Source of the DNA: Hysterium pulicare CBS 123377
Lineage: Eukaryota > Ascomycota > Dothideomycetes > Hysteriales > Hysteriaceae
DNA: 64,000 nt
Assembly (NCBI GenBank): GCA_000467715.1
Contig: AJFK01000324.1
Coordinates: forward strand, 119,972 to 183,971
Direction: 5' to 3'
In this document: piece by piece, positions 1 through 64,000 of the stretch
Position numbering within the stretch: the first letter of the stretch is position 1
Layout: each line of letters begins with the position of its first letter
Translations under genes and position numbers: made by a program
Notes under the pieces: model-generated
Seen by the model: only the letters and a program-made list of their open reading frames with translations
What the model was told of the DNA's origin: nothing
The model's database searches: none

Positions 1-853
1 TTGAGAATGTTGCAAATGTGCAAAAGGTTCTACAAGAGGTTTGGAGACCTGCTTTAAATGGAGGCGAACGAAGGGACTGGGAAGAGGTTTTGCGGGATTG
101 GCAATGGACTATCAGCCTTTCCTGATCCCACTCGGACAGAATCACCTTTCATCTCACATTCGGGTTTTCCGACGAATCCTCCCAGCTTTTTGGATATCTA
201 AATGGAAGATCCAAGGCACGATGGGAACACAGCTCCCTGTCCCAAGCCCGAAGATACGAACTTGTCATCCTAGAGACTGGATACTTATCCTTTCTATCGA
301 TGGCTAAGCTTCTCTGTGGTACTTCCCATCGACTAAATTCCCCATTTCCATTGGCTATTATCAGCTGATTCTATCAGCCCGAAGGGTCCAAGGACTGTAC
401 ATACAAGCGATGTCTCACAAACATTTTTCTCACCTCGACGGTACTTAAGCTACTTGTATGCAAGCAAACGATCTCCTCACGGGTCGCTCGATATAAGAAT
501 CACCGCTCCAATGCCGCTTCAGGGCACCGTGGAGCTGCTGGCTAACACTATACTCTTTGGCCTGCGATGTCCTGGATCACGAAGTTGTGACACCAACTCG
601 GGAAGTGAAAAATGATCATACATATTATAGTGATATAGGCTTTCGACCGAATTTCGATCTTCTATTCTAAAATGATTTCATGTTTCCAGAAAACGTAAAC
701 GGTAATAATGCGATCCCCATCCATCCCGGATGCCACGGGATATAAATATCAATAATCAATGCATGCACTACCGAAAACACCCAAACACCCCAACCCCCGT
801 ATATCAATGAATACCGAAGATCAAAAGACGCCTTAAGCATTCCAACGCCTTTT
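1..853. other. intergenic region, nothing recognised
   Basis: No coding segment with convincing composition, splice signals or family resemblance was seen on either strand. The distal part is the likely 3' flank of the phosphatase gene that ends at 854. The window edge may cut another gene here, but nothing supports one. Confidence 0.5.
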
Positions 854-2529
854 TTACTTATATCCCTTTGTCTTGCACTTCACACTGACAACACTAGTTT
901 TCGCATCCTTCCCCTTCTTCCCAGCCTCAATAACAAAAGCAGTCAGCTTCCCACCATTGACGCACCCCGAATCAAGCCCCTTGCTATACTTAAGGATATT
1001 CATACCGCGTTTAGCGTGATGTCCATAAATCACCGTCTTCCGTTCTTTCGCCGGTAATTTCTCCTGCTGATGATTCCAAAATTTCTCCCAGGGAAACCCA
1101 TCGCGGTCTTCAGAGGGTAATCTCGTCTCCAAATCAATCGACCGCATATTCATGCACTGATACGGATCCTGTTTCTCCAACGAGACGCCGGGAACTAGAC
1201 CCGCGTGCACAACTATGACTTCGCCCATGCCGGCGATGTCGCCCACGCGCAGAATCACGGGACAGGATTGCAGGTAGCGGACTTGATCTTCGGAGAATTG
1301 CTTGGCGAGACGGCGGAACTTGTAATCGCCGTGCGAGAAGGATTCTTCGTCGAGGGTGTCTTCGGTGCGGTCGGTGGATTCGTCCGGGCCGGGGAGTTGG
1401 ACGTGGTGGGCGAGCATATCGGATAGGGAGAGGAGGGTGCGGTCTTCGTGGTTGCCGCGGACGCAGGAGGCGGAGAGGGATTGGGCTAGGGATACTACGC
1501 CGGAGGAGTCGGGACCTGGGGGTTTTAGTTAGATAGATTCAAGGAAGGCGGCTTTTTGGCGTATCCGGATTTGGAGGGGGGGAGAGGGTTGAATTTACCT
1601 TTATTGATGATATCTCCCGTCAGAATCAAATGATCGTGATTCTCGTTAAAATCCACCTTCTTCAACAAATCCTCCAACTCCTCTCTACATCCGTGCACAT
1701 CCCCCACCACAATCAACCTCTTCGTCTTCGAAGCCTCCCCAATCGGTAATAACCGGCTATCCATCTGTTTCACCTGCACCATGTCCGAGAACTCCGGCCT
1801 CATATTACTCCCAAAAGGCGCTTTGGGAACAAAATCCATTTTCCGTTGGTCCATTCTATACTGAGTCCAGTTCGGCCCAAAATACGTGCGCCACGCAATC
1901 CACGTCACAAGCAGCAAGACAAGATAGATCAGGGCGTAGCGCTGGAGGCGTCTGGGAACGCGGTTCTGCGATTGTGCGACTAGGTGTTTCCACTTGGGAT
2001 GGACCCAATGTTCATCTTCTTCCTTGGCGTAGAAAGCTTCGTCTTCGTCCGAGGCGTCGACGTCTTGGAATCGTTTCCAGTCGTTTGTGACGTAGTCTAT
2101 TAGCGGTCGCTCTTGAGGATGTGCGTACGGGGTTCGATTTGCCATGAACTTGATCTTGGTCTTGGACTGTGGGTCGGGAGAGGGATGGCGTGAGGGGACC
2201 CCGATTAGAGTCGCGGAGGAAGCGGTGCTTGAGGAGGAACTGGGACGGGAGGGTTTCGTTTGGTGTGAGAGGAGGGGAGATGGGGAGATTGGGGTTCCGG
2301 AAGTTGATGTCGTGTAGCGGAAACGGGTCACTGGGGATGATATGAGGGTGGTGGTGGTATTAAGAGTAAGGGTCGGGTGATTTGAGGTGCCGACGTCGTT
2401 TGAGTTTCGCTCGGCATCAAGGCTCGACAATTGGTGACTGCTCGGAGGCGGTGAATTAGGGAAAGGACGTTGAGATGAATGCGGATAGGAGGCCTCATCG
2501 TTCTGAGGCGAAAGCTGTTTCTCCTCCAT
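854..2529 (-). CDS. PPN2: Ppn2-like membrane-anchored metallophosphatase (PPP superfamily)
   Basis: Two exons, complement(join(854..1515,1599..2529)), 530 residues; the 83-bp intron joins the frame so that GDIINKG runs into PDSSG. A long Ser/Pro/Thr-rich N-terminal tail (about residues 1-190) is followed by one membrane segment (about 198-217, LIYLVLLLVTWIAW-like) and then the phosphoesterase domain. The metal-binding motifs are all visible: GDVHG (276-280), GDIINKG, GNHED, VVHAG and IYGHHA near the C-terminus. In budding yeast the matching architecture is Ppn2, a zinc-dependent vacuolar endopolyphosphatase of the PPP fold; cytosolic tail, single membrane anchor and lumenal catalytic domain fit that role. 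The yeast protein is shorter; the extension is N-terminal. Substrate (polyphosphate) is inferred from the family, not visible. The ATG at 2529 is the only good start upstream of the membrane segment. It lies head-to-head with the Ras-like gene. Confidence 0.85.
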
Positions 2530-2901
2530 CGAGAGTAGTGGCCGCGATCAGGGACGTGGATGACGCGGTCGGAAAAGGCAGCCAATGATGCGAGAATGAC
2601 AAGACACTTGGCGTGGGATGGTGTCTTGGTATTGAGGATATTCTCGCGTTAAGGGCTTCCATTCTTTATATTGCTGCGATGGGGAGAGCAGGAGGAGTCG
2701 GCAATGTCGGGACGTTATTGAGGGTGACGTTGAAGCCAATTGATCCTTCCGCTGATAGATTGCGCTTTGATGAAGTGGACGAGGAAGCACGGGTCTTGGC
2801 ACGCTGGTGCCTGCAGCAGTCTCACCAATCTATTCACACTTTATTGACAACACCCCAAAGCAAGATTCAACGCCCATGAAACGAGATTGACTAGCCTGCT
2901 G
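2530..2901. promoter_or_regulatory. divergent intergenic region (phosphatase / Ras-like GTPase)
   Basis: These 372 bp separate two divergently oriented start codons (2529 minus, 2902 plus), so both promoters must lie here or overlap the 5' ends. Open frames on the minus strand in this stretch are antisense or 5' leader. No specific factor site was recognised. Confidence 0.4.
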
Positions 2902-3652
2902 ATGATGGCTTCAACAACGACATCGTATTCTGTGATTGTCTTCGGAGAATCTGGCGTGGGGAAAACATGCTTCGTCGACATGGTAGGGCCCAAGCTTCAT
3001 GTTTTATAGCCTGTTGCTGCAATTCACGTTTCAATTCTAGTTCGTCTTCAATCACTACGCTCAACTGTACGATCCCTTTCAGGAGCCATCCGCGCGCAAG
3101 CAGATCACACTTGACGCCGAGGACTATATGCTGGAGCTTCTCGACATAAATGCCACGCTTTTAAGACAGGAAGATACCTCATTCTCCAAAGCTATGTTCG
3201 CACGTTGGCTTCAAGACGCAGATGGAGTAGTTCTCCTCTACAGCACTAACTCCAGAGCAAGTTACGAGCACATCAAGAATGAAGGATACATGAACATTAT
3301 CCAAGCTCGGGCAATGAATGTCACCAAAGACAACAAGCCATTCCCATGCGGCCCGCAAAGATTTGGGTGTATTATGGTAGGTACAAAAACGGATCTCTTA
3401 AATGAACGAGAGGTTCCGACAGATGAGGCACAAGGATTCGCCCAGACACAAGGCATACCATTCTTCGAAGTTTGCGCGCGAACAGACCTTGATGCCATCC
3501 ACGGTTCAATGTATGAGCTGGTCAAGTCTATCAATAGAGCCAAAGACCTCGATAAAGAAGGGCTTGCAAGAGATGAAGCAAGGAGAATAGAGAGAGAAAA
3601 GGCGAATCCAATAAGCTCTTACATTAACAAGCTCCGGACAAGGACCCCCTGA
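2902..3652 (+). CDS. atypical Ras-like small GTPase
   Basis: Two exons, join(2902..2982,3041..3652), about 230 residues; the 58-bp intron (GTAGGG...TTCTAG) lies directly after the P-loop. The P-loop GESGVGKT (about residues 16-23) is intact. The G4 motif appears as GTKTDL in place of NKxD, with the specificity Asp kept. The switch II motif DxxG is changed: DINA stands where D-T-A-G is expected, so the glycine that senses the gamma phosphate is missing. There is no C-terminal CAAX box; the protein ends RTRTP, so it is probably not prenylated. Hydrophobic beta strands (LLDINATLL, DGVVLLYS, FGCIMVGTKTD) fit the Ras fold. Two ATG codons are adjacent (2902, 2905). A divergent, possibly GTPase-deficient family member is likely; a degenerate Rheb/Ras relative is the alternative. 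Cellular role unknown. Confidence 0.8.
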
Positions 3653-4694
3653 GCTACGAGATATATGCTTACTCGCGTCGAATTCTCCATCGGAAATCAA
3701 AAGCGAAACACTGATGATGTCTTTAAGCACGAGAAATTACTCTGCTATCAAGGGAAACATTTCCGCTTATTTCCGGCGGAGCTGCACAGGCCTTGAAGGA
3801 CTTCATCGTTACGATTTCGAGGCAGCAATTTCCTTCGCCGCCACCATTCTTCTGCTTACCTGTTTTTCAAAGTTTAGTCCATCACCATTGTTCGGATTGC
3901 TCTGCTTCTCTAGCATGCTTAATTCAGAAGTAAGCATGCTGAACTATGCCCACGTCCAGGAGCGTCAAAGTGGGAAGAGAAGGTGACGATAGACGTTTAG
4001 CTGTGCACCAATTCGTATAGAAGACACGTAAGTTTCTCCTCTAACTTGTCGAAGAACCGATTTCAAGCTCACAGCAGTAGGGCTACTATTCAGAACAGGA
4101 ATAAATCTAAGTTTCATTTGGGAGATCGTTGGGATTGGCCTGCCTTCCAAGTAACCGAGAACATGCCTAGATAATGCGAATTCGGTAAATGGCCCCGGAA
4201 AGGGAATAGTTGGCGTACTTAAACCATTCCCAACCCGAAAAATGCTGCAGGATGCGTCTGTGTGACCTTGAAAATATGGGGATAAGGTCAGTCAGCTTCA
4301 TAATGAGTATCAGAACGCTTCGCATACTGATCTTCGGTATTAGCTTGCAATGCAGGCTGTTAAAGAATGGCTTGAATGGTAATGAATGAATGATAGGCGA
4401 CTACCCGCGCTGTCCGCCCACTCCGCCACATCGCCTACACCCCCCAAGAATTCTAGTCTCAAAGGATTCGAATCCTAATCCTAATCCTCAATCTATTTCT
4501 TTTCCTAATCCTTCGACCAAATTGCGCTCAATATTAGCCTACGGTTCTCGTCCAACGCACCATTCGTTGAATAACGATGTTCGCTAAACCACAGTGAGCA
4601 CTAGAGCCAATAGCACTGCGCTTGAACAGTATATAACTCTACTGTATCCCATGTCCAATCTTCAGCTTCCGCTTTCTTTCTCTCTTTCGATACT
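3653..4694. other. intergenic region with a short inverted repeat
   Basis: This 1-kb gap follows the Ras-like gene. It holds a 10-bp perfect inverted repeat (see 3912-3940) and a short run of TCCTAA-like hexamers near 4471-4493, too short to call a microsatellite array. The distal part is the promoter of the monooxygenase gene. No gene was supported. Confidence 0.4.
3912..3940. repeat. perfect 10-bp inverted repeat (stem-loop)
   Basis: AGCATGCTTA at 3912-3921 is the exact reverse complement of TAAGCATGCT at 3931-3940, with a 9-base loop. It sits about 260 bp downstream of the Ras-like stop codon. It could be a hairpin in the 3' UTR or a dyad binding site; neither is shown. Confidence 0.6.
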
Positions 4695-6328
4695 ATGCCT
4701 GCAACGTCAAACCTCCAATGCGGCATCGTAGGCGCAGGCATTGCCGGCCTTGCCGCAGCTATTGCGCTTCGCCGTGCTGGCCATAACGTCGAAATATTTG
4801 AGCGCTCCCAGTTCAAGAACGAGATCGGCGCTGCAATCATGTTGACTCCAAACGGAACCCGGATACTATCCCGCTGGGGACTGGACTTGGATAAATGGGG
4901 CGCCACTGATAATAACCAATTTAGGAGTGCGCAAAGTGCTACGCTTGACATCGTCTATACCGACGTCTTCCCAAATATGAAAGAGAAATACGGGGATCGG
5001 TACTGTGCTTTCCACCGCGTTGATCTTCATTCTGGGCTGAGAGAGCTTGCTGAGAAAGAGATGGATGGTTGGGCCCCTCCTGCTAAGATTCGATTAGCCT
5101 CGGAAGTCGTGAAGGTGGATTGTGAGGAAGGGAAGTTGACTTTGATAGATGGGAGCACGTTACAGAAAGACTTTGTTGTATTAGCAGATGGCTGCCATGT
5201 GAGATATCTTAACTCGAAGAGACCAAACCGCAGGCTTATTCTTCTTCACAGTGCAAATTTCTAAATGACATCTCAGGAGAAAACACGCAGACCGTCAAGA
5301 TAGGAAAATCAGTGTACCGCTGGCTTGTTCCGATAGAGAGAATTCGGGAGGATCCGCCGTCACGGGGTCTATGGCTGACTGAAAACCCCGGGTTTCTTTC
5401 AGCGACAAACTTTGAAACTGGTGTTTTCGTCGTGACATATCCTTGTCGAAAGTACGCTTTATTCCCCACCCTCTGCGCTCCTTTCATTCTCTATCCAAAC
5501 TCGAAGGCTGATCTAATCTTAAGCTCTAAACTTCTCAACTGCGCCGTCTTCCACAACACCCGCGAAGATATGAAAGATCGCACGGGTATATTCTACTCCT
5601 CTCATGGCCTCTTCTTATCAGCCGCTAAGCCATCATTACAGATTGGAACTCCGCCGCAACCCATGATGACGTCCTCCAAGAGCTTCAAGGTTTCCACCCT
5701 GTAATCCGCTCCCTACCAATGTATGTCACCCCTTCGCATCATTAATTCTTACCACTGACGGTTCCTCAGGAAAGCCGACCAAATAAAGGTCTACACCGTA
5801 ACCCAGCGCGCCCCATCGCCCCGCATAACCCGCGGCCGCGTCGTCGCAATAGGAGACGCCGTCCACCACATGCTCCCCACACACGCCCAAGGCGGAAACT
5901 CCGCCCTCGAAGACGCCGCAGCGCTAGAAGTCTTGCTTTCTCCCCAAAACTTCCCTCTCTCCCCTTCCCAGGACCTCACCACAACTCTCGACCTTTACCA
6001 AAGCCTCCGCCTCCCCCGTACCGCCACATCCCAGATCCTCTCCTCCTGCAACCCGCGCATGACGATGGAGGGACTGGACCAACAAACCGCCTTGATAAGA
6101 AAGTTTTACCAGGGTCCTTTTCCGCCGTGGCCGGAGTGTCCGGGGTGGAGTGAGCCGATAAGAGAGTTCTTTTTCCCGTATGATGTTTTTGAGCAGGCGG
6201 AGAGGGCGGTAAGGGTGTTCAAGGAGAAGGGGAGGTTGGAAGAAGGGGAAGGAGAGGGGGGGCTGAAGTGGTTTGGGGATTGTGAGGGGGCGAAGTGGGG
6301 TTTGGGGGGCGGGACTTGGAGTATGTAG
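4695..6328 (+). CDS. FAD-dependent monooxygenase, salicylate hydroxylase-like
   Basis: Five exons, join(4695..5198,5252..5451,5524..5585,5642..5720,5770..6328), 467 residues, all junctions in frame with GT-AG introns of 49-72 bp. The N-terminus has the FAD-binding dinucleotide motif GAGIAGLAAAIALRRAG followed by the ribose-binding acid (EIFERS). The DG motif appears as LADGCH at the end of exon 1. YPCRN, KLLNCAVFHNTRED and DVLQELQGFHP match the middle of the class A flavoprotein hydroxylases. The second FAD motif, AIGDAVHHMLPTHAQGG, is intact in exon 5. Such enzymes hydroxylate aromatic acids with NAD(P)H and O2, some decarboxylating salicylate to catechol; the true substrate here cannot be read from sequence. 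The gene stands alone, with no aromatic-degradation neighbours. The C-terminus is glycine- and glutamate-rich and probably disordered. Confidence 0.9.
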
Positions 6329-6841
6329 GGTGAGGGGGTTAGTTGAAGATACGGTGGGTTTGTAGATAGTTGTGGTTAGCAAATAGTACTTGAGGACATA
6401 AGCGCGGTCTTCAATGTTTTTTTAATGCATTGCATTGATACATCCTTCCTCATTCCATCTAAGTTAGTGGGAAAAGCCCATCTATTGGAGGGTATCAAAT
6501 ATTCAGATTAAGCAGGAGAGAAAGTAAACACCCCGAGCGCCCGAGCTGAGAGATAGATATCGAAATGGCAAAAAGTTCAAATATCCTCCCTATTTGCTGA
6601 ATACCAGCGCTTCGCCCCAACTCCATACAGTCCCTAATAAAAACAGGTACAGGTCGCCTTGGTAGGCGGTGGAAGGGTCACTGCTGTGATTCGAAATGCA
6701 TGAAGGAAGATCTAGTGCAACAGGTGGACCTCGACAGCACGCGAGGTGAGTTTCGAAAGCTTTCCAGTGATAACGTATCGAGAGCAAACAGTAGAGCAAA
6801 AGGGCAAAAGTCGGGGAGGCACTGGATTTGATGGATGTTAT
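6329..6841. other. intergenic region between convergent genes
   Basis: This gap lies between the ends of the convergent monooxygenase and Nse4 genes and should hold both 3' UTRs. No coding or repeat feature was seen. Confidence 0.4.
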
Positions 6842-8431
6842 TTAGCTATACCAACCCGTCGCGGAAACGGCCGACTCCTCTGGCACACGATGGGGGATGA
6901 GAGGTTCTTTGATATCGAAGGCTCGAATTAGGCTTTTCCATGTTGGCCAATCGAGACTGAACACGGCTTGGTGTTTTGAGACGTTTTCTTCACGTTGCTC
7001 TTGGATGGTGCGCGGAGCGGAGGGCACTACATTTCATTAGCAAGGGGACGAGAGGGAACACATGAGGTGAACAGCTTACATAAGATTGGCAACCCATGTA
7101 TGTCCTTCAAAACCTTGACCCTACCCTCTTTGATCAAGAAACTAACGTAGAAGAGGTTCTCTACCGTTTGACCGAATGATTTTGGATTAATGGTGAAGTC
7201 GAACAAAGAGACACAAGCATCATGATCGGGTGTAAGTGAGATGCGCCTCCTTCTGCACGCCGCCTCAATCGCCTCTTCATCTGGATCCTCTGATAGTTTA
7301 TCGAGTTCAGCTTCGACAACGCTCATATTCTTTTCAATGTGTTTCTCCATAGTAGCTTTGATTCCCTTGACAATATGGGTCAGGTTGGAGCTTTCCGACT
7401 GCTTGATGTCTGCATGTTCCAGCTCTTGAGGACGTGTTGTTGGCCCGACCGGCTGCTTTTGTGATTTTGCCCGACGAGTTTGTGTCTGGCGAGCTCTTTT
7501 CTGGACGGATAGAGGACCGAGGAGAAAGCTTGGAACAGGCGGACGTTTGTTTGTTGGGAAGCAAGCTTTCGCGCCCAGCGCTGCCCAGTCTAAGCCATCA
7601 CCAGAATCCTCCTCTTCATCTTCTTCGTCTGCGCCTGTCCGCCTTCGGTGATTATTGTCACGAGCTTGTGTTGACCTTGGAGCGTCGTCGTCGTCTGTGG
7701 GGACTACTCCACCCAGCCGCATGAAGGTGATGCATTTTGACACAAACTCGTCCAAGTCGATGCTCACTGCCGCGTCGCCACGAACACTGTTGTTGGTCTT
7801 TTTGAGTGCCAGCTCCCCAGCGGATACTAAAAATCGTGAATCGAGCACAGCATCGGCGGTTTGTCGCACCCCTTTCATATACTGGTCGCCAAGTTGGACA
7901 TAGTCGAGGAGGCCGTGATTATCAGGCTTGACCAATTCATCTCTAGCATCTTTGCTGAGTCAGTAAAGTTCGGGTTGGACTCGGAAGGAGGTCTGTACCT
8001 TCCATGTCTCTGTGATTGTTCCTAATCTTAGCGCGTACTTCCCGACGCTCGTCAACATCTTGATTGGGATCATAGTATCGCGCCGTTTCTGGCTCCTCGC
8101 TACCTCGAATATTACTTTGACCAGACGCCTGAACGTCATATTGTCCCAAACGCCTCCTTTTGTGTCCATTGCTTGATGAACTAGAGTTAGGAGTAGGTAG
8201 CCGAGGAGGTGCCATTGGCTGTTTACCCTTATTCACAGGGCGGGGAGTTTCGTCGCGAGGATCGGGCTCATTTTCCTTGTCTGAGTTCGAAGAAGGTCCA
8301 GGACTTAGGACGGAATAAGTTGAGGCTCTGGTGGACGCGCGAAGTTGCGAAAGCGGCGTTGGATCTCTGTAGAGAGACGACTCGCGGCCAGGAGTTGGGC
8401 TAGGTTCTATATCAGTATTGAGTCGCGCCAT
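6842..8431 (-). CDS. nse4: Nse4, kleisin subunit of the SMC5/6 complex
   Basis: Three exons, complement(join(6842..7026,7080..7949,7999..8431)), 495 residues. Introns are 49 and 53 bp; the second carries a TGCTAAT branch site. The C-terminal domain is diagnostic: FDFTINPKSFGQTVENLFYV followed by SFLIKEGRV, then in the last exon KHQAVFSLDWPTWKSLI and AFDIKEPLIPHR. The N-terminal region contains DARDELVKPDNHGLLDYV, matching the kleisin N-terminal helical segment. The first 130 residues are Ser/Pro-rich with a basic stretch (GHKRRRLG), probably disordered and nuclear. Nse4 bridges the Smc5 and Smc6 heads with Nse1 and Nse3 and is needed for recombinational repair and chromosome disjunction. The protein is somewhat longer than typical because of the disordered tail. 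It is head-to-head with vps34. Confidence 0.92.
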
Positions 8432-8751
8432 CAGAGATGTCTACTCCAGCAGAAAACGGGGCTGTGCAGAGGGGTGGTGAGGCGTGGTGATGATAAGGGT
8501 GGTGGTGTTGGTGGTGAGGCAGAAACGGATTCGAGGCGACGCGATTGTTCGCTGCACGTGATTTGCCGCTGATACTCGATAGCGTGTCTCGCTAAATGCG
8601 TACCCAAACTGGAGCTCCGAGCTTCACCTGCAGCCTTATTGGGCTGAGACATTCACTATTCACGTGGTTGCCCCCAGCCGCGTCGGATTTGAGCTCAAAG
8701 ACAGCCTCCGCCATGTAGCCAATATCACATTTGTGTTCATTTTCAGTCAAA
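8432..8751. promoter_or_regulatory. bidirectional promoter region, nse4 / vps34
   Basis: Only 320 bp separate the start codons of nse4 (8431, minus) and vps34 (8752, plus), so the two conserved genes must share promoter DNA. The segment near 8500-8530 is GT/GG-rich (GGTGGTGTTGGTGGTGAGG-like). No named site was recognised. Confidence 0.5.
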
Positions 8752-11588
8752 ATGGAGACCTTCTCATTTGCAACTTCGGCTTCCTTGGATCTTGCCGTGA
8801 ATGTCAGAATGTATGTAGGTACCTGAAGATTGCCAGCACAGCGATGCTTACAGCGGGACAGAGTTCGCCTCGATGGGCATCAGAAGCAAATACCCTTTTC
8901 CGTTCTGCTCAAGAGACCAGACTTAAGATATCGCGCCTCAAACTTAGGGTAAGAGACTCTTCACCCCACTGTCGCGCTTGTGCTTTACTAACAGCTTGCA
9001 GTCCACATTCGGAGCTGTATGTCACAGCCCAAATCTGGGCGGATAGCAAACCCCTCACCATCCCCGTCCAAACCACGTATAAAACCTTCAGCAAAGGCCG
9101 AATCTGGAACGAATGGCTGGACCTGCCCGTAACTTATGCGAATATACCTCTAAATGCACAACTAGCTATAACCGTGTGGGACTTATCTCCGACGGAGAAG
9201 GAGGGGGCAAACCATGCCATACCCTTCGGCGGTACGACTATACCTCTGTTCGACAACGATCACACTCTACAAAAAGGAAGACAAAGATGCAGGCTTCACC
9301 GGAATACAGCAGCTGACGGGTTTTCGTCATCGACAACGCCGTGGGTGAAGCCTCAAACAAGAAGAGGTCGGAAGGATGCAAAAGCCGCAGATGGCACAGA
9401 CAAGCATAGTGCTGAGATGGAGAGATTAGAAGCTCTTCTGAAGAAGCAGGAGATGGGCGAGATACCGCCGAATTCGTGGCTGGATCAGATGGTCTTCCGC
9501 AAGATCGAAAAACTCAGATCTGCTGCTCTCAAAGCGGAAGCTGCGTCTAAATCTCGCACTAGTAGTGCGCGAGAGAAAGAGGCGAATGGAGATACTAATG
9601 GTGTATCCGCTGACACGACAGACGAAGAGCTGTTCTACTTGGATATTGAGTTTCCACGCTTTGACCATCCTATTGTGTTTGCCGATACTGAATATCCCCC
9701 ACCTCCGGTATCAACCATGCAACTTCCTTCAGGGTCTGAGGTTCGACTAAAACCTCCGCCTGAAGTGTCTTTTGGACCAGGAATAAATATCGACGGAAAT
9801 GGTTATGGTGATGCCGATGCCGGCAGGCTGATTCGAATATACGATCCCGAAGTGGGACTCAAGGACAATCCGGTCGAGAACAAGCATAGAAGACTCATCC
9901 GTAGCCATGGATCCGGTGCCGTGGATCGAGATATGAAGCCTAATCCTAAAATACGAGATGAGCTCAACGTCATCATGGCTTACGGTCCGCTTCATGATCT
10001 GAACTCGGATGAGAAGGATCTGGTCTGGAAGTTCAGGCATCACTTAACCCGCGATAAGCGAGCCTTGACCAAATTCATCAAATCAGTCTCTTGGAATGAA
10101 GCGAAGGAAGCCCAACAAGCGATACAAATATTGCCGAAATGGGCAGAGATCGATGTTGACGACGCTTTGGAATTACTTGGCCCGCAGATTGATAATCCAG
10201 CGGTCAGAGCCTATGCCGTAGACAGACTGCGGAAAGCCGATGATGACGAACTTCTTGTATATCTCCTTCAGCTGGTTCAGGCACTGAAGTTTGAAAAGTT
10301 CCAGCCAGTCTCTCCTGAGGCAACGGACGGTGATGCGCCCCGAGATTCATCTTTGGCACGCTTCTTAATCAATCGAGCCAAGAACAGTTTCACTCTTGGT
10401 AACTTTTTCTATTGGTACCTAATGGTTGAAATCGACGATCAAAGCCCAGACCAACGTCCCGAACACCGGGTATTGTTTAAGAAAGTTTCATTCGATTTCA
10501 TGGTTGAACTTGAGAAAACCCCCGAAGGTCTCGCTCGGCGTGCAACAATCAAGCGGCAAGCGGAACTTAACGTCGTTCTGTCAAAAATATCGAAAGAGGT
10601 CCGCTTTGCCCGCGAAGATCGACCGCGGAAGATTTCCCGTCTGAAAAAGTTTCTGGCAGACTCAAAAAACGAACTTGGCACGATTGATCCACTTCCACTT
10701 CCTCTCGATCCTTCCGTAATCATCACAGGCATCTATGCCGATGATGCCAATGTTCTGAAGTCGAGTCTCTTCCCTCTTCTACTCAATTTTAAAACAAGCA
10801 ACAACACCAAATACCCTATCCTCTTTAAAACAGGGGACGATCTACGACAAGATCAACTCGTCGTTCAGACAGTAACTCTTATGGACCGGCTTCTCCGTAA
10901 CGATAACTTGGATCTGAAACTTACACCCTACCGCATCTTGGCGACTTCTACTTCTACTGGGGCCGCGCAATTTATTCTAAGCACATCCCTCGCTGCAGCC
11001 GTCTCGAAACATAAAGGCTCACTTCTAGCCTACCTTCGTGCTAACAATCCTGATGACAGAGCACCTCTGGGAGTCCGCAAAGAAGCAATGGAAACTTACA
11101 TCAGGTCATGCGCAGGCTATTGCGTGATCACTTACATCCTCGGTGTAGGCGATCGTCATCTGGACAACCTCCTCATCTCACCCTCCGGTCACTTCTTCCA
11201 CGTTGATTTTGGTTACATTCTTGGCCGAGACCCTAAACCCTTCGCTCCACTCATGAAACTCTGTCGCGAGATGATTGAGGGCATGGGCGGACCCCAGCAT
11301 CCGAACTACAAGCAATTCAAAGGCTATGCTTTTACCGCTTATTCTATATTGCGGAAGCAGGCGAACCTGATATTGAATCTATTTGCACTCATGAGAGAGG
11401 CCAATATTCCGGACATTAAGTTTGAGAGGGATAAGGCTGTGTGGAAGGTACAGGAAAGGTTCATGTTGGAGATGAGCGAAGGGGAAGCGACCAACCACTT
11501 TGATCGCTTGATAGAAGACTCAGCGGGCGCGGTTATGCCTGTCGTCATTGATCGACTGCATGGGCTTGTTCAGCATTGGAGGGCATAG
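8752..11588 (+). CDS. vps34: Vps34, class III phosphatidylinositol 3-kinase
   Basis: Three exons, join(8752..8810,8862..8948,9002..11588), 910 residues, close to the usual fungal length. The start ATGGAGACC is chosen because the short exons restore the N-terminal C2 segment (DLAVNVRI, LDGHQKQIPFSVLLKRPDLR) ahead of SELYVTAQIWADSKPL. Order of domains: C2 (about 1-220), a charged linker, the PIK helical domain (about 330-530, from NPKIRDELNVIMAYGPL) and the kinase domain (about 620-910). Kinase signatures include FKTGDDLRQDQLVVQ, GVGDRHLDNLL (catalytic loop) and HVDFGYILGRDPKPF (activation segment). The C-terminus IDRLHGLVQHWRA is the membrane-contacting helix of Vps34. The enzyme makes PI3P on endosomes and autophagic membranes together with Vps15, Atg6/Beclin and Atg14 or Vps38. 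Confidence 0.97.
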
Positions 11589-11922
11589 AGAACCAGAGAC
11601 TCAATAATAGAAATGTCTTTGTAGATGACATGTGCTTTACATCTGGTGTTGTCTCGATTGGCCTGACTAACCGAACTGCCTAATGCTCCATCCTCTCCAG
11701 GTAACTCGGATGCGGGGCGGTTGCAGGCATAAGAAGCTCAGTCAGCCATACGTATGGCCGAAACCTGAGAGGATAGGAATATAGTTGGCTGCGAGTGCGC
11801 ATCTGCCCATCTACATGGGACCGCCTTCAATCTTACCAATCCTCCATGCAGCTTCGCCGATCTCAACGCCATATGGGAGCTCACATCCGGGGAACTCAAA
11901 AGTATAAGAGTGTTGCTGCTCC
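11589..11922. other. intergenic region
   Basis: This holds the vps34 3' flank and the promoter of the next gene; AGTATAAGAG near 11900 is a weak TATA-like element 20 bp before the start and may be coincidental. Confidence 0.3.
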
Positions 11923-12732
11923 ATGTATTTTACATTTTCTTTGACTCTCCTCTCCCATCAACTTAATATGACTACCACCATAACAATATCCCTTATCTCA
12001 CTTTCCACCACAGTCACAATTCGAGATTTCCTCCGCGCCCTCTTAGCCACCAATACCACATCCCCCCTCGTAGCCCGCGTGATACAATGGATAATAACCC
12101 CAACCTACTCCCCGCACCTCCTGCATCACAACTGGGACATCCTACTCATCCTCCAACCCGACACAACCCTCCCGTCTCCCGTCAGCACTCTCATCAACGC
12201 CACATTTTCAATCCGCATCAATCAATCCCTCGACTTCCTATCCACTTTTCCAAAATTTAATCACGATTTACTCTATCCGAGCGACGCAGTTCCTCCAACA
12301 TTTAATCTCGACAAACCAATAATGGCCACGAGTTCGCAGTCCGTGGCGCTAACACCCTCCCTCCTATCTTTCGCACGCTCGGATCTCTGTCCCAAGGGCC
12401 CAGTATCAATGCTCAATTTCATATCTTTCCATCCCTTTGAGTCCGCGAGGTCCAGCTACTCGACTTACATCGAAGGCTTCAAAGCCGGGATGGGCTCTAA
12501 GCGCGGCGGCGCTGTGAAGATCCTAGGGGATGTGGCTGGTGGGGTTGGGGAGTGGGATGAGATGGTCGTGGCGCAGTATCCTAGTTTACTGCATTTTGCG
12601 GATATGTGTGCGGATGGAGAGTATCAGGAGTTGAATAGGAAGTGGCGGTTACCGGCACTGAGGGATACGGGGATTCTTATGTGCTCGGAGGTGGATGTGG
12701 GATGGGAGGTTGAAGGGAGTGTTAAGGGGTAG
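11923..12732 (+). CDS. hypothetical protein, possible DUF1330-like dimeric alpha/beta barrel
   Basis: Single exon of 269 residues from ATG 11923, or 254 from the second ATG at 11968. The N-terminal half is hydrophobic and Thr/Ser-rich (ISLISLSTTVTIRDFLRALL). The C-terminal half has a pattern I associate with fungal proteins of the DUF1330/NIPSNAP-like dimeric barrel class: VSMLNFISFHPF, SYSTYIEGFKAGMG, GAVKILGDVAG, WDEMVVAQYPSLLHFADM, YQELNRKWRLPALRDTGIL. That family assignment is from memory of motif order and is tentative. GC-rich codon third positions and the absence of stops support a real gene. Substrate and role unknown. Confidence 0.65.
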   Translation: MYFTFSLTLLSHQLNMTTTITISLISLSTTVTIRDFLRALLATNTTSPLVARVIQWIITPTYSPHLLHHNWDILLILQPDTTLPSPVSTLINATFSIRINQSLDFLSTFPKFNHDLLYPSDAVPPTFNLDKPIMATSSQSVALTPSLLSFARSDLCPKGPVSMLNFISFHPFESARSSYSTYIEGFKAGMGSKRGGAVKILGDVAGGVGEWDEMVVAQYPSLLHFADMCADGEYQELNRKWRLPALRDTGILMCSEVDVGWEVEGSVKG

Positions 12733-13750
12733 AGGGTTGGGATGAGAGAGGTTGACGGGGAGGTGAGATTGGGGGTTCGTCGTGTAAGCGATGGGAACTG
12801 TTCATACGTCTTGACGAAGCTGTTTTCCTTTTATTCTGATTTAGCTCCATTTGTACATTATGCCATTGCCTTTTCATTCGGCAATGGATGGATGGCTGGT
12901 ACACGTTATTTTCCTCGACATCGTAAGTTTCAGACCACGGTCCCCTTCTCGGTCTTTGCTTGACATGGATTTCCTAGATTCTCTGCCTCATTACCACTGG
13001 TCTAGATTTCCATCCTGGCCAAGTACGCTCTCAATTCCCATGAAGGGAGACGATTGTTGGTTTGGGACTGCAGCTCAAGTGTTCCTATGCTCCCAGACAT
13101 TTCTTTGGGCACCATTGAAGTTTGTCATTCAAGCAACTGTTTCCTTCTCGGATCATCTAACGAGCGTCGATAGGGGTATTGGGTATGAGAAATACTTTTA
13201 TTACTAACCCATAAGTGCTTGTTTAGGGCAAATGGCTCTGCTCGGAGATAGGATTGAATTGTCCATGAGTGTGATTCTTGAGTGCGGAATATCACGGACG
13301 CGAATCAACACGGCAGTGACAGCAGTTCAAGAGCTTGTGGTGTAACATTAGTAACCCAGCAAGACGAAAGCGAGCTGCGTCACGGCCGCCACTTCACAAT
13401 GTTTCAACGACGAATCACCGGATCGAGTCAACTCCAGCTACTGTTGCGACCTATCTTATACAATCTTCTTCTTCTTGCAAGACCAACCTCGCCATATACA
13501 GACTACTACTCTCTCCTTTGCCCCTGTACTCCAGGCTTGGAAGTGCAGAACTAATGACCAAGTCGCATCCACCTCCAGAGCAATACCTAGGAGAAAAAAA
13601 TCTTGATACTTTTATGGAGGAGAACAACATCGAAGAGTACAATGTAAGTTGAACATATACGTAAGATTTCATACTCCAGGGTGGGTCTAATGAAATTAAA
13701 GACGGGTACTAGACGATGCATCTGAGGGAGCACTGAATGTTGTAAACACG
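12733..13750. other. intergenic region and probable spliced 5' leader
   Basis: Several small open frames overlap here on both strands, none with family resemblance. A segment starting ATG at 13554 runs 30 codons to a perfect donor (GTAAGT at 13644), but no acceptor joins it in frame to the downstream 2EXR-like gene; it may be a 5' UTR exon with an upstream open frame. Confidence 0.35.
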
Positions 13751-14752
13751 ATGGATCAAGCTCAAACCGAAAGCGTAAGTTCCTTCCTTCCACCTCATAC
13801 GACAAAATCGAAGGCTGATTGAAAGAAGACGCCATACCTCGCCCCCTACCTACGCCTTCCGAATGAAATGAAGCTTGAGATTGCTTATTGGACTTTACTA
13901 TTCCCCGAAAAGCTAGAAGTGGTCAAAATAAGAAAGGGCCACCTCTTGTGCAAAACCCGTTCTATCAGCAGCGGCCTAAAAGTAAGCCCATGGGATCGAT
14001 GGTTCGCTCTATCGGAATTCATCATAGCGGATCTACCTTGCGTGAAAGCCTTCGATCATCCAAACCTCCGAGCTTTCGCATCTTTCTGGTATGAAGCCTT
14101 CTACTCCCGGAACATCTTCATCATGGACCCGAATATAATAGGCTACTCCATCGGTCGCGGCCTGAAGCTTCCAAACCTCCTACACATCCGCATAATTTAC
14201 ATAACACGTGAAGCCCACTTAGATTGTGCCCAGAGTTTTTTCTCAAGCCTCCGCCATGTCCGCTCGCCCAACTTCAAAGTCGTCATCTCAAGCAGATACG
14301 TAGAGCAAGTAGCCCAAGTCTTATGGCGACTGGCGGGACCCACCCCGTCAACATCCTCGGCTCCCTTCGTCTTGCCAGCAACCCAACGCATCATGCTGTA
14401 TGCGTGGAAATTCATCGCCTCCGATACGTGCCGTTCGATTGCTTCGATACAATTTGAGCCGGGACTGGCGAGGCTCTGCAGCTGCTATGTCCGCCCACCA
14501 ATACTATTTCACAATGCAGGGTGCATCTACGGGGGCGAGATGGTGCGGCTGAATCCTGCTTATGAAGCCCATGTTATGGAGGAAGCTCGGGCTTATTTTG
14601 AGAAGATTCGGTATGTCATGGCGGATCGGATAGATGATAATCTGAGGTTTGCTCCAGTGCTGGAGCGTATGGAAGTCGGTAAGCCTAAGGGGAAGTGTGT
14701 CCGGGGGTCGAGGTGGGAGGTACGAAGAAGTCGAATAAGGCAAAAGCCATGA
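13751..14752 (+). CDS. 2EXR-family-like hypothetical protein
   Basis: join(13751..13774,13829..14752), 315 residues. A tiny 8-codon first exon (MDQAQTES) is spliced over a 54-bp intron to TPYLAPYLRLPNEMKLEIAYW. LRLPNEMKLEIAYWT matches the F-box-like N-terminal helix of the fungal 2EXR family (usual form LP.ELRD.IY), and YEAFYSRNIFI fits the following alpha/beta segment. Function of the family is unknown. The 3' end has an alternative: removing a 41-bp GT-AG stretch (14679..14719) switches to a frame that stays open to 14820 and ends in a Lys-rich tail (AKAMTKKKGK). Which end is used cannot be told by reading. It is a separate, diverged member outside the 29-39 kb array. Confidence 0.65.
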
Positions 14753-14820
14753 CCAAGAAGAAGGGCAAAGTGGTTTCTAGCATTTTCGGCGACGGGGTCT
14801 CTGAGGCTGGTGAGGGGTGA

Positions 14821-15101
14821 TACTACTTTGGGGTTTGTCGGTAGCGAAGTTGGGATTTCTTTAAGCTTATATGTAAGGATGTCTCTTGATAAAGAAAATG
14901 TCCCTAATCCAACTGCTTGATAATTCCAGTGACCAGATTATGTTTGAAGATATTATGTGCGAAAAAAATCTTCAAGATAGAACTTTGAACGTATTACATA
15001 GAAATCATAAGAGTATCGTATACACGTTCGACAGGTCCTTTGGGAATATAGAACAGCGCTGCTGTTAGGTTACCACATGCAGCTCCAAGACCAGCAACAG
15101 C
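14821..15101. other. intergenic region between convergent genes
   Basis: An A/T-rich gap between the 3' ends of the 2EXR-like gene and the methyltransferase. Nothing else recognised. Confidence 0.3.
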
Positions 15102-15932
15102 TCAAACGACTCGACATAAGATTTCAACATGCGGTAATACCAACATGCCATTCTCCTCTTTTGCAAAGTCTCGCCACGCCTTAGCCTGCCTATCTATTTC
15201 TCCTTCATCGGTGTGACCTACCTCAATAGCATTCTTCCTCAACTCGCTCTTCTCCAACCGATCAGCCCACATATGACACCAGAAATCCAACTCTTCGGGC
15301 GTGCTAAAGCACCAACAGCTCGAACTCATGGCGATATCCTCGCGTTTGAATCCCGCCTGCTTAGCAAAGACATGCAAGCTGCGTCCAGCCTCTGGACTCG
15401 CTCCCAAGGTCGCTGTTGTCCGAGCATACATGTCATATGTGTCGCGTAGCGTGGTGTTCTCGGGGTACCAGAACGCAGTCCTCATATCCGCTTCTCGATT
15501 TGCAACCAGGCCTCCCACCTTCGCAACGCGCCTCATCTCCTTCAACGCCCTCGCTGGATCGCCAATATGCTGTAATACTTGATGCGCATGCACTACATCA
15601 AAGCGTTCATCCTCAAAGTCTAAATCGTATATATCGCCGACCAGAAATGTAGCGTTCTTGATCCCTCGCTCTGAAGCCAGTTCTCGAGCCTTGTCGAGGA
15701 CCTCATCGCTGCGATCAACTCCTATGATGCTGCTGTTGGGGACGAGGGAGGCGAGATCGCAGGTAATGCTGCCTGGGCCACATCCTATGTCGAGAATTTG
15801 CATGTGAGGTTGCAGGTGCGGAAGAAGGTAGGCACAGGAGTTTGCGGCGGTACGTGAGGCGTGAGAGCGGAGGACGGAGGAGTGGTAGCCGTGGGCATAT
15901 TTTGTGAGGTTTTGTTGGGCTTCTTCAGACAT
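15102..15932 (-). CDS. class I SAM-dependent methyltransferase (UbiE/COQ5-like)
   Basis: Intronless, 276 residues, starting at the ATG at 15932. The SAM-binding motif I is ILDIGCGPGSITCDLASL (about residues 46-63), followed by the acidic end of strand 2 (IGVDRSDEVLDKARE). Motif II/post-I is GDIYDLDFEDERFDVVHAHQ and VLQHIGDPARALKEMRRV is the typical following segment, then KVGGLVANREADM. These are the UbiE/type-11 methyltransferase landmarks. The C-terminal third (HVFAKQAGF, WCFSTPEELDFWCHMWADRL) is the variable substrate cap. The methyl acceptor cannot be inferred; no biosynthetic genes are nearby. Length is normal for a cytosolic single-domain enzyme. Confidence 0.9.
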   Translation of the reverse strand: MSEEAQQNLTKYAHGYHSSVLRSHASRTAANSCAYLLPHLQPHMQILDIGCGPGSITCDLASLVPNSSIIGVDRSDEVLDKARELASERGIKNATFLVGDIYDLDFEDERFDVVHAHQVLQHIGDPARALKEMRRVAKVGGLVANREADMRTAFWYPENTTLRDTYDMYARTTATLGASPEAGRSLHVFAKQAGFKREDIAMSSSCWCFSTPEELDFWCHMWADRLEKSELRKNAIEVGHTDEGEIDRQAKAWRDFAKEENGMLVLPHVEILCRVV

Positions 15933-16199
15933 GTTAGTAGTATTTGTTAATATGAAGCATGCTAGTGGAGTTGAAGAGCTATGAGACTCATGGAAAGTGA
16001 GGTGTGAAGAATTGACGGGTGATAGTGCTGACTCGGTTCATGATGAGATAAGCTTTCGCGAGAGTCACGTCAACCGCGATCATGAAGACGTTCTTTCGAC
16101 CACATCAAACAGCAATCTAGACGAAACACATTTGCTTTTTGGCATCACAATTCAATTGCTTCTATTCCACACAATTTGAAGGTCTACTTTGCTTTGCTC

Positions 16200-17530
16200 T
16201 AAACCAGCCGCCCTTTGAAGCCGGATAATGCCTCCCATTCATTCTCCATTATTTCCTTGCCAGAGGGAAGGTGCCTGACAACTTGCTGGATACCACCCGC
16301 CATTTTCAACCTATTCCCAAATTCTTCAGCGTTCAGAACTCTGGTCACGGCCGGTTTTTACACCTTCCTGCATTCGCAACACCCTTCTGAACGTCGCCTC
16401 CATCACTCCTGCCAACCCGTGTAATGTGTCCGATATAGTCTGGATTCTCGACCAGATCCGGTTCAAGCGAGCTGGCTCTATGGACGAAGACATGGATCTC
16501 GTAAATCTCCTTAATGCATTTGATTCCGGAGCAGACCACATGTGGCGTCTGCTCATCATTCGCTGTTTCTGTACTGTTCAATAGCTTGCTCATACTCGAT
16601 GTCACTTCTCGGGGTATCAATTTTAATGTTTTTCCAGCTCCCGGTTGCAGAGGCTGTCGGATGCCCTCGACAGCGTCATGAAGTCCGCAACCGCCGGAGG
16701 TGCATACATGTAATTGAGGGCTCTGGTCATGTCACCGAGCGGCGTATAGACATAAATCCTTGGATCGAGGGATGCAACACGTCTTGCTTGATTTGTGATT
16801 GGTTGCAAGGGAAAGCTGTGAGTGAACTTTTGCGGGGCTTCGCCTGTAGGTACATCCCTACTGATCAGTCCATTTTTGCGTGGTAACCAAGGAACATAGG
16901 ATCGAATGCGGTGTACGTACTATCGGCCTGTACACCCAAATCAGCAACAGAGTGTAATTCAACGTTCTCTCCTCTCTTTTCATATCTAACAAAGATCCTA
17001 GATTAGAGGAGCCAACAATAGACTTACCCTGAATAGTAACACAATATCCATTGCCGACCCAGTAGCACTCTACGGCCACGAAATCGATCTGCGCAACTTC
17101 GCCTTCGACACCGCCAAGACTACCGGGCAGGCCGACGATGAGGATCTCGAATACATTGTGAACCCCAGGGAATCTTTGGACTCCATCGCGAAATTATAAC
17201 TAAGGAACAAGGCCTCCAAATGCAACTCCGAGTTCTGAGAATCGACTTGACACAAACGGCAAACCAATGTTACGGCAGCAATATCTGGGACAGGAAGATC
17301 AATCAGCATGTTCGATACCGTGTTCAGATTGCCAACCATGTAACTACGAGCGTGTCGGCCGTGGCTAATACGCAGAACTCTGTGGAGCCGATTGGTAGCT
17401 TTAAGTCGCTACAGGCGAATGCGGCTATGGCGTTGCTAATAGTAAGGAGAAGAATAATTCCTCTATTCAGGCGGTCGAGGATGCCCCGGCGTTCCCTAGA
17501 CTTGTTGGTCGCGATTTGTGAGATTTAAGC
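16200..17530 (-). pseudogene. unresolved degenerate coding-like locus
   Basis: Reading the minus strand gives several short protein-like stretches in different frames, for example GILDRLNRGIILLLTISN (about 17470), VHNVFEILIVGLPGSLGG with VAQIDFVAVECYWVGNGY (17050-17150) before a good GTAAGT donor, PRIYVYTPLGDMTRALNYMY (about 16740) and EIYEIHVFVHRASS (about 16490). They cannot be joined without crossing stops. The plus strand also has open coding-like stretches at 16350-16570 and 17020-17200 (for example ALYGHEIDLRNFAF). No family was recognised. The best explanation is a decayed gene of unknown identity, strand uncertain; a gene with many small exons is the alternative. Confidence 0.3.
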
Positions 17531-18609
17531 ATCGGAAATTTGTTAATTACGCAGAGAGGTAGGTTGCCCATCGATAGCCCTAATATTTTGGTCCCACATT
17601 TCTTGCGTCTGCACTTTTACCTCTTAAGGTAGTACAGAAAGAATTCTACTGCAGGGGTTCTTCACGTTGAATGATACTAGCAACTGAAAATCATCTATCA
17701 ACTCTATTCTACTATTGTCTGAAGCAGCACCTCAAACTTAGCGACTACCGGAATACCCAGTCGCTAAGACGAACACCATTCTGCTCTTAGATCCAGCTGA
17801 ATATCTTAGGGGGCTAACTCTCCTTCTCTCATTGCTTTCTTGCTAACCCCTGCCCAGGGGTTCTCCAGGCTCAGTGATTGCCAGTCTCGAGGCGAAACTA
17901 CGGTTTAAGTGGATATTCACCTCACACACCATTTACTGCTTTGCATGAGACTCACAGTAGCGATGTAGAGATTCCCAGTTCGGCTATGCAGAGAACAGAA
18001 TGGATGTGGTGGCCACCTTAAACCTCCTGGAATTTAGAGTATAGAAATGTGGTTCCGGCTTCTAGGCGACGGAAATACATAGAAGAAAAAGCTTTCTTTA
18101 CAATGCTTTTGTTCACAAACCAGATCGTTGTTCACTGATGTGTTTTGCATGACGCACACAATGACAAATTTCTTAGTCTACACCTTGTGTATTAACATCT
18201 GCCAATCCCGCAAGATGCTCTCAGTCCATCTCCTGATATCATTCCGGTTTTGAATTAATCTGAGAGACATACCCAGAGGTTCTTGAATCAATGTTCATTG
18301 CGGAAGCAGGTCCAGCAGGCAAACGATTTGCTTGAACTATTAGCGTCATAGCATCAAAAGTAAATGCACAATGCTTTGTTCATGACTCTGTGAGTGCGTG
18401 CATGGCCATTTTTCACATTGTTAGCTGCTCTTTCAAAGGTATAAAAGATTCTATTTTGTTCTCCGTTTGCTCTTCACTTTCTCTTCATAAATAACCCTCT
18501 AATAACCGTAGCAAACTAGCTTTCGATATTCCGCCGCTTCCCTGGTTTTCACAGCGCCTACAACATTTCTTCGGATACTATTACACAAAACTGAACAACT
18601 TACAAAACA
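17531..18609. promoter_or_regulatory. long A/T-rich upstream region with TATA element
   Basis: About 1.1 kb without any open frame of note. TATAAAA at 18440-18446 lies about 165 bp upstream of the SRR1-like start codon, followed by a CT-rich tract (TTTGCTCTTCACTTTCTCTT, about 18466-18485) typical of a fungal transcription start region. The TATA assignment is inference. Confidence 0.4.
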
Positions 18610-19902
18610 ATGGACTTGCGCAATAAAAGCCTCGAACCTATTTACCTTCTTGAAAAACAACAACAAAGGGGCACTGTATGGGACGATTCCGAAATAACGA
18701 GAGAAGAACGACGAGATGAAGATAATGTCTCGGAAGGTTCTGAAACTGCTGACGAAGACGATTTTGAGGAAGATCATATGGACGAAATCGACCCAGCTGA
18801 GGTTATTGCCTGGGATGCTCTTGATAAGCTCTCGAAGAAGGATGGCAAGCCAGTCTCACCTATCTTTACTAAAGAGTTCTTCATGAAGGTTTCTGAGAGC
18901 CTCAACACAGTAGAGAACGGCTATATAGCAGTCCCAGATATCTTTGGGAATCTCCACCGATTCGATACAGATGGTTTGGAAGGCTACAATGTCTATTTCA
19001 CCTACAGCACTTATCAAGTGTACATTCGCAATGTAGGAAAGAGTCTCTTATCAACCGACCGTCTTCATCTGAAGGTTCAAGGGAAACCATCAGAGGCTCT
19101 GCTTCCTGCCTTCCCCAGGCTCCTGGTTCCTCCACAGAATTACCCAACCGAACTATCTAGAGAAGAACGCAATGCCCAATTCGAACAGCTAGGAAAAGAG
19201 TGGCGAAAAACCGACGAATATCAGCGCTTGGTTAGTAACATCTCAAAGTATGCGGAGTCTACAGTCCAGGTGAAGAAGATCGTTTGCCTTGCACTTGGCT
19301 GTTTGGATTGGGATCTAGCTTACCGGAACAATTCCAAATGGCGTAGCCACCTCCAACATGTTGCGGCTATCGTTATCGCCGAGACCCTCAACCAGCAATA
19401 CTACAAAGACGGTCGTGCGAATAAAGATGATGCGAATACTTCTATTAAGATCTATGCACAAGATCCCGGATACGGTCCTACCGACAAGTACGTCCTCTCC
19501 TCTCAGAACTATCCGATGACGATTCTTGAAGACCCGCAGGCGTTCCTCGAAGTTGACGAGAACACCTTAGTTTTAACGATATGCCCAAGTGTCGCTATTC
19601 GTCAAATAATCGCCGATTTGACAGTAGGCTTTGGCGGACCCGCCGGAATCCTTTGCGACACAGTGAAGGATGACTACGGATATGAAACCGCTGACTCATC
19701 TTCGCCACGAGTGGTACAGATGATGGAGAACTTTGAGAGCTTTACGGTTGGCGAGAGCGACGATGAATGGGAAGAAGCAGGCATACTCCCAGATGAGGAA
19801 ACTATGGAATCTATGTCGGAGGAGGAGATCTCGGCATACATGGACGCTGCCCTGGTTAGGCCAGCATTCAATGAAACTTCTATGTACTTGAAGAAGGCCT
19901 GA
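18610..19902 (+). CDS. SRR1-like domain protein
   Basis: Intronless, 430 residues. The first 65 residues are very acidic (SEGSETADEDDFEEDHMDE). The central to C-terminal part carries the SRR1 pattern: KKIVCLALGCLDWD (about 223-236), QHVAAIVIAETLNQQY, IKIYAQDPGYGPTDKYVL, ILEDPQAFLEVDENTLVLTI and ICPSVAIRQIIADL. This matches the fungal SRR1-like domain family; the plant founder is linked to phytochrome signalling and the clock and the yeast member to heme-related regulation, but the biochemical role is not settled. The C-terminus is again acidic (ESDDEWEEAGILPDEETMES). The ATG at 18610 follows a TATA/CT-rich promoter and is the first ATG in frame. Confidence 0.8.
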   Translation: MDLRNKSLEPIYLLEKQQQRGTVWDDSEITREERRDEDNVSEGSETADEDDFEEDHMDEIDPAEVIAWDALDKLSKKDGKPVSPIFTKEFFMKVSESLNTVENGYIAVPDIFGNLHRFDTDGLEGYNVYFTYSTYQVYIRNVGKSLLSTDRLHLKVQGKPSEALLPAFPRLLVPPQNYPTELSREERNAQFEQLGKEWRKTDEYQRLVSNISKYAESTVQVKKIVCLALGCLDWDLAYRNNSKWRSHLQHVAAIVIAETLNQQYYKDGRANKDDANTSIKIYAQDPGYGPTDKYVLSSQNYPMTILEDPQAFLEVDENTLVLTICPSVAIRQIIADLTVGFGGPAGILCDTVKDDYGYETADSSSPRVVQMMENFESFTVGESDDEWEEAGILPDEETMESMSEEEISAYMDAALVRPAFNETSMYLKKA

Positions 19903-20776
19903 CCGGATCGAACTTATGGCTCCACTAGTTTGCGTCAAGTTCGGGGAATGTTTCACTGCAGAGAACACTGACCGTCACATCTTGGCGTTGCCACAATAGA
20001 ACGGCGTAGATGTTTTAGACACGATCATTTTCTTCGAGCATAATGAAACATTCTTGATTTATAGACTTGATAATTTACTTGATATTGGCTCTTGTGTGAA
20101 ACTGTTTTGTACTTGTGACGGTATCACATGTTTTTAAGTAGCAGATCAGAACGGTCTCATTGTGATTATAATAGTTCGTCACAGCACCTGATTCTCAGAA
20201 ATGAATTCATCTCTAAAACGGCATTTGATGTGTTCTTGAAGTGCTCTTAATATATATCTATGGCTACACCAACTCCAAACTATACACCAACTCCTTTTGA
20301 ATCATCAGATGATTCTGATAGATCTCATCCTATAGCTAGGTATGCTTTCACATTCAGCGCAGATACGTAGTAGATAAAGTTGTAAACCAGCTGTAAGCGT
20401 TGATGCGAACAAAACACAGTCAAGGAATCTAGCCTGTCTTCCGCCCAGAGGCAAGCCGAGGAGGGCTTTGATTGAAAGGAGAACTTTTGGGAAGGCGCAT
20501 GGCTTCTATCTTCATTTACACGGAAACATAACTGTGGTTCGAGCACGAAGTTGTGAATCTAGATCCCAATTCCGACATTAAGTCTGAACTATCGTAGCCA
20601 AAGGCTTCGAAGACCAAATCATACCCACTATTCCCCATATATCGTCCGTTGCCAAGCCCATGTACTCCATTACTCTGTCGTAAGAGACTCCCAAGGAGAA
20701 GACTCGGTACAGAACTCAACAGTAGGCGCGGAAGAGAAAAGGAAGAAGACTCCGTCCCCTGGAGAGCCCAGCTACA
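19903..20776. other. intergenic region between convergent genes
   Basis: A/T-rich, between the 3' ends of the SRR1-like and RING genes. The small minus-strand open frames here have no family resemblance. Nothing else recognised. Confidence 0.35.
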
Positions 20777-21310
20777 TCATCCAAATAATTTTGTTGCGGA
20801 TACTCTAACAACTCCAGTCCTATCCATGGTCGAATGAACGCTTCCCTTGACAACAACCCTCACACCATTTCTCATCTCCAACACCGTCGCATTACCCTGC
20901 ATAGTCATGGAAGTGACATCTTTGTACATGGCGGAAGTGCCGGGAGAAACCACTGTCTTGATCGTCTGGATGTGATCTCGGGTCATTGATTGTGGTTGGA
21001 AGATGGGATTGGTAGTGCCCTCGAACAGCACCCTATGACAGGTAGGACAGTAGTCAAGATATGAACACCAGCCTTCAAGGCAGGTTTTGTGGAAGGTGTG
21101 TCCGCATCTCTGGATTTTGACTATGATGGCTTGCTCGTCTCCGATGGGTTTGTTGGCGTTGCAGAACCAGCACGGGAGCTCTTCTGGGTTCGAGCAGCCG
21201 AGTAGACCCGTATCATAGAATTGGTCTTTGGTGGGAAGAACAGGCAGTGGCATGGGCGCAAACTGGGTGGCAGTTCGGAATTCTGTTCGGATGGGCAATT
21301 CGAAAGGCAT
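20777..21310 (-). CDS. RING-type zinc finger protein
   Basis: Intronless, 177 residues from ATG 21310. A RING finger lies at about residues 47-91: CWFC (first Cys pair), then after an insertion with a hydrophobic core (AIIVKIQRC), CGHTFHKTCLEGWC (C-x-H-x2/3-H-x2-C of the H2 type) and CPTC (last pair). A RING of this kind usually recruits an E2 and acts as a ubiquitin ligase; targets unknown. The C-terminal 80 residues are beta-rich (TVLEMRNGVRVVVKG) with no known domain. Small RING proteins of this layout are common in Helotiales-like fungi. Annotated as E3 candidate only. Confidence 0.75.
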   Translation of the reverse strand: MPFELPIRTEFRTATQFAPMPLPVLPTKDQFYDTGLLGCSNPEELPCWFCNANKPIGDEQAIIVKIQRCGHTFHKTCLEGWCSYLDYCPTCHRVLFEGTTNPIFQPQSMTRDHIQTIKTVVSPGTSAMYKDVTSMTMQGNATVLEMRNGVRVVVKGSVHSTMDRTGVVRVSATKLFG

Positions 21311-23418
21311 GCACTTGGTTGAGATGAAGTTGTCTAGGTAGTAAGTTGTGTGCTGAAGATAGGGAAGGAGATGTAGTTTGTGAGGGTTTCCTTCGTAAAG
21401 CCTTCACCATTTGTTCCATATCGGAAACCATTCACTCCACAGCTCTCTTTCACTTACCACAACACTAGCAACAACGTCACGTGAAAGCATGACTATTGGC
21501 TACTCTGCCCTGTGAAAAAGCTAGTACTAGGTATCATTTCGCAACAATAATATTCGACCAAAGAAAACCTTATTCGACCAAAGACATAGGTCAAATATCC
21601 TTGGTTCCATCGACTACTTCTTGCACGTCTGCTCAGAAGTCAGAAGACAGTAGATCCAGATAGACGCAGATCTACGCAAACCTGTAAAAAAACATCCTTG
21701 CTCCTCCAATAAGTCTCTTTTGATTCTATTTGTTGAAAACTCCGATATCGAAAAGTAGTATCGAGCACATTTCTTAAGATTCGATGTTGCTTCTCTGAGT
21801 GTGGGCAAAAACCTAATTAATCTTCAATAAACTTTCCTCACGATGGAGTGACCATTCTTCTACTTGGACTCTAATATCTGGATAACGTTAGAGTTCGAAT
21901 ACGAGTTTGAAAGCACATTGTCAATGCGATCAGTAAGATGATGCCCTAAAGTGAGGTACTGATGAAAACATTACAAGAGTTTGACAAAAGGACAATGATC
22001 GGTTCGTCTGACTTCCTAACTCAGATTGAGGAGACGAAGAGACTTGTGGATTTCGGAAATACAAGAAAGACCGGGTGAGTCTTCATTTATTTCCGGGAGC
22101 GGTCCAGCTTCATCTCGAATAAGCCTTAGTATCGAAATTCTTGTGGTCTCACATTTATTGGCTAATCATAGATCATCTTTGAACGGAGTCCCTAGAGCTT
22201 TACGGCAAGTATGTCGCCATTGCAAATGCCGCATTGCTTAGCGATACGATGGCCTTAACATGCAGTCGTTCCCGCCCAAGCACAATAAGCGATTTGTGGA
22301 CCTGGATTGATTAATTGTAACGCAGCATGTACCCAGACTCCGATGAGATCTACAATGATACCTCGGTATGCAGTGGGTATACTACCAACAATCTGTACCG
22401 AGGGCAGCAAGTTGCAAATCGAAAACGGAACACCGGGTGAGAAATGTGGAGAGTATATAAATTCTCCTATAGAGTAAGTTGAGCACTTCGGATCCATTGG
22501 TGAGTTTTATAACATTAATATTCAGAATCCCAACAATAATTACAATTTCCCGCCTATCCATGTGGCGCATATTACACTTTGCATTCCATCAGGAAGATGC
22601 GGGGGCCGATCAAAAGCTTGACGTAGCGATCAATATACCAACCCCGGGGTGATTGGTTGGATAATCAAGTTACCGAACCAACGATGGACATGGGTGAGCT
22701 TCTAGGTGTTTGATATCGCTTGGCTAAGCTCAAGACTTCCAACGTCACTTTCATCTCATATCACCTCACTCTTACCTCGCTTTCATTTCCTACAGTTCGA
22801 ATCGTTGCACAACAAATCCTAAGACACTTGGATCTTTCTAGAATCCTCTTCTCTTAGAGGTCCAGCAATGAAGGACTCGTACTTCTATCTAATGTTCAAC
22901 AAACGACAGGACTAATCCTGCCATATTTTCCACAGATGGCATGCGATTCGGAAGCAGCTTGAGAATGACGCATCTTCCGCCTGGTACACAATGAGTCCAA
23001 GCACCAATCAAGAGTTTGAGAAAATCCATGTGGCTGATTATCCATCCGAGATTCATCCAAAGTTACTCAGCAAGGCACGCCATAACTGATGCTATCAACC
23101 CACACCAACGGACCGAATACAAACCATTCAATTCCCTCAATGCTCTAATATGCAGAGAACCCGATGGACTGTGGAGCCCCTGCAGTGTTACCTGCGGCCA
23201 ATGTGCATACCGGATATTTGAACAATGAAGCTTTCATGGCAATCTACAGTCTTTATCCTTATGTTTCATTTGCATTGCGGAGAAAGAGGCATCTCCACAG
23301 ATGACTCCCCTATTTAACGCCCAATTCCTCTAGCAACACCGAATTTTCTTTTCTTCAAAGTCTGAACAAAGTCTTCTCGAAATCTATCTCTTTTACCCCT
23401 GCCAAGAAATCCATCATC
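21311..23418. other. 2.1-kb gene-poor region
   Basis: No gene could be supported. There is a short direct repeat of TATTCGACCAAAG (about 21551 and 21571). A stretch near 23016-23228 reads open on the plus strand for 70 codons but has no ATG context or family match. The last 200 bp form the promoter of the secreted protein gene. Confidence 0.4.
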
Positions 23419-23967
23419 ATGTTGTGCAAACTCGGCTCAATATTGCTCCTCGTTGGCGCCACTGTGGCCCAAATCCCCGTCATAAGCCTTCCCGGGTTGC
23501 CACCAATCAGCATCGCCTTGCCCTCGCTTGGCATCAGCCTGCCTCTCGGGCCACCAGCTGCTCCCACCCGGAGCATTCTCCCAACCGGAGGACTACCTAC
23601 ACCTACGCGCAGTTTTGTCATTCCTAGCGGATTCTCTGTCCCCGCGGGACCAAGACCAACGGGCTTCTCCATGCCTTCAATGCGACCATCTGGACTCAGT
23701 GCCCGACAAGTCATTCCAACCGGAATCCTCCCTTCCTTAAGTCGGCCTGCGCCATTCGGTACGGGACTCAGCATCAGCGTCCCAAGACCGACAGGGGGAC
23801 TTCCTCCAAGGCCCACGAGCGTCCCAGTTCTTCTACCCAGTTTGGCTCTGCCCAGTTTGGCTCTGCCCAGTGTGGCTCTGCCTAGTTTGGCCCTCCCCAG
23901 TCTTAGTCTTCCTCCTCTTTTCCCTACGACTCTCGCTACCTCTGTCAGGCCTACTAGGTCCGCTTAG
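23419..23967 (+). CDS. secreted Pro/Ser/Leu-rich repeat protein
   Basis: Single exon, 182 residues. The N-terminus is a signal peptide (MLCKLGSILLLVGATVAQ), probably cleaved after VAQ. The mature part is almost devoid of charged residues and dominated by Pro, Ser, Leu, Gly and Thr, with loose repeats of LPSL/LPTG and near the end a tandem series of five-residue units (LPSLA, LPSLA, LPSVA, LPSLA, LPSLS). It has no cysteine in the mature region beyond those of the signal. It resembles low-complexity cell-wall or secreted surface proteins; no catalytic domain is visible. The opposite strand is also open across most of this interval because of the composition, but only this strand has a signal peptide. 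Role unknown. Confidence 0.7.
   Translation: MLCKLGSILLLVGATVAQIPVISLPGLPPISIALPSLGISLPLGPPAAPTRSILPTGGLPTPTRSFVIPSGFSVPAGPRPTGFSMPSMRPSGLSARQVIPTGILPSLSRPAPFGTGLSISVPRPTGGLPPRPTSVPVLLPSLALPSLALPSVALPSLALPSLSLPPLFPTTLATSVRPTRSA
23836..23910 (+). repeat. 15-bp coding tandem repeat, five units
   Basis: Five consecutive 15-bp units, the first two identical (CCCAGTTTGGCTCTG at 23836 and 23851), the third with one change, the last two more diverged. Each encodes one PSLAL unit of the secreted protein, so unit number can change without altering the frame. Confidence 0.85.
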
Positions 23968-24387
23968 AGGCTGAGCTGTCCAACGAGTGTGGGCTAAAAG
24001 CGCTCTGTGAAAGTGATGGAATTCCATCGATGGCTTGGCGGAAAGGCAATCAGTGATGGGTTCGAAACAGAATGGAAGATACGGAATATTTCAGATCAGG
24101 TCGGAGTTTCTAGAACTTCTGGTAAGAGGGGGATTCTGGGAGGCTTGATTTATGGATGGTATATTGGCATAAATGCCCGCACTCATTCAATTCTTAGTCA
24201 TTCGCTTCCGTTATAGGATTTACATACGAAAATCGACTCTTTTGTACTTCGATGATCAAGAATTTACAACAAAAATAACGATAAGTGAGAAATATGACTT
24301 ACACTAAAAGAACTTAGACGCACGATAACTTTTGCCAGCTCCATGTCCCGGTAGATCGGTCTATAGCCAATTGGTAAGAACTGTCGT

Positions 24388-26377
24388 TCACGTCGATCTC
24401 CCCTTAATAATATCCGCGGCTTTTTCGGCCACCGCATACATAGTAGCCTGTAAATGAGCAGCCGGTATCATTGGTAGAATAGACGCATCTACAATAGAGA
24501 GCTTTCGAACCCCATGAACCAAAAGATCCGGGCCGATACACCCACCGAGTGTTTCCGGCATCATCGCGCAACTGCAGCTCGGGTGTGCGTAGCTCGGCTG
24601 TACAACTCCACCGGCATTCAGTCCTTGGAGAATCTCCTCATCGGTTTGATACTGCGGTCCTGGTGCTGTCTCGACCGGTGAATAGAAAGCCAGCGCTGGT
24701 TTGCTCCAATGCTCACGGTTCCAGCGGACGAGTTGGACCATGATGGCGGCATCTACTGGGTTCATGAAGGTGTTGTATTGGACTATTGGCTCTGCTCGCG
24801 GATTCGTAGGGTCAAGAGTGATCGTCCCGCGAGAGAGAGGTTTGTTCAATGCTGCGGTGGAATGACCCCACGGCTGGATGGGATATTCGCCAACAGCAGC
24901 GTCGCCAAGGTTTGTATTGTCCCCAGAAAACTCCTGTATTAAGATTTCACGTTGAGCTTGGAACCCTCTGAGCAGTGCCGGATCATGGTACATGTCGGGA
25001 AGGTATTCACTGGCATTTTGGGCGCGGACCATCTCAACAACCTTGCTTTGAAATGAGGACGAAGAGAACTGCTTCAATGTTAAGAATGCTGCAGCATTGC
25101 CTCGTCCGTAGGTATATGGGCCAGTGCGGTTCTCCATGTATTCTCTGTAAGCAGAGGCGTTGAAGCTGGCGTTGTTGGCTATCAGGTCTGGATTTGGATA
25201 AGCCTGGTTTGACAGATTGAAAACCATGTATGCAGGGACGTGATCTTGAAAATTGGCTCCGACGCCTGGCATATCTTTCTTGACCTAAAGATCGATATCA
25301 GAATTCATTGGCGTCCGCCAAAAGCTAAAGTGGTTAAAGGAATCTTCGTACTTCAATTCCAGCGGCCTCGAGGACTTTTTGAGGCCCAATCCCACTTAAC
25401 TGCAATAATTGGGGTGTAAGAACTGCGCCAGCAGCAAGTATGACCTCATTCGAAGCGTACACTTTAGCGGTCGTATTGTCAGATCGAGAAATCATTCGCA
25501 CACCTGAGGCAGAGAGGTTGAGGTGTTCTTGCTCACGGAAAAGGATTTTGGTCACAGTATGACCAGTAAGTAGATGTAGATTCGGGCGCGTAGCAACCGG
25601 ATCATAGTAAGTAATACGAGCGTGTGACCTAGTCGCAGTATGGTTTTCAATACTGCTGGGAGTCCAGAATGCGCCAATTGGATCAGCAAAGCCTTCTTGA
25701 GGCATTGGGACGTCTTCCGCTTTCCAGGAATCGAAAATTCTTTTCATATCAGGATATTGAAAGCTTGGGATGCTGACTTGCACAGCCCCATTATCATATG
25801 CTGACAAATGCCAAGTAATACCAAATGCCTCTGCTGTTGTGGGCGAAGGGGATGTGAATTTAGTGGCTTTATGGAAGTAAGCTTGTAACCCCTTCCAGCC
25901 CCATCCTTCGTTGCCGAGCAGCTCCCAAGCATCATAATCGGCATTAGACCCTCGGTCGAACTGCATGCCATTGACGACAGACCCTCCGCCTACGACAGAG
26001 CCTACGTGGACTGCGAAACTCACATTGCCGTAATTCGTTACGGGTGCGGAATTAATATCATACATATCAGCCGTGTTGAGGAAGTTGGCGAAGTATGGAA
26101 TGCTTGTTGCCGGACCATTGTCGATATAGCCGTGCTCAATGACGAGTACGGTGCCTAAGATCCACATTAGTTGCGGGAACAAGGTTTGGGAGAGGTTGTA
26201 GAAGACATATTTACTTCTGTTATTTTCGCTCAAACGATTTGCAACCACCAGTCCCGTAAGGCCACCACCGACAACTATGTAATTGTACTTGCTTCCATCC
26301 GGAATGCCACTTGCCGGGAGAGAACTGACGAAGGAGATGAGGATGCTCAGTAGCTGGAAAGCTGAAAGCAGGGACGT
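24388..26377 (-). CDS. GMC oxidoreductase (secreted, start codon unresolved)
   Basis: Three well-supported exons, complement(join(24388..25284,25352..26154,26215..26377)), about 620 residues; introns 60 and 67 bp. FAD-binding signature YIVVGGGLTGLVVANRLS is followed by STVLVIEHG. GMC signatures include GSVVGGGSVVNGMQFDRGS and the second motif in EVILAAGAVLTPQLLQLSGIG. The C-terminal catalytic region SYAHPSCSCAMMP and VDASILPMIPAAHLQATMYAVAE is present with its His residues. Family members oxidise alcohols or sugars (glucose oxidase, aryl-alcohol oxidase and relatives). The N-terminus just before the FAD motif looks like a signal peptide (LLSAFQLLSILISFVSSLPA) but begins at ACG (26377), not ATG, and no in-frame ATG exists upstream in the same exon. 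An upstream exon (26482..26523, MMDPEAWLRHSSPT) spliced at 26401 would give an ATG but spoil the signal. Substrate unknown. Confidence 0.85.
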
Positions 26378-26523
26378 TCGAAAGAAGAATTCAATGCCAT
26401 CCTGTAGAACTTGAGGAAAGCTGAGAACGAGGAAATATCAGGTAAAACAAAAGGCGATGCCAATACTTAAACAAACCCTACGGTAGGGCTGCTATGCCGC
26501 AGCCATGCCTCTGGATCCATCAT

Positions 26524-27361
26524 CCCCACTCCCGCGGTGCCCTCAAGACACTTCATCCAGCAAATAGGGCCTTTTCATTCCTGTCGTGTTACTATCATGA
26601 CCATATTTATGGAAGGATTCTACGGGCACATCTTACTGAACGGTGAACGAGAAAGATGCTGCAAGAGGGGTTGCCAAGCCACCATCCCAATTCGATGCTG
26701 GGGCTTATTTTAGCGCAAATTGTTCCCGCAAGCCGTCCCGTCTCAACTTTGTTTTCACCTCTCCCACGCAACATCTTCCATCAATCTTCTATGTGGGTTC
26801 TGTGAAACCCACTGAAGATGAGTACCAGGTATACTGGACAGATCTATAGTCAGCACCCTCTACAGAGACCCAGCTTTTCTGCGGCCACACTTGCGGGCCT
26901 CTTCGCAACTGCAGGAAGGACAGCAGACATGGGTTCCGAGCAGCGAATCGGGCCCAAATGGCCCGAACAAGATGTATTTAATCCTGGAGAGTAAGTTCTC
27001 TCCACAGCGAGATGCATAACAATGCATGAGGCTGTTCCATTTGGCAGACTCATTCGTTGGTCCAACTTTGCTTTTGTTCGGGCATCCGTTGATGCGGGAT
27101 CCATTCCGCTCGACGCAGAATAAAGAGGAAGAAGTATTCCGATGCAGTTTTTGCTCAGTGTGACCTGATTTGTGAGCCTCCTTGCGTCCTGGGGTATAGT
27201 TCTGTGCCTCGATCCCGTCAACTTTGCGCATCCGATAGAAATACTGTGCAGTTAGATTTCTGGACTAACTGATCTCATGGGAGCTATCAATGCATAAATC
27301 AATTTTGCAATCGTTCAAGAATCGGCGGTAGTTGATCACGATACCACTACTCGCAATCCGA
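26524..27361. other. intergenic region
   Basis: Upstream flank of the GMC gene and unassigned sequence. Two overlapping minus-strand frames of 123 codons (26850-27231) lack a family match; one is Cys-rich at its end. No gene supported. Confidence 0.35.
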
Positions 27362-27432
27362 CCCTTCACAATGCTTCCCTTCACAATGCTTCCCTTCACA
27401 ATGCTTCCCGTCACAATGCTTCCCGTCACGAC
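27362..27432. repeat. 15-bp minisatellite, about 4.7 copies
   Basis: CCCTTCACAATGCTT is repeated exactly three times from 27362, then twice with CCCG in place of CCCT, the last copy partial. A further AACCCTTCACGGCATTC (about 27457) and AACCCTTCACAGCATTC (about 27575) are diverged relatives, so the array belongs to a larger, older duplication. Confidence 0.9.
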
Positions 27433-27448
27433 ATCCAAACACGACTAA

Positions 27449-28474
27449 TTGCTAAACCCTTCACGGCATTCGGAAAGTTTACTGGTTGTCGCCGTACCAC
27501 GTCATCCACTTCTGCTTACGGTCAACGACGGAGCCGAATCAGATGCAGATCGCGGTACTGCTACTCACAATCCAACCCTTCACAGCATTCAGAAGCATAC
27601 CGGTCATCGCAGTACCTCACCATCCGTCCCTGATTATGCGATTGATGATGGATCCGGAATCGAATCTGATGCATACTCGCAAAATATACTGACTGTGAGG
27701 AAGCATCCCGCTAAGCTTGCGAAATTCTCTGCTAGAGTTGACTTGGTCTTTCCTGAAGACGCATCACTTCCTCCCTTGATTCCTCTTGGGAAGCTCACAG
27801 GTTTTGGACCACTGACGGATGACCATATGGTACACCTCTTTTGCTTGATCTGCTCCTTCCCTGAGGTCCGCCGCTGGAATATCTCGTACGCCTTCAGCAT
27901 GTTGCGTGTGGCGAATCCAACCTTATTACCCTGGAAGCTCGAAGGCGGTCCAAAAGGCGATGGATTTGCAGAAAAGGGATGTATCCTCCTGGCAGGCTTG
28001 GAGGACAAAATCCATGAGAAGACCGCTCGGAAATTCAGCTTCCAATGACGATGCTACAGTGATCACCACGAGCATGAGATACAGAAAACAGCGAAGTTGA
28101 TGGAGAACTGGCTGATACTCCTAGGCATCAATCGAATGTCACTGTTTGACTTTATCACACTTCTTTGGACAGGATTCCGAGCTCACCATGAGAATCAACA
28201 AACGTATCCCCGCCTTGTCATCCCAAAGAATGAGTATATGGAGTTACTTCCATTTGCGGCAATAGGGGTTGTCTTAACCCACCTCTTCTCGTCATCTAAG
28301 AGAACCGGATTGCGGGTTCTACATCGAAGTTGTAGTGTATGAAAGCGGTCACTGTTTCTGCGGCCGGTTACCGAAGTGCCTGCCCCGTCTGAAAATCAAG
28401 ATCCAGAACATGCTGTTTCAACAAAAGCTACCGGGGTTGAAGCAGATGGATCTGGCGCTACGCTCATATCCTAA
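27449..28474 (+). pseudogene. unknown gene broken by two in-frame TGA codons
   Basis: One reading frame stays protein-like for about 341 codons but contains TGA at 28046 and 28340; it ends at TAA 28472. Before the first stop it reads HPAKLAKFSARVDLVFPEDA, IPLGKLTGFGPLTDDHMVHL and WNISYAFSMLRVANPT; after it TAKLMENWLILLGINRMSL and FAAIGVVLTHLFSS; after the second VTEVPAPSENQDPEHAVS. No ATG start is visible in frame; the frame begins after a TAA near 27443, close to the minisatellite. No family was recognised. Both stops could come from CGA to TGA transitions. Splicing out both stops was looked for and no fitting intron was found, so a pseudogene is the best call. Confidence 0.5.
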
Positions 28475-28904
28475 TGCCAGGTTGTGGGTTTGTCCTTACA
28501 TTTTCAGCTGGATATCGGGATGCTATTTCTACTTGAAGGCATGTCCTTGATAATATACTATCTCATAAGTGTATCCAAAGTTCGAATTATCTGGAGGCGT
28601 TTATGGAAGATGGTGATCCATGGAATGGCGTTCAAGGAGATTATTTATGGGGTTATGATATGAGACTGATTCATAGGCGCTTGCTGTTTCAGAAATAACT
28701 GTTGGGAGATAATCTACGGCAGAACTGTGACCCCATGGAGCTTTGATGCATCTTCCATCTGAGTTACGCGAAACGCGCTCTAGTAAGGTGTCACCCGTAT
28801 CCCTTGAACAATTCGCCTCGCCGCCAGGATACAAATCCAGTTCACCAGTTTGAGAGCAAGCCAGCGTCTGCCACTATCTGATATACTCCTTTGGACACCT
28901 CGGT

Positions 28905-29840
28905 TCAAATCCAGCGCTCAAGCTCCTCAGGCAGAGGGGTTTCCTGCAGGATAGGAACTGCAGCCTCCAACTCCTCCATATCCCAGTGTAGCTCTTTTGC
29001 ATCCTTCATCGAATAGACGTTAACCCAAGTCCCGAAGATAATATCCTCAGTATTAGGACGCATTGCAAAAATGTTGGTAGAAACGTTCCTCTGGCTGTAT
29101 ACTTTCTGCCTCAGGGGAAGCCCTAGGATATCTTTAGGTACATCGATCAATGCTCCCTTTCGTTTTCCTTCGCGCTGGAGAGAGAGGGCTTGGTCGGTGA
29201 AGTTCGAGTAACGGCCTTCTGCGGTGCGGATGGTCTGGATGTTGGGGAGCATCGATGCCAGAGCTTCGACAACTTCAAAAGCTGTGTTTGTACAGCGACG
29301 GAACGTCTTGAGCATGTAGGTATTAAGCACAACGTCGAGGTGCTGAACGCGGCCGAGTAGAGTGGGCAGATCGCCAGGGTTCCAACTGGGCTGCGTGAAT
29401 AGGTCATTTAGGTTTAGGCCATGTTCCTCGTGAAATGCCTTGATCTCCATATAAGGTATATCAATCTTCCAAGTTGGAGTATCAGGTTTGTACTCTATGA
29501 CGGCCTTCAGATTGGGGTATGCGACCATCTTGTACTCGTTGTAGAGTTGGCGACTGACGAGGAACATGTTCTGACAAGGGCCGTAGGGAAAGCGGATCAA
29601 GATGTTGTGTTTCTTCATCGTGTGAATCCATCTGATCTGTATTTCGCGCTTGAATACTAGTTCCAGGTATACGTAAATATAGATGCGATCTCGCAGTTCT
29701 CGGGGAATGCCGAGTAGACTGGGAGAAGGCTTGTTTGCGGCCAACTGAAGGAACCACTCAGGAGTTCCCAGATCGGGGTAGGTCATAGTTGTTGCAGATA
29801 ATACGTCTGGCTTATCTGTTTTGCCTGGTGAATCTTCCAT
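28905..29840 (-). CDS. 2EXR-family protein
   Basis: Intronless, 311 residues from ATG 29840. The family hallmark SLLGIPRELRDRIYIYVYLE lies at about residues 41-60, followed by the second family block FLVSRQLYNEYKMVAYPNLK (helix plus NEY). The third block is a strand pattern LGRVQHLDVVLNTYML and the C-terminal block ILGLPLRQKVYSQ ahead of VNVYSMKDAKELHWDMEE. 2EXR proteins are a fungal family of unknown function, greatly expanded in some genomes; the LP.ELRD.IY helix resembles an F-box but ubiquitin-ligase function is not shown. This is the left-most member of the array and is transcribed away from the next member, with a 336-bp shared upstream region. Confidence 0.8.
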   Translation of the reverse strand: MEDSPGKTDKPDVLSATTMTYPDLGTPEWFLQLAANKPSPSLLGIPRELRDRIYIYVYLELVFKREIQIRWIHTMKKHNILIRFPYGPCQNMFLVSRQLYNEYKMVAYPNLKAVIEYKPDTPTWKIDIPYMEIKAFHEEHGLNLNDLFTQPSWNPGDLPTLLGRVQHLDVVLNTYMLKTFRRCTNTAFEVVEALASMLPNIQTIRTAEGRYSNFTDQALSLQREGKRKGALIDVPKDILGLPLRQKVYSQRNVSTNIFAMRPNTEDIIFGTWVNVYSMKDAKELHWDMEELEAAVPILQETPLPEELERWI

Positions 29841-30176
29841 CGTGGTAATAATCTTCGGCGTACCTGATTGCTATAGTTAGCAAGGAAGGCTTTAAGCTAT
29901 GTAAGTGGACTCACTGAGCTAGCAAGGGGCCCCCGAGGCGCAGAATAGTAGAAAATTGAATGTGTTAAGGTTCAAAGACCCTCGAGGGACGAGAACTGGT
30001 CGAGATATCGCGAAAGCACGTGCCGTAAAGTCGGTGACGGAGGAGACGCTAGATCGCGACCGCACTGAAAGTCGTCTCGCCAACGAACAACGAGGTCAAC
30101 ACAGAACAATCTTCATTGCGCAATACATTGGTACATCGATCACCTTATCAGTATATCAGCTCCCTCTCAATGACCC
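29841..30176. promoter_or_regulatory. divergent intergenic region between two 2EXR genes
   Basis: These 336 bp separate start codons at 29840 (minus) and 30177 (plus), so both promoters are here. No named regulatory site was recognised. Confidence 0.35.
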
Positions 30177-31061
30177 ATGGCGGACAAGGTACCAGCGGCC
30201 TCCTTTTTAGGAATCCCACGAGAATTGCGCGACAACATCTACTCGTATGCCAAACAAGACCGACCACACTTTCGACCTCCACGTACTTTATGGTTTCTGC
30301 AGGCACTGAACATACACTTCGAAGACGCGCCCATCAGTGCAATCTACCTCTTGAATCACCAAATACACCAGGAGTACCACGGGATTGCACTCAAGTGCTT
30401 GAGAGCAGTCATCGGCTTCTTCGGGCTTCCATCATTATTTGTCTTCCATGGCCCATGGCACTTATCCAACCAAAGTAATGTCTTCCGCCGTCTTCTGTCG
30501 CAGACTAAATATCTCGAAATTGTCATCAACCTGGGGCCTTTACCCGGAACTCTTATGACAGTAACACTCTCTACTCCACTCCTCAACCAGTTTTGTCCCA
30601 TGATGCCGGAGTTACAATGCATAAGGATCGCCATGGGAGTTCCAGCTGGTACTGTTGAAGAAAACATACTTTACCTACCACCTGGCAAGCCCTTCCCTAA
30701 CAATTTTCCCGCTATGCTACCGAGCAGCTTCTGCGGTTTTCCAATTCAGCAGATGCAGCAGAGCTTAAGGGCACACCGAAAGGAAATGGATCCAGAATTC
30801 CCCCCGAAGCATATGCTATTCGTGACGACAGTGTACCTGTATGCGCGCAATGATGTGAGAGGGCTGGCGTCACTAAAATGGAGTCGGCAGGAGGCAGAGG
30901 AGAAAATACCATGGAGGGGTTCGGTTGCAGGGCGTCTCTGGAATGGAGAGTATGATGACGAGGTCTTGCGGCCTTTGGTGGCTCTGAATAGAAGTAGTTA
31001 CGTGGGAAGCTTAATGAATCCCTCGTGGACTGGGGTGGCTTCTTTGACTTCTTTTCTGTGA
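30177..31061 (+). CDS. 2EXR-family protein
   Basis: Intronless, 294 residues. The hallmark SFLGIPRELRDNIYSYAKQD starts at about residue 9, so the N-terminal tail is short. The second block is AIYLLNHQIHQEYHGIALKC, the middle block LLSQTKYLEIVINLGPLPG, then FCGFPIQQMQQSLRAHRKEM and a final strand FVTTVYLYARNDVRGLASLKW. These match block by block the protein at 34878-35759 (LTNRQLNVEYSES, LIGFPVKQKQRCLR, VTVVVMYASNEVGGLRNLVW), so the two are clear paralogues. The conserved final strand and Trp suggest a complete protein. Function unknown. Confidence 0.8.
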   Translation: MADKVPAASFLGIPRELRDNIYSYAKQDRPHFRPPRTLWFLQALNIHFEDAPISAIYLLNHQIHQEYHGIALKCLRAVIGFFGLPSLFVFHGPWHLSNQSNVFRRLLSQTKYLEIVINLGPLPGTLMTVTLSTPLLNQFCPMMPELQCIRIAMGVPAGTVEENILYLPPGKPFPNNFPAMLPSSFCGFPIQQMQQSLRAHRKEMDPEFPPKHMLFVTTVYLYARNDVRGLASLKWSRQEAEEKIPWRGSVAGRLWNGEYDDEVLRPLVALNRSSYVGSLMNPSWTGVASLTSFL

Positions 31062-32754
31062 ATTCGCGAGATGGCATAAGCATATATATACTTATATGAT
31101 AGCCCTCAGGGTAACGAACTGGATTTTTGCCTGTTCCCAGAGCCTAATCGCTTCGTGCACTTGGCAGTCAGCTTAGTTGGGGGCATAAGCAATAACTCGG
31201 TGTAAACAAGCTTGCAGGATCGCCGCTTGGGTTGTTCAGCCGCCCTGAGTTGATCAGCTAGTTTTGGGGACCCCCGTGCGGCTTTGGTCACCCCCGGGGC
31301 AGCTTTGAGCTTCACAAACAGCCCCACTGACTCTTTGAGGCCATTCACATTCCTACATCAACAACATTGTGAACCAACGTAAGCAACATACAAATTGGGG
31401 TACTACTTACCAACAAGCTTTTCAGTAGGTTAAGAATCGCGTAGCATTTCGCACACCCACCGCCTCCCTATCTCATGAAGGACCCACTAGAGCAGTCGTT
31501 TTAACTTGCTCGGAACTCCATTCTGCACCAAGCCAGCTCTTTAATTCTGAATCCGAAGCATACTGCAATACTCGTGGCAGTGTACGCAGACGTTGTACAC
31601 CTATCGCGAGCGAATGTAAGTCCTGCCAGCCAGTCCATTGTGATCGAGCCACCCCCTACCGGCAACAATAGAACGTTTGGCAAAGCTACCGTTCCTTACA
31701 ATCCGTCTCCGGGCACACAACTTGACCATTCGTTCGCGTCCTTTCAAAAGGGGCTTGGCTACAAGAGCTATACGCATCGCAACCCAGCGTTTCAGATGGC
31801 GTTAGAGAAGAATACAAGGAACTATGCGATCAGACAACAACCCCTTGCTCTCCTCTGCATCTTTAGGAGATGGCGAGTATGCGACCTACGCGCGACGGCG
31901 ACCTACTTGCGACAGCGACCAGAATATTCAGATTGCATGGGCAGAAACTAGTTGCAAGCCCTTGGAGGAACGTGGAGTCCCCTAGTTGATTGGCTCCGCT
32001 GCATGAACATCGAGTTACTGTATACGTACTCCTCAATTGGCTCGCAAAGCCGGAAGCTTCATACAGCTAGCACTCGGTCGTGGAAAAGATTGACTATTGT
32101 TAATGCTTCCGTAGCCTCCTGTGGTAACATGTTTTGAGCTGAAAGTTGCAAAGAAATGGCTTTTCACCCATAGCTGATACGGTTTTAGTGTTTCCAGACC
32201 ATCTTCAAGTCCATTATGGACCGTTACTCAAGATCGCCATGTCTCTCGATCTCCGCATACGATACCAATAATTCGGATTCTCAAGGATATTTGACCAGTT
32301 TTCCAAAAGCGCGTTCCGAGATTTCGTGATAATTAGAGCATGCACGATGCATATTTGAGGCTGGAATTCGGTGTCCCCAGGACTGCTATGATCTGGATTG
32401 TTACTCGACTGACATTCAAAAGCGGATGGCGCAGATACGGCGTATACAAGAACATTAAGACAGTTCGGCCTCGGAGTGTTGAGCCCTATCATCATTCGAC
32501 TGGGAACAAAAACTGAGATTCAATCGAAAGGGAAATAATGAAGATGATGGACACGGCGCAACAAGCAACAAGGTTACACATAAGCCATAGGAGACCGAGC
32601 ACCAGCTGAAGACCAACAACTGGCCTGCTTGAAGGTAAGACACATAAAGGAAATTCAGTTGTCGCATTCCGCATGGATCCAAATGGGAGTTGATCGAAGA
32701 GGGAAGATGAAGGAATGACCAAAAGAAAGCCGCATGAGAATCAAAGAAATATCG
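31062..32754. other. intergenic region, no supported gene
   Basis: Open segments occur at 31106-31348 (minus, Lys/Arg-rich) and 31574-31951 (plus, 125 codons) but lack ATG context, splice partners or family resemblance. A pair of minus-strand frames at 32214-32722 is hydrophobic in part (GLCVTLLLVAPCPSSSLFPF) and likewise unassigned. Confidence 0.35.
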
Positions 32755-32990
32755 ATCGTTACATCATGCAATGAACTCAACCGTCAACGAGTGCTTGAAT
32801 TATGATCATAGCGTTTACGCGTGGCCGAGCTTCACCAAACTCTTCTTTAAGACGACGAATATTGGGCATACTTGAAGGCAATAGACAAGAAATGGGAAAA
32901 ATGGTGTCATATTCCGCATAATGAGGCTTTGTAGAAAGCTTCAATGCGGTGCCGACAGTAATAACGGAAGAAACGACGAAGATTGAACTT
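32755..32990 (-). pseudogene. relic of a 2EXR gene 3' end
   Basis: Read on the minus strand this contains MPN, ATTCG and then AAGAAGAGTTTGGTGAAGCT followed by CACGCGTAA, matching the end of the pseudogene at 36091 (MPNLSTIRLG, KKSLIELNHA, stop). Similarity continues beyond the stop to TGATGTAACG. Upstream of this the frame is lost. It is a short, decayed copy of the same locus. Confidence 0.6.
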
Positions 32991-34877
32991 TGGTACGCAT
33001 CTGACTGAATGAAGAGAACTATCCTGACAATATCTTTCTGCTGCAGCCATCAGACAAGAAATACTATGGCATGCCAATGATTACTCAAATTTCAGTCGTT
33101 TGATACTTCTCTTTAAGGATGGATGATAAGATTTTACAGGCATATACGGCAGTGGTTCCACCAAAGCATGTTGCCAAAGGCCCAGTCTATATTTCTTGAC
33201 GCTCTGCAAAGGCTCTTTACTCTTGGGGGCAACAATCACGATGCCACCTGAGAAACCTCGAAGTATAGCCTAGAAGGCGCATGGTAAGATCTACCAGCCT
33301 CCTTTTCTAAGATTACTAACAAACATCCTTGTGTAGGTCGGAGAGCTAAGCAAGTCGTCATTGTTATAGAGTAGCCCGCTTACACATGGGCAGTCAGGAT
33401 TTCGAACGTGTGGATTTGACCGTGGATCCTTCAGCGTCAATCTAAAATTCTTCCTGCCTGAACCAATAGTCGAAGGAGCCTCAAGTCGTTGGTGAATCCA
33501 AGTCCAGGTATCTCCTCAGAGGCCCGTCGCTCTTGTACTGCTCCTAGTTGAGCAGTCTCAAATCCCGCGCACGAAACTGAGATCCTCTTAGGACGCACGA
33601 CAAGTACCGCCGCGGTTTTATGTGACGGCCGTGCTTCCTGTGCGTAGCTTCAAGGCTTATCATGGAGTGGTGACCTTCTGCGTCTCTTCCATCCTCGCGT
33701 TGGGCTGTCGTTCGAATAGAGTTCGCCGTGGCTGCTGCTTTGGGAGTGCAAGGGCCCCTGTTAGCGTTGAGTCAGCAGCAACGTCGGCTGTAGTGACAGT
33801 ACGTACGCACAGGTAGCGACGACGTGCATCTACAAATGTCCAAGCACGTCGAGCACCGAGAACTGCGTTCCGGCTGAGAGGCATCTGGTGGCGTTCATGA
33901 CGAGGGAGAACGTTTTTTTGGGTGTGTGCACAAGCCACAGACTACAGGCGGAGGCGGAGCTGGCTTGGTCACTTTGTCTGTGCTGCAGAGCGACACACCC
34001 ACAAGCTACCACACTGCAGTCGCATGCGGCCTTGCTATCTTGCTGACGCGGTCGAAAAGCCACTTGAGGGTCGGAAGTAGCGTTGGTCTTATCCACATGC
34101 AGAGAAAAACAGTCGTATGCACCCACAAGCAGAGGTAGCATAGCGCGTGCAGTGTGAGACAGTCTGGCATGACATGGGGAGGAAACATAATCAGGCCGGG
34201 GATGCTGGAGGAGGAGAACCGCTTTCGATTAGCAAACGGTGCTGTTGATCATCCTGCAAGCCTTCACAGTTTGTATTCTATATGTAGTGTAGCAAACTTT
34301 CGTATAGAAAAGATAATAGAAGTGTCTGTAGCTCTCTTAGCACCAATAGCTGCCTCTGCTTGACGCCTTTTCCATGTTTCTCCTAGTCTGCGCTCAGCAC
34401 GCACCACCGAAACTCTAATAGCTGCAATCTATATAACTCTCGCATTACGAATATACGTAGCAAAACATGTACCGCGAAGTATCGGAAAGGAAGTCTAAAA
34501 ATTTGTTCCCTCATTACAGCCCTAAGGTATGACTCTCTATTTGCTGAGCTCACCACATGTACCCAACACACGTTACATTCGCAAGAAACTAGTATGTTCA
34601 ACTTCGATTTCGGCTGTAGCTGCGGGACATCGAACCTCCCTCTCATTATGGTTTACAACAATAAAATGCATCAATGCCGCCCAAATCAAATGATCATTCT
34701 GTTATCTCAAGCCAATTATCATTCGTATATACTCTTAAACCGACTCCCAACGAGCAACCTTCACGTGCAATTTGCTCTTTGTTTCATACATACATCTCCT
34801 TTGTTGTTTTCTATCTTTCTACTCAAGCATATCGCCGAAGCAAAGCATGCCCTATTCCTACTCCTGCCGTGTACTGT
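32991..34877. other. gene-poor region
   Basis: No gene supported. At 33600-34190 base composition shifts to higher GC than its surroundings and CACCCACAAGC occurs twice (about 33998 and 34113), which could mark old mobile-element DNA; no terminal repeats or transposase motifs were seen. Confidence 0.35.
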
Positions 34878-35759
34878 CTACAGCAGCGAAACCCAAACAT
34901 CTAAACTCTTCATTTTCTCTTCCCCATCATCCACCTCTCCACGATTCTTAATAACGCACTTCGGCTTGACCTCGATAGTACTCTCTGCCTCCTCCTTTGT
35001 CCACACCAAGTTCCTCAAACCTCCCACCTCATTACTCGCATACATGACAACCACGGTAACATGTGTCATATGTATAAAGCTCCACCCACCCTCGTCCAGT
35101 TCCTCATAGTGTAGTAACCGGGGTCGTAAACACCTCTGTTTTTGCTTAACCGGAAACCCAATCAAGATATCTGGTATCTTATCCAAAACTTTTTGTTGCA
35201 AGTGGCTGAAAGGGTCTTCCCAACGAAGAAGACGTCCCAGAGTACAATAATCCAGACCGAGAGAGAGACGGAGAGAGCGGAGAGAAGGGGTTCGTGGAGC
35301 TAATGTACGGTTCATCAGAAAGTCAATATCATATAGAAGCTCGACAATCCACCAGAGATCACCATCGGTGATGATATCGAGGGTCACGATTTGAGAGAGC
35401 AAAGAGGGCACCACATCGCCTGGATAACCCAACCTTGGAACCCTTTCAAGATCGAATGTACAAGAGAGCTTCGGGTCCTCGAATCGGATCGTCGCTTTGA
35501 AGTTTCGGGAGATACTCTCGGAGTATTCGACGTTCAGTTGTCGATTTGTGAGGAAAACGCTCGGGAACGGAGATTCAGGGAAGGTAACTGTTACGACTTT
35601 TACACATATACATTCCTCGTTCAGATCTCGTTGGTACTCTACTTCGTGGTGGACATAACTGTAGATTTGATCGCGGAGTTCGCGAGGGAGGCCGAGGAGT
35701 AGATTGAAAGGCGCAAGGGTGGGTTTGGACGTGCTTAATGCCATGCTGCTCGTTGTCAT
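34878..35759 (-). CDS. 2EXR-family protein
   Basis: Intronless, 293 residues from ATG 35759. Hallmark LLLGLPRELRDQIYSYVHHE at about residues 20-39. Then FLTNRQLNVEYSESISRNFK, SLLSQIVTLDIITDGD, ILIGFPVKQKQRCLRPR and VTVVVMYASNEVGGLRNLVW. The block order and spacing match the paralogue at 30177-31061 closely. The C-terminus is short and acidic (NRGEVDDGEEKMKS). The 35760-36090 region contains two copies of GTCAACGGTGAC, a possible regulatory repeat upstream of this gene. Function unknown. Confidence 0.8.
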   Translation of the reverse strand: MTTSSMALSTSKPTLAPFNLLLGLPRELRDQIYSYVHHEVEYQRDLNEECICVKVVTVTFPESPFPSVFLTNRQLNVEYSESISRNFKATIRFEDPKLSCTFDLERVPRLGYPGDVVPSLLSQIVTLDIITDGDLWWIVELLYDIDFLMNRTLAPRTPSLRSLRLSLGLDYCTLGRLLRWEDPFSHLQQKVLDKIPDILIGFPVKQKQRCLRPRLLHYEELDEGGWSFIHMTHVTVVVMYASNEVGGLRNLVWTKEEAESTIEVKPKCVIKNRGEVDDGEEKMKSLDVWVSLL

Positions 35760-36090
35760 GGTAGCTTGGTTTGGTTGTTATAGTGTGGCCGCCTCTGGAT
35801 GTGGTGTTTTGTGTTTTGTGTTTTGTTTCTCTTGGGTGCTGGTTTCTTCCCAAGTCCACGAAGCAGCGAACAGCGCCTTTTAACTTCCACCCGGTGCGTA
35901 CTTAGTCAACGGTGACTCAAAGACCTAGATATCACGTTCAACCATTGACTCTTTTTGTCGTCAACGGTGACGACAGCGTACCAGAACCAAAGAAACCACC
36001 CCAACGAGAACTCAACGCAAAATCAAAGCAACACCGTTACATCATTCAGTGAAATCAACCAGGAACGAGAGCTTTAAATATAATCACCGC
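35760..36090. promoter_or_regulatory. upstream region with repeated GTCAACGGTGAC
   Basis: GTCAACGGTGAC occurs twice, about 53 bp apart (about 35907 and 35960), within the promoter of the 2EXR gene at 34878-35759. A third, related GTTGAC core occurs nearby. It could be a factor-binding site; this is inference. The right part is the 3' flank of the 36091 pseudogene. Confidence 0.35.
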
Positions 36091-36609
36091 TTACGCGTGG
36101 TTGAGCTCAATCAAACTCTTCTTCGATCCGAGGCGAATAGTGCTAAGATTCGGCATGACGGGAAGTGCGCCATCAAGGAGAAAATAGTTGACGTTCTCAA
36201 CATATCGCTCCATCCGGTTACATTCCCTGGAGATAATAGTGAGGTACTGAATTTTAGCTAAGAGAGATGGTATGGGGATGCCGTCTTCGGCGGTCGACCT
36301 GCGCATGAGCACTTCTCGTGGCTCTCGGGTATTAAACCTCACGGTCTTCGTCGCGATGACACATCTGAAGTTCTTGTAGGCTCTTGACCGGTACTCTGAA
36401 TGGATTTGATGGCTCAAGGGAAGAACAGCCTGGATCGGAGCCTCCGGAAAGTGGAACGAGAAGACTTGTATCCGGCCCACGTTACATTCGTGAATCTGGC
36501 TTAAAAGGAGGTCTCAATGCAAGTAGTTGTAGATCTCATCGCGAAGCTCATGCGGGATGCTAAGAAGGTGCGCGGTGGGTTTGATCAGGGCTATGGCTGA
36601 GGAGTCGGC
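36091..36609 (-). pseudogene. 2EXR-family pseudogene, stop codon inside the hallmark domain
   Basis: The exon begins after a perfect acceptor (CTAACGCTGTAG) at 36609 and reads AHLLSIPHELRDEIYNYLH, then TGA (36516-36514), then continues in the same frame (DLLLSQIHECNVGRIQVFSF, LPLSHQIHSEYRSRAYKNFR, ALPVMPNLSTIRLG) to TAA at 36091. An intron (36610..36681, GTAAGT donor) and a short coding-like upstream exon remain recognisable. Apart from the one stop the frame is intact for 173 codons. It is also shorter than intact members (about 290 residues), lacking the last two family blocks; the same truncated end occurs in the 32.8-kb relic. Confidence 0.75.
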
Positions 36610-36918
36610 CTACAGCGTTAGTTTGAGCTGCGGGACACGGGCGAAGTCCAGTTCGCTGCCTTGCGACTGTTTCAGACTTACTGTAGGAATGGTACTGTGA
36701 TTTGAGGATGTGAAGAAACTGTTCTGGCTTGATTCCTGTGAATCGAGGCAGGATTTTGGTGTTGTGGGCGTCAGTGACGATCTATACGATGTTTTCAAAC
36801 GGCATAGCGCGACTAGCGGTGGAAAATGCACGTGCAACGCTACTTATCAATACGCAACACCGCTGCAAAAGGATTCTTTTACACAACTCCCCTCACAAAT
36901 TCAACGTTCCGCTGCGCC

Positions 36919-37804
36919 ATGTCGTCGACCAGCGCCCGATCTACTACCCCCTTTTTCACTGCCCTCCCCAGGGAGCTACGCGATGAGATCTACAGTAATC
37001 TGGGCGAAACTTGGAGTATCCGCTGTGTCATGATTGATGATGGGTCCCCTACCCGTCTGTCTCGACCCCCTATAAATACTACCCCTCAAACGTTCATCTT
37101 CGAGGAGCCATTTCGAGCCATTCTAGACGTCTGCATCCCACACAATCCAGTAACGGACTTGCTGTTGGTCAACAAACAGATCCGCTCGGAGTATCTTGAC
37201 ACCATTCTGCGCAATCGGAAAGCAGGACGGGCTATTGTTACTATTGGTGCAATACTTCTCGACTTTCCGGAATGGAGACTGCGGGCTGAAGCGAACAAAT
37301 TTGACAGATGGAGCGCTTTCAGCCCGTTGAACATCAATCGCGACATTCAGCTCTACGGTGGATTGAACCTGAGTTTCGACGACGTCTTTCCTTACATCGA
37401 AGCTTGTCGTGGCTTGTCACTTCGTCTGGCTCTGGCGGATGGCGGTATGATGCACACAGGAATCATCAAATATACGGTCAAGAAGATTGTCGGCGAAAGA
37501 GTGTCGGAAGAGGTTTTGGAGACTAAGTTGGTGAAGAAGTGCTACACTGTGACAAAGAAGCTATGGAATGACAAAAATTTGGAGGCTGTGTGTGGTGATG
37601 ATGGGGATCTGATTGTGATGGAGTCTCATACCACTGCTAGTAAGTTCAAGCCCTCTGGATCGAGTACTCAACTATTATAATTGAGAGACTGACATATACC
37701 AACTCTTAGAAGATTGGTTATGGGATCCCGAAGCGGGTCGAGAATGGGAAGCGGAGACACTAGCAATGTATCAGAACTTAGACATGGAAGGTATTCAACC
37801 GTAA
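36919..37804 (+). CDS. 2EXR-family protein
   Basis: Two exons, join(36919..37639,37710..37804), 271 residues; the 70-bp intron has a consensus GTAAGT donor and CTTAG acceptor and the joined frame adds DWLWDPEAGREWEAETLAM to the end. Hallmark PFFTALPRELRDEIYSNLGE at about residues 11-30. Second block LLLVNKQIRSEYLDTILRNR. The ATG at 36919 (MSSTSARS) is preferred over an in-frame upstream start because it puts the hallmark near the N-terminus as in its relatives. The Trp/acidic C-terminal motif is not seen in the other members of the array, so this copy belongs to another branch. Function unknown. Confidence 0.78.
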
Positions 37805-38340
37805 GGGTGAACTACGGGTATCCAAGGTCTACATGCAAAAATTCCACTAAAGCACTGCTACTCAGGACTTGTGCCGATGTTCGAGAGGAAAAAGGAGGAT
37901 GGGCTCATCCTGTACCTACGACGAACACTGAGTTCCTAATTCTCTCATAAGCATGATTTGATTATATCGAGAGCCTAAAATCGAATATTGGGTGATTCTT
38001 AAGATAATTGTGTGTATTTGAAAGAATCAAAAACGGACACTGGGTAAACTTGCACCTCAAAGAGCTGTAGAGTTCTCGTAGGATTAAGGAGTATGCCCAC
38101 CGCCCAGCTTTGGGGGACCCAGCCATTCATAGAAACAACTACTGCCTGACAATGAAATACAACTTATATCATAGGCACTATAACTTTACTATCTCTGAGG
38201 CTACCTTGGGCGGAGGGTTAGCCCTGGGTGGGCTTGGCATCACGTTGCCCTACCCACCACGCGAATCTAGTGTGCACTTTTAACACCTGCGCAGCTAGAC
38301 TTACGACAGGACTAGTCAACACACTTCGATACAATTCGAC
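37805..38340. other. intergenic region
   Basis: A/T-rich flank between two same-strand 2EXR loci. Nothing recognised. Confidence 0.3.
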
Positions 38341-39306
38341 ATGGATGACGGTTCCTCCAACGAAGTGGTAATTCGGGCTAGGATCCCGGAAGGCAATACG
38401 AGCACCCCTTTCCCCAGCGCATCGACTCCCACAGCAAACGCCTTAGACGGTGACGGCGGCATGATGATTGGAGATGTAGGTGTTAAGCCAGAATCAAGAG
38501 CATCCTTTTTCACGACCTTTCCCCGCGAGCTGAGAGATAAGATATACCGCTACATGCTGATCGTTATCTCATTTCAACGAGTTGAACCACTGCTTGGATG
38601 GGAGTCCACCACCGAAATCCGACTCGAAGGCGCTCCAGCAAAATTCTATACTCTGGTCAGTCGCCAATTCAAGCAAGAGTACATGGACGAGCATCGGCGC
38701 AACTTCAAGGCCAAGGTTATACTTTGCGAAAAGGCGGCACAGCATCCCTAGGACCAGCTGCCGATCGGACAATCTCTCAACAGTCACGCTTCGCTACTTG
38801 GTATCCTCAAGGTCTGAACAATTATCGTCGATAATAGAGCCGCCTTCTCGACCAGTATTAATCGGCCAAGTACTCCCGTCTGGTGGGAGTTTCTCCCCGA
38901 TCCGGACAAGCGGCTGCTTTTCGATCGAGCAGCCAACAATATCCTCGACTTAATGCACCAAATCAGCGAGCTTGAGATCATCATCATAGGTGATGCAATG
39001 CGGTCTCTTGGTCTCTCCAACAACTCGGTTGATCCGTACGATTTCGTCGACTTCCACGGGTGGCGGCCTCTGAACTTCGAGTTTGGAAGGGCTAGAACAA
39101 TCAAGACCCTCAAGAAGAAGGCAATCATTGCTGATGTGGCCCTGGAAGGGTTTACAATTCGACTGAGGTTGGTGATGAGAGCTTTGGACATACCGAGAGG
39201 AAGCATCATGTGTATGAAATCAGCGATTTTCGGGCTGAATGTGGTGAGATCTTGGGGAAATGCAGACAAGACCGAGCAGATGAAGAAGGAAGTCAATTAT
39301 GATTAG
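38341..39306 (+). pseudogene. 2EXR-family gene with two in-frame stops
   Basis: From ATG 38341 a single frame runs 322 codons to TAG 39304 but is broken by TAG at 38749 and TGA at 38815. Before the stops: SFFTTFPRELRDKIYRYMLI (hallmark) and YTLVSRQFKQEYMDEHRRNF (second block). After them: RPSTPVWWEFLPDPDKRLLF, DLMHQISELEIIIIGDAMRS and FEFGRARTIKTLKKKA. The frame is preserved throughout, so the damage is two point changes rather than indels. No GT-AG pair removing both stops in phase was found. Either it is a recent pseudogene or an unusual intron is used. Confidence 0.65.
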
Positions 39307-39666
39307 CCATTGCTTACTGATTATTCAGCATGTACTTCAGACCTCCTTAACCAAAGCCAGAGTATCACAAGGGAGGTCATAATTCATCGTGTTCGGAGGG
39401 TGTTTCTTACCCTACCACCTTCTTTACCACTAGTCTACAAAGCCGAGTTAGACTCTAGGAAGAGCACGAGAGCAAGTTTCCATCCTTTAAGTTAGTGGGA
39501 AAACAGTATATGGAATGGGATCTCCCAGACTTGTGCCATCAAAGGAGTTCATTGTACAACTAAGAATGACACCCTGTGGCATGATATGTGGCAAATTTTG
39601 CTCTATGTTGATCCGAATCTAAAACCTTCGAAGCCGAACTCTTCAAAAAATGATGCATTGCCCCAC
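39307..39666. other. intergenic region between convergent loci
   Basis: Short gap between the 38341 pseudogene and the 3' end of the MFS gene. Nothing recognised. Confidence 0.3.
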
Positions 39667-41610
39667 TCAGAGACTCGGACTAAAGCGACTCATCTTCCTA
39701 ATTCGGGCACCATAGAAATAGAAGAGGATTGGGACAGGAAACAAGGCCGCGGTCAAGAACCCAAGCAGAGACGTTGCCCAATCGACACCAAGAGTGTGAT
39801 ACCTTTTGCCTCGTTAGCCACCCACAACCTTTCAAAACCCTCAAAACATAACCAAGAAAACCAAGAAAAGGGGAAACTCACATAGCAGTAGCAAAAAGCG
39901 GAAACCCAGCCCCAAACAAACTCCTCACAACCGTATTCGCCGCAATAGCGCTATTAGCATTCATAAGATAGCAATCAATAATATAATTCAAGCCCTGCAA
40001 GAAAATCATCAAAACCCCCGCTCCAATAGGAATACCTGCCACAACCTGCGGCACCCACGTAATATGCGGACTACTAGTCCATGCAAACCAGAACATGCCC
40101 GCAGGGAACAAAAACCCGCCTATGATCATAGGAATGAGGCGCTCCTCGGGGACTACGCGCCCGTGCTTCTGCATCTTGCGCGCGAATCGCGTCTTCGATG
40201 TCCAGACTATTATCGCGCCGCCGAGGATAACGCCTATGGTTATGGAGATGAAGGGCAGGGCGCCGACGCCTTCATTCCAGCCGCGTTGTTCTTGGAAGGC
40301 GATGGGGTAGGCTTCGAAGAATAGGTAGAGGATGCCGTAAATGAGGGCCATGTATAGTGTTACGAAGACGAGAATGGGTTCGAGGAAGAGCATGATGAAG
40401 GGTCGGACTAGGTATACGTTTACGATTCTCTTAAGATCGACTTGGGTTTCGTCTGCTTTGGCGTGGATGGCCCAGTTTCGGGTTTCGAAGCGGATGAGTT
40501 TGGCGCGCTGTTGGAGGAGGGTTGGCGGGTAAGATTCTGGAACGAATATGTAACCGATGATGCCGAAGAAAAATGCCATTATTGCGGTTAGGTATTCGGT
40601 CCATCGCCACCCGAGATAAGACTGTGTTACAAAGCCGCCGATAATAGGGCCGGCCACGGGACCTATGAAGGTGGCGCCGGCGAAGATGCAGACGGCGATG
40701 CCGCGATCGATGGGGTCCCAGAAATCAGTGAGAGCACCGCCTACAATGGCTAACGGCGCACTTCCGAACAAACCCCCAAAAAATCGACACAGCATGATCG
40801 TCTGCAGGTTCTGCGCTACCGCGACAGGGATCTGAAAGATGGCGAAGACGAAGAAGCCGAAGAAGAGGGGCGTTTTGCGACCGTACAGTTCGGAGAGGGG
40901 ACCCCAGATTATAGGACCGACGGCGAAGCCAAGGACGAAAAGACTTGTGCCTAGCACCATTACTTCAGTGGAGACGTTAAACTGGATCGAGGTAGGGATG
41001 GTTGCTGTGCTAAAGATGCTGCTAGCAAAGGTTATGCAGAAGGTCATTAGGCCGAGGAGAAGGGTTGTTGTCCATTTCTTCCAGCGGGGCCAGTTCATTG
41101 GATTGCCCTGAGGGAATTGTTAGTATGCTGTGGTAGTTATGAGGGCTTATTGAAACTTACGGGGTCATCTGGTCCGTCCCATTCGATGAGGTTGGGATCT
41201 TTCTGAGCTCTTTCCGGCGCCAATCCATGATTCAAAGATTCTTGCTTTTCGACGTCTCTTTCTTCATCATTGGGACCGTATGGTCCTACCGCAGAAGGTG
41301 CACGGCTGGCTCGAGGTTGTGATCGATACGATGTTGAGTGCCCTAGCTCTTCTTCGTTGTGTTTATCGCTCGCTATGGTGCTGTTGCTTGATGAATGTAA
41401 AGAGCCCTCATCTGGAGTAGCGTTGATAGAGTTTTTCTCATCCGGTGTACTGTATTTATCTTCATCGGGAATCCCTATCCCAGGCACTATTAACGTTTGC
41501 TGGAAGTTCTCTGCAGCAGTGTCCACAGGGCTGGGCCTTAGTTCATCCTGGTTGTACGTGGTCCTTCCACTGGCAGTCCTAGTGATGCCATCACCAAGCC
41601 GAGTCGCCAT
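39667..41610 (-). CDS. MFS drug:H+ antiporter (DHA1 family)
   Basis: Three exons, complement(join(39667..39802,39882..41107,41161..41610)), 603 residues; introns 79 and 53 bp. The 150-residue N-terminal tail is hydrophilic and ends IEWDGPDDPGNPMNWPRWKKW, the usual entry of DHA1 carriers. Twelve membrane segments follow. MFS motif A is GPLSELYGRKTPLF; the motif C-like stretch is GPVAGPIIGGFV. The last exon restores the usual end (YHTLGVDWATSLLGFL, PVPILFYFYGARIRKMSRFS). Family members export drugs, polyamines or other small molecules at the plasma membrane using the proton gradient; the substrate is not predictable. The first ATG in frame is 41610 (MATRLGDG). A dyad CTCGGCCGAG lies about 260 bp upstream. 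Confidence 0.92.
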
Positions 41611-42570
41611 AATGTGAGGATGCGAAGAAGGCGAAACAGTATGCAATAGTTACCTGCGTAAAATGCTCAAGGACCTGCAGATATTGTAAAGAGAAAGGTA
41701 ATAGTAGAAATAAAGAAGCAGCAAAGATATGAGATGGATATAACTTAAAGTAACATAAACCACAACTCCCTATATACACTCACCTACTGCTATACCTCAG
41801 TTACTACAAAGCCATTACCAACAAAGCTGTCGTCATCCTTGTTCGCTCTCGCGCTCCGCGTGAATCGGCCCTCGGCCGAGCCTTAACGCCAGTACAGAGC
41901 CGGAGATCCCACAATCCAAACAAGTGGGATAGATAAACGAATAGGAGGAGACCGCTTGAAAGCTTGACAGGCATTGTGGATCTGATATAATCGGATTTTG
42001 CGGGCTTTGTTAATAAAGGTCTGTCTGCGTCGGAATTTGTGTGCCATGGTCTCGGAACCGCTACATGTTTCGGACCGGCAGCGTAGTCATGTGTACGAAG
42101 GCTCGTACATGATTAGTGATATACCTGTCTGAACTCCCAGACATAGGACGTGATGCTTTTTCGAGGGGTGTCGATGGCTTAAGATGATACTCGCCGCGAG
42201 GCCGAAGATGAATGTGGAGGACATGATGTTCAAGTACGACTCGGCATTTAGCAAGGACCGACCGGGAACGCTGCAGGGATCATCGGCCGCACGCCGGCAC
42301 AGGAGGGATCCCACGTTTGTCTCATCGTTTTGTTCCACTCAACACCAGAAAGTCCATCTCAGCATCCTCAACCTGGTGGAGATACACCTGAGCCTACGTG
42401 GAATCCAAGTGTTTCACGACTTATATGCTAAAGATTGACGCTTTTCAGATCCTCTTTACTAAAATCACATGCGAACTATCCTGGCTGATCATTCAGCCCT
42501 GCACGAACCCAAATCCAATAAGATTCATTCATTGCAAATGAGAGGCTACGTGCTTGCTCAAAACCCCCAT
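41611..42570. promoter_or_regulatory. upstream region of the MFS gene
   Basis: This 960-bp gap contains the promoter of the MFS gene and the 3' flank of the CLC gene. The CT/CG-rich patch at about 41845-41885 carries the palindrome described at 41871. No gene was supported. Confidence 0.4.
41871..41880. promoter_or_regulatory. CGGCCG-centred 10-bp palindrome
   Basis: CTCGGCCGAG is a perfect palindrome, preceded at once by a half copy (TCGGCC). CGG/CCG triplets are the core of sites bound by Zn(II)2Cys6 regulators, which often control fungal drug transporters. The regulatory role is inference from position, about 260 bp before the MFS start. Confidence 0.35.
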
Positions 42571-45345
42571 CTATCCAAGTCCCTGTCTCCCTTCCCTCTC
42601 CACCTCATCAGTAGGACTAGCCAATAAGCCCTCTTCCTCAACTCCACCCTCATCCTCCCTAAGCACGCCCCTCCCCATGGGATGTCCAGCACCACCCTCA
42701 TCCTCATCCATCCCATTAAGCACGAACCAAACATCTTTTTTCGTTAAGAAGCCTTTCAACATACCCCGCTCGACGAAAACAACATAGCGCAACCCCAGTT
42801 TCTGGAACATGCTCACGGTGAGCTGGAAGCTACTTTTCGCATTCAGCGTGATGGGCGTCTGGTCCATCCAAGGCCGGAGATCGAGGCTTGTAAGGGGGTC
42901 TGAGAGGGGTTGGTGGGAGAAATAGGCTTCGGTGTCCGGGGTAAGGTTGCGAGGGGCGGAGAGTGCGGAGGAGAGGGCGAATGCGAGTTCAGTGCGGGAG
43001 ATGTAGCCTAGGAGTAGGGCATCCCGGGGATTATCTATCACGGGGAAGCCACGGAAGTGGTGTGCGTTTAGCAGAGCACGGAGGGATTGGATCGTGTGAC
43101 CAGTTGCGGTGATAACCATGAGGTCTTCGATGCGCGTCATGATCTGGGATGCAGGTACATCGGGAATGGAGGAGCTGTTATCGTCTCGGTTGTCTAGGAA
43201 GGGGTATCCGTTGAAGTGGATCCAGGATTCGTAGATGCCGCGGGGGGAGATGGCATCGCCGACCCATTTGCTGATCATGACTGCGATCATGATGGGGAGA
43301 ACATAGGTGAGTGCTCCTGTGAGTTCGAACATGATGACGACGATTGAGACGGTCATTCGTGTGGCTCCGCCGAGAGCTGATGCTGCGCCAATGATGGCGT
43401 ACGTACCTGGTGTTACGCATGGTACGTCTGGTTCACAAGAGCTGAAAAGGATAAAGTTCGGATATGCCGCTTGCCAGACCTCGACAATGAGGCCGACCGC
43501 GCGACCATAGAGAGCTCCGATGGCCATCGAAGGGAGGATGATTCCAGCGGGGATTTGGAGTCCAAAGGTGACACTCGCGAGACAAACGCCCAGCAAGGCG
43601 GATATCACCAACAGAGCCACCACTCCTGTATTGGCTTTACCGGCTTTGCACAGACCAAGCGTATCTTCGGTGATATCCGCACATTCTGCAAACAGAATAT
43701 AGACGAGTTCAGATGCTTGTGCTCGCATGAACTTGATTGGATAATTGATGAGTGCTGTCACCAACGTCACAACAGCAACCTCCCGAATAGGTCCTTTGAA
43801 GAACGAGCGATTACGCCGCCATTCAGCAACACCCATATTCAATTTGATAAAGAGGCCTCCATAGAGCCCTCCGATAATTCCTAGAAGAGCAAAAGGCACA
43901 ATCTCAAAATCATGCCAACCGCTGTGGTACGTGACCTGGTACAAAACTAGCTTGCCTGTACGGAATGGGTTGAAAGCTTGTAGTGTCACGGCAGCGACCA
44001 TGGCACATACAAAACTTTGCCACATAGTCTTGTCGGGGAAGTAATACGATAATTGCTAGGTATTATTAGTAAAGCTCACCCACAAAACTTTAGTTCCAAG
44101 TACCTCGAGACTGAATAGCACGCCGCCAATTGGTGACCCGAAAGCGACGGATATCCCTGCGGCGGCTGCAGCTGAAAACACCTCTCGTTTTCGTGCTACA
44201 GAACAGTTAGTATAAGAATGTTCCAGGGTTAGATCTCACTCACCTTCGTTATTATTAACGTTACTAGATAATTTCATGAATAAGTTTGCGCAACAGCATG
44301 CAACATGAACCAGAGGACCTTCTTTACCTAGCCAAAGCCCCGAAGCAACGGCAAGACACTACAAGGTCAGGTCAGACGGAATGATTATGGGGTAAGGCAA
44401 CTTACCAAGCCGAGCGATTTGATAATCAATGTCCAGGTCCCCAGAAAACGCCTGATTACGAAGCCTCCTAAAACCGTCTTGATTTCGGGTATACCGCTAT
44501 GTTTCGCATATGTGGCAAAACTCTTTACTAAAACACTTGCGCATACAGCAAACACAATCTAAGACACCGTTAGTGAGATGCCAACAGACTTGGTCGAAAA
44601 CCGACTTGCCGAAAACATGACGAAGAAAATGTACTCTATGATCCAACTACTCCCCACAGAATTGATGCCGAGAGCATTACTCCAACTATGCCAGTCATGA
44701 CAGTGTGCGTTTTCTGGGGGACATAAGCCTTAATATTTTGCTTTTGAGGGGGAAAATACCTGAATAGCCCCAACAGCAAAACCCTTTATTCAAATAAAAC
44801 TTCCCATCCCCATCCCCATTGCTACAATACCCCGTTTTCAGGTCCGCCAGCCAGTCACTAGCTACATCAATGAAAGCGGCGACCCCTCCGCTCGCAATTC
44901 CAGCAGCAATCAATATCAGCCAGATTTGGCTAGCATCTGCAAGCTGCCGTATGTAGCCAAGGATCCCAGACGCGCCCGAGTACAGAAATCGTAACCTTTG
45001 TCTTTCCTTGCCGTATTCGAATATCCAGTCGATCGCGGTCATGTCATCGTACCCAACCCGCCGACCCGGCCCTTCCACATACCAATCCAACCCATTCGCA
45101 TCTTTGGTATCCTGAAGCTGCGAGCCTGCATCGCCTGGACCGTCAAGATATGTTAATATGAGATCGGTAGAGTCGTTGGCGTGTTCATTCGTGCGTAGTT
45201 GACGTATTCGAGATTGTGGGGATCGCGGTAGCGGAGATTGCTGTCGGCTGTTTGCGTTGAGTGGAGAGGAGAGGAATCGAGGTAGTGAGAAGGGTGATGC
45301 GGTGGGGGCCTTCTGCTTGCGCTTAAAGGAGATTCTATGGCCCAT
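42571..45345 (-). CDS. CLC chloride channel / Cl-:H+ exchanger with CBS pair
   Basis: Six exons, complement(join(42571..44055,44104..44195,44244..44358,44406..44558,44610..44713,44760..45345)), 844 residues; introns are only 46-51 bp and one (44559..44609) is GC-AG. A hydrophilic N-terminal region precedes a first membrane helix ([20 protein letters not shown]). CLC signatures appear in order: [13 protein letters not shown] (usually GSGIPE), [12 protein letters not shown] with the gating Glu, [12 protein letters not shown] with the inner Glu typical of exchangers, and [21 protein letters not shown]. Two CBS domains close the protein ([34 protein letters not shown]; and [20 protein letters not shown]). 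It resembles fungal Gef1/ClC-type proteins of Golgi, endosome or vacuole that balance charge during acidification. Location is inferred. Confidence 0.93.
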
Positions 45346-45970
45346 CAGTCAGTCGATTTCCTTGACCGTCACGACTCCATGCTACACATACTGTTCAGGC
45401 AACGTGTTTCCAAATGGATCGGACGAGAGCGATGTTTCTTCATTATCACTATTGTCATCTTCGATGGTTGGTTGCAAGGCTGGATGGCGACTGGAGGACG
45501 CTTCGGCCTGTCCATTCGGTGAGTGAGTTGATGAGGTGCTCGACATCCCCTCTTAATACGGCATATATAAGCATCGTCTTAAGCAATCGTTTCAAGGTGC
45601 TGATGTGCGAGCTGAGGTTGTTGAGGTCCAGAGTCGCGGCGCAGCCTCCGTCAAACAGAACAAACATATTGCCAAGCCTAAGGCTGATATCATCACGCTA
45701 AGCCGTTTTAGGGTGCTATTGAGGGTGGGCAGAACTTGGATCCCCAATTTCGCCATCTTATAATAATTTCTCCAGCTAACTGGCTGTCCGTGCGAATTTA
45801 ACGGCTATGTTATCACCCAGAGTAGCAATCGCAAGAGAAAGAGCTTCAGCGATATCCCGACTAACCCGTTTGATGATCCACAGATGCATTCCAACCGCAG
45901 ATTCATCACATACTACCACATACAAGACTCCAAAATGAAAATCCTCATCCCTGAGGCATCTGCTCTAAGT
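45346..45970. other. intergenic region between CLC and ADH genes
   Basis: Promoter of the CLC gene and 3' flank of the alcohol dehydrogenase. Small open frames on both strands have no family match. Nothing else recognised. Confidence 0.35.
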
Positions 45971-47382
45971 TTACTCCTGGTTAAAATCTACAACAGCTCT
46001 GCCCGCAATCTCACCCCTCCTCAATTTCTGCACCGCCTCATCAAATTTGCTCAATGGGTAAACCGTGCAGATCGGCTTCAGAAGACCTCTCCTCGCAAAG
46101 TCAAGAGTCTTGTCAACATCTTTCATGCTGCTGACTAGCGTTCCCTGCACAGTCCATTTCTTGAAGCACATCGCGCCAGGATCGACATCGATATGGTGCG
46201 CACCCGCTGGGGGAAGACCAATACACATGACCTTGCCTCCAATTCTTGATCCGAGATAGGTCAGTGAGGTCGGATATGTCTGCACCGCCGTCACAAAAAC
46301 AGCGTGTGCTCCAATTCCATTGCAGATCTTGACGACCTCGGCTGCGACATCAGAGGTTTCCTTGAAGTCGATGAAGTGCTCCGCGCCTGCCTCGAGGCAA
46401 AGTTTCTTCTTGTCGGCACCGGTGTCGATGGCCACTGCTCTCAAACCCATGGCTTTGGCTAGTTGTACACCCTGCATTCCTACACCTCCACCAGCACCGG
46501 GGAATACGGCCCAGTCGCCAGGTTCTAGGCGAGATTCTTTGATCGAAGTGTATATAGTGCTGGCGGAGCACATAATTGGACCAGCGATGTAATCATCCAC
46601 ACCATCAGGGATGAGCGTGGTGTATCGCTCGGGAGAAGTAACGTATTGTTTGTAGGAGCCATCAACCATAAGACCTGTGAGGACAGCTTTGGCGCAATAG
46701 CATTCATTATCCCCACGACAGAGTTCACAAGCACCACTATGATAATGATGTTAGTGAAAATGGGTCTCTGATCTTAATCCGGTGTTATCGAATTTCCGCG
46801 TAGAGGAATTTCTTTGAGGCTGGAATAATTGAAGATGCTTTGCTGGCTGAAGGAATTTCTGGTAGATATTGATCAACATAGAATGCTTACCATGTATCCG
46901 CAATAGGCTAAATTTGGATGAAAGTTAGCATCTGCCCCTCGCATGTCGTCCGTCATCCGGTGAAGCATCGCACCTTAAATCCAGCTCTCATTCCAACTTT
47001 GAGCTCCTTGACAGCATCGCCAACCTTGACGATGACACCAGCGCCCTCATGGCCTGCACATTTGACTCCCATGGTAGACATACTTGGCAAAGCCCAATCA
47101 TTCAGCATGAAGTGGAGATCGGAATGGCAGATACCGGTGGCATTGAGCTTGATCAAGACCTCATGTGGTTCTAGACGAGGAAACATCAGTTAGCACGACC
47201 TATTCAAAGCAAGCCAAACAATCAAAAGACGGCAATGATAAGAGCTTTAGCATACTGATCTCAGGCACGGGGACCATTTGCACCTCGACGTGGAAGTTTG
47301 GGCCTTCGTTGACCACAACGCCAGCTTTACATTCTTTCGGGATGTCATATGTGGGCGTTTTCTCCTCGCCGTTTGATGCCAT
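45971..47382 (-). CDS. zinc-containing alcohol dehydrogenase
   Basis: Four exons, complement(join(45971..46736,46891..46907,46974..47170,47256..47382)), 368 residues. Catalytic zinc ligands: GICHSDLH (Cys) and GHEGAGVIV (His). The structural-zinc lobe is C-GA-C-EL-C-x7-C, with perfect spacing; its first Cys codon is split by the third intron and exon 3 is only 17 bp. The NAD(P)-binding Rossmann motif is GAGGGVGMQGVQLAKAMG, with an acidic residue (AID) at the end of strand 2, favouring NAD+. Length and motif order fit yeast-type tetrameric medium-chain ADHs. The start ATG 47382 (MASNGEEK) is the first in frame. It interconverts alcohols and aldehydes; physiological substrate unknown. It is divergent from the neurochondrin-like gene. 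Confidence 0.92.
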
Positions 47383-47887
47383 GATTTGCGGTTACTGATT
47401 TCACTTCGTGGGTACAGTGCAGTTTCAGAAGCGTGGGAGAAGGAAGATCAATGACAGCGATCGAAAAGGAACATTCTCATGTGCAAGGGACGCCTAGCCT
47501 TTTAAATGGAGAGCTACTCCTCGCAGATCATGCGCGCCAATCCGTTTTCGAGGAATCAATCATGACCTAATACTTGTCAAACCTCGGCGGGCCCTCTTCT
47601 TTGGGGCATTCAATCGATCGACTCAGCGAGACTGAATCAGGCCGGCCTCTTGGCTAGGCGGGGGAGGCAGGACAGCGGGTGAATTCCGCGTGCTGGAGTG
47701 TGGGCTTCCGCTTGCTCCATTGTGGGGTGCATTGCTCGGAACACCTCCGCGTCTCCACGTGCAGGCCTATGATGAAACGGGTAAGGTGCAATTCGGATGG
47801 CTGACGTAACCCAGAAGACTTCACCTTTTCGCACTTCAGTCACTCCCAAACTCACATAAGTCATCCATCCCACTAATCAGAAGCCTC
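47383..47887. promoter_or_regulatory. divergent promoter region, ADH / neurochondrin-like
   Basis: A 505-bp stretch between start codons at 47382 (minus) and 47888 (plus). TTTTAAAT near 47499 is a TATA-like element on the ADH side. No named factor site was recognised. Confidence 0.4.
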
Positions 47888-50026
47888 ATGTCTCATTCCA
47901 AGGCTACGGCCTCATTGGGAACAACAATAGAAGGCAACAATGCAGCAGTCCAACAACTTCGTTCACTACTAAAAGCAAAAGACGATACGTCTCGTTTTGT
48001 CGGACTTTCTATACTCCGATCTCTGCTCGACACTGATCCAAACTTTCAGAACGACTCACCTGTATTAGCACAATGTTGGAATGCAATTCCCACCAGTTTC
48101 CTGAACAGGCTCCTTCAGGCTCGCGCCAATGAGAAGCGGAGCCAAGACGACGCTGACGCCATGATCACACTGGCCGTTTCTATCATTCATGCGTTTGCGA
48201 CCCTTCTCAACGAAAAGGCTCTGGAAGAATCGAGCATGTCTTCACTATGCGGACGTCTAGTTGACTGTTTACCCTTCGCCACGACTGACACCAGGCAATA
48301 TGTGTTGCAAGCCCTTTCCATGATTTCGAGAACTACAAATGGGGCCGCTGAGATCCTCTCATCGCAGTCTAGAGGCATCGAAAACCTTGTGAAGTTCGCC
48401 TTGGAAGACAACCTGACGCGAGATGTCTTAGAGCCCATCTGCACCAACGTGTTGAAGGATAAATCGAAAAGCAGGGAATTTGGATGGTCGCTCACCGAGA
48501 AACTTATCAGTCACTGTACACATAGCAATTATGTCCAAGTACTTGAGCTTCTCGCCTTCCTTCTTGAAGAGTCGCTGGTAAGTTGGCTATCCGGAGATGC
48601 ACACATTATCCCTCTAATTCATCTCCTCAATCTTGCCCCTCCGATACTAGCACATGCAGCAATTTTTTCTTTGGTGGAGCTGCACTAATTGCAATAGATT
48701 GATAATGTGGGCGTGTTTGGGGATATCTCTGCCGACTCAGGCAAATTCCAGCCAATCTCCCTACTTGCACGAGATTACTTCCTCGCTAACCCATACAACA
48801 AACTCTACCGTGCCATCATCCGTATTTTTCACAGTGTAGTTCTCTACGATCCGTCCTTTGATCTTTTCTTCAACCAGAGAAGGAGTGTATACGTTCCTTC
48901 CAGAACCACCCAACCATTCTCCTATGTCTTCACGAATTTCCTACTCATCGACATCCGAGCCACCATTCCTAGTCTCATAGAGATTCTCGGCTCCGACGAA
49001 TACCCGAAGACAGCTCTGCACATCGCAAAATCCTATGACGTACTAGGTAGCTTTATCGGTTTACTTCTAAATCTCGCGTACCCACGCGGGCAAGAGTCTG
49101 GTGTAGATGCAGGCTCAAAGCTCGATATTCCCGTGGATCTCCTACTCAAGCTCCGTAAAGAACTTTCAGAGACCATGTCCCTTACTATTGAGTTCGTCCG
49201 AGATAGGTGGGATGCAGCTCGGTCTGGGACAGCTGGTTTGCATCCTTCAGCTCTACCAACGCCTGGCAACAATCCGGGTGGCACAGACGCTCCAAAAGCA
49301 TTGACATGGGAGAGTCCGACTGTGGATATCGAAGCCGATCCCATTATCGTCGCCGGATCTCGTGTTCTTTCCCTTTGGCTACACGAAGACGATAACGAGC
49401 AACTGCGTGACGAGGCGGCTGGAATCACGGACGTTCTTCTGTCCCTGTACGCCATCGGCAACGAAAATGCTGCTGGTTCGCCTATCATCGACTACCGAGA
49501 CCATATTATCCTCGCTCTCGAAGCTCTTGTCTCGACTCCAGCAAACGTCCACAGCCTACTAGAACAAGGTGGTTGGGAGACGCTGGTGGTGGATCTGAAG
49601 TCCTGTATACGCAACCCTGTTCCTCCAGCGCGGACTTTCAGCATCATCCGCGCACTCTACGTTATCGTTGAGTCGGAGGAAACGACTCAGTCGCGTCGGG
49701 AATGGTTGGAATTTGTGTCCTTTTTAGCTCAGCATGTTCCCACAACGCGAGCTTTCCCAATCGACAGAGAAAACTACGTGAATCCATACGTTGTGTACGC
49801 TCAAGCAGGGAAGTTAGCAATGGCTCTCATCTCAAAAGCCCCTGCTCGCTTGCGCCACTCTCACACGCAAAGTTGGAAGTCATTCGTTGATCGGGCGAAT
49901 ACGATGATTCGTGTCCAGGGTTTGAGCGAGGAGGCAAGAGACGCAATAGCAGACATGGTCCAGATGATTATAAGAGAAGAGCCTAGTGCTTATATTTATG
50001 TTTCGAGAACTGGATGGGAAAGTTGA
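47888..50026 (+). CDS. neurochondrin-like (DUF1941) helical-repeat protein
   Basis: Two exons, join(47888..48577,48698..50026), 672 residues; the 120-bp intron has consensus ends. The N-terminus reads NAAVQQLRSLLKAKDDTSRF and VGLSILRSLLDTDPNF, the opening repeat of the fungal neurochondrin/DUF1941 family. The rest is helix-rich armadillo-like sequence (RLVDCLPFATTDTRQYVLQA, ALHIAKSYDVLGSFIGLLLN, LWLHEDDNEQLRDEAAGITD, ALEALVSTPANVHSLLEQGG). No catalytic motif is present. Neurochondrin in animals is a cytosolic scaffold linked to neurite growth and signalling; the fungal role is not established. Family assignment rests on remembered motifs. The exon 2 frame has a stop just upstream of the acceptor, so it cannot be a separate gene starting further left. 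Confidence 0.8.
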
Positions 50027-50742
50027 AGCGTTTCATGGCATATCTATCAGCACGGAAGGGCAAAGCAGCAAAAGATGCTCCCTTTAAAATAGAATTTGCA
50101 ACTTCGAGTCGCTAGTGAATCGTTGCTTAGATGCAAATAGTGGATGAGCTTATGCTTCTGTCTTCCGCAAACGAACTCGGAGATCTTTGGCATCTCATTA
50201 ACGTTCTATTGAACACCGCGCTGCAATCTGTTGGCTATCTTGCAAAGGACACGCTCTCCTCCTTGGATTTGTGAGCCGTCACTACCTTTAGGGCGTATCC
50301 AGTTCGAGTTGCACATACAGCACTAGGTGAGCTTCTCAAGTGAAACGCATTCCGACTCAGCCAACAGATCTAGTATAGCCTCGCTCTTGACACAATTTCC
50401 GATATTTCGAAGCACATTTGATTTCAATTTATTGCACGTGAAACCCTTACAAGGGAGCACGATGATCAAGTCAGAGAGCAATCACGTGACCTTGATGCTG
50501 AACCAACAGACCGCGGGAACATTTTCTACAATATGTTTCTGAGTATTTGATTCATATTCGGTATCAAAAGCTGCTCCTTTGAACAGATGGCCAAAGATGG
50601 CTGTGCTGCCTGGTGATTAGAATTCTAATTTTAGTGCTCGCCCCCTAACTTTCAATGATAAACCCCACTTGCAAACTTTCTTCTTGAGCCTGAAAGACAA
50701 AGAACCTACAAATGATTTCAGGTTCATGTTCTCGGAGAAGTC
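50027..50742. other. intergenic region
   Basis: 3' flank of the neurochondrin-like gene and the upstream region of the DUF3176 locus. Nothing recognised. Confidence 0.3.
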
Positions 50743-51718
50743 ATGGCTGTTTACCCTCCCGATATGAGAGATTACCTTCTTATCGAGATGAGAACGGGCT
50801 TACGTTATCACGATCATACAAGGCTGAAGACCATCCAGCAGTCAGTCCGGTTTCACCACTATGGTCTGAAGAAGTCATTCGGCACTCATTCGACCAGATC
50901 AAAACAGATAATATTCATCGGAACCTTGGCCCACAGTCGCAAAACATCCGAACGATCCGCCGGAAGCCTCTACCCTCGTCCACTTTCGATGAACGCAATG
51001 GATCGAAAGAGACAGACAGGTTATCTCCACCGCCTAAAGCGATCATTTCGACCATTTCGGCCATTTCGACACTTTTTGACCCGGCTCAATGACTGGTGGT
51101 GGTGGAAACTTGGAAGCGTCGTTCTGAGTATCGCATGTCTCACCGCGATGATGGTCGTACTCAGAAAGCTTCAAGGCAAATCGCTATCATTGTGGCGCTT
51201 CACAATAGACCCAAACACTCTTATTTCAATATTTGCAACAGTTTCCAAAGCAACCCTGATGCTTTTAGTGGCCGCATGCATTAGCCAGCTGAAATGGCTG
51301 TACCTCAAGCATAGCGATCATAGCCTGCATAAACTACAGATATTTGACAGTGCGAGTAGTAGTTCTCTAGGAGCACTAGAACTTATTACGAGCGTCAGAC
51401 CAAATGAGGTATTGTCAGCTCATAGCACTGGTTCAATTCGGGCCATATGGGGGGCAATCTATACTGTTCTCGCTTTGGCTCTAGGCTCCTTTGCTCAACA
51501 GATAGTCTCCTTTCCAACTAGACAGACCACATGTTCTGATGGGAGTAGCTCTGCTTGTTGCCTCCATCACCTTGACCACACATGACCAACCGAATCTTTG
51601 GAAATCGTCTATTCTCGCTTTAGTATTTACATGGCCGCAAGGATGGAGTGAGACGACAGCCCGGGACAGAGCCCGAGTGAGTTATGGGAAATCACAAAGG
51701 GTCTGCGCGGTCGGCTGA
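50743..51718 (+). pseudogene. DUF3176-family membrane protein with internal deletion
   Basis: The frame from ATG 50743 reads to 51585 (280 residues). It contains DUF3176 landmarks: DWWWWKLGSVVLSIACLTAM, WRFTIDPNTLISIFATVSKA (second membrane segment LMLLVAACISQLKWLY), then LQIFDSASSSSLGALELI and ALALGSFAQQIVSFPTRQ. In intact relatives several hundred residues of extracytoplasmic domain follow. Here, only a few codons later, another frame (51539..51718) reads MGVALLVASITLTTH and LWKSSILALVFTWPQGW, the last membrane segment and C-terminal tail of the family. So the middle is missing and the frame is shifted. A 9-bp repeat (CATTTCGGC-like, about 51048-51072) encodes RPFRPFRHF. Nonfunctional by this reading. 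Confidence 0.65.
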
Positions 51719-52220
51719 AAAGAACTGGAGATGGGAGCATTCAATTTGCGAGGGCAGAGCAATAGCATTCCACTCCTACGTTACAAGAATTGGACCGAAA
51801 CCAAGGAACCAGTCAAACTCCCACGGGGCATGGTCACTCACAAGAGCTATTTCAAGAAAGAAGCCGCAGCGGACAGAAGATTTGGAGCTCAAACAAAACC
51901 GATGATGAGTTGGCATATCTAACACCTAACACTCAATTATACGGAAGGGGCCAAGCACCAATGGAAATATGGCTTATGAGTGGGCAAGACAATGCATCAC
52001 TTGCTCCTTCCTCGCTTGTATAACCCAAAGGTAAGAGGTGCCCTGGTGATCATATTCGTTGTACGTGCACTGGCCGGCGCTGTTCGTTCCTTCCTCCTTT
52101 CAACAAGACTACTAAGTATTTTGTATCGTCAATTTCCTTCTCATCCACGCCAACCACCAGCACTCATTTGCACTCTAAACTAAGCATAGGACGACTTCGT
52201 CTCTCCGTCAATCAACCACA
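51719..52220. other. intergenic region
   Basis: Promoter of the astacin gene, with a CT-rich stretch before its start. Small open frames here have no family match. Confidence 0.3.
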
Positions 52221-53447
52221 ATGCCCTCCATCCAGTTTGTTGCAGCCCTTCTTGTGGGTCTGTTCTCTATGCCCTCACATGGATGGTTTTCATGTATGAA
52301 CCCCAATAGCTTCCTAGGGCCATGGCCGCAGAACGACGAAAAGATCTCCGTTATCACTTACTGCTACGCCGCTCCAGAGGACTTCGGCAAATTGTCGTTC
52401 GCTCTCTCTGAAGGCTGGCAGATCTGGAAAGACGCTTTCAAGGCTTCAGGTGTAACCCCGCCAGGTGTCGACTTCCAGGAGTACAAGCCTAAGGAGGACG
52501 GAGCGAACAAATACTGCTATAAACTCGCGCCAGGACAAATGAGAGCTACGGCCGACTCTGAGCCGAACCCTGACATCCCCGACGGCACAGTGGTTGTCAC
52601 TTACACCCCAGGCACCATTGTCTCCTCTGTTGGTTGGATTTCCAAGGAGCATGATTCAGATTTTGATCGGCAATACATGCGTCTCGATCCGGCAGGACTT
52701 GATAACCCGAATGATTGGTATGTTTGGGCACATGAAATCGGTAAGTACATTTAGAGGCCCACAACAATTTCGACTAGCGAATGCATTCATGACTCATCAT
52801 TACGCATCTGGCGACTAACAGAGTTCTCAGGACATCTGTTCGGATTCTACCATGAGCATTCACGTCAAGACCGAGATAAACACGTCAAGTTCATGTGTGG
52901 GAATCTTGGAGACTACGACAACGTAAAAGGCCAACTCAGGGATGGCGATACCATGGACAAAGCTTGTACTGACCTTGAGACTGCTCACAAGTATGACTTC
53001 TCGGCTTCCAACTACATCATCATTGAAGCGGCTGGCGAGTGGAGCGAGTCGTACGACCTTGCCTCTATCATGCATTACAAGTCCACGACAAGACCTAACG
53101 GCGATACAAATGACCCCAGGCACGCTGATCTCGCGAAGATTGTCGAGGACAACGGACTCGCGTTCATCGGTGTTAACAGCAAACCTTCTGGACTTGACAT
53201 ATATGGTGTTAGGCATATGTATCCTTCGCCACCCTCTTCAGGAACTGGTCCAGGCAATGGAGTTGGAAATGACACCGTGCCCATCAATTCGACTGCCATC
53301 CCAAGTGGCGCTTCGCCCATCACCATACTGCCGGCTATTTCGGGTCATTCGTCGACCTTATCCACGGTTTACGGCCGTTCGATTTCCTCGGCTGCTGCAT
53401 CCTCTCCGGTCAGCTATGGTCCCAAACCGAGCAAGACGCAGCAGTAA
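52221..53447 (+). CDS. secreted astacin-family (M12A) zinc metalloprotease
   Basis: Two exons, join(52221..52740,52831..53447), 378 residues; the 90-bp intron falls inside the catalytic motif and joins HEIG to HLFGFYHEHSRQDRD. This is the astacin signature HExxHxxGFxHExxRxDRD with all three zinc His. The Met-turn is SIMHYKS, with the Tyr that serves as a further ligand. The signal peptide is MPSIQFVAALLVGLFSMPSHG. The region between is a short propeptide-like and N-terminal catalytic segment (FALSEGWQIWKDAF). The C-terminal 70 residues are Ser/Thr/Pro/Gly-rich, a likely O-glycosylated tail. Astacins are endopeptidases; in fungi they are secreted and the substrates are mostly unknown. No EGF or CUB domain follows. 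Confidence 0.9.
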
Positions 53448-54702
53448 CCCTACTCTGTCACTTTTCCATCTCGGATTCTTTCTCAATCTAGGGGGGCTGG
53501 TGGTAACATTTCATCTTCTGTTGACCAGTGGATGTTCCCTGGCATCTGTTTTTCTACACGGCCATTGTCCGGGAACAAAGTTTTTGTCTGCGATGTACGG
53601 CTATGGATGCATATGGATATGTAAGCTTACCTAGGTAGTCTCATTCAACATATCGTGAATGAAAATCAAGGCTCAGAGTTTTCAACTAATATTACTTGAC
53701 ACGTGTAATACTTATTAACATCTTTGGCGATTAGACCATGCAAATTCTATGAGCAGGGCAGCCCTGCACATAAAGCTAGCCTTCCCTGACAAGTTTCGGG
53801 AGCGGGCCGCGCCGCAGAACCCTGACGCTTCTTAACATCCTGGGTATGATCTCGTGTGTGTAAACGTCTAAGTCAGACGTCATATCGAGTAGCCGATGGG
53901 CCACTCTTTTCCCCTCCTCAAGAGTGGGAGTATTAAGGCCGATAAGAATGCATATAACCGTAACAAGAATCAGTGCTCTGACTGAAGAAGGTGTTCTGCT
54001 AGGTTGGTGCAGTAGCCGAACTGCAAGGACATGAGAAGTGGGGAACCCAGGTGTCGAATGGTGGGGAAGATAAGTTGCGCAGTGCCGATCATTTTACCTG
54101 CACTCCACTATGCTTGATGAACTCCTCATCCTGCCGTGCGCCATGCATGCGGACGGCCGACCCAGCGCTTGAAATCTGCCAATCAGGATGTTCCACTTCT
54201 ACCGTATTCGCTTCCTCCTCAAATGGCTGCTCGTGGACGCCCTGAAGATTAGTGATCAAGTCCCCTGTCGGCTCGAACACCAGTTCTCTGACGCCCGGAA
54301 TATAGATGAAGGATTTACCGCCGTCTACACATCGATGGATCTGTTCAGATGTTCTAGTATAGCCGCCCTGTCCGTACCTTTTCCTACGTCATGTTGACCA
54401 CTTCCCACTTTTGCTCTTTGCCAATAGATCTCTGGTCCCGTCATCCCTTCCTTGAAGAATGCAGGAAAGACTTCACGATGCGTTGTGTCAAAGGATAGTC
54501 GGTGGCTTTAGTGGACTGTATGAAACTAGACTAACATAGAATAGGGATAGCAGTGATACGATGAAAGACGAGCGAGAAGCAGACCAGTATTAGATTCAAT
54601 CGTGGACTTAGCATCGCGGGCTCCCAAGGGGCAGTACTATTGATACGTACTATCGAGCAACGAAACTATCCAAAGAAGCCTCCACTTTGGCACAGCGAGG
54701 GC
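53448..54702. other. gene-poor region
   Basis: No gene supported. Short open frames around 54051-54397 on both strands lack motifs and splice partners. Confidence 0.35.
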
Positions 54703-55225
54703 TCAATCCAGTCTCAATGTATACACCGACCACGGGAAATCCAGATCGAATTGCCACCTCTCCATCGGTAGTTCTCCCCTTCCTCTCCAAATAGTCCGAT
54801 CATACCCAGGTATTTCCCCACTCTTCCGTCTTAGACTTCTCCTCCTCCCACTCTCCCTTCGACCTTCGAATTCTTGTATCTCGGGCGAAATGTTTCTGAG
54901 ACCGTGGCCTTCTTCGGTCCCGCTGCATAGGAGCGGACCCGGTGGAGAATCGACGGCGAGGCTGCTCGAGAACTGTGCGCCAATATCCTTAAGATACCAC
55001 TCTCTTGACGATGGATCTATCCTACGTCTCGGGGTAGGGACAGGATCCCCCTGAGTATTTGTTCGGTGAGGAGAACGCCCGGTTTTAGATGAGCAAGGGC
55101 AACATGCTCGGCAACTGGTTCAATGAAGTTAGCTCTTGTCGGTTGGGAGATGGATGTGAGAAGGCATACGAGGAAGTGGAACTGAAGTCTGATGATGGTA
55201 CGGTTGGATGAAGTGCGCTGGACAT
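54703..55225 (-). CDS. small protein of unrecognised ACCPCS / IGAQF family, copy A
   Basis: Two exons, complement(join(54703..55114,55170..55225)), 155 residues; 55-bp intron with GTATGC donor, GCTAAC branch site and CAG acceptor. Exon 1 encodes a Ser/Pro/Thr-rich start (MSSALHPTVPSSDFSSTSS). Exon 2 opens with CRACCPCSSKTG, then PSSREWYLKDIGAQF, a charged middle (EFEGRRESGRRRSLRR) and ends LPMERWQFDLDFPWSVYTL. Copy B (58291-58773) has the same intron position and phase, ACCPCS right after the acceptor and YLRHIGAQF about 35 residues later, which is strong evidence that both are real genes. I do not recognise the family. The clustered Cys may bind metal or be acylated; inference only. No signal peptide or membrane segment. 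Confidence 0.65.
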
Positions 55226-58200
55226 CCTCGCGCTGGAGGTTGATGATTCCGGGACTCGTCGCGATTGTTTCTGGCGGATATGTGGCAGGCAGAATAGAGG
55301 TGGACAGGTTGAAATGAGTTAAGAAGAAAGCGATACTAGTTGATTGGATTCATTTCCGGAGTATATAAAATGGGAGTTCTTCTGGAAAGGAGGAGAGAAT
55401 ACTTTATACGCATACCTGAAACAAGCCTTACCAAACGAGGCCAACGTCAACGCATCCTTCATCGAGATTAACTCTATTAACTGCAGCTTCCGAAAAGGCA
55501 TAATAATACCCTAAAGCACGCTCTCTACAAGCAATTACAGTTCCAATCGCCCCGCCTTAGTTGACAACTATTCCCGAAGGATCCTGAGGCTGCATTACTA
55601 TGCCTGCAAACGCTTCTTGGCTAGGACCTACACCGTCAGCGCTGCATCTGGCCCCCGAGATACCCGTAATATGTCTATGTGCTTTGGTCTCTTGACGCCG
55701 GCCACCTTCCTCTTTAGCCGCTTGCATATCGCGGACACTGTCTCTTCCTTCAATTCCTTCTATTTCAGTGTTGAAACACACCGCCGTGTTTGTCGTCGTC
55801 GTACGTCGTATGCACGCTCAAGCTTAATCAGGATTCATTCTATGTATCTTCGCAGTCGGAGCTCGAGGGTATGAATGTGGTACGGCAGTGGGTTTAGTAC
55901 GCAGACAGCCAATAGAGTACGGTATAGTACGCCATGTCACGATCTCCTTTGCGGAAGGCTTATTCGCGCGAGCGTTGTCTTGGTCTGCTCTCGCAACTCC
56001 ATCTGAATTCTAAAATAATACGTGTCGAAGTTGTGCTATTTTGCAGTTGCTTAACCACCACATACTGGATGCTAAGCGCTATGGCTTAATAAGTACCTGG
56101 AAATAAGTTAGTAGGCGCTGTAGGGCTACTGACAGACCAGCTACAGGACCGCTAGTGTATAATGGGTGTCTGGCGATAGGTAAGGTAAACTCCGTTTGGT
56201 AAAGGATTCTGCGGCTCTGTCTTCCCGCACATCCACATCCTACCTAGCTGGCCTGAAAGATTTGTATTGGACACCGCCATTCCCCCTGCATCTTCGGGCT
56301 TGCCGTAGTCGGATCTCTCGCATGTAGTCCTATTCTTTGCATGGCCCCAGCCGCTGATAATAATGGCTGAACCAGAAACGTAGTTGCTCTTCACCGGTCA
56401 AGAATGAAACGGGGATGTCAGTGTCTTGATTCTGAAAAGCGGGGTTGCCCAGTGATTGCAGGGTTGGAAGTAGCCTGCAGGAGGCTTACGCAGCTCCACG
56501 ACCATCACGATCTACAGCCATGAATACGGGTCCCCGGAAGTCCAAACCAAACCATGCTAAACAACATATCACGAACATCGCCTCGATATCAAGATCGTTC
56601 CGGCTGCGTTTGATGAGCTCTCTATAGAAGGTCTGTTGCAGCGAGAGAGTCCGATTGACGCGAACAATGTCCAGTTCTCGCTTTCGAGATAAGCATTCGT
56701 CAGGCGATGGCCTCAATAAGCCGATGGCGCCTCGAAAGTTCAGCCGCATACTTCTAGAAGCAATTGTGGCCCTGTAGTTTGCCGCCGTTCTGGTTGCCGA
56801 CTGTTGTCACCATGCCCACCCAGGAGAATTGACCTGTTAACAATAGTCGTAATCTCTAGCACTACATACGTGTTCAATCCGAATGGATATTTGGGGTCAG
56901 GTTGATGGATATGCGCTTACATAGACGGAAACGCGTTGATCTAGCGAAAGAACTAAAAGTAGAGAAAGAAGGATTTGGCGGCTCCATTTAGACAGCCGAG
57001 CCGACGAATGAGGGTATAGTTAGGGGACAGTGGCCAAGCATGCGGTCAGACGGGTCAGCAGGTGGACGGAAGATGCACTCCTCGGACGGGTAAGCCAGAA
57101 GCGTCATGCTGTGTGTTAGAGATCCCGCAGTGTCGATCGCTTTCGTGTCAACGACTCACCAAACCTAGCTCTCTACCTAGGTAAAGTGACATGATGTGCG
57201 ACTAAATGATTGCAACGAAGACGCCATCAGGGCACAGTTTATTGTCGACGGAATGAAGTTGGTCCAATATATTAAGAATGCACGAGCCATTGGAGCGGGC
57301 CGCAGGTCGAACTGAAAAGTCTAATTCTATTGGGTATTGTGTGTACCGGCAGCGTTCGCTTCATTCTCGAATAACAGCTGGCCAACGCCCCAGATGATAT
57401 CAGCCAAGCTATCGTTAGGAACCCCGCAATTGCCTCTCGGACGGTCGCTTGCAAAATCTCTAAATATAAGAGATTTCATAGGAACCGATATTGGCTAAAC
57501 CGATTGGTTTCAAGATCATAACGGATAGTTTTACACTCTACCCAACACCACATCCCTTGACGTGGAAGAAAATGGTTGGACGTCCTTCTATCACTGCATT
57601 CGCTTCGCTCTCGAATGACCGTTCGCGAACGCCCTAGGTATAATTGAGCGGATTTATCGTCGACAGCATTCGGGGGGCCCGATTCATGACTCCTGGATGA
57701 GCCTTAGCTTACACGTAGATTGTGACAGCTGTTGCCGCAAATGCTAAAGATACAATTGCAAGTCAGCCTCCTGTCGTAGATGCGTCTTTGTTTTGTCCAA
57801 TGGATGTCATAAGTTTCCTTAAACCTTCAATGAGAGATCTTTCTGGTTCGATGAACTTTCTCAAGGGCCCAGCCCCCGTTGCAGCGTTGCCTGCGTCTTT
57901 TCTCCCTTTTGACACTGTCAAACATTAAGAAACTCTCCAGATCCTTCACACCAACCATCATAACTGCCCTCTTCGGCTTATGATTTCCCACTAACAACTG
58001 ATGCGTTGACAGGATTTGATCCCACAACTACCCCAGTGTCTTTCTGTAACCAGCCCCGCCGAGCATCAGAGTGGACGCACCCACAGCCACTTTACGCGAT
58101 ATGCGTGCTTTTTCCAGATATCGAGTAAGAAATGCCCTCTGAACCAGCCGAAGGTGCTGATCCCTTTTCGAACGCGGTTAACAAGCATAATCCGCACATC

Positions 58201-58290
58201 CGCCACAACTTCCCACCTTTTGTGCAATACCCATGCACGGCTAGCAGGAGGCGGGATTGGTGAGGTGCAGTAGTGCCTTAGATTATTATA
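55226..58290. other. 3-kb gene-poor region
   Basis: Many short open frames, none with coding composition plus splice signals. No terminal repeats or transposase motifs were found. Two copies of a CATTCGCTTC...TCTCGAA-like segment occur near 57355 and 57597, probably a minor duplication. Confidence 0.35.
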
Positions 58291-58773
58291 CTATTTAGAA
58301 ACATGGGTCGGACCAGTCCTTTTTTCGTACGAAGACCGAGGGCTCTCCAGAACCGTCTTCCCATTCTGCACCGAAAGGTTCCCTTCTTCTTCCGAGAATA
58401 TCTCACGGTCGGGCTTCATTTTTCTAGGGCTTCGAGAGCATTTGCTTTCGTTTCCTTCATTGTTATCCACCTTAATGGGTTCGCTTTCCCCTAAGGTAGT
58501 CGAATGAGGATTTAGTACTTGCGATGGATTCCTGGAGCGCGGGTTGTCCTGGAATTGTGCGCCGATGTGCCGCAAATATAGGCTGATGGGAGTAACATCT
58601 TTCACGCACTTGAGACTTAAGGAAGTGCCGTCGTTTTCTTTGCGGTCATGAGAGTGCTCGGTCTCCAAAGAGCATGGACAGCATGCTTGAGATCTGGTAA
58701 TGTGAGTTCGAAAATCGAAAGTTGGAAAGTCGCAACGAGACTCTTACGAAGATAAGCAAGAAGGCTCAGACAT
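58291..58773 (-). CDS. small protein of unrecognised ACCPCS / IGAQF family, copy B
   Basis: Two exons, complement(join(58291..58693,58748..58773)), 142 residues; 54-bp intron (GTAAGA...TTACCAG) at the same place and phase as in copy A, interrupting a Ser codon. Exon 1 is only 26 bp (MSEPSCLS). Exon 2 begins SQACCPCSLETEHSHD, then PISLYLRHIGAQFQDNP and a hydrophilic tail rich in Ser, Lys and Glu (SKCSRSPRKMKPDREIFSEE). It lacks the LPMERW end of copy A. Outside the two motifs the copies are strongly diverged, so the duplication is old. No domain recognised; probably a disordered cytosolic or nuclear protein. Confidence 0.6.
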
Positions 58774-60497
58774 TCTGGCAACAAGAACGCAGATTGGTAC
58801 TATCCAAGATAGGCTCAGTGCAAGGTCAGTCAATTACTTGAGAAGCTAACGAGGGGGTGAAGACCTTGATTCGGAGGGTGGTCACGGAATATATGAACTC
58901 TGGGACGTAGAAAGGCAAAATAAGGCAAACAGTGCGTCTTGCTTGATGAAAGCCACAGTTTACTCTAGGTCCGACCGAGACTTGTGTCGCTTTAGCGTGC
59001 GATTGAATGAGCATCTGCAGATATGGGCCGCTTTTTCCGATAAACCAGCCCGCAGGACCCAGCTGGGGGGAGGAGTTTACTTCCCGTAGTGTATGTTTGT
59101 CATCCCTGTTCATATGGCTTGTGGTGGTGCATGATGGGTAAGGTCCCCATTTCGTATCTACCTGGCTGGCGGGACATCTTTAATTCTTCTACCGCGGCCT
59201 GGCCGGCTTGGGTTTCCGAGCAACCAAGTTATTTCTGACACTTTCGGTAGTGAAGAATAGTAAAAATCATAAGTTAAGAAGAGTCTATTTGTTGTATTTT
59301 GCTGATCCTTTGCTAACGTCAGGCAAAGGAAATACCTTAGATACGTCCTTGCGCGGGCAAATGCAAGGATACGAATCCTTCCAGAAGTTCGCGTGCGATA
59401 GCAACGGTGGCGCATACATGCAAGCCATAAGCAGATCTGTCGTTCCATAGCAGCGGCGCGCAAGCGGCAGGAACACAGGTTCTTATACAATGTAAAACGC
59501 ATTCATGATGAGACGACTGAAGCTGTCTAGCGAGATTTCAAGTTTCCTTTCCTGGTACTGTGAGCATGATGTTTGATTCAAGCGTGTATGCAAAGGAAAC
59601 TCTTGCAGGAAGAACGGCACGGCCTATGTTCTTAGTTATGAGCAGGCAGACACTCCACAGGGAGTGAACTAGAACAGTTCCTTGGTCAAGATGATTGTCT
59701 TTATTAAATTGGACGTTTTCGACGAATGAGAGACGTACGATTGTTCTAGTTTGTGAGCGCACAAGATTGGCCGCATCTCAATTCTTTACTCACTTATCCG
59801 ATTGGTAAATTCGGATGCATATTGTACCATGGAGGACCAGTCGACTCATGCGGAGTGAAGGACAAACAGGGGTGGCCGAGCCTGGGAGCGAGAATGGCGT
59901 TGACATATCTGCATCTCAAGATAATCGATTCAGTCTGACCAATCAGATAATTCTATGAATTCCGGTCAATGAAAAATTGTTGACCTGCATGATCCAAGCC
60001 AACTTCAGGGATTCTTCTTATCTTGACCAATTAGAATATTTTGCCACCACCATTTGTCTCATTTGATCCCTTGGTCTCGCTTCTCCATGTCTAAGCTCAA
60101 ATCACCGGCCCTCCATCGTTGCTTGCTTTTGCCCTTATTGGAGATCACCTTGTCCTCCGTATGCGTATGTCGGCCTTCAGGTACTCGATCACAATCTAGT
60201 CGGAATTTACGGGCCGCTCGCAATTGACTCCTGTTACAGATCAGCAGCCGACGTTACGTATCCGCAGCGCGGCAGAAGGCTTGAGAACAAGCTGCTATTT
60301 GATACCATAACAGCGATTGCACACAAGGAACTCGGGTCGTGGACTAACGGTGGCATACGGTGGCATAAAAACGAGTTGTTCTCAAGACCGATTTGCCCAT
60401 GATGCAATTGTCCAAACATGGCTTTTCGCCCCGCTATACGATCTTAAGCCTTCGTCAGGAAGCTCCAGATCCTCCATGACCTCGTCGGAATTGACGA
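58774..60497. other. gene-poor region
   Basis: No gene supported. An Arg-rich open frame (59158-59502, minus) and short frames around 59538-59938 lack motifs. ACGGTGGCATA is directly repeated at about 60348 and 60358. Confidence 0.35.
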
Positions 60498-62276
60498 TTA
60501 GGCAATGAAGATAGGCAACCGACTCCCATAATACTTGGACGGAAGCATCGGAATATCATCAACCGGATCATGCGCTCTCATCCAAAGAAAAGCCCGAAAC
60601 ATCATGACAATCCATGCCTCATCTACGAGCGCCTCATCGCTGCAGCCCTTAGATCGCATATAAGCTCGATAGTCCGGCATGTACTTCCAATACCAAACCA
60701 TTGCCTGTCCTCGCCATGGCTGGTCTTCGGGACTCCGATATTGAACATCATTTTTCCTCACGCTTTCGAGCGCATCTGGAAAGGATCGAGGCGCCTCGCG
60801 GAGATGTGCGACGACTAGATCGAAATACTGGAAGCCGCTGGTACTTTGTTCGAGGTCCTGGAAGTACAAGGTTGTCTCTTTATACAGTTGTTCGATGTCG
60901 TTATAGAAATCGAGACGATCTTTATCTGGATCCCTGATACCGTCCCATTCATTTTGCCAAGTATCATGGAGGCGTTGGTATTCATCAGCTATCCTTTGGA
61001 TCATCTTTCTTTGCACTCCTTTTCCTTGCATGTACTTCGATAGCTGACTTTGAAATGCTAGATAGGCCACATGGTACCACGTAAGCCCTTTAGTATTGCC
61101 CAACGGTCGCGGATACCAGTTGATGTCTGTCCCCGATTGTCGAAGCCAGGGTGCAACCAAAGGGATAATGTCGCTGAAGCCGTGGAGGTAATCGCTCTTC
61201 CGTTTTTGTGCTTGTTGGAGACTCTGCGCAGCTTTACCTTCGGGGTCGATTCGCCAGAGAGTATCGAAAATTTCTTTGGTGGTTCCAATCTGGAGGTCTG
61301 GAAGGGATAGGTCAGAGTTCCCCGGTAGAATTCCAAACCAGAACTTATCAGCTGCTGGACTCCAAACAAAGCGGTATTTTGGAGCATCCGAGTTTTCATT
61401 TTTAGGCCCAGGTGAACGTGGTTGTCGGAGTACGGTAGCGGATTCTTCATCGTTGCGAAAATGGCTTGCGGGATCATTTCCTTCCTTATCAGTTCCGTCA
61501 CCAAGCCTTGAACTGCTGACTTTTAGATCATTCTCTTTTTCTGACTCTGTGCTGTAAAACTCCTCTTGAGTGTCATCAACAAGTAATGCGGTATAGCTTA
61601 TTACTGTTCCCAGGCCCCGAACCTTAGTAGCCGAAAAAACGTGTCCGCCACCCTCTCCCTCCATGACACCGTCTGTCGGTCTGAAGTCAGACCATTTAAC
61701 CCCCATGCGAGACGCGAGAATTGCGATAACCGATAATGTTGTCGTCGCGAAAGGTCTGACGACCTCCGGCGGCATCAGATCCCAGGAGCGTTGCTTTAGT
61801 CGAATGCAGGGCCAAGAAGATCTCTGTTTCTGCCATTTAAACCTCCTAAGATGGTCTGTCGTAAATATCTGGGTCGCCATTGGCTCCGCTGTGTTGTGAA
61901 GTGCATGGATAAGTGGAACCCAAGAGACGAGCTCAGTGTCTTGGTCGTCGGCCTTTTCTCCAGTCGCGCCTTCGTCGGAAAAGGTCTTCTTTTTCGATGT
62001 TTCGTCCCCAGTCAAAGGTATTATCGCATCAGAGCTTGATGAAGGGTAACAAGGACCTAAAACAATATCTGGAGTCTTAAATATAGTATCGTATCTGAAT
62101 TGACTCCAACTCCAATCGCGTTTCCGATGCTGCGACCAGCCCCCGATCACGGACTTCTGACAATGCCGATAACCTTCAACGGTTCCAATGACCTGCGCGA
62201 GAAGCTGAAAGACTGCTATCACGAGTGCGACGATAGAGATAACCAATGCGCTGACGGCGGTTGGATCTATCGCCAT
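60498..62276 (-). CDS. modin-like fungal membrane protein
   Basis: Intronless, 592 residues from ATG 62276 (MAIDPTAV); the frame is open further upstream but only with non-ATG codons. The N-terminal membrane segment (SALVISIVALVIAVFQLLAQ) is followed by GYRHCQKSVIGGWSQHRKRD and WSQFRYDTIFKTPDIVLGP, the opening of the fungal modin-like family. Downstream blocks include LVSWVPLIHALH, MPPEVVRPFATTTLSVIAIL, YRFVWSPAADKFWFGILPG and the end WIVMMFRAFLWMRAHD with PSKYYGSRLPIFIA. Modin was described from Podospora as a component linked to incompatibility-type genetics; the biochemical role is unknown. The middle (about residues 250-300) is acidic and variable. The gene looks complete and uses normal codons. 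Confidence 0.7.
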   Translation of the reverse strand: MAIDPTAVSALVISIVALVIAVFQLLAQVIGTVEGYRHCQKSVIGGWSQHRKRDWSWSQFRYDTIFKTPDIVLGPCYPSSSSDAIIPLTGDETSKKKTFSDEGATGEKADDQDTELVSWVPLIHALHNTAEPMATQIFTTDHLRRFKWQKQRSSWPCIRLKQRSWDLMPPEVVRPFATTTLSVIAILASRMGVKWSDFRPTDGVMEGEGGGHVFSATKVRGLGTVISYTALLVDDTQEEFYSTESEKENDLKVSSSRLGDGTDKEGNDPASHFRNDEESATVLRQPRSPGPKNENSDAPKYRFVWSPAADKFWFGILPGNSDLSLPDLQIGTTKEIFDTLWRIDPEGKAAQSLQQAQKRKSDYLHGFSDIIPLVAPWLRQSGTDINWYPRPLGNTKGLTWYHVAYLAFQSQLSKYMQGKGVQRKMIQRIADEYQRLHDTWQNEWDGIRDPDKDRLDFYNDIEQLYKETTLYFQDLEQSTSGFQYFDLVVAHLREAPRSFPDALESVRKNDVQYRSPEDQPWRGQAMVWYWKYMPDYRAYMRSKGCSDEALVDEAWIVMMFRAFLWMRAHDPVDDIPMLPSKYYGSRLPIFIA

Positions 62277-62735
62277 CTTGTTCTCAGCATATATAAAACA
62301 CTTAGGAGCGATATCAGCGAGCAGAGCGGTGATGTTTATTCTTGAAGCTCGCGACACCACCCCGCCAGCTGAACCTCAGCTGAAGTCAGTCCAAGCCACA
62401 GCGGGGAGGATATTCCGCCTCATGAGTCATGTCTAAACGAACGAATAATCTCTTCATATGGAAGAAAACGTAAAAGTTCCAATTCTGGTTTTATGTAAAC
62501 AAAAAACATATTTCATTCATGGTATCAATGGCAGGAAGAGGGTGATGTAGAATGATGAACCTGAACGAAAGTGGTAGGGGATAGTCCAAATACAGCCTGG
62601 CAGCCGGTTTAGCTTAAGGACGCACGGACCCCTGAGCCCTATGGCTCCAAGATTTCAACTACATCATCCGGCCATAACAATTATACCGGAAGGAAAAAAG
62701 TGGGAGTACTAGATGTCCCAGGAACGGCTCAAAAA
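62277..62735. other. intergenic region
   Basis: Promoter of the modin-like gene and 3' flank of the next gene. Nothing recognised. Confidence 0.3.
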
Positions 62736-63461
62736 CTACGGGACATAAATGTTCCATAGGTAAGCATCATCTTTTTCATCTCTCCACCTCTCCATCGGCA
62801 ACGAGAGTTTCACTTCAGGTTTCTCCTGCATTCCCCCTAAGGATGTATTAGGTCCATCCAGAGCTGACACATTCGCTGGTGTAGAGGCATGTCTTTCATT
62901 TGACTGGATGCAGTGATTGTCATAGGCGCTGCCATTCTCATCAATACCGAAAGTATTTCGAGATAGTGACGATATATCCGTTCCACTTTGACACATCTCG
63001 TTGCTCCCTTCGAAGCCACGTTCTGGAGGTTTAAAGGCAGTCTCCTTGGGTCCGAAACTGTCGTGGATCATGTTCTCCTCCGCCGCTTCGGAGTCGTTCG
63101 GTATGTCCAGAGTATAAGGATAGTAGGGAGATGAGATGTCATCTTTGGAGCCACCATGGTCAAGGACTTGGTGAGTAGGAAGGAACTGAGTCCCAACATG
63201 TTGAAGTTCCCCGACGGAGTCATCGATTTGCGATATTGATCGCATTGAAAAGTCGAGATGTCTATGTTCCTCGAAAGCAAAATCGAAACTCGCTCTTGTA
63301 TAGGAGGTGTCGGACTCATAGGACCTAGCAGCTGAGTAAGCGTATATTACAGTAAGAGAAGCGCAGGTAGGAAGATATAAGGTGTCGGCAGGACCTTACG
63401 GTGGTGTTGTGCATCGACCCGAAGACAAGTCAGATGCCGAAGACATGGTGCTGTTTACCAT
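62736..63461 (-). CDS. hypothetical disordered protein
   Basis: Two exons, complement(join(62736..63324,63400..63461)), 216 residues; 75-bp intron with GTAAGG donor and CTGCTAG acceptor, restoring TTPPSYESDTSYTRAS across the junction. A second ATG (63446, MSSASDLS) is an alternative start. The sequence is acidic, Ser- and Asn-rich and without hydrophobic core, membrane segment or known domain. The C-terminus LPMERWRDEKDDAYLWNIY shares LPMERW and its position with copy A of the ACCPCS family (54703-55225), possibly a distant relation. It lies directly upstream of the modin-like gene on the same strand. Function unknown. Confidence 0.6.
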
Positions 63462-64000
63462 GGCCGACTGACTGCGATAATTGGTTGGGACCCTCGGCAG
63501 TCAACGACGACGAAGAGCAAAAGCGGCGAAAGATAAAAGAGGTGAGGAAGAAGAGGATCTAATAGTGTGTGCCGAGAAAACAAGACCAATCTTCGTAGTA
63601 TATCACAGCATATGCTCGAAAAGAAAAGTTATAAGAGGGATGAATCATGAGGAAGGAGGAGAATTAAGTACTCGAAGCAAATGTACGCAGCGCACCACAC
63701 CACAACACGGTGTTTCAGGCAAATGCAAATTGATTCAGGCCGCATGAATCATTGCCATGAACTTTTATCATTCCAATAAGAATCTTGCAGCATTTACGGC
63801 TTGTCTGAGACGCATCGCTCTCAGAAAGGCGTAGTAGATGCGGGCCAATCAGACATTCCTATTTTACGACCAATGAAATTGAAGGACGTGGCAGCGAATG
63901 ACGATGCTGACCTGAACAGGGGCCAGAATCCTGGTTGGCCGCCTCCGAAGCGTTGGGCAGACGTGATGGTCATTCCAAGGCGGCAGGCCGCAGTGCGGTA
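63462..64000. other. intergenic region at the window end
   Basis: Promoter side of the disordered-protein gene, then unassigned sequence. An open plus-strand frame at 63481-63747 has no family resemblance. Nothing else recognised. Confidence 0.3.

What the first reader, a model, noticed from the sequence alone, without database searches (positions are those of the whole stretch)
54703..58773. Previously unseen small gene family with ACCPCS and YL..IGAQF motifs
Two loci 3.1 kb apart (54703-55225 and 58291-58773, both minus) have the same two-exon layout, an intron of 54-55 bp in the same phase within a Ser codon, ACCPCS directly after the acceptor and WYLKDIGAQF / LYLRHIGAQF about 30 residues later. 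The rest is diverged. I do not recognise this family. Conserved intron position plus motif order makes chance unlikely. Conventional open-frame calling misses the first exons.
Basis: partly seen in the sequence, partly recalled or inferred. Interest (0 to 1): 0.7.

Follow-up and report, generated by a model that had tools for sequence, protein, structure and literature searches.

The report
Small fast-diverging fungal gene trio
Two, probably three, short neighbouring genes in what looks like a fungal genome seem to be old, strongly changed copies of one ancestral gene; this is a fairly ordinary kind of finding, and what the proteins do is unknown.

Summary
Both loci exist at the stated coordinates, with 55- and 54-bp phase-2 introns, ACCPCS two residues after the split codon, and (W/L)YL..IGAQF 29-30 residues later. 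The spliced proteins align far above shuffles (92 vs 32.7±5.5, 0 of 1000) and are each other's best match in the 37.2-Mb genome. It has LQHVGTQF and a C-terminal LPMERW...W.(V/I)Y that A carries at almost the same distance from its stop. A phase-2 intron with a GTAAGG donor fits C, but its junction is not unique. A 592-codon ORF with an N-terminal hydrophobic helix lies between B and C on the same strand. A, B and C match no Pfam family. They are hydrophilic, show no signal-peptide-like segment, and A exon 2 is predicted mostly unstructured. Best reading: a diverging local family of disordered cytoplasmic proteins built from short motifs; the docking mechanism is inference. 'Previously unseen' could not be tested, because no other fungal genomes were on hand. 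Expression is untested, and codon usage gives no support.

The parts
55170..55225 (-). gene A exon 1 (MSSALHPTVPSSDFSSTS + first 2 nt of a Ser codon)
   Evidence: the only solution under the consensus rule, one of two with GT/AG alone
55115..55169 (-). gene A intron, 55 bp, phase 2, GTATGC...CTAAC...CAG
54703..55114 (-). gene A exon 2: CRACCPCS, WYLKDIGAQF, C-terminal LPMERWQFDLDFPWSVYTLRLD
58748..58773 (-). gene B exon 1 (MSEPSCLS + first 2 nt of a Ser codon)
   Evidence: the only solution
58694..58747 (-). gene B intron, 54 bp, phase 2, GTAAGA...CTCAC...CAG
58291..58693 (-). gene B exon 2: SQACCPCS, LYLRHIGAQF; no LPMERW
63400..63446 (-). gene C exon 1, favoured model (MSSASDLSSGRCTTP + first 2 nt of a Pro codon); in-frame alternative start 63461
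   Evidence: 13 GT/AG start-and-junction combinations
63325..63399 (-). gene C intron, favoured model, 75 bp, phase 2, GTAAGG...TGCTAG; a phase-1 alternative is 63418-63332 with donor GTCGAT
62736..63324 (-). gene C exon 2: GELQHVGTQF, C-terminal LPMERWRDEKDDAYLWNIYVP; probable third member
60498..62276 (-). 592-codon ORF between B and C on the same strand, N-terminal hydrophobic helix, only itself found in the genome; a type I recall being annotated 'modin' in fungi (recalled, from no call). It is listed because of adjacency only

Best explanation
A, B and probably C are diverged paralogues of one small fungal gene, duplicated locally (all minus strand, within 8.7 kb) and evolving fast while keeping a short 5' exon, a phase-2 intron, a Ser-rich N-terminus, a central L-x-x-(I/V)-G-(A/T)-Q-F element and, in A and C, a C-terminal LPMERW...W-x-(V/I)-Y tail. 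Shown: open frames, motif order, A-B homology, intron phase of A and B, no hydrophobic stretch that could be a signal peptide, low-confidence, mostly coil prediction for A exon 2. Inferred: the products are cytoplasmic, disordered proteins that work by presenting short linear motifs. The central element would fold on binding into a short helix, the C-terminal tail would be a second docking site, and in A and B the CCPC cluster would be S-acylated to hold the protein at a membrane, plausibly near the membrane-helix protein encoded between B and C. I put about 0.85 on A and B being one real coding family, 0.70 on C belonging (lowered from 0.75 after one search showed that C's intron is not unique), and about 0.25 on the docking mechanism; the number below is for the whole statement.
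For: A-B score 92 vs 32.7±5.5, 0 of 1000 shuffles; B-C 62, 2 of 1000; A-C 51, 7 of 1000. Whole-genome reciprocity of A and B. LPMERW pattern: 3 places in 37.2 Mb: A, C and one FPMERW in a 37-codon frame. L..(I/V)G(A/T)QF pattern: 9 places, 3 of them A, B, C. LPMERW is followed by 16 and 15 residues in A and C, and the QF motif starts at residue 63, 52 and 59. Phase-2 5' introns: A, B and C are 3 of the 4 such ORFs among 90 tested. Of 44 identical residues in the A-B alignment 30 use different codons, and third positions are least alike (0.49/0.53/0.37). All three plot on the disordered side of the charge-hydropathy line, with no 19-residue stretch above 0.65 Kyte-Doolittle. AlphaFold2 on A exon 2 with B and C aligned: mean pLDDT 50.5, no residue at 70 or more; its only helix longer than 4 residues is 34-45 (PSSREWYLKDIG), over the first part of the central element.
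Against: Codon usage does not support coding: all-codon scores for A (-0.198), B (-0.125) and C (-0.016) all lie below the nine training genes (0.020 to 0.162, scored without leaving them out), and A and B lie below the mean of 8 shadow ORFs (-0.084); the synonymous-only score separates hardly anything. C is the weakest member: with GT/AG alone it has 13 start-and-junction combinations, in phases 0, 1 and 2; its sense-frame score with A (51) is below one antisense frame pair (59), its sense score with B without splicing (38) ranks fourth, and C is not among B's six best of 601 window ORFs. The central element is not amphipathic in A (1805 of 2000 shuffles reach its moment), and not clearly so in B (198 of 2000) or C (55 of 2000). 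B lacks LPMERW; C lacks CCPC. The model confidence is too low to rely on. Nothing links the proteins to the 592-codon ORF except position.
Confidence: 0.4

Rival explanations
1. Only A and B are a pair of duplicates; C is an unrelated small gene that shares short motifs by chance.
For: A-C and B-C pairwise scores are modest (7 and 2 of 1000 shuffles reach them); an antisense frame pair outscores A-C; C lacks CCPC, is longer (211 aa), and its intron is not unique.
Against: Order and spacing of the N-terminal Ser-rich exon, QF motif and C-terminal tail agree in C; A, B and C are three of nine genome places with the QF pattern, and A and C are two of three places with the LPMERW-type pattern, the third reading FPMERW.
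Confidence: 0.25
2. The frames are not genes: chance open frames or remnants, with A-B similarity left from an old duplication of non-coding DNA.
For: Codon usage gives no support; no transcript evidence; 249 bp of the stretch between A and B has an 85%-identical copy on another contig.
Against: Similarity is in the spliced protein frame, while the A-B gene DNA alignment scores only 29 (no shuffles run for that number) and the 400-bp upstream regions are hardly more alike than shuffles (21 vs 18.7±2.1, 51 of 300 reach it); 30 of 44 identical residues use different codons; the intron junctions of A and B are all but forced by the frames.
Confidence: 0.1
3. A real, fast-evolving orphan family whose role is recognition or stress signalling (for example self/non-self discrimination) rather than generic docking.
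For: Local duplication, strong divergence with a few fixed motifs, next to a membrane-helix ORF.
Against: In the 16 neighbouring ORFs given to Pfam, of the 112 frames of 100 aa or more listed, no domain that I recall from fungal incompatibility (such as HET or NACHT) was reported; no population data.
Confidence: 0.15
4. Small secreted cysteine-containing effector-like proteins.
For: Small size and a cysteine cluster in A and B.
Against: No hydrophobic N-terminal segment in any of the three (a hydropathy scan, not a signal-peptide predictor); the cysteines are bunched in CCPC and absent there from C.
Confidence: 0.05

Closest known systems
Lineage-restricted (orphan) small-gene families of ascomycete fungi (recalled kind)
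   Same: Short, predicted disordered, locally duplicated, strongly diverged, no Pfam family found
   Different: Keeps a constant layout of short 5' exon, intron and short motifs; whether it is truly lineage-restricted was not testable
Cysteine-cluster S-acylated membrane-tethered proteins (recalled comparison)
   Same: CCPC-type cluster near the N-terminus of A and B without a signal-peptide-like segment
   Different: Cluster lost in C; no acylation evidence; no Pfam match such as PLAC8
Fungal proteins annotated 'modin' (recalled; two searches listed no paper about such a protein)
   Same: The neighbour ORF 60498-62276 has the short N-terminal membrane helix followed by a Trp-rich stretch that I recall for such proteins
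   Different: No Pfam model above its cut-off and no credible PDB sequence; any link to A, B and C is by position only

Membership tests
One common A/B/C family | short 5' exon joined by a phase-2 intron before the Ser-rich/CCPC segment | tested here: inconclusive
   Met in A and B. In C a consensus phase-2 junction exists, but 13 GT/AG combinations in phases 0, 1 and 2 are possible
One common A/B/C family | central L..(I/V)G(A/T)QF within residues 49-67 | tested here: met
   present in A, B, C; the 6 other genome places were read by eye and look unrelated
One common A/B/C family | C-terminal LPMERW...W.(V/I)Y | tested here: inconclusive
   met in A and C, not in B
One common A/B/C family | CCPC cluster after the intron | tested here: inconclusive
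   met in A and B, absent in C
Small secreted effector-type proteins | N-terminal signal peptide | tested here: not met
   hydropathy only: highest 19-residue means 0.56, 0.64, 0.09 in A, B, C, starting at residues 63, 31, 52
PLAC8 or other known Cys-cluster domain | Pfam profile match | tested here: not met
   0 families for A, B (E up to 10) and C (E up to 1)
Zinc-binding CxxCCPC domain | cysteine ligands conserved across members | tested here: not met
   B has QACCPC, C has RCTTPPS in the favoured model
Previously described fungal family | homologues in other fungal genomes | not testable with these tools
   no other eukaryote genomes held; one IMG/VR scan with A exon 2 and one GTDB prokaryote scan with the exon-2 alignment gave no relative

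The most novel reading that the evidence does not exclude
A three-paralogue set of disordered motif proteins encoded around one membrane-anchored partner gene forms an undescribed fungal signalling or recognition module, in which the paralogues present the same docking elements with different, fast-evolving surroundings.
Probability: 0.1. Interest if true: 0.55.

Novelty: new member of a known kind. Interest (0 to 1): 0.27.

Why it matters
It shows that an intron junction plus very short motifs can reveal a gene family that ORF calling misses and that plain sequence similarity barely links. If relatives and expression are found, it would give a handle on how small disordered fungal proteins keep function while most of their sequence changes. 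As it stands it is one more uncharacterised small fungal family.

Tried and rejected
Pfam for A and B, C and 16 neighbouring ORFs: nothing for A, B, C. PDB sequences: A no hit, profile of A, B, C one non-significant row (E 1.6), the 592-codon ORF one at E 0.17; none used. IMG/VR scans with the 592-codon ORF and with A exon 2 and one GTDB scan with the A/B/C exon-2 alignment: stretches matched the peptide patterns (1, 22 and 32), none was confirmed as a relative. Further members in the own genome: the patterns for LPMERW, PMERW and the QF motif and the protein searches showed none; these searches score only the best candidates. PMERW had 9 places; 7 lie outside the cluster, 6 read and the seventh, all in frames of 37-89 codons without the tail. 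Shared promoter: upstream 400 bp of the three pairs not clearly alike. Codon-usage test: no support. Amphipathic central helix: not upheld in A. AlphaFold2 of the 592-codon ORF alone: mean pLDDT 36.7, only about the first 30 residues credible, so no fold search was run. The bacterial promoter scan does not apply to a fungus and was not used. The contig ends at the window's right edge, so nothing could be read beyond it. Literature, all seen as search listings, no paper opened: 'modin' with 'fungi' 98 papers, 20 listed, none with a title or abstract start about such a protein; 'modin' with 'hypothetical protein' and 'fungal' 0 papers; 'CCPC motif' 0 papers; orphan-gene terms 23 papers, 8 listed, not used.

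Full report
Setting. The window is the right end of a 183,971-base contig of a 37.2-Mb, 596-contig genome. The genome tool holds no relatives of it, so homologues in other fungi could not be looked for.

Observation. Both gene models are exact. A: 55225-55170 + 55114-54703 (-), 155 aa. B: 58773-58748 + 58693-58291 (-), 142 aa. Introns of 55 and 54 bp, GT...AG, phase 2 within a Ser codon. The local alignment of the spliced proteins scores 92 against 32.7±5.5 for shuffles, 0 of 1000. In the whole genome A finds itself and B (E 0.01); B finds itself, A (E 0.0115) and a row with a stop inside (E 0.94); B's first 62 residues find A at E 0.0022. That the best match lies about 3 kb away on the same strand makes chance less likely than the E-value alone.

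Coding evidence. Similarity lies in the protein frame: of 44 identical residues in the A-B alignment 30 use different codons, and identity by codon position is 0.49/0.53/0.37 over 131 aligned codons; this leans towards positions 1 and 2 because the alignment was made in protein space. The sense frame pair ranks first of 36 for A-B (97; next 67). The 400-bp upstream regions are not clearly alike (21 vs 18.7±2.1, 51 of 300 shuffles reach it). Against: a codon-usage score trained on nine neighbouring ORFs (3,799 codons) puts A, B and C below all nine training genes, and A and B below the mean of 8 shadow ORFs; the synonymous-only score hardly separates any set. So codon usage gives no support; an unusual amino-acid make-up (Ser, Arg, Cys, disordered) may explain the low all-codon values.

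A third member. 62736-63395 (-) is a long frame with LQHVGTQF that ends in LPMERWRDEKDDAYLWNIYVP, against LPMERWQFDLDFPWSVYTLRLD in A. A phase-2 intron, 63399-63325, joins it to an exon beginning MSSASDLSS, giving C, 211 aa. LPMERW is followed by 16 and 15 residues in A and C. A degenerate DNA pattern for it has three places in the genome: A, C and an FPMERW in a 37-codon frame. The QF pattern has nine places: A, B, C and six that look unrelated by eye. Pairwise scores with C are modest: A-C 51 (7 of 1000 shuffles reach it), B-C 62 (2 of 1000). Without splicing, one antisense frame pair outscores A-C and B-C is unremarkable, and C is not among B's best six of 601 ORFs.

The intron as evidence. 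Of 90 stop-to-stop ORFs of 100-230 aa, 7 can take a short 5' exon across a consensus intron, 4 in phase 2, and 3 of the 4 are A, B and C; with a looser donor rule 12 qualify and 8 have a phase-2 option. The rule was set after seeing A and B. With GT and AG alone, B has one solution, A two, and C 13 start-and-junction combinations in phases 0, 1 and 2, among them a phase-1 intron 63418-63332 that keeps the MSSASDLSS start. So the intron evidence is strong for A and B and only supportive for C. C's membership rests on the QF motif, the C-terminal tail, their order and spacing, the MSS...SS start and the place.

Neighbour. Between B and C on the same strand is a 592-codon ORF (62276-60498) with a hydrophobic N-terminal segment (19-residue mean 2.78). 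A single-sequence model is credible only for about the first 30 residues, in a helix. Only the ORF itself was found in the genome, and it has no Pfam match above cut-off and no credible PDB relative. I recall such proteins being annotated 'modin' in fungi; no call confirms it.

What the proteins look like. All three are hydrophilic, 26-30% Ser/Thr/Pro, on the disordered side of the charge-hydropathy boundary, without a hydrophobic N-terminus. AlphaFold2 for A exon 2 with B and C aligned gives mean pLDDT 50.5 and one helix longer than four residues, PSSREWYLKDIG, over the first part of the central element; no residue reaches 70. The element is not amphipathic in A and only weakly so in B and C.

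How it may work. The reading I hold most likely is a set of disordered motif proteins: a central element that may fold on binding, a C-terminal docking tail in A and C, and in A and B a CCPC cluster that could be S-acylated. The cysteines are not kept in C, so a metal-binding domain as the common core is not supported. Binding partner, location and process are inference; the membrane-helix neighbour is the obvious but unproven candidate.

Verdict. 'Previously unseen' is untested. From general knowledge, small, diverged, uncharacterised gene families are common in fungal genomes, so the interest is modest; the shared intron of A and B and the likely third gene make it a clean, checkable case.

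Noticed in passing
window 52221-53447 (+): Two-exon astacin-like metalloprotease (HEIGHLFGFYHEHSR across the junction); Pfam Astacin E 1.8e-11 on the second exon's frame and 1.1e-14 on a joined reading.
   Followed up: partly
window 57471-57719: 249 bp of the stretch between A and B is 85% identical to one place on another contig (C67:11072-11320), so possibly an old repeat.
   Followed up: no
window 28905-38751: Five ORFs with a PRELRDxIY-type motif near the start (28905, 30174, 34878, 36817, 38299) look like a local expansion of one family (2EXR-like, name recalled); none reached Pfam at E 0.001.
   Followed up: partly
window 50716-51585 (+): ORF with Pfam DUF3176 (E 1.2e-27).
   Followed up: no
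window 54089-54507 (-): Two overlapping-region frames just downstream of A (54089-54388 and 54325-54507) read like parts of another multi-exon gene.
   Followed up: no
window 56486-56806 (-): 106-codon frame between A and B that reads like a protein fragment; no relatives sought separately.
   Followed up: no
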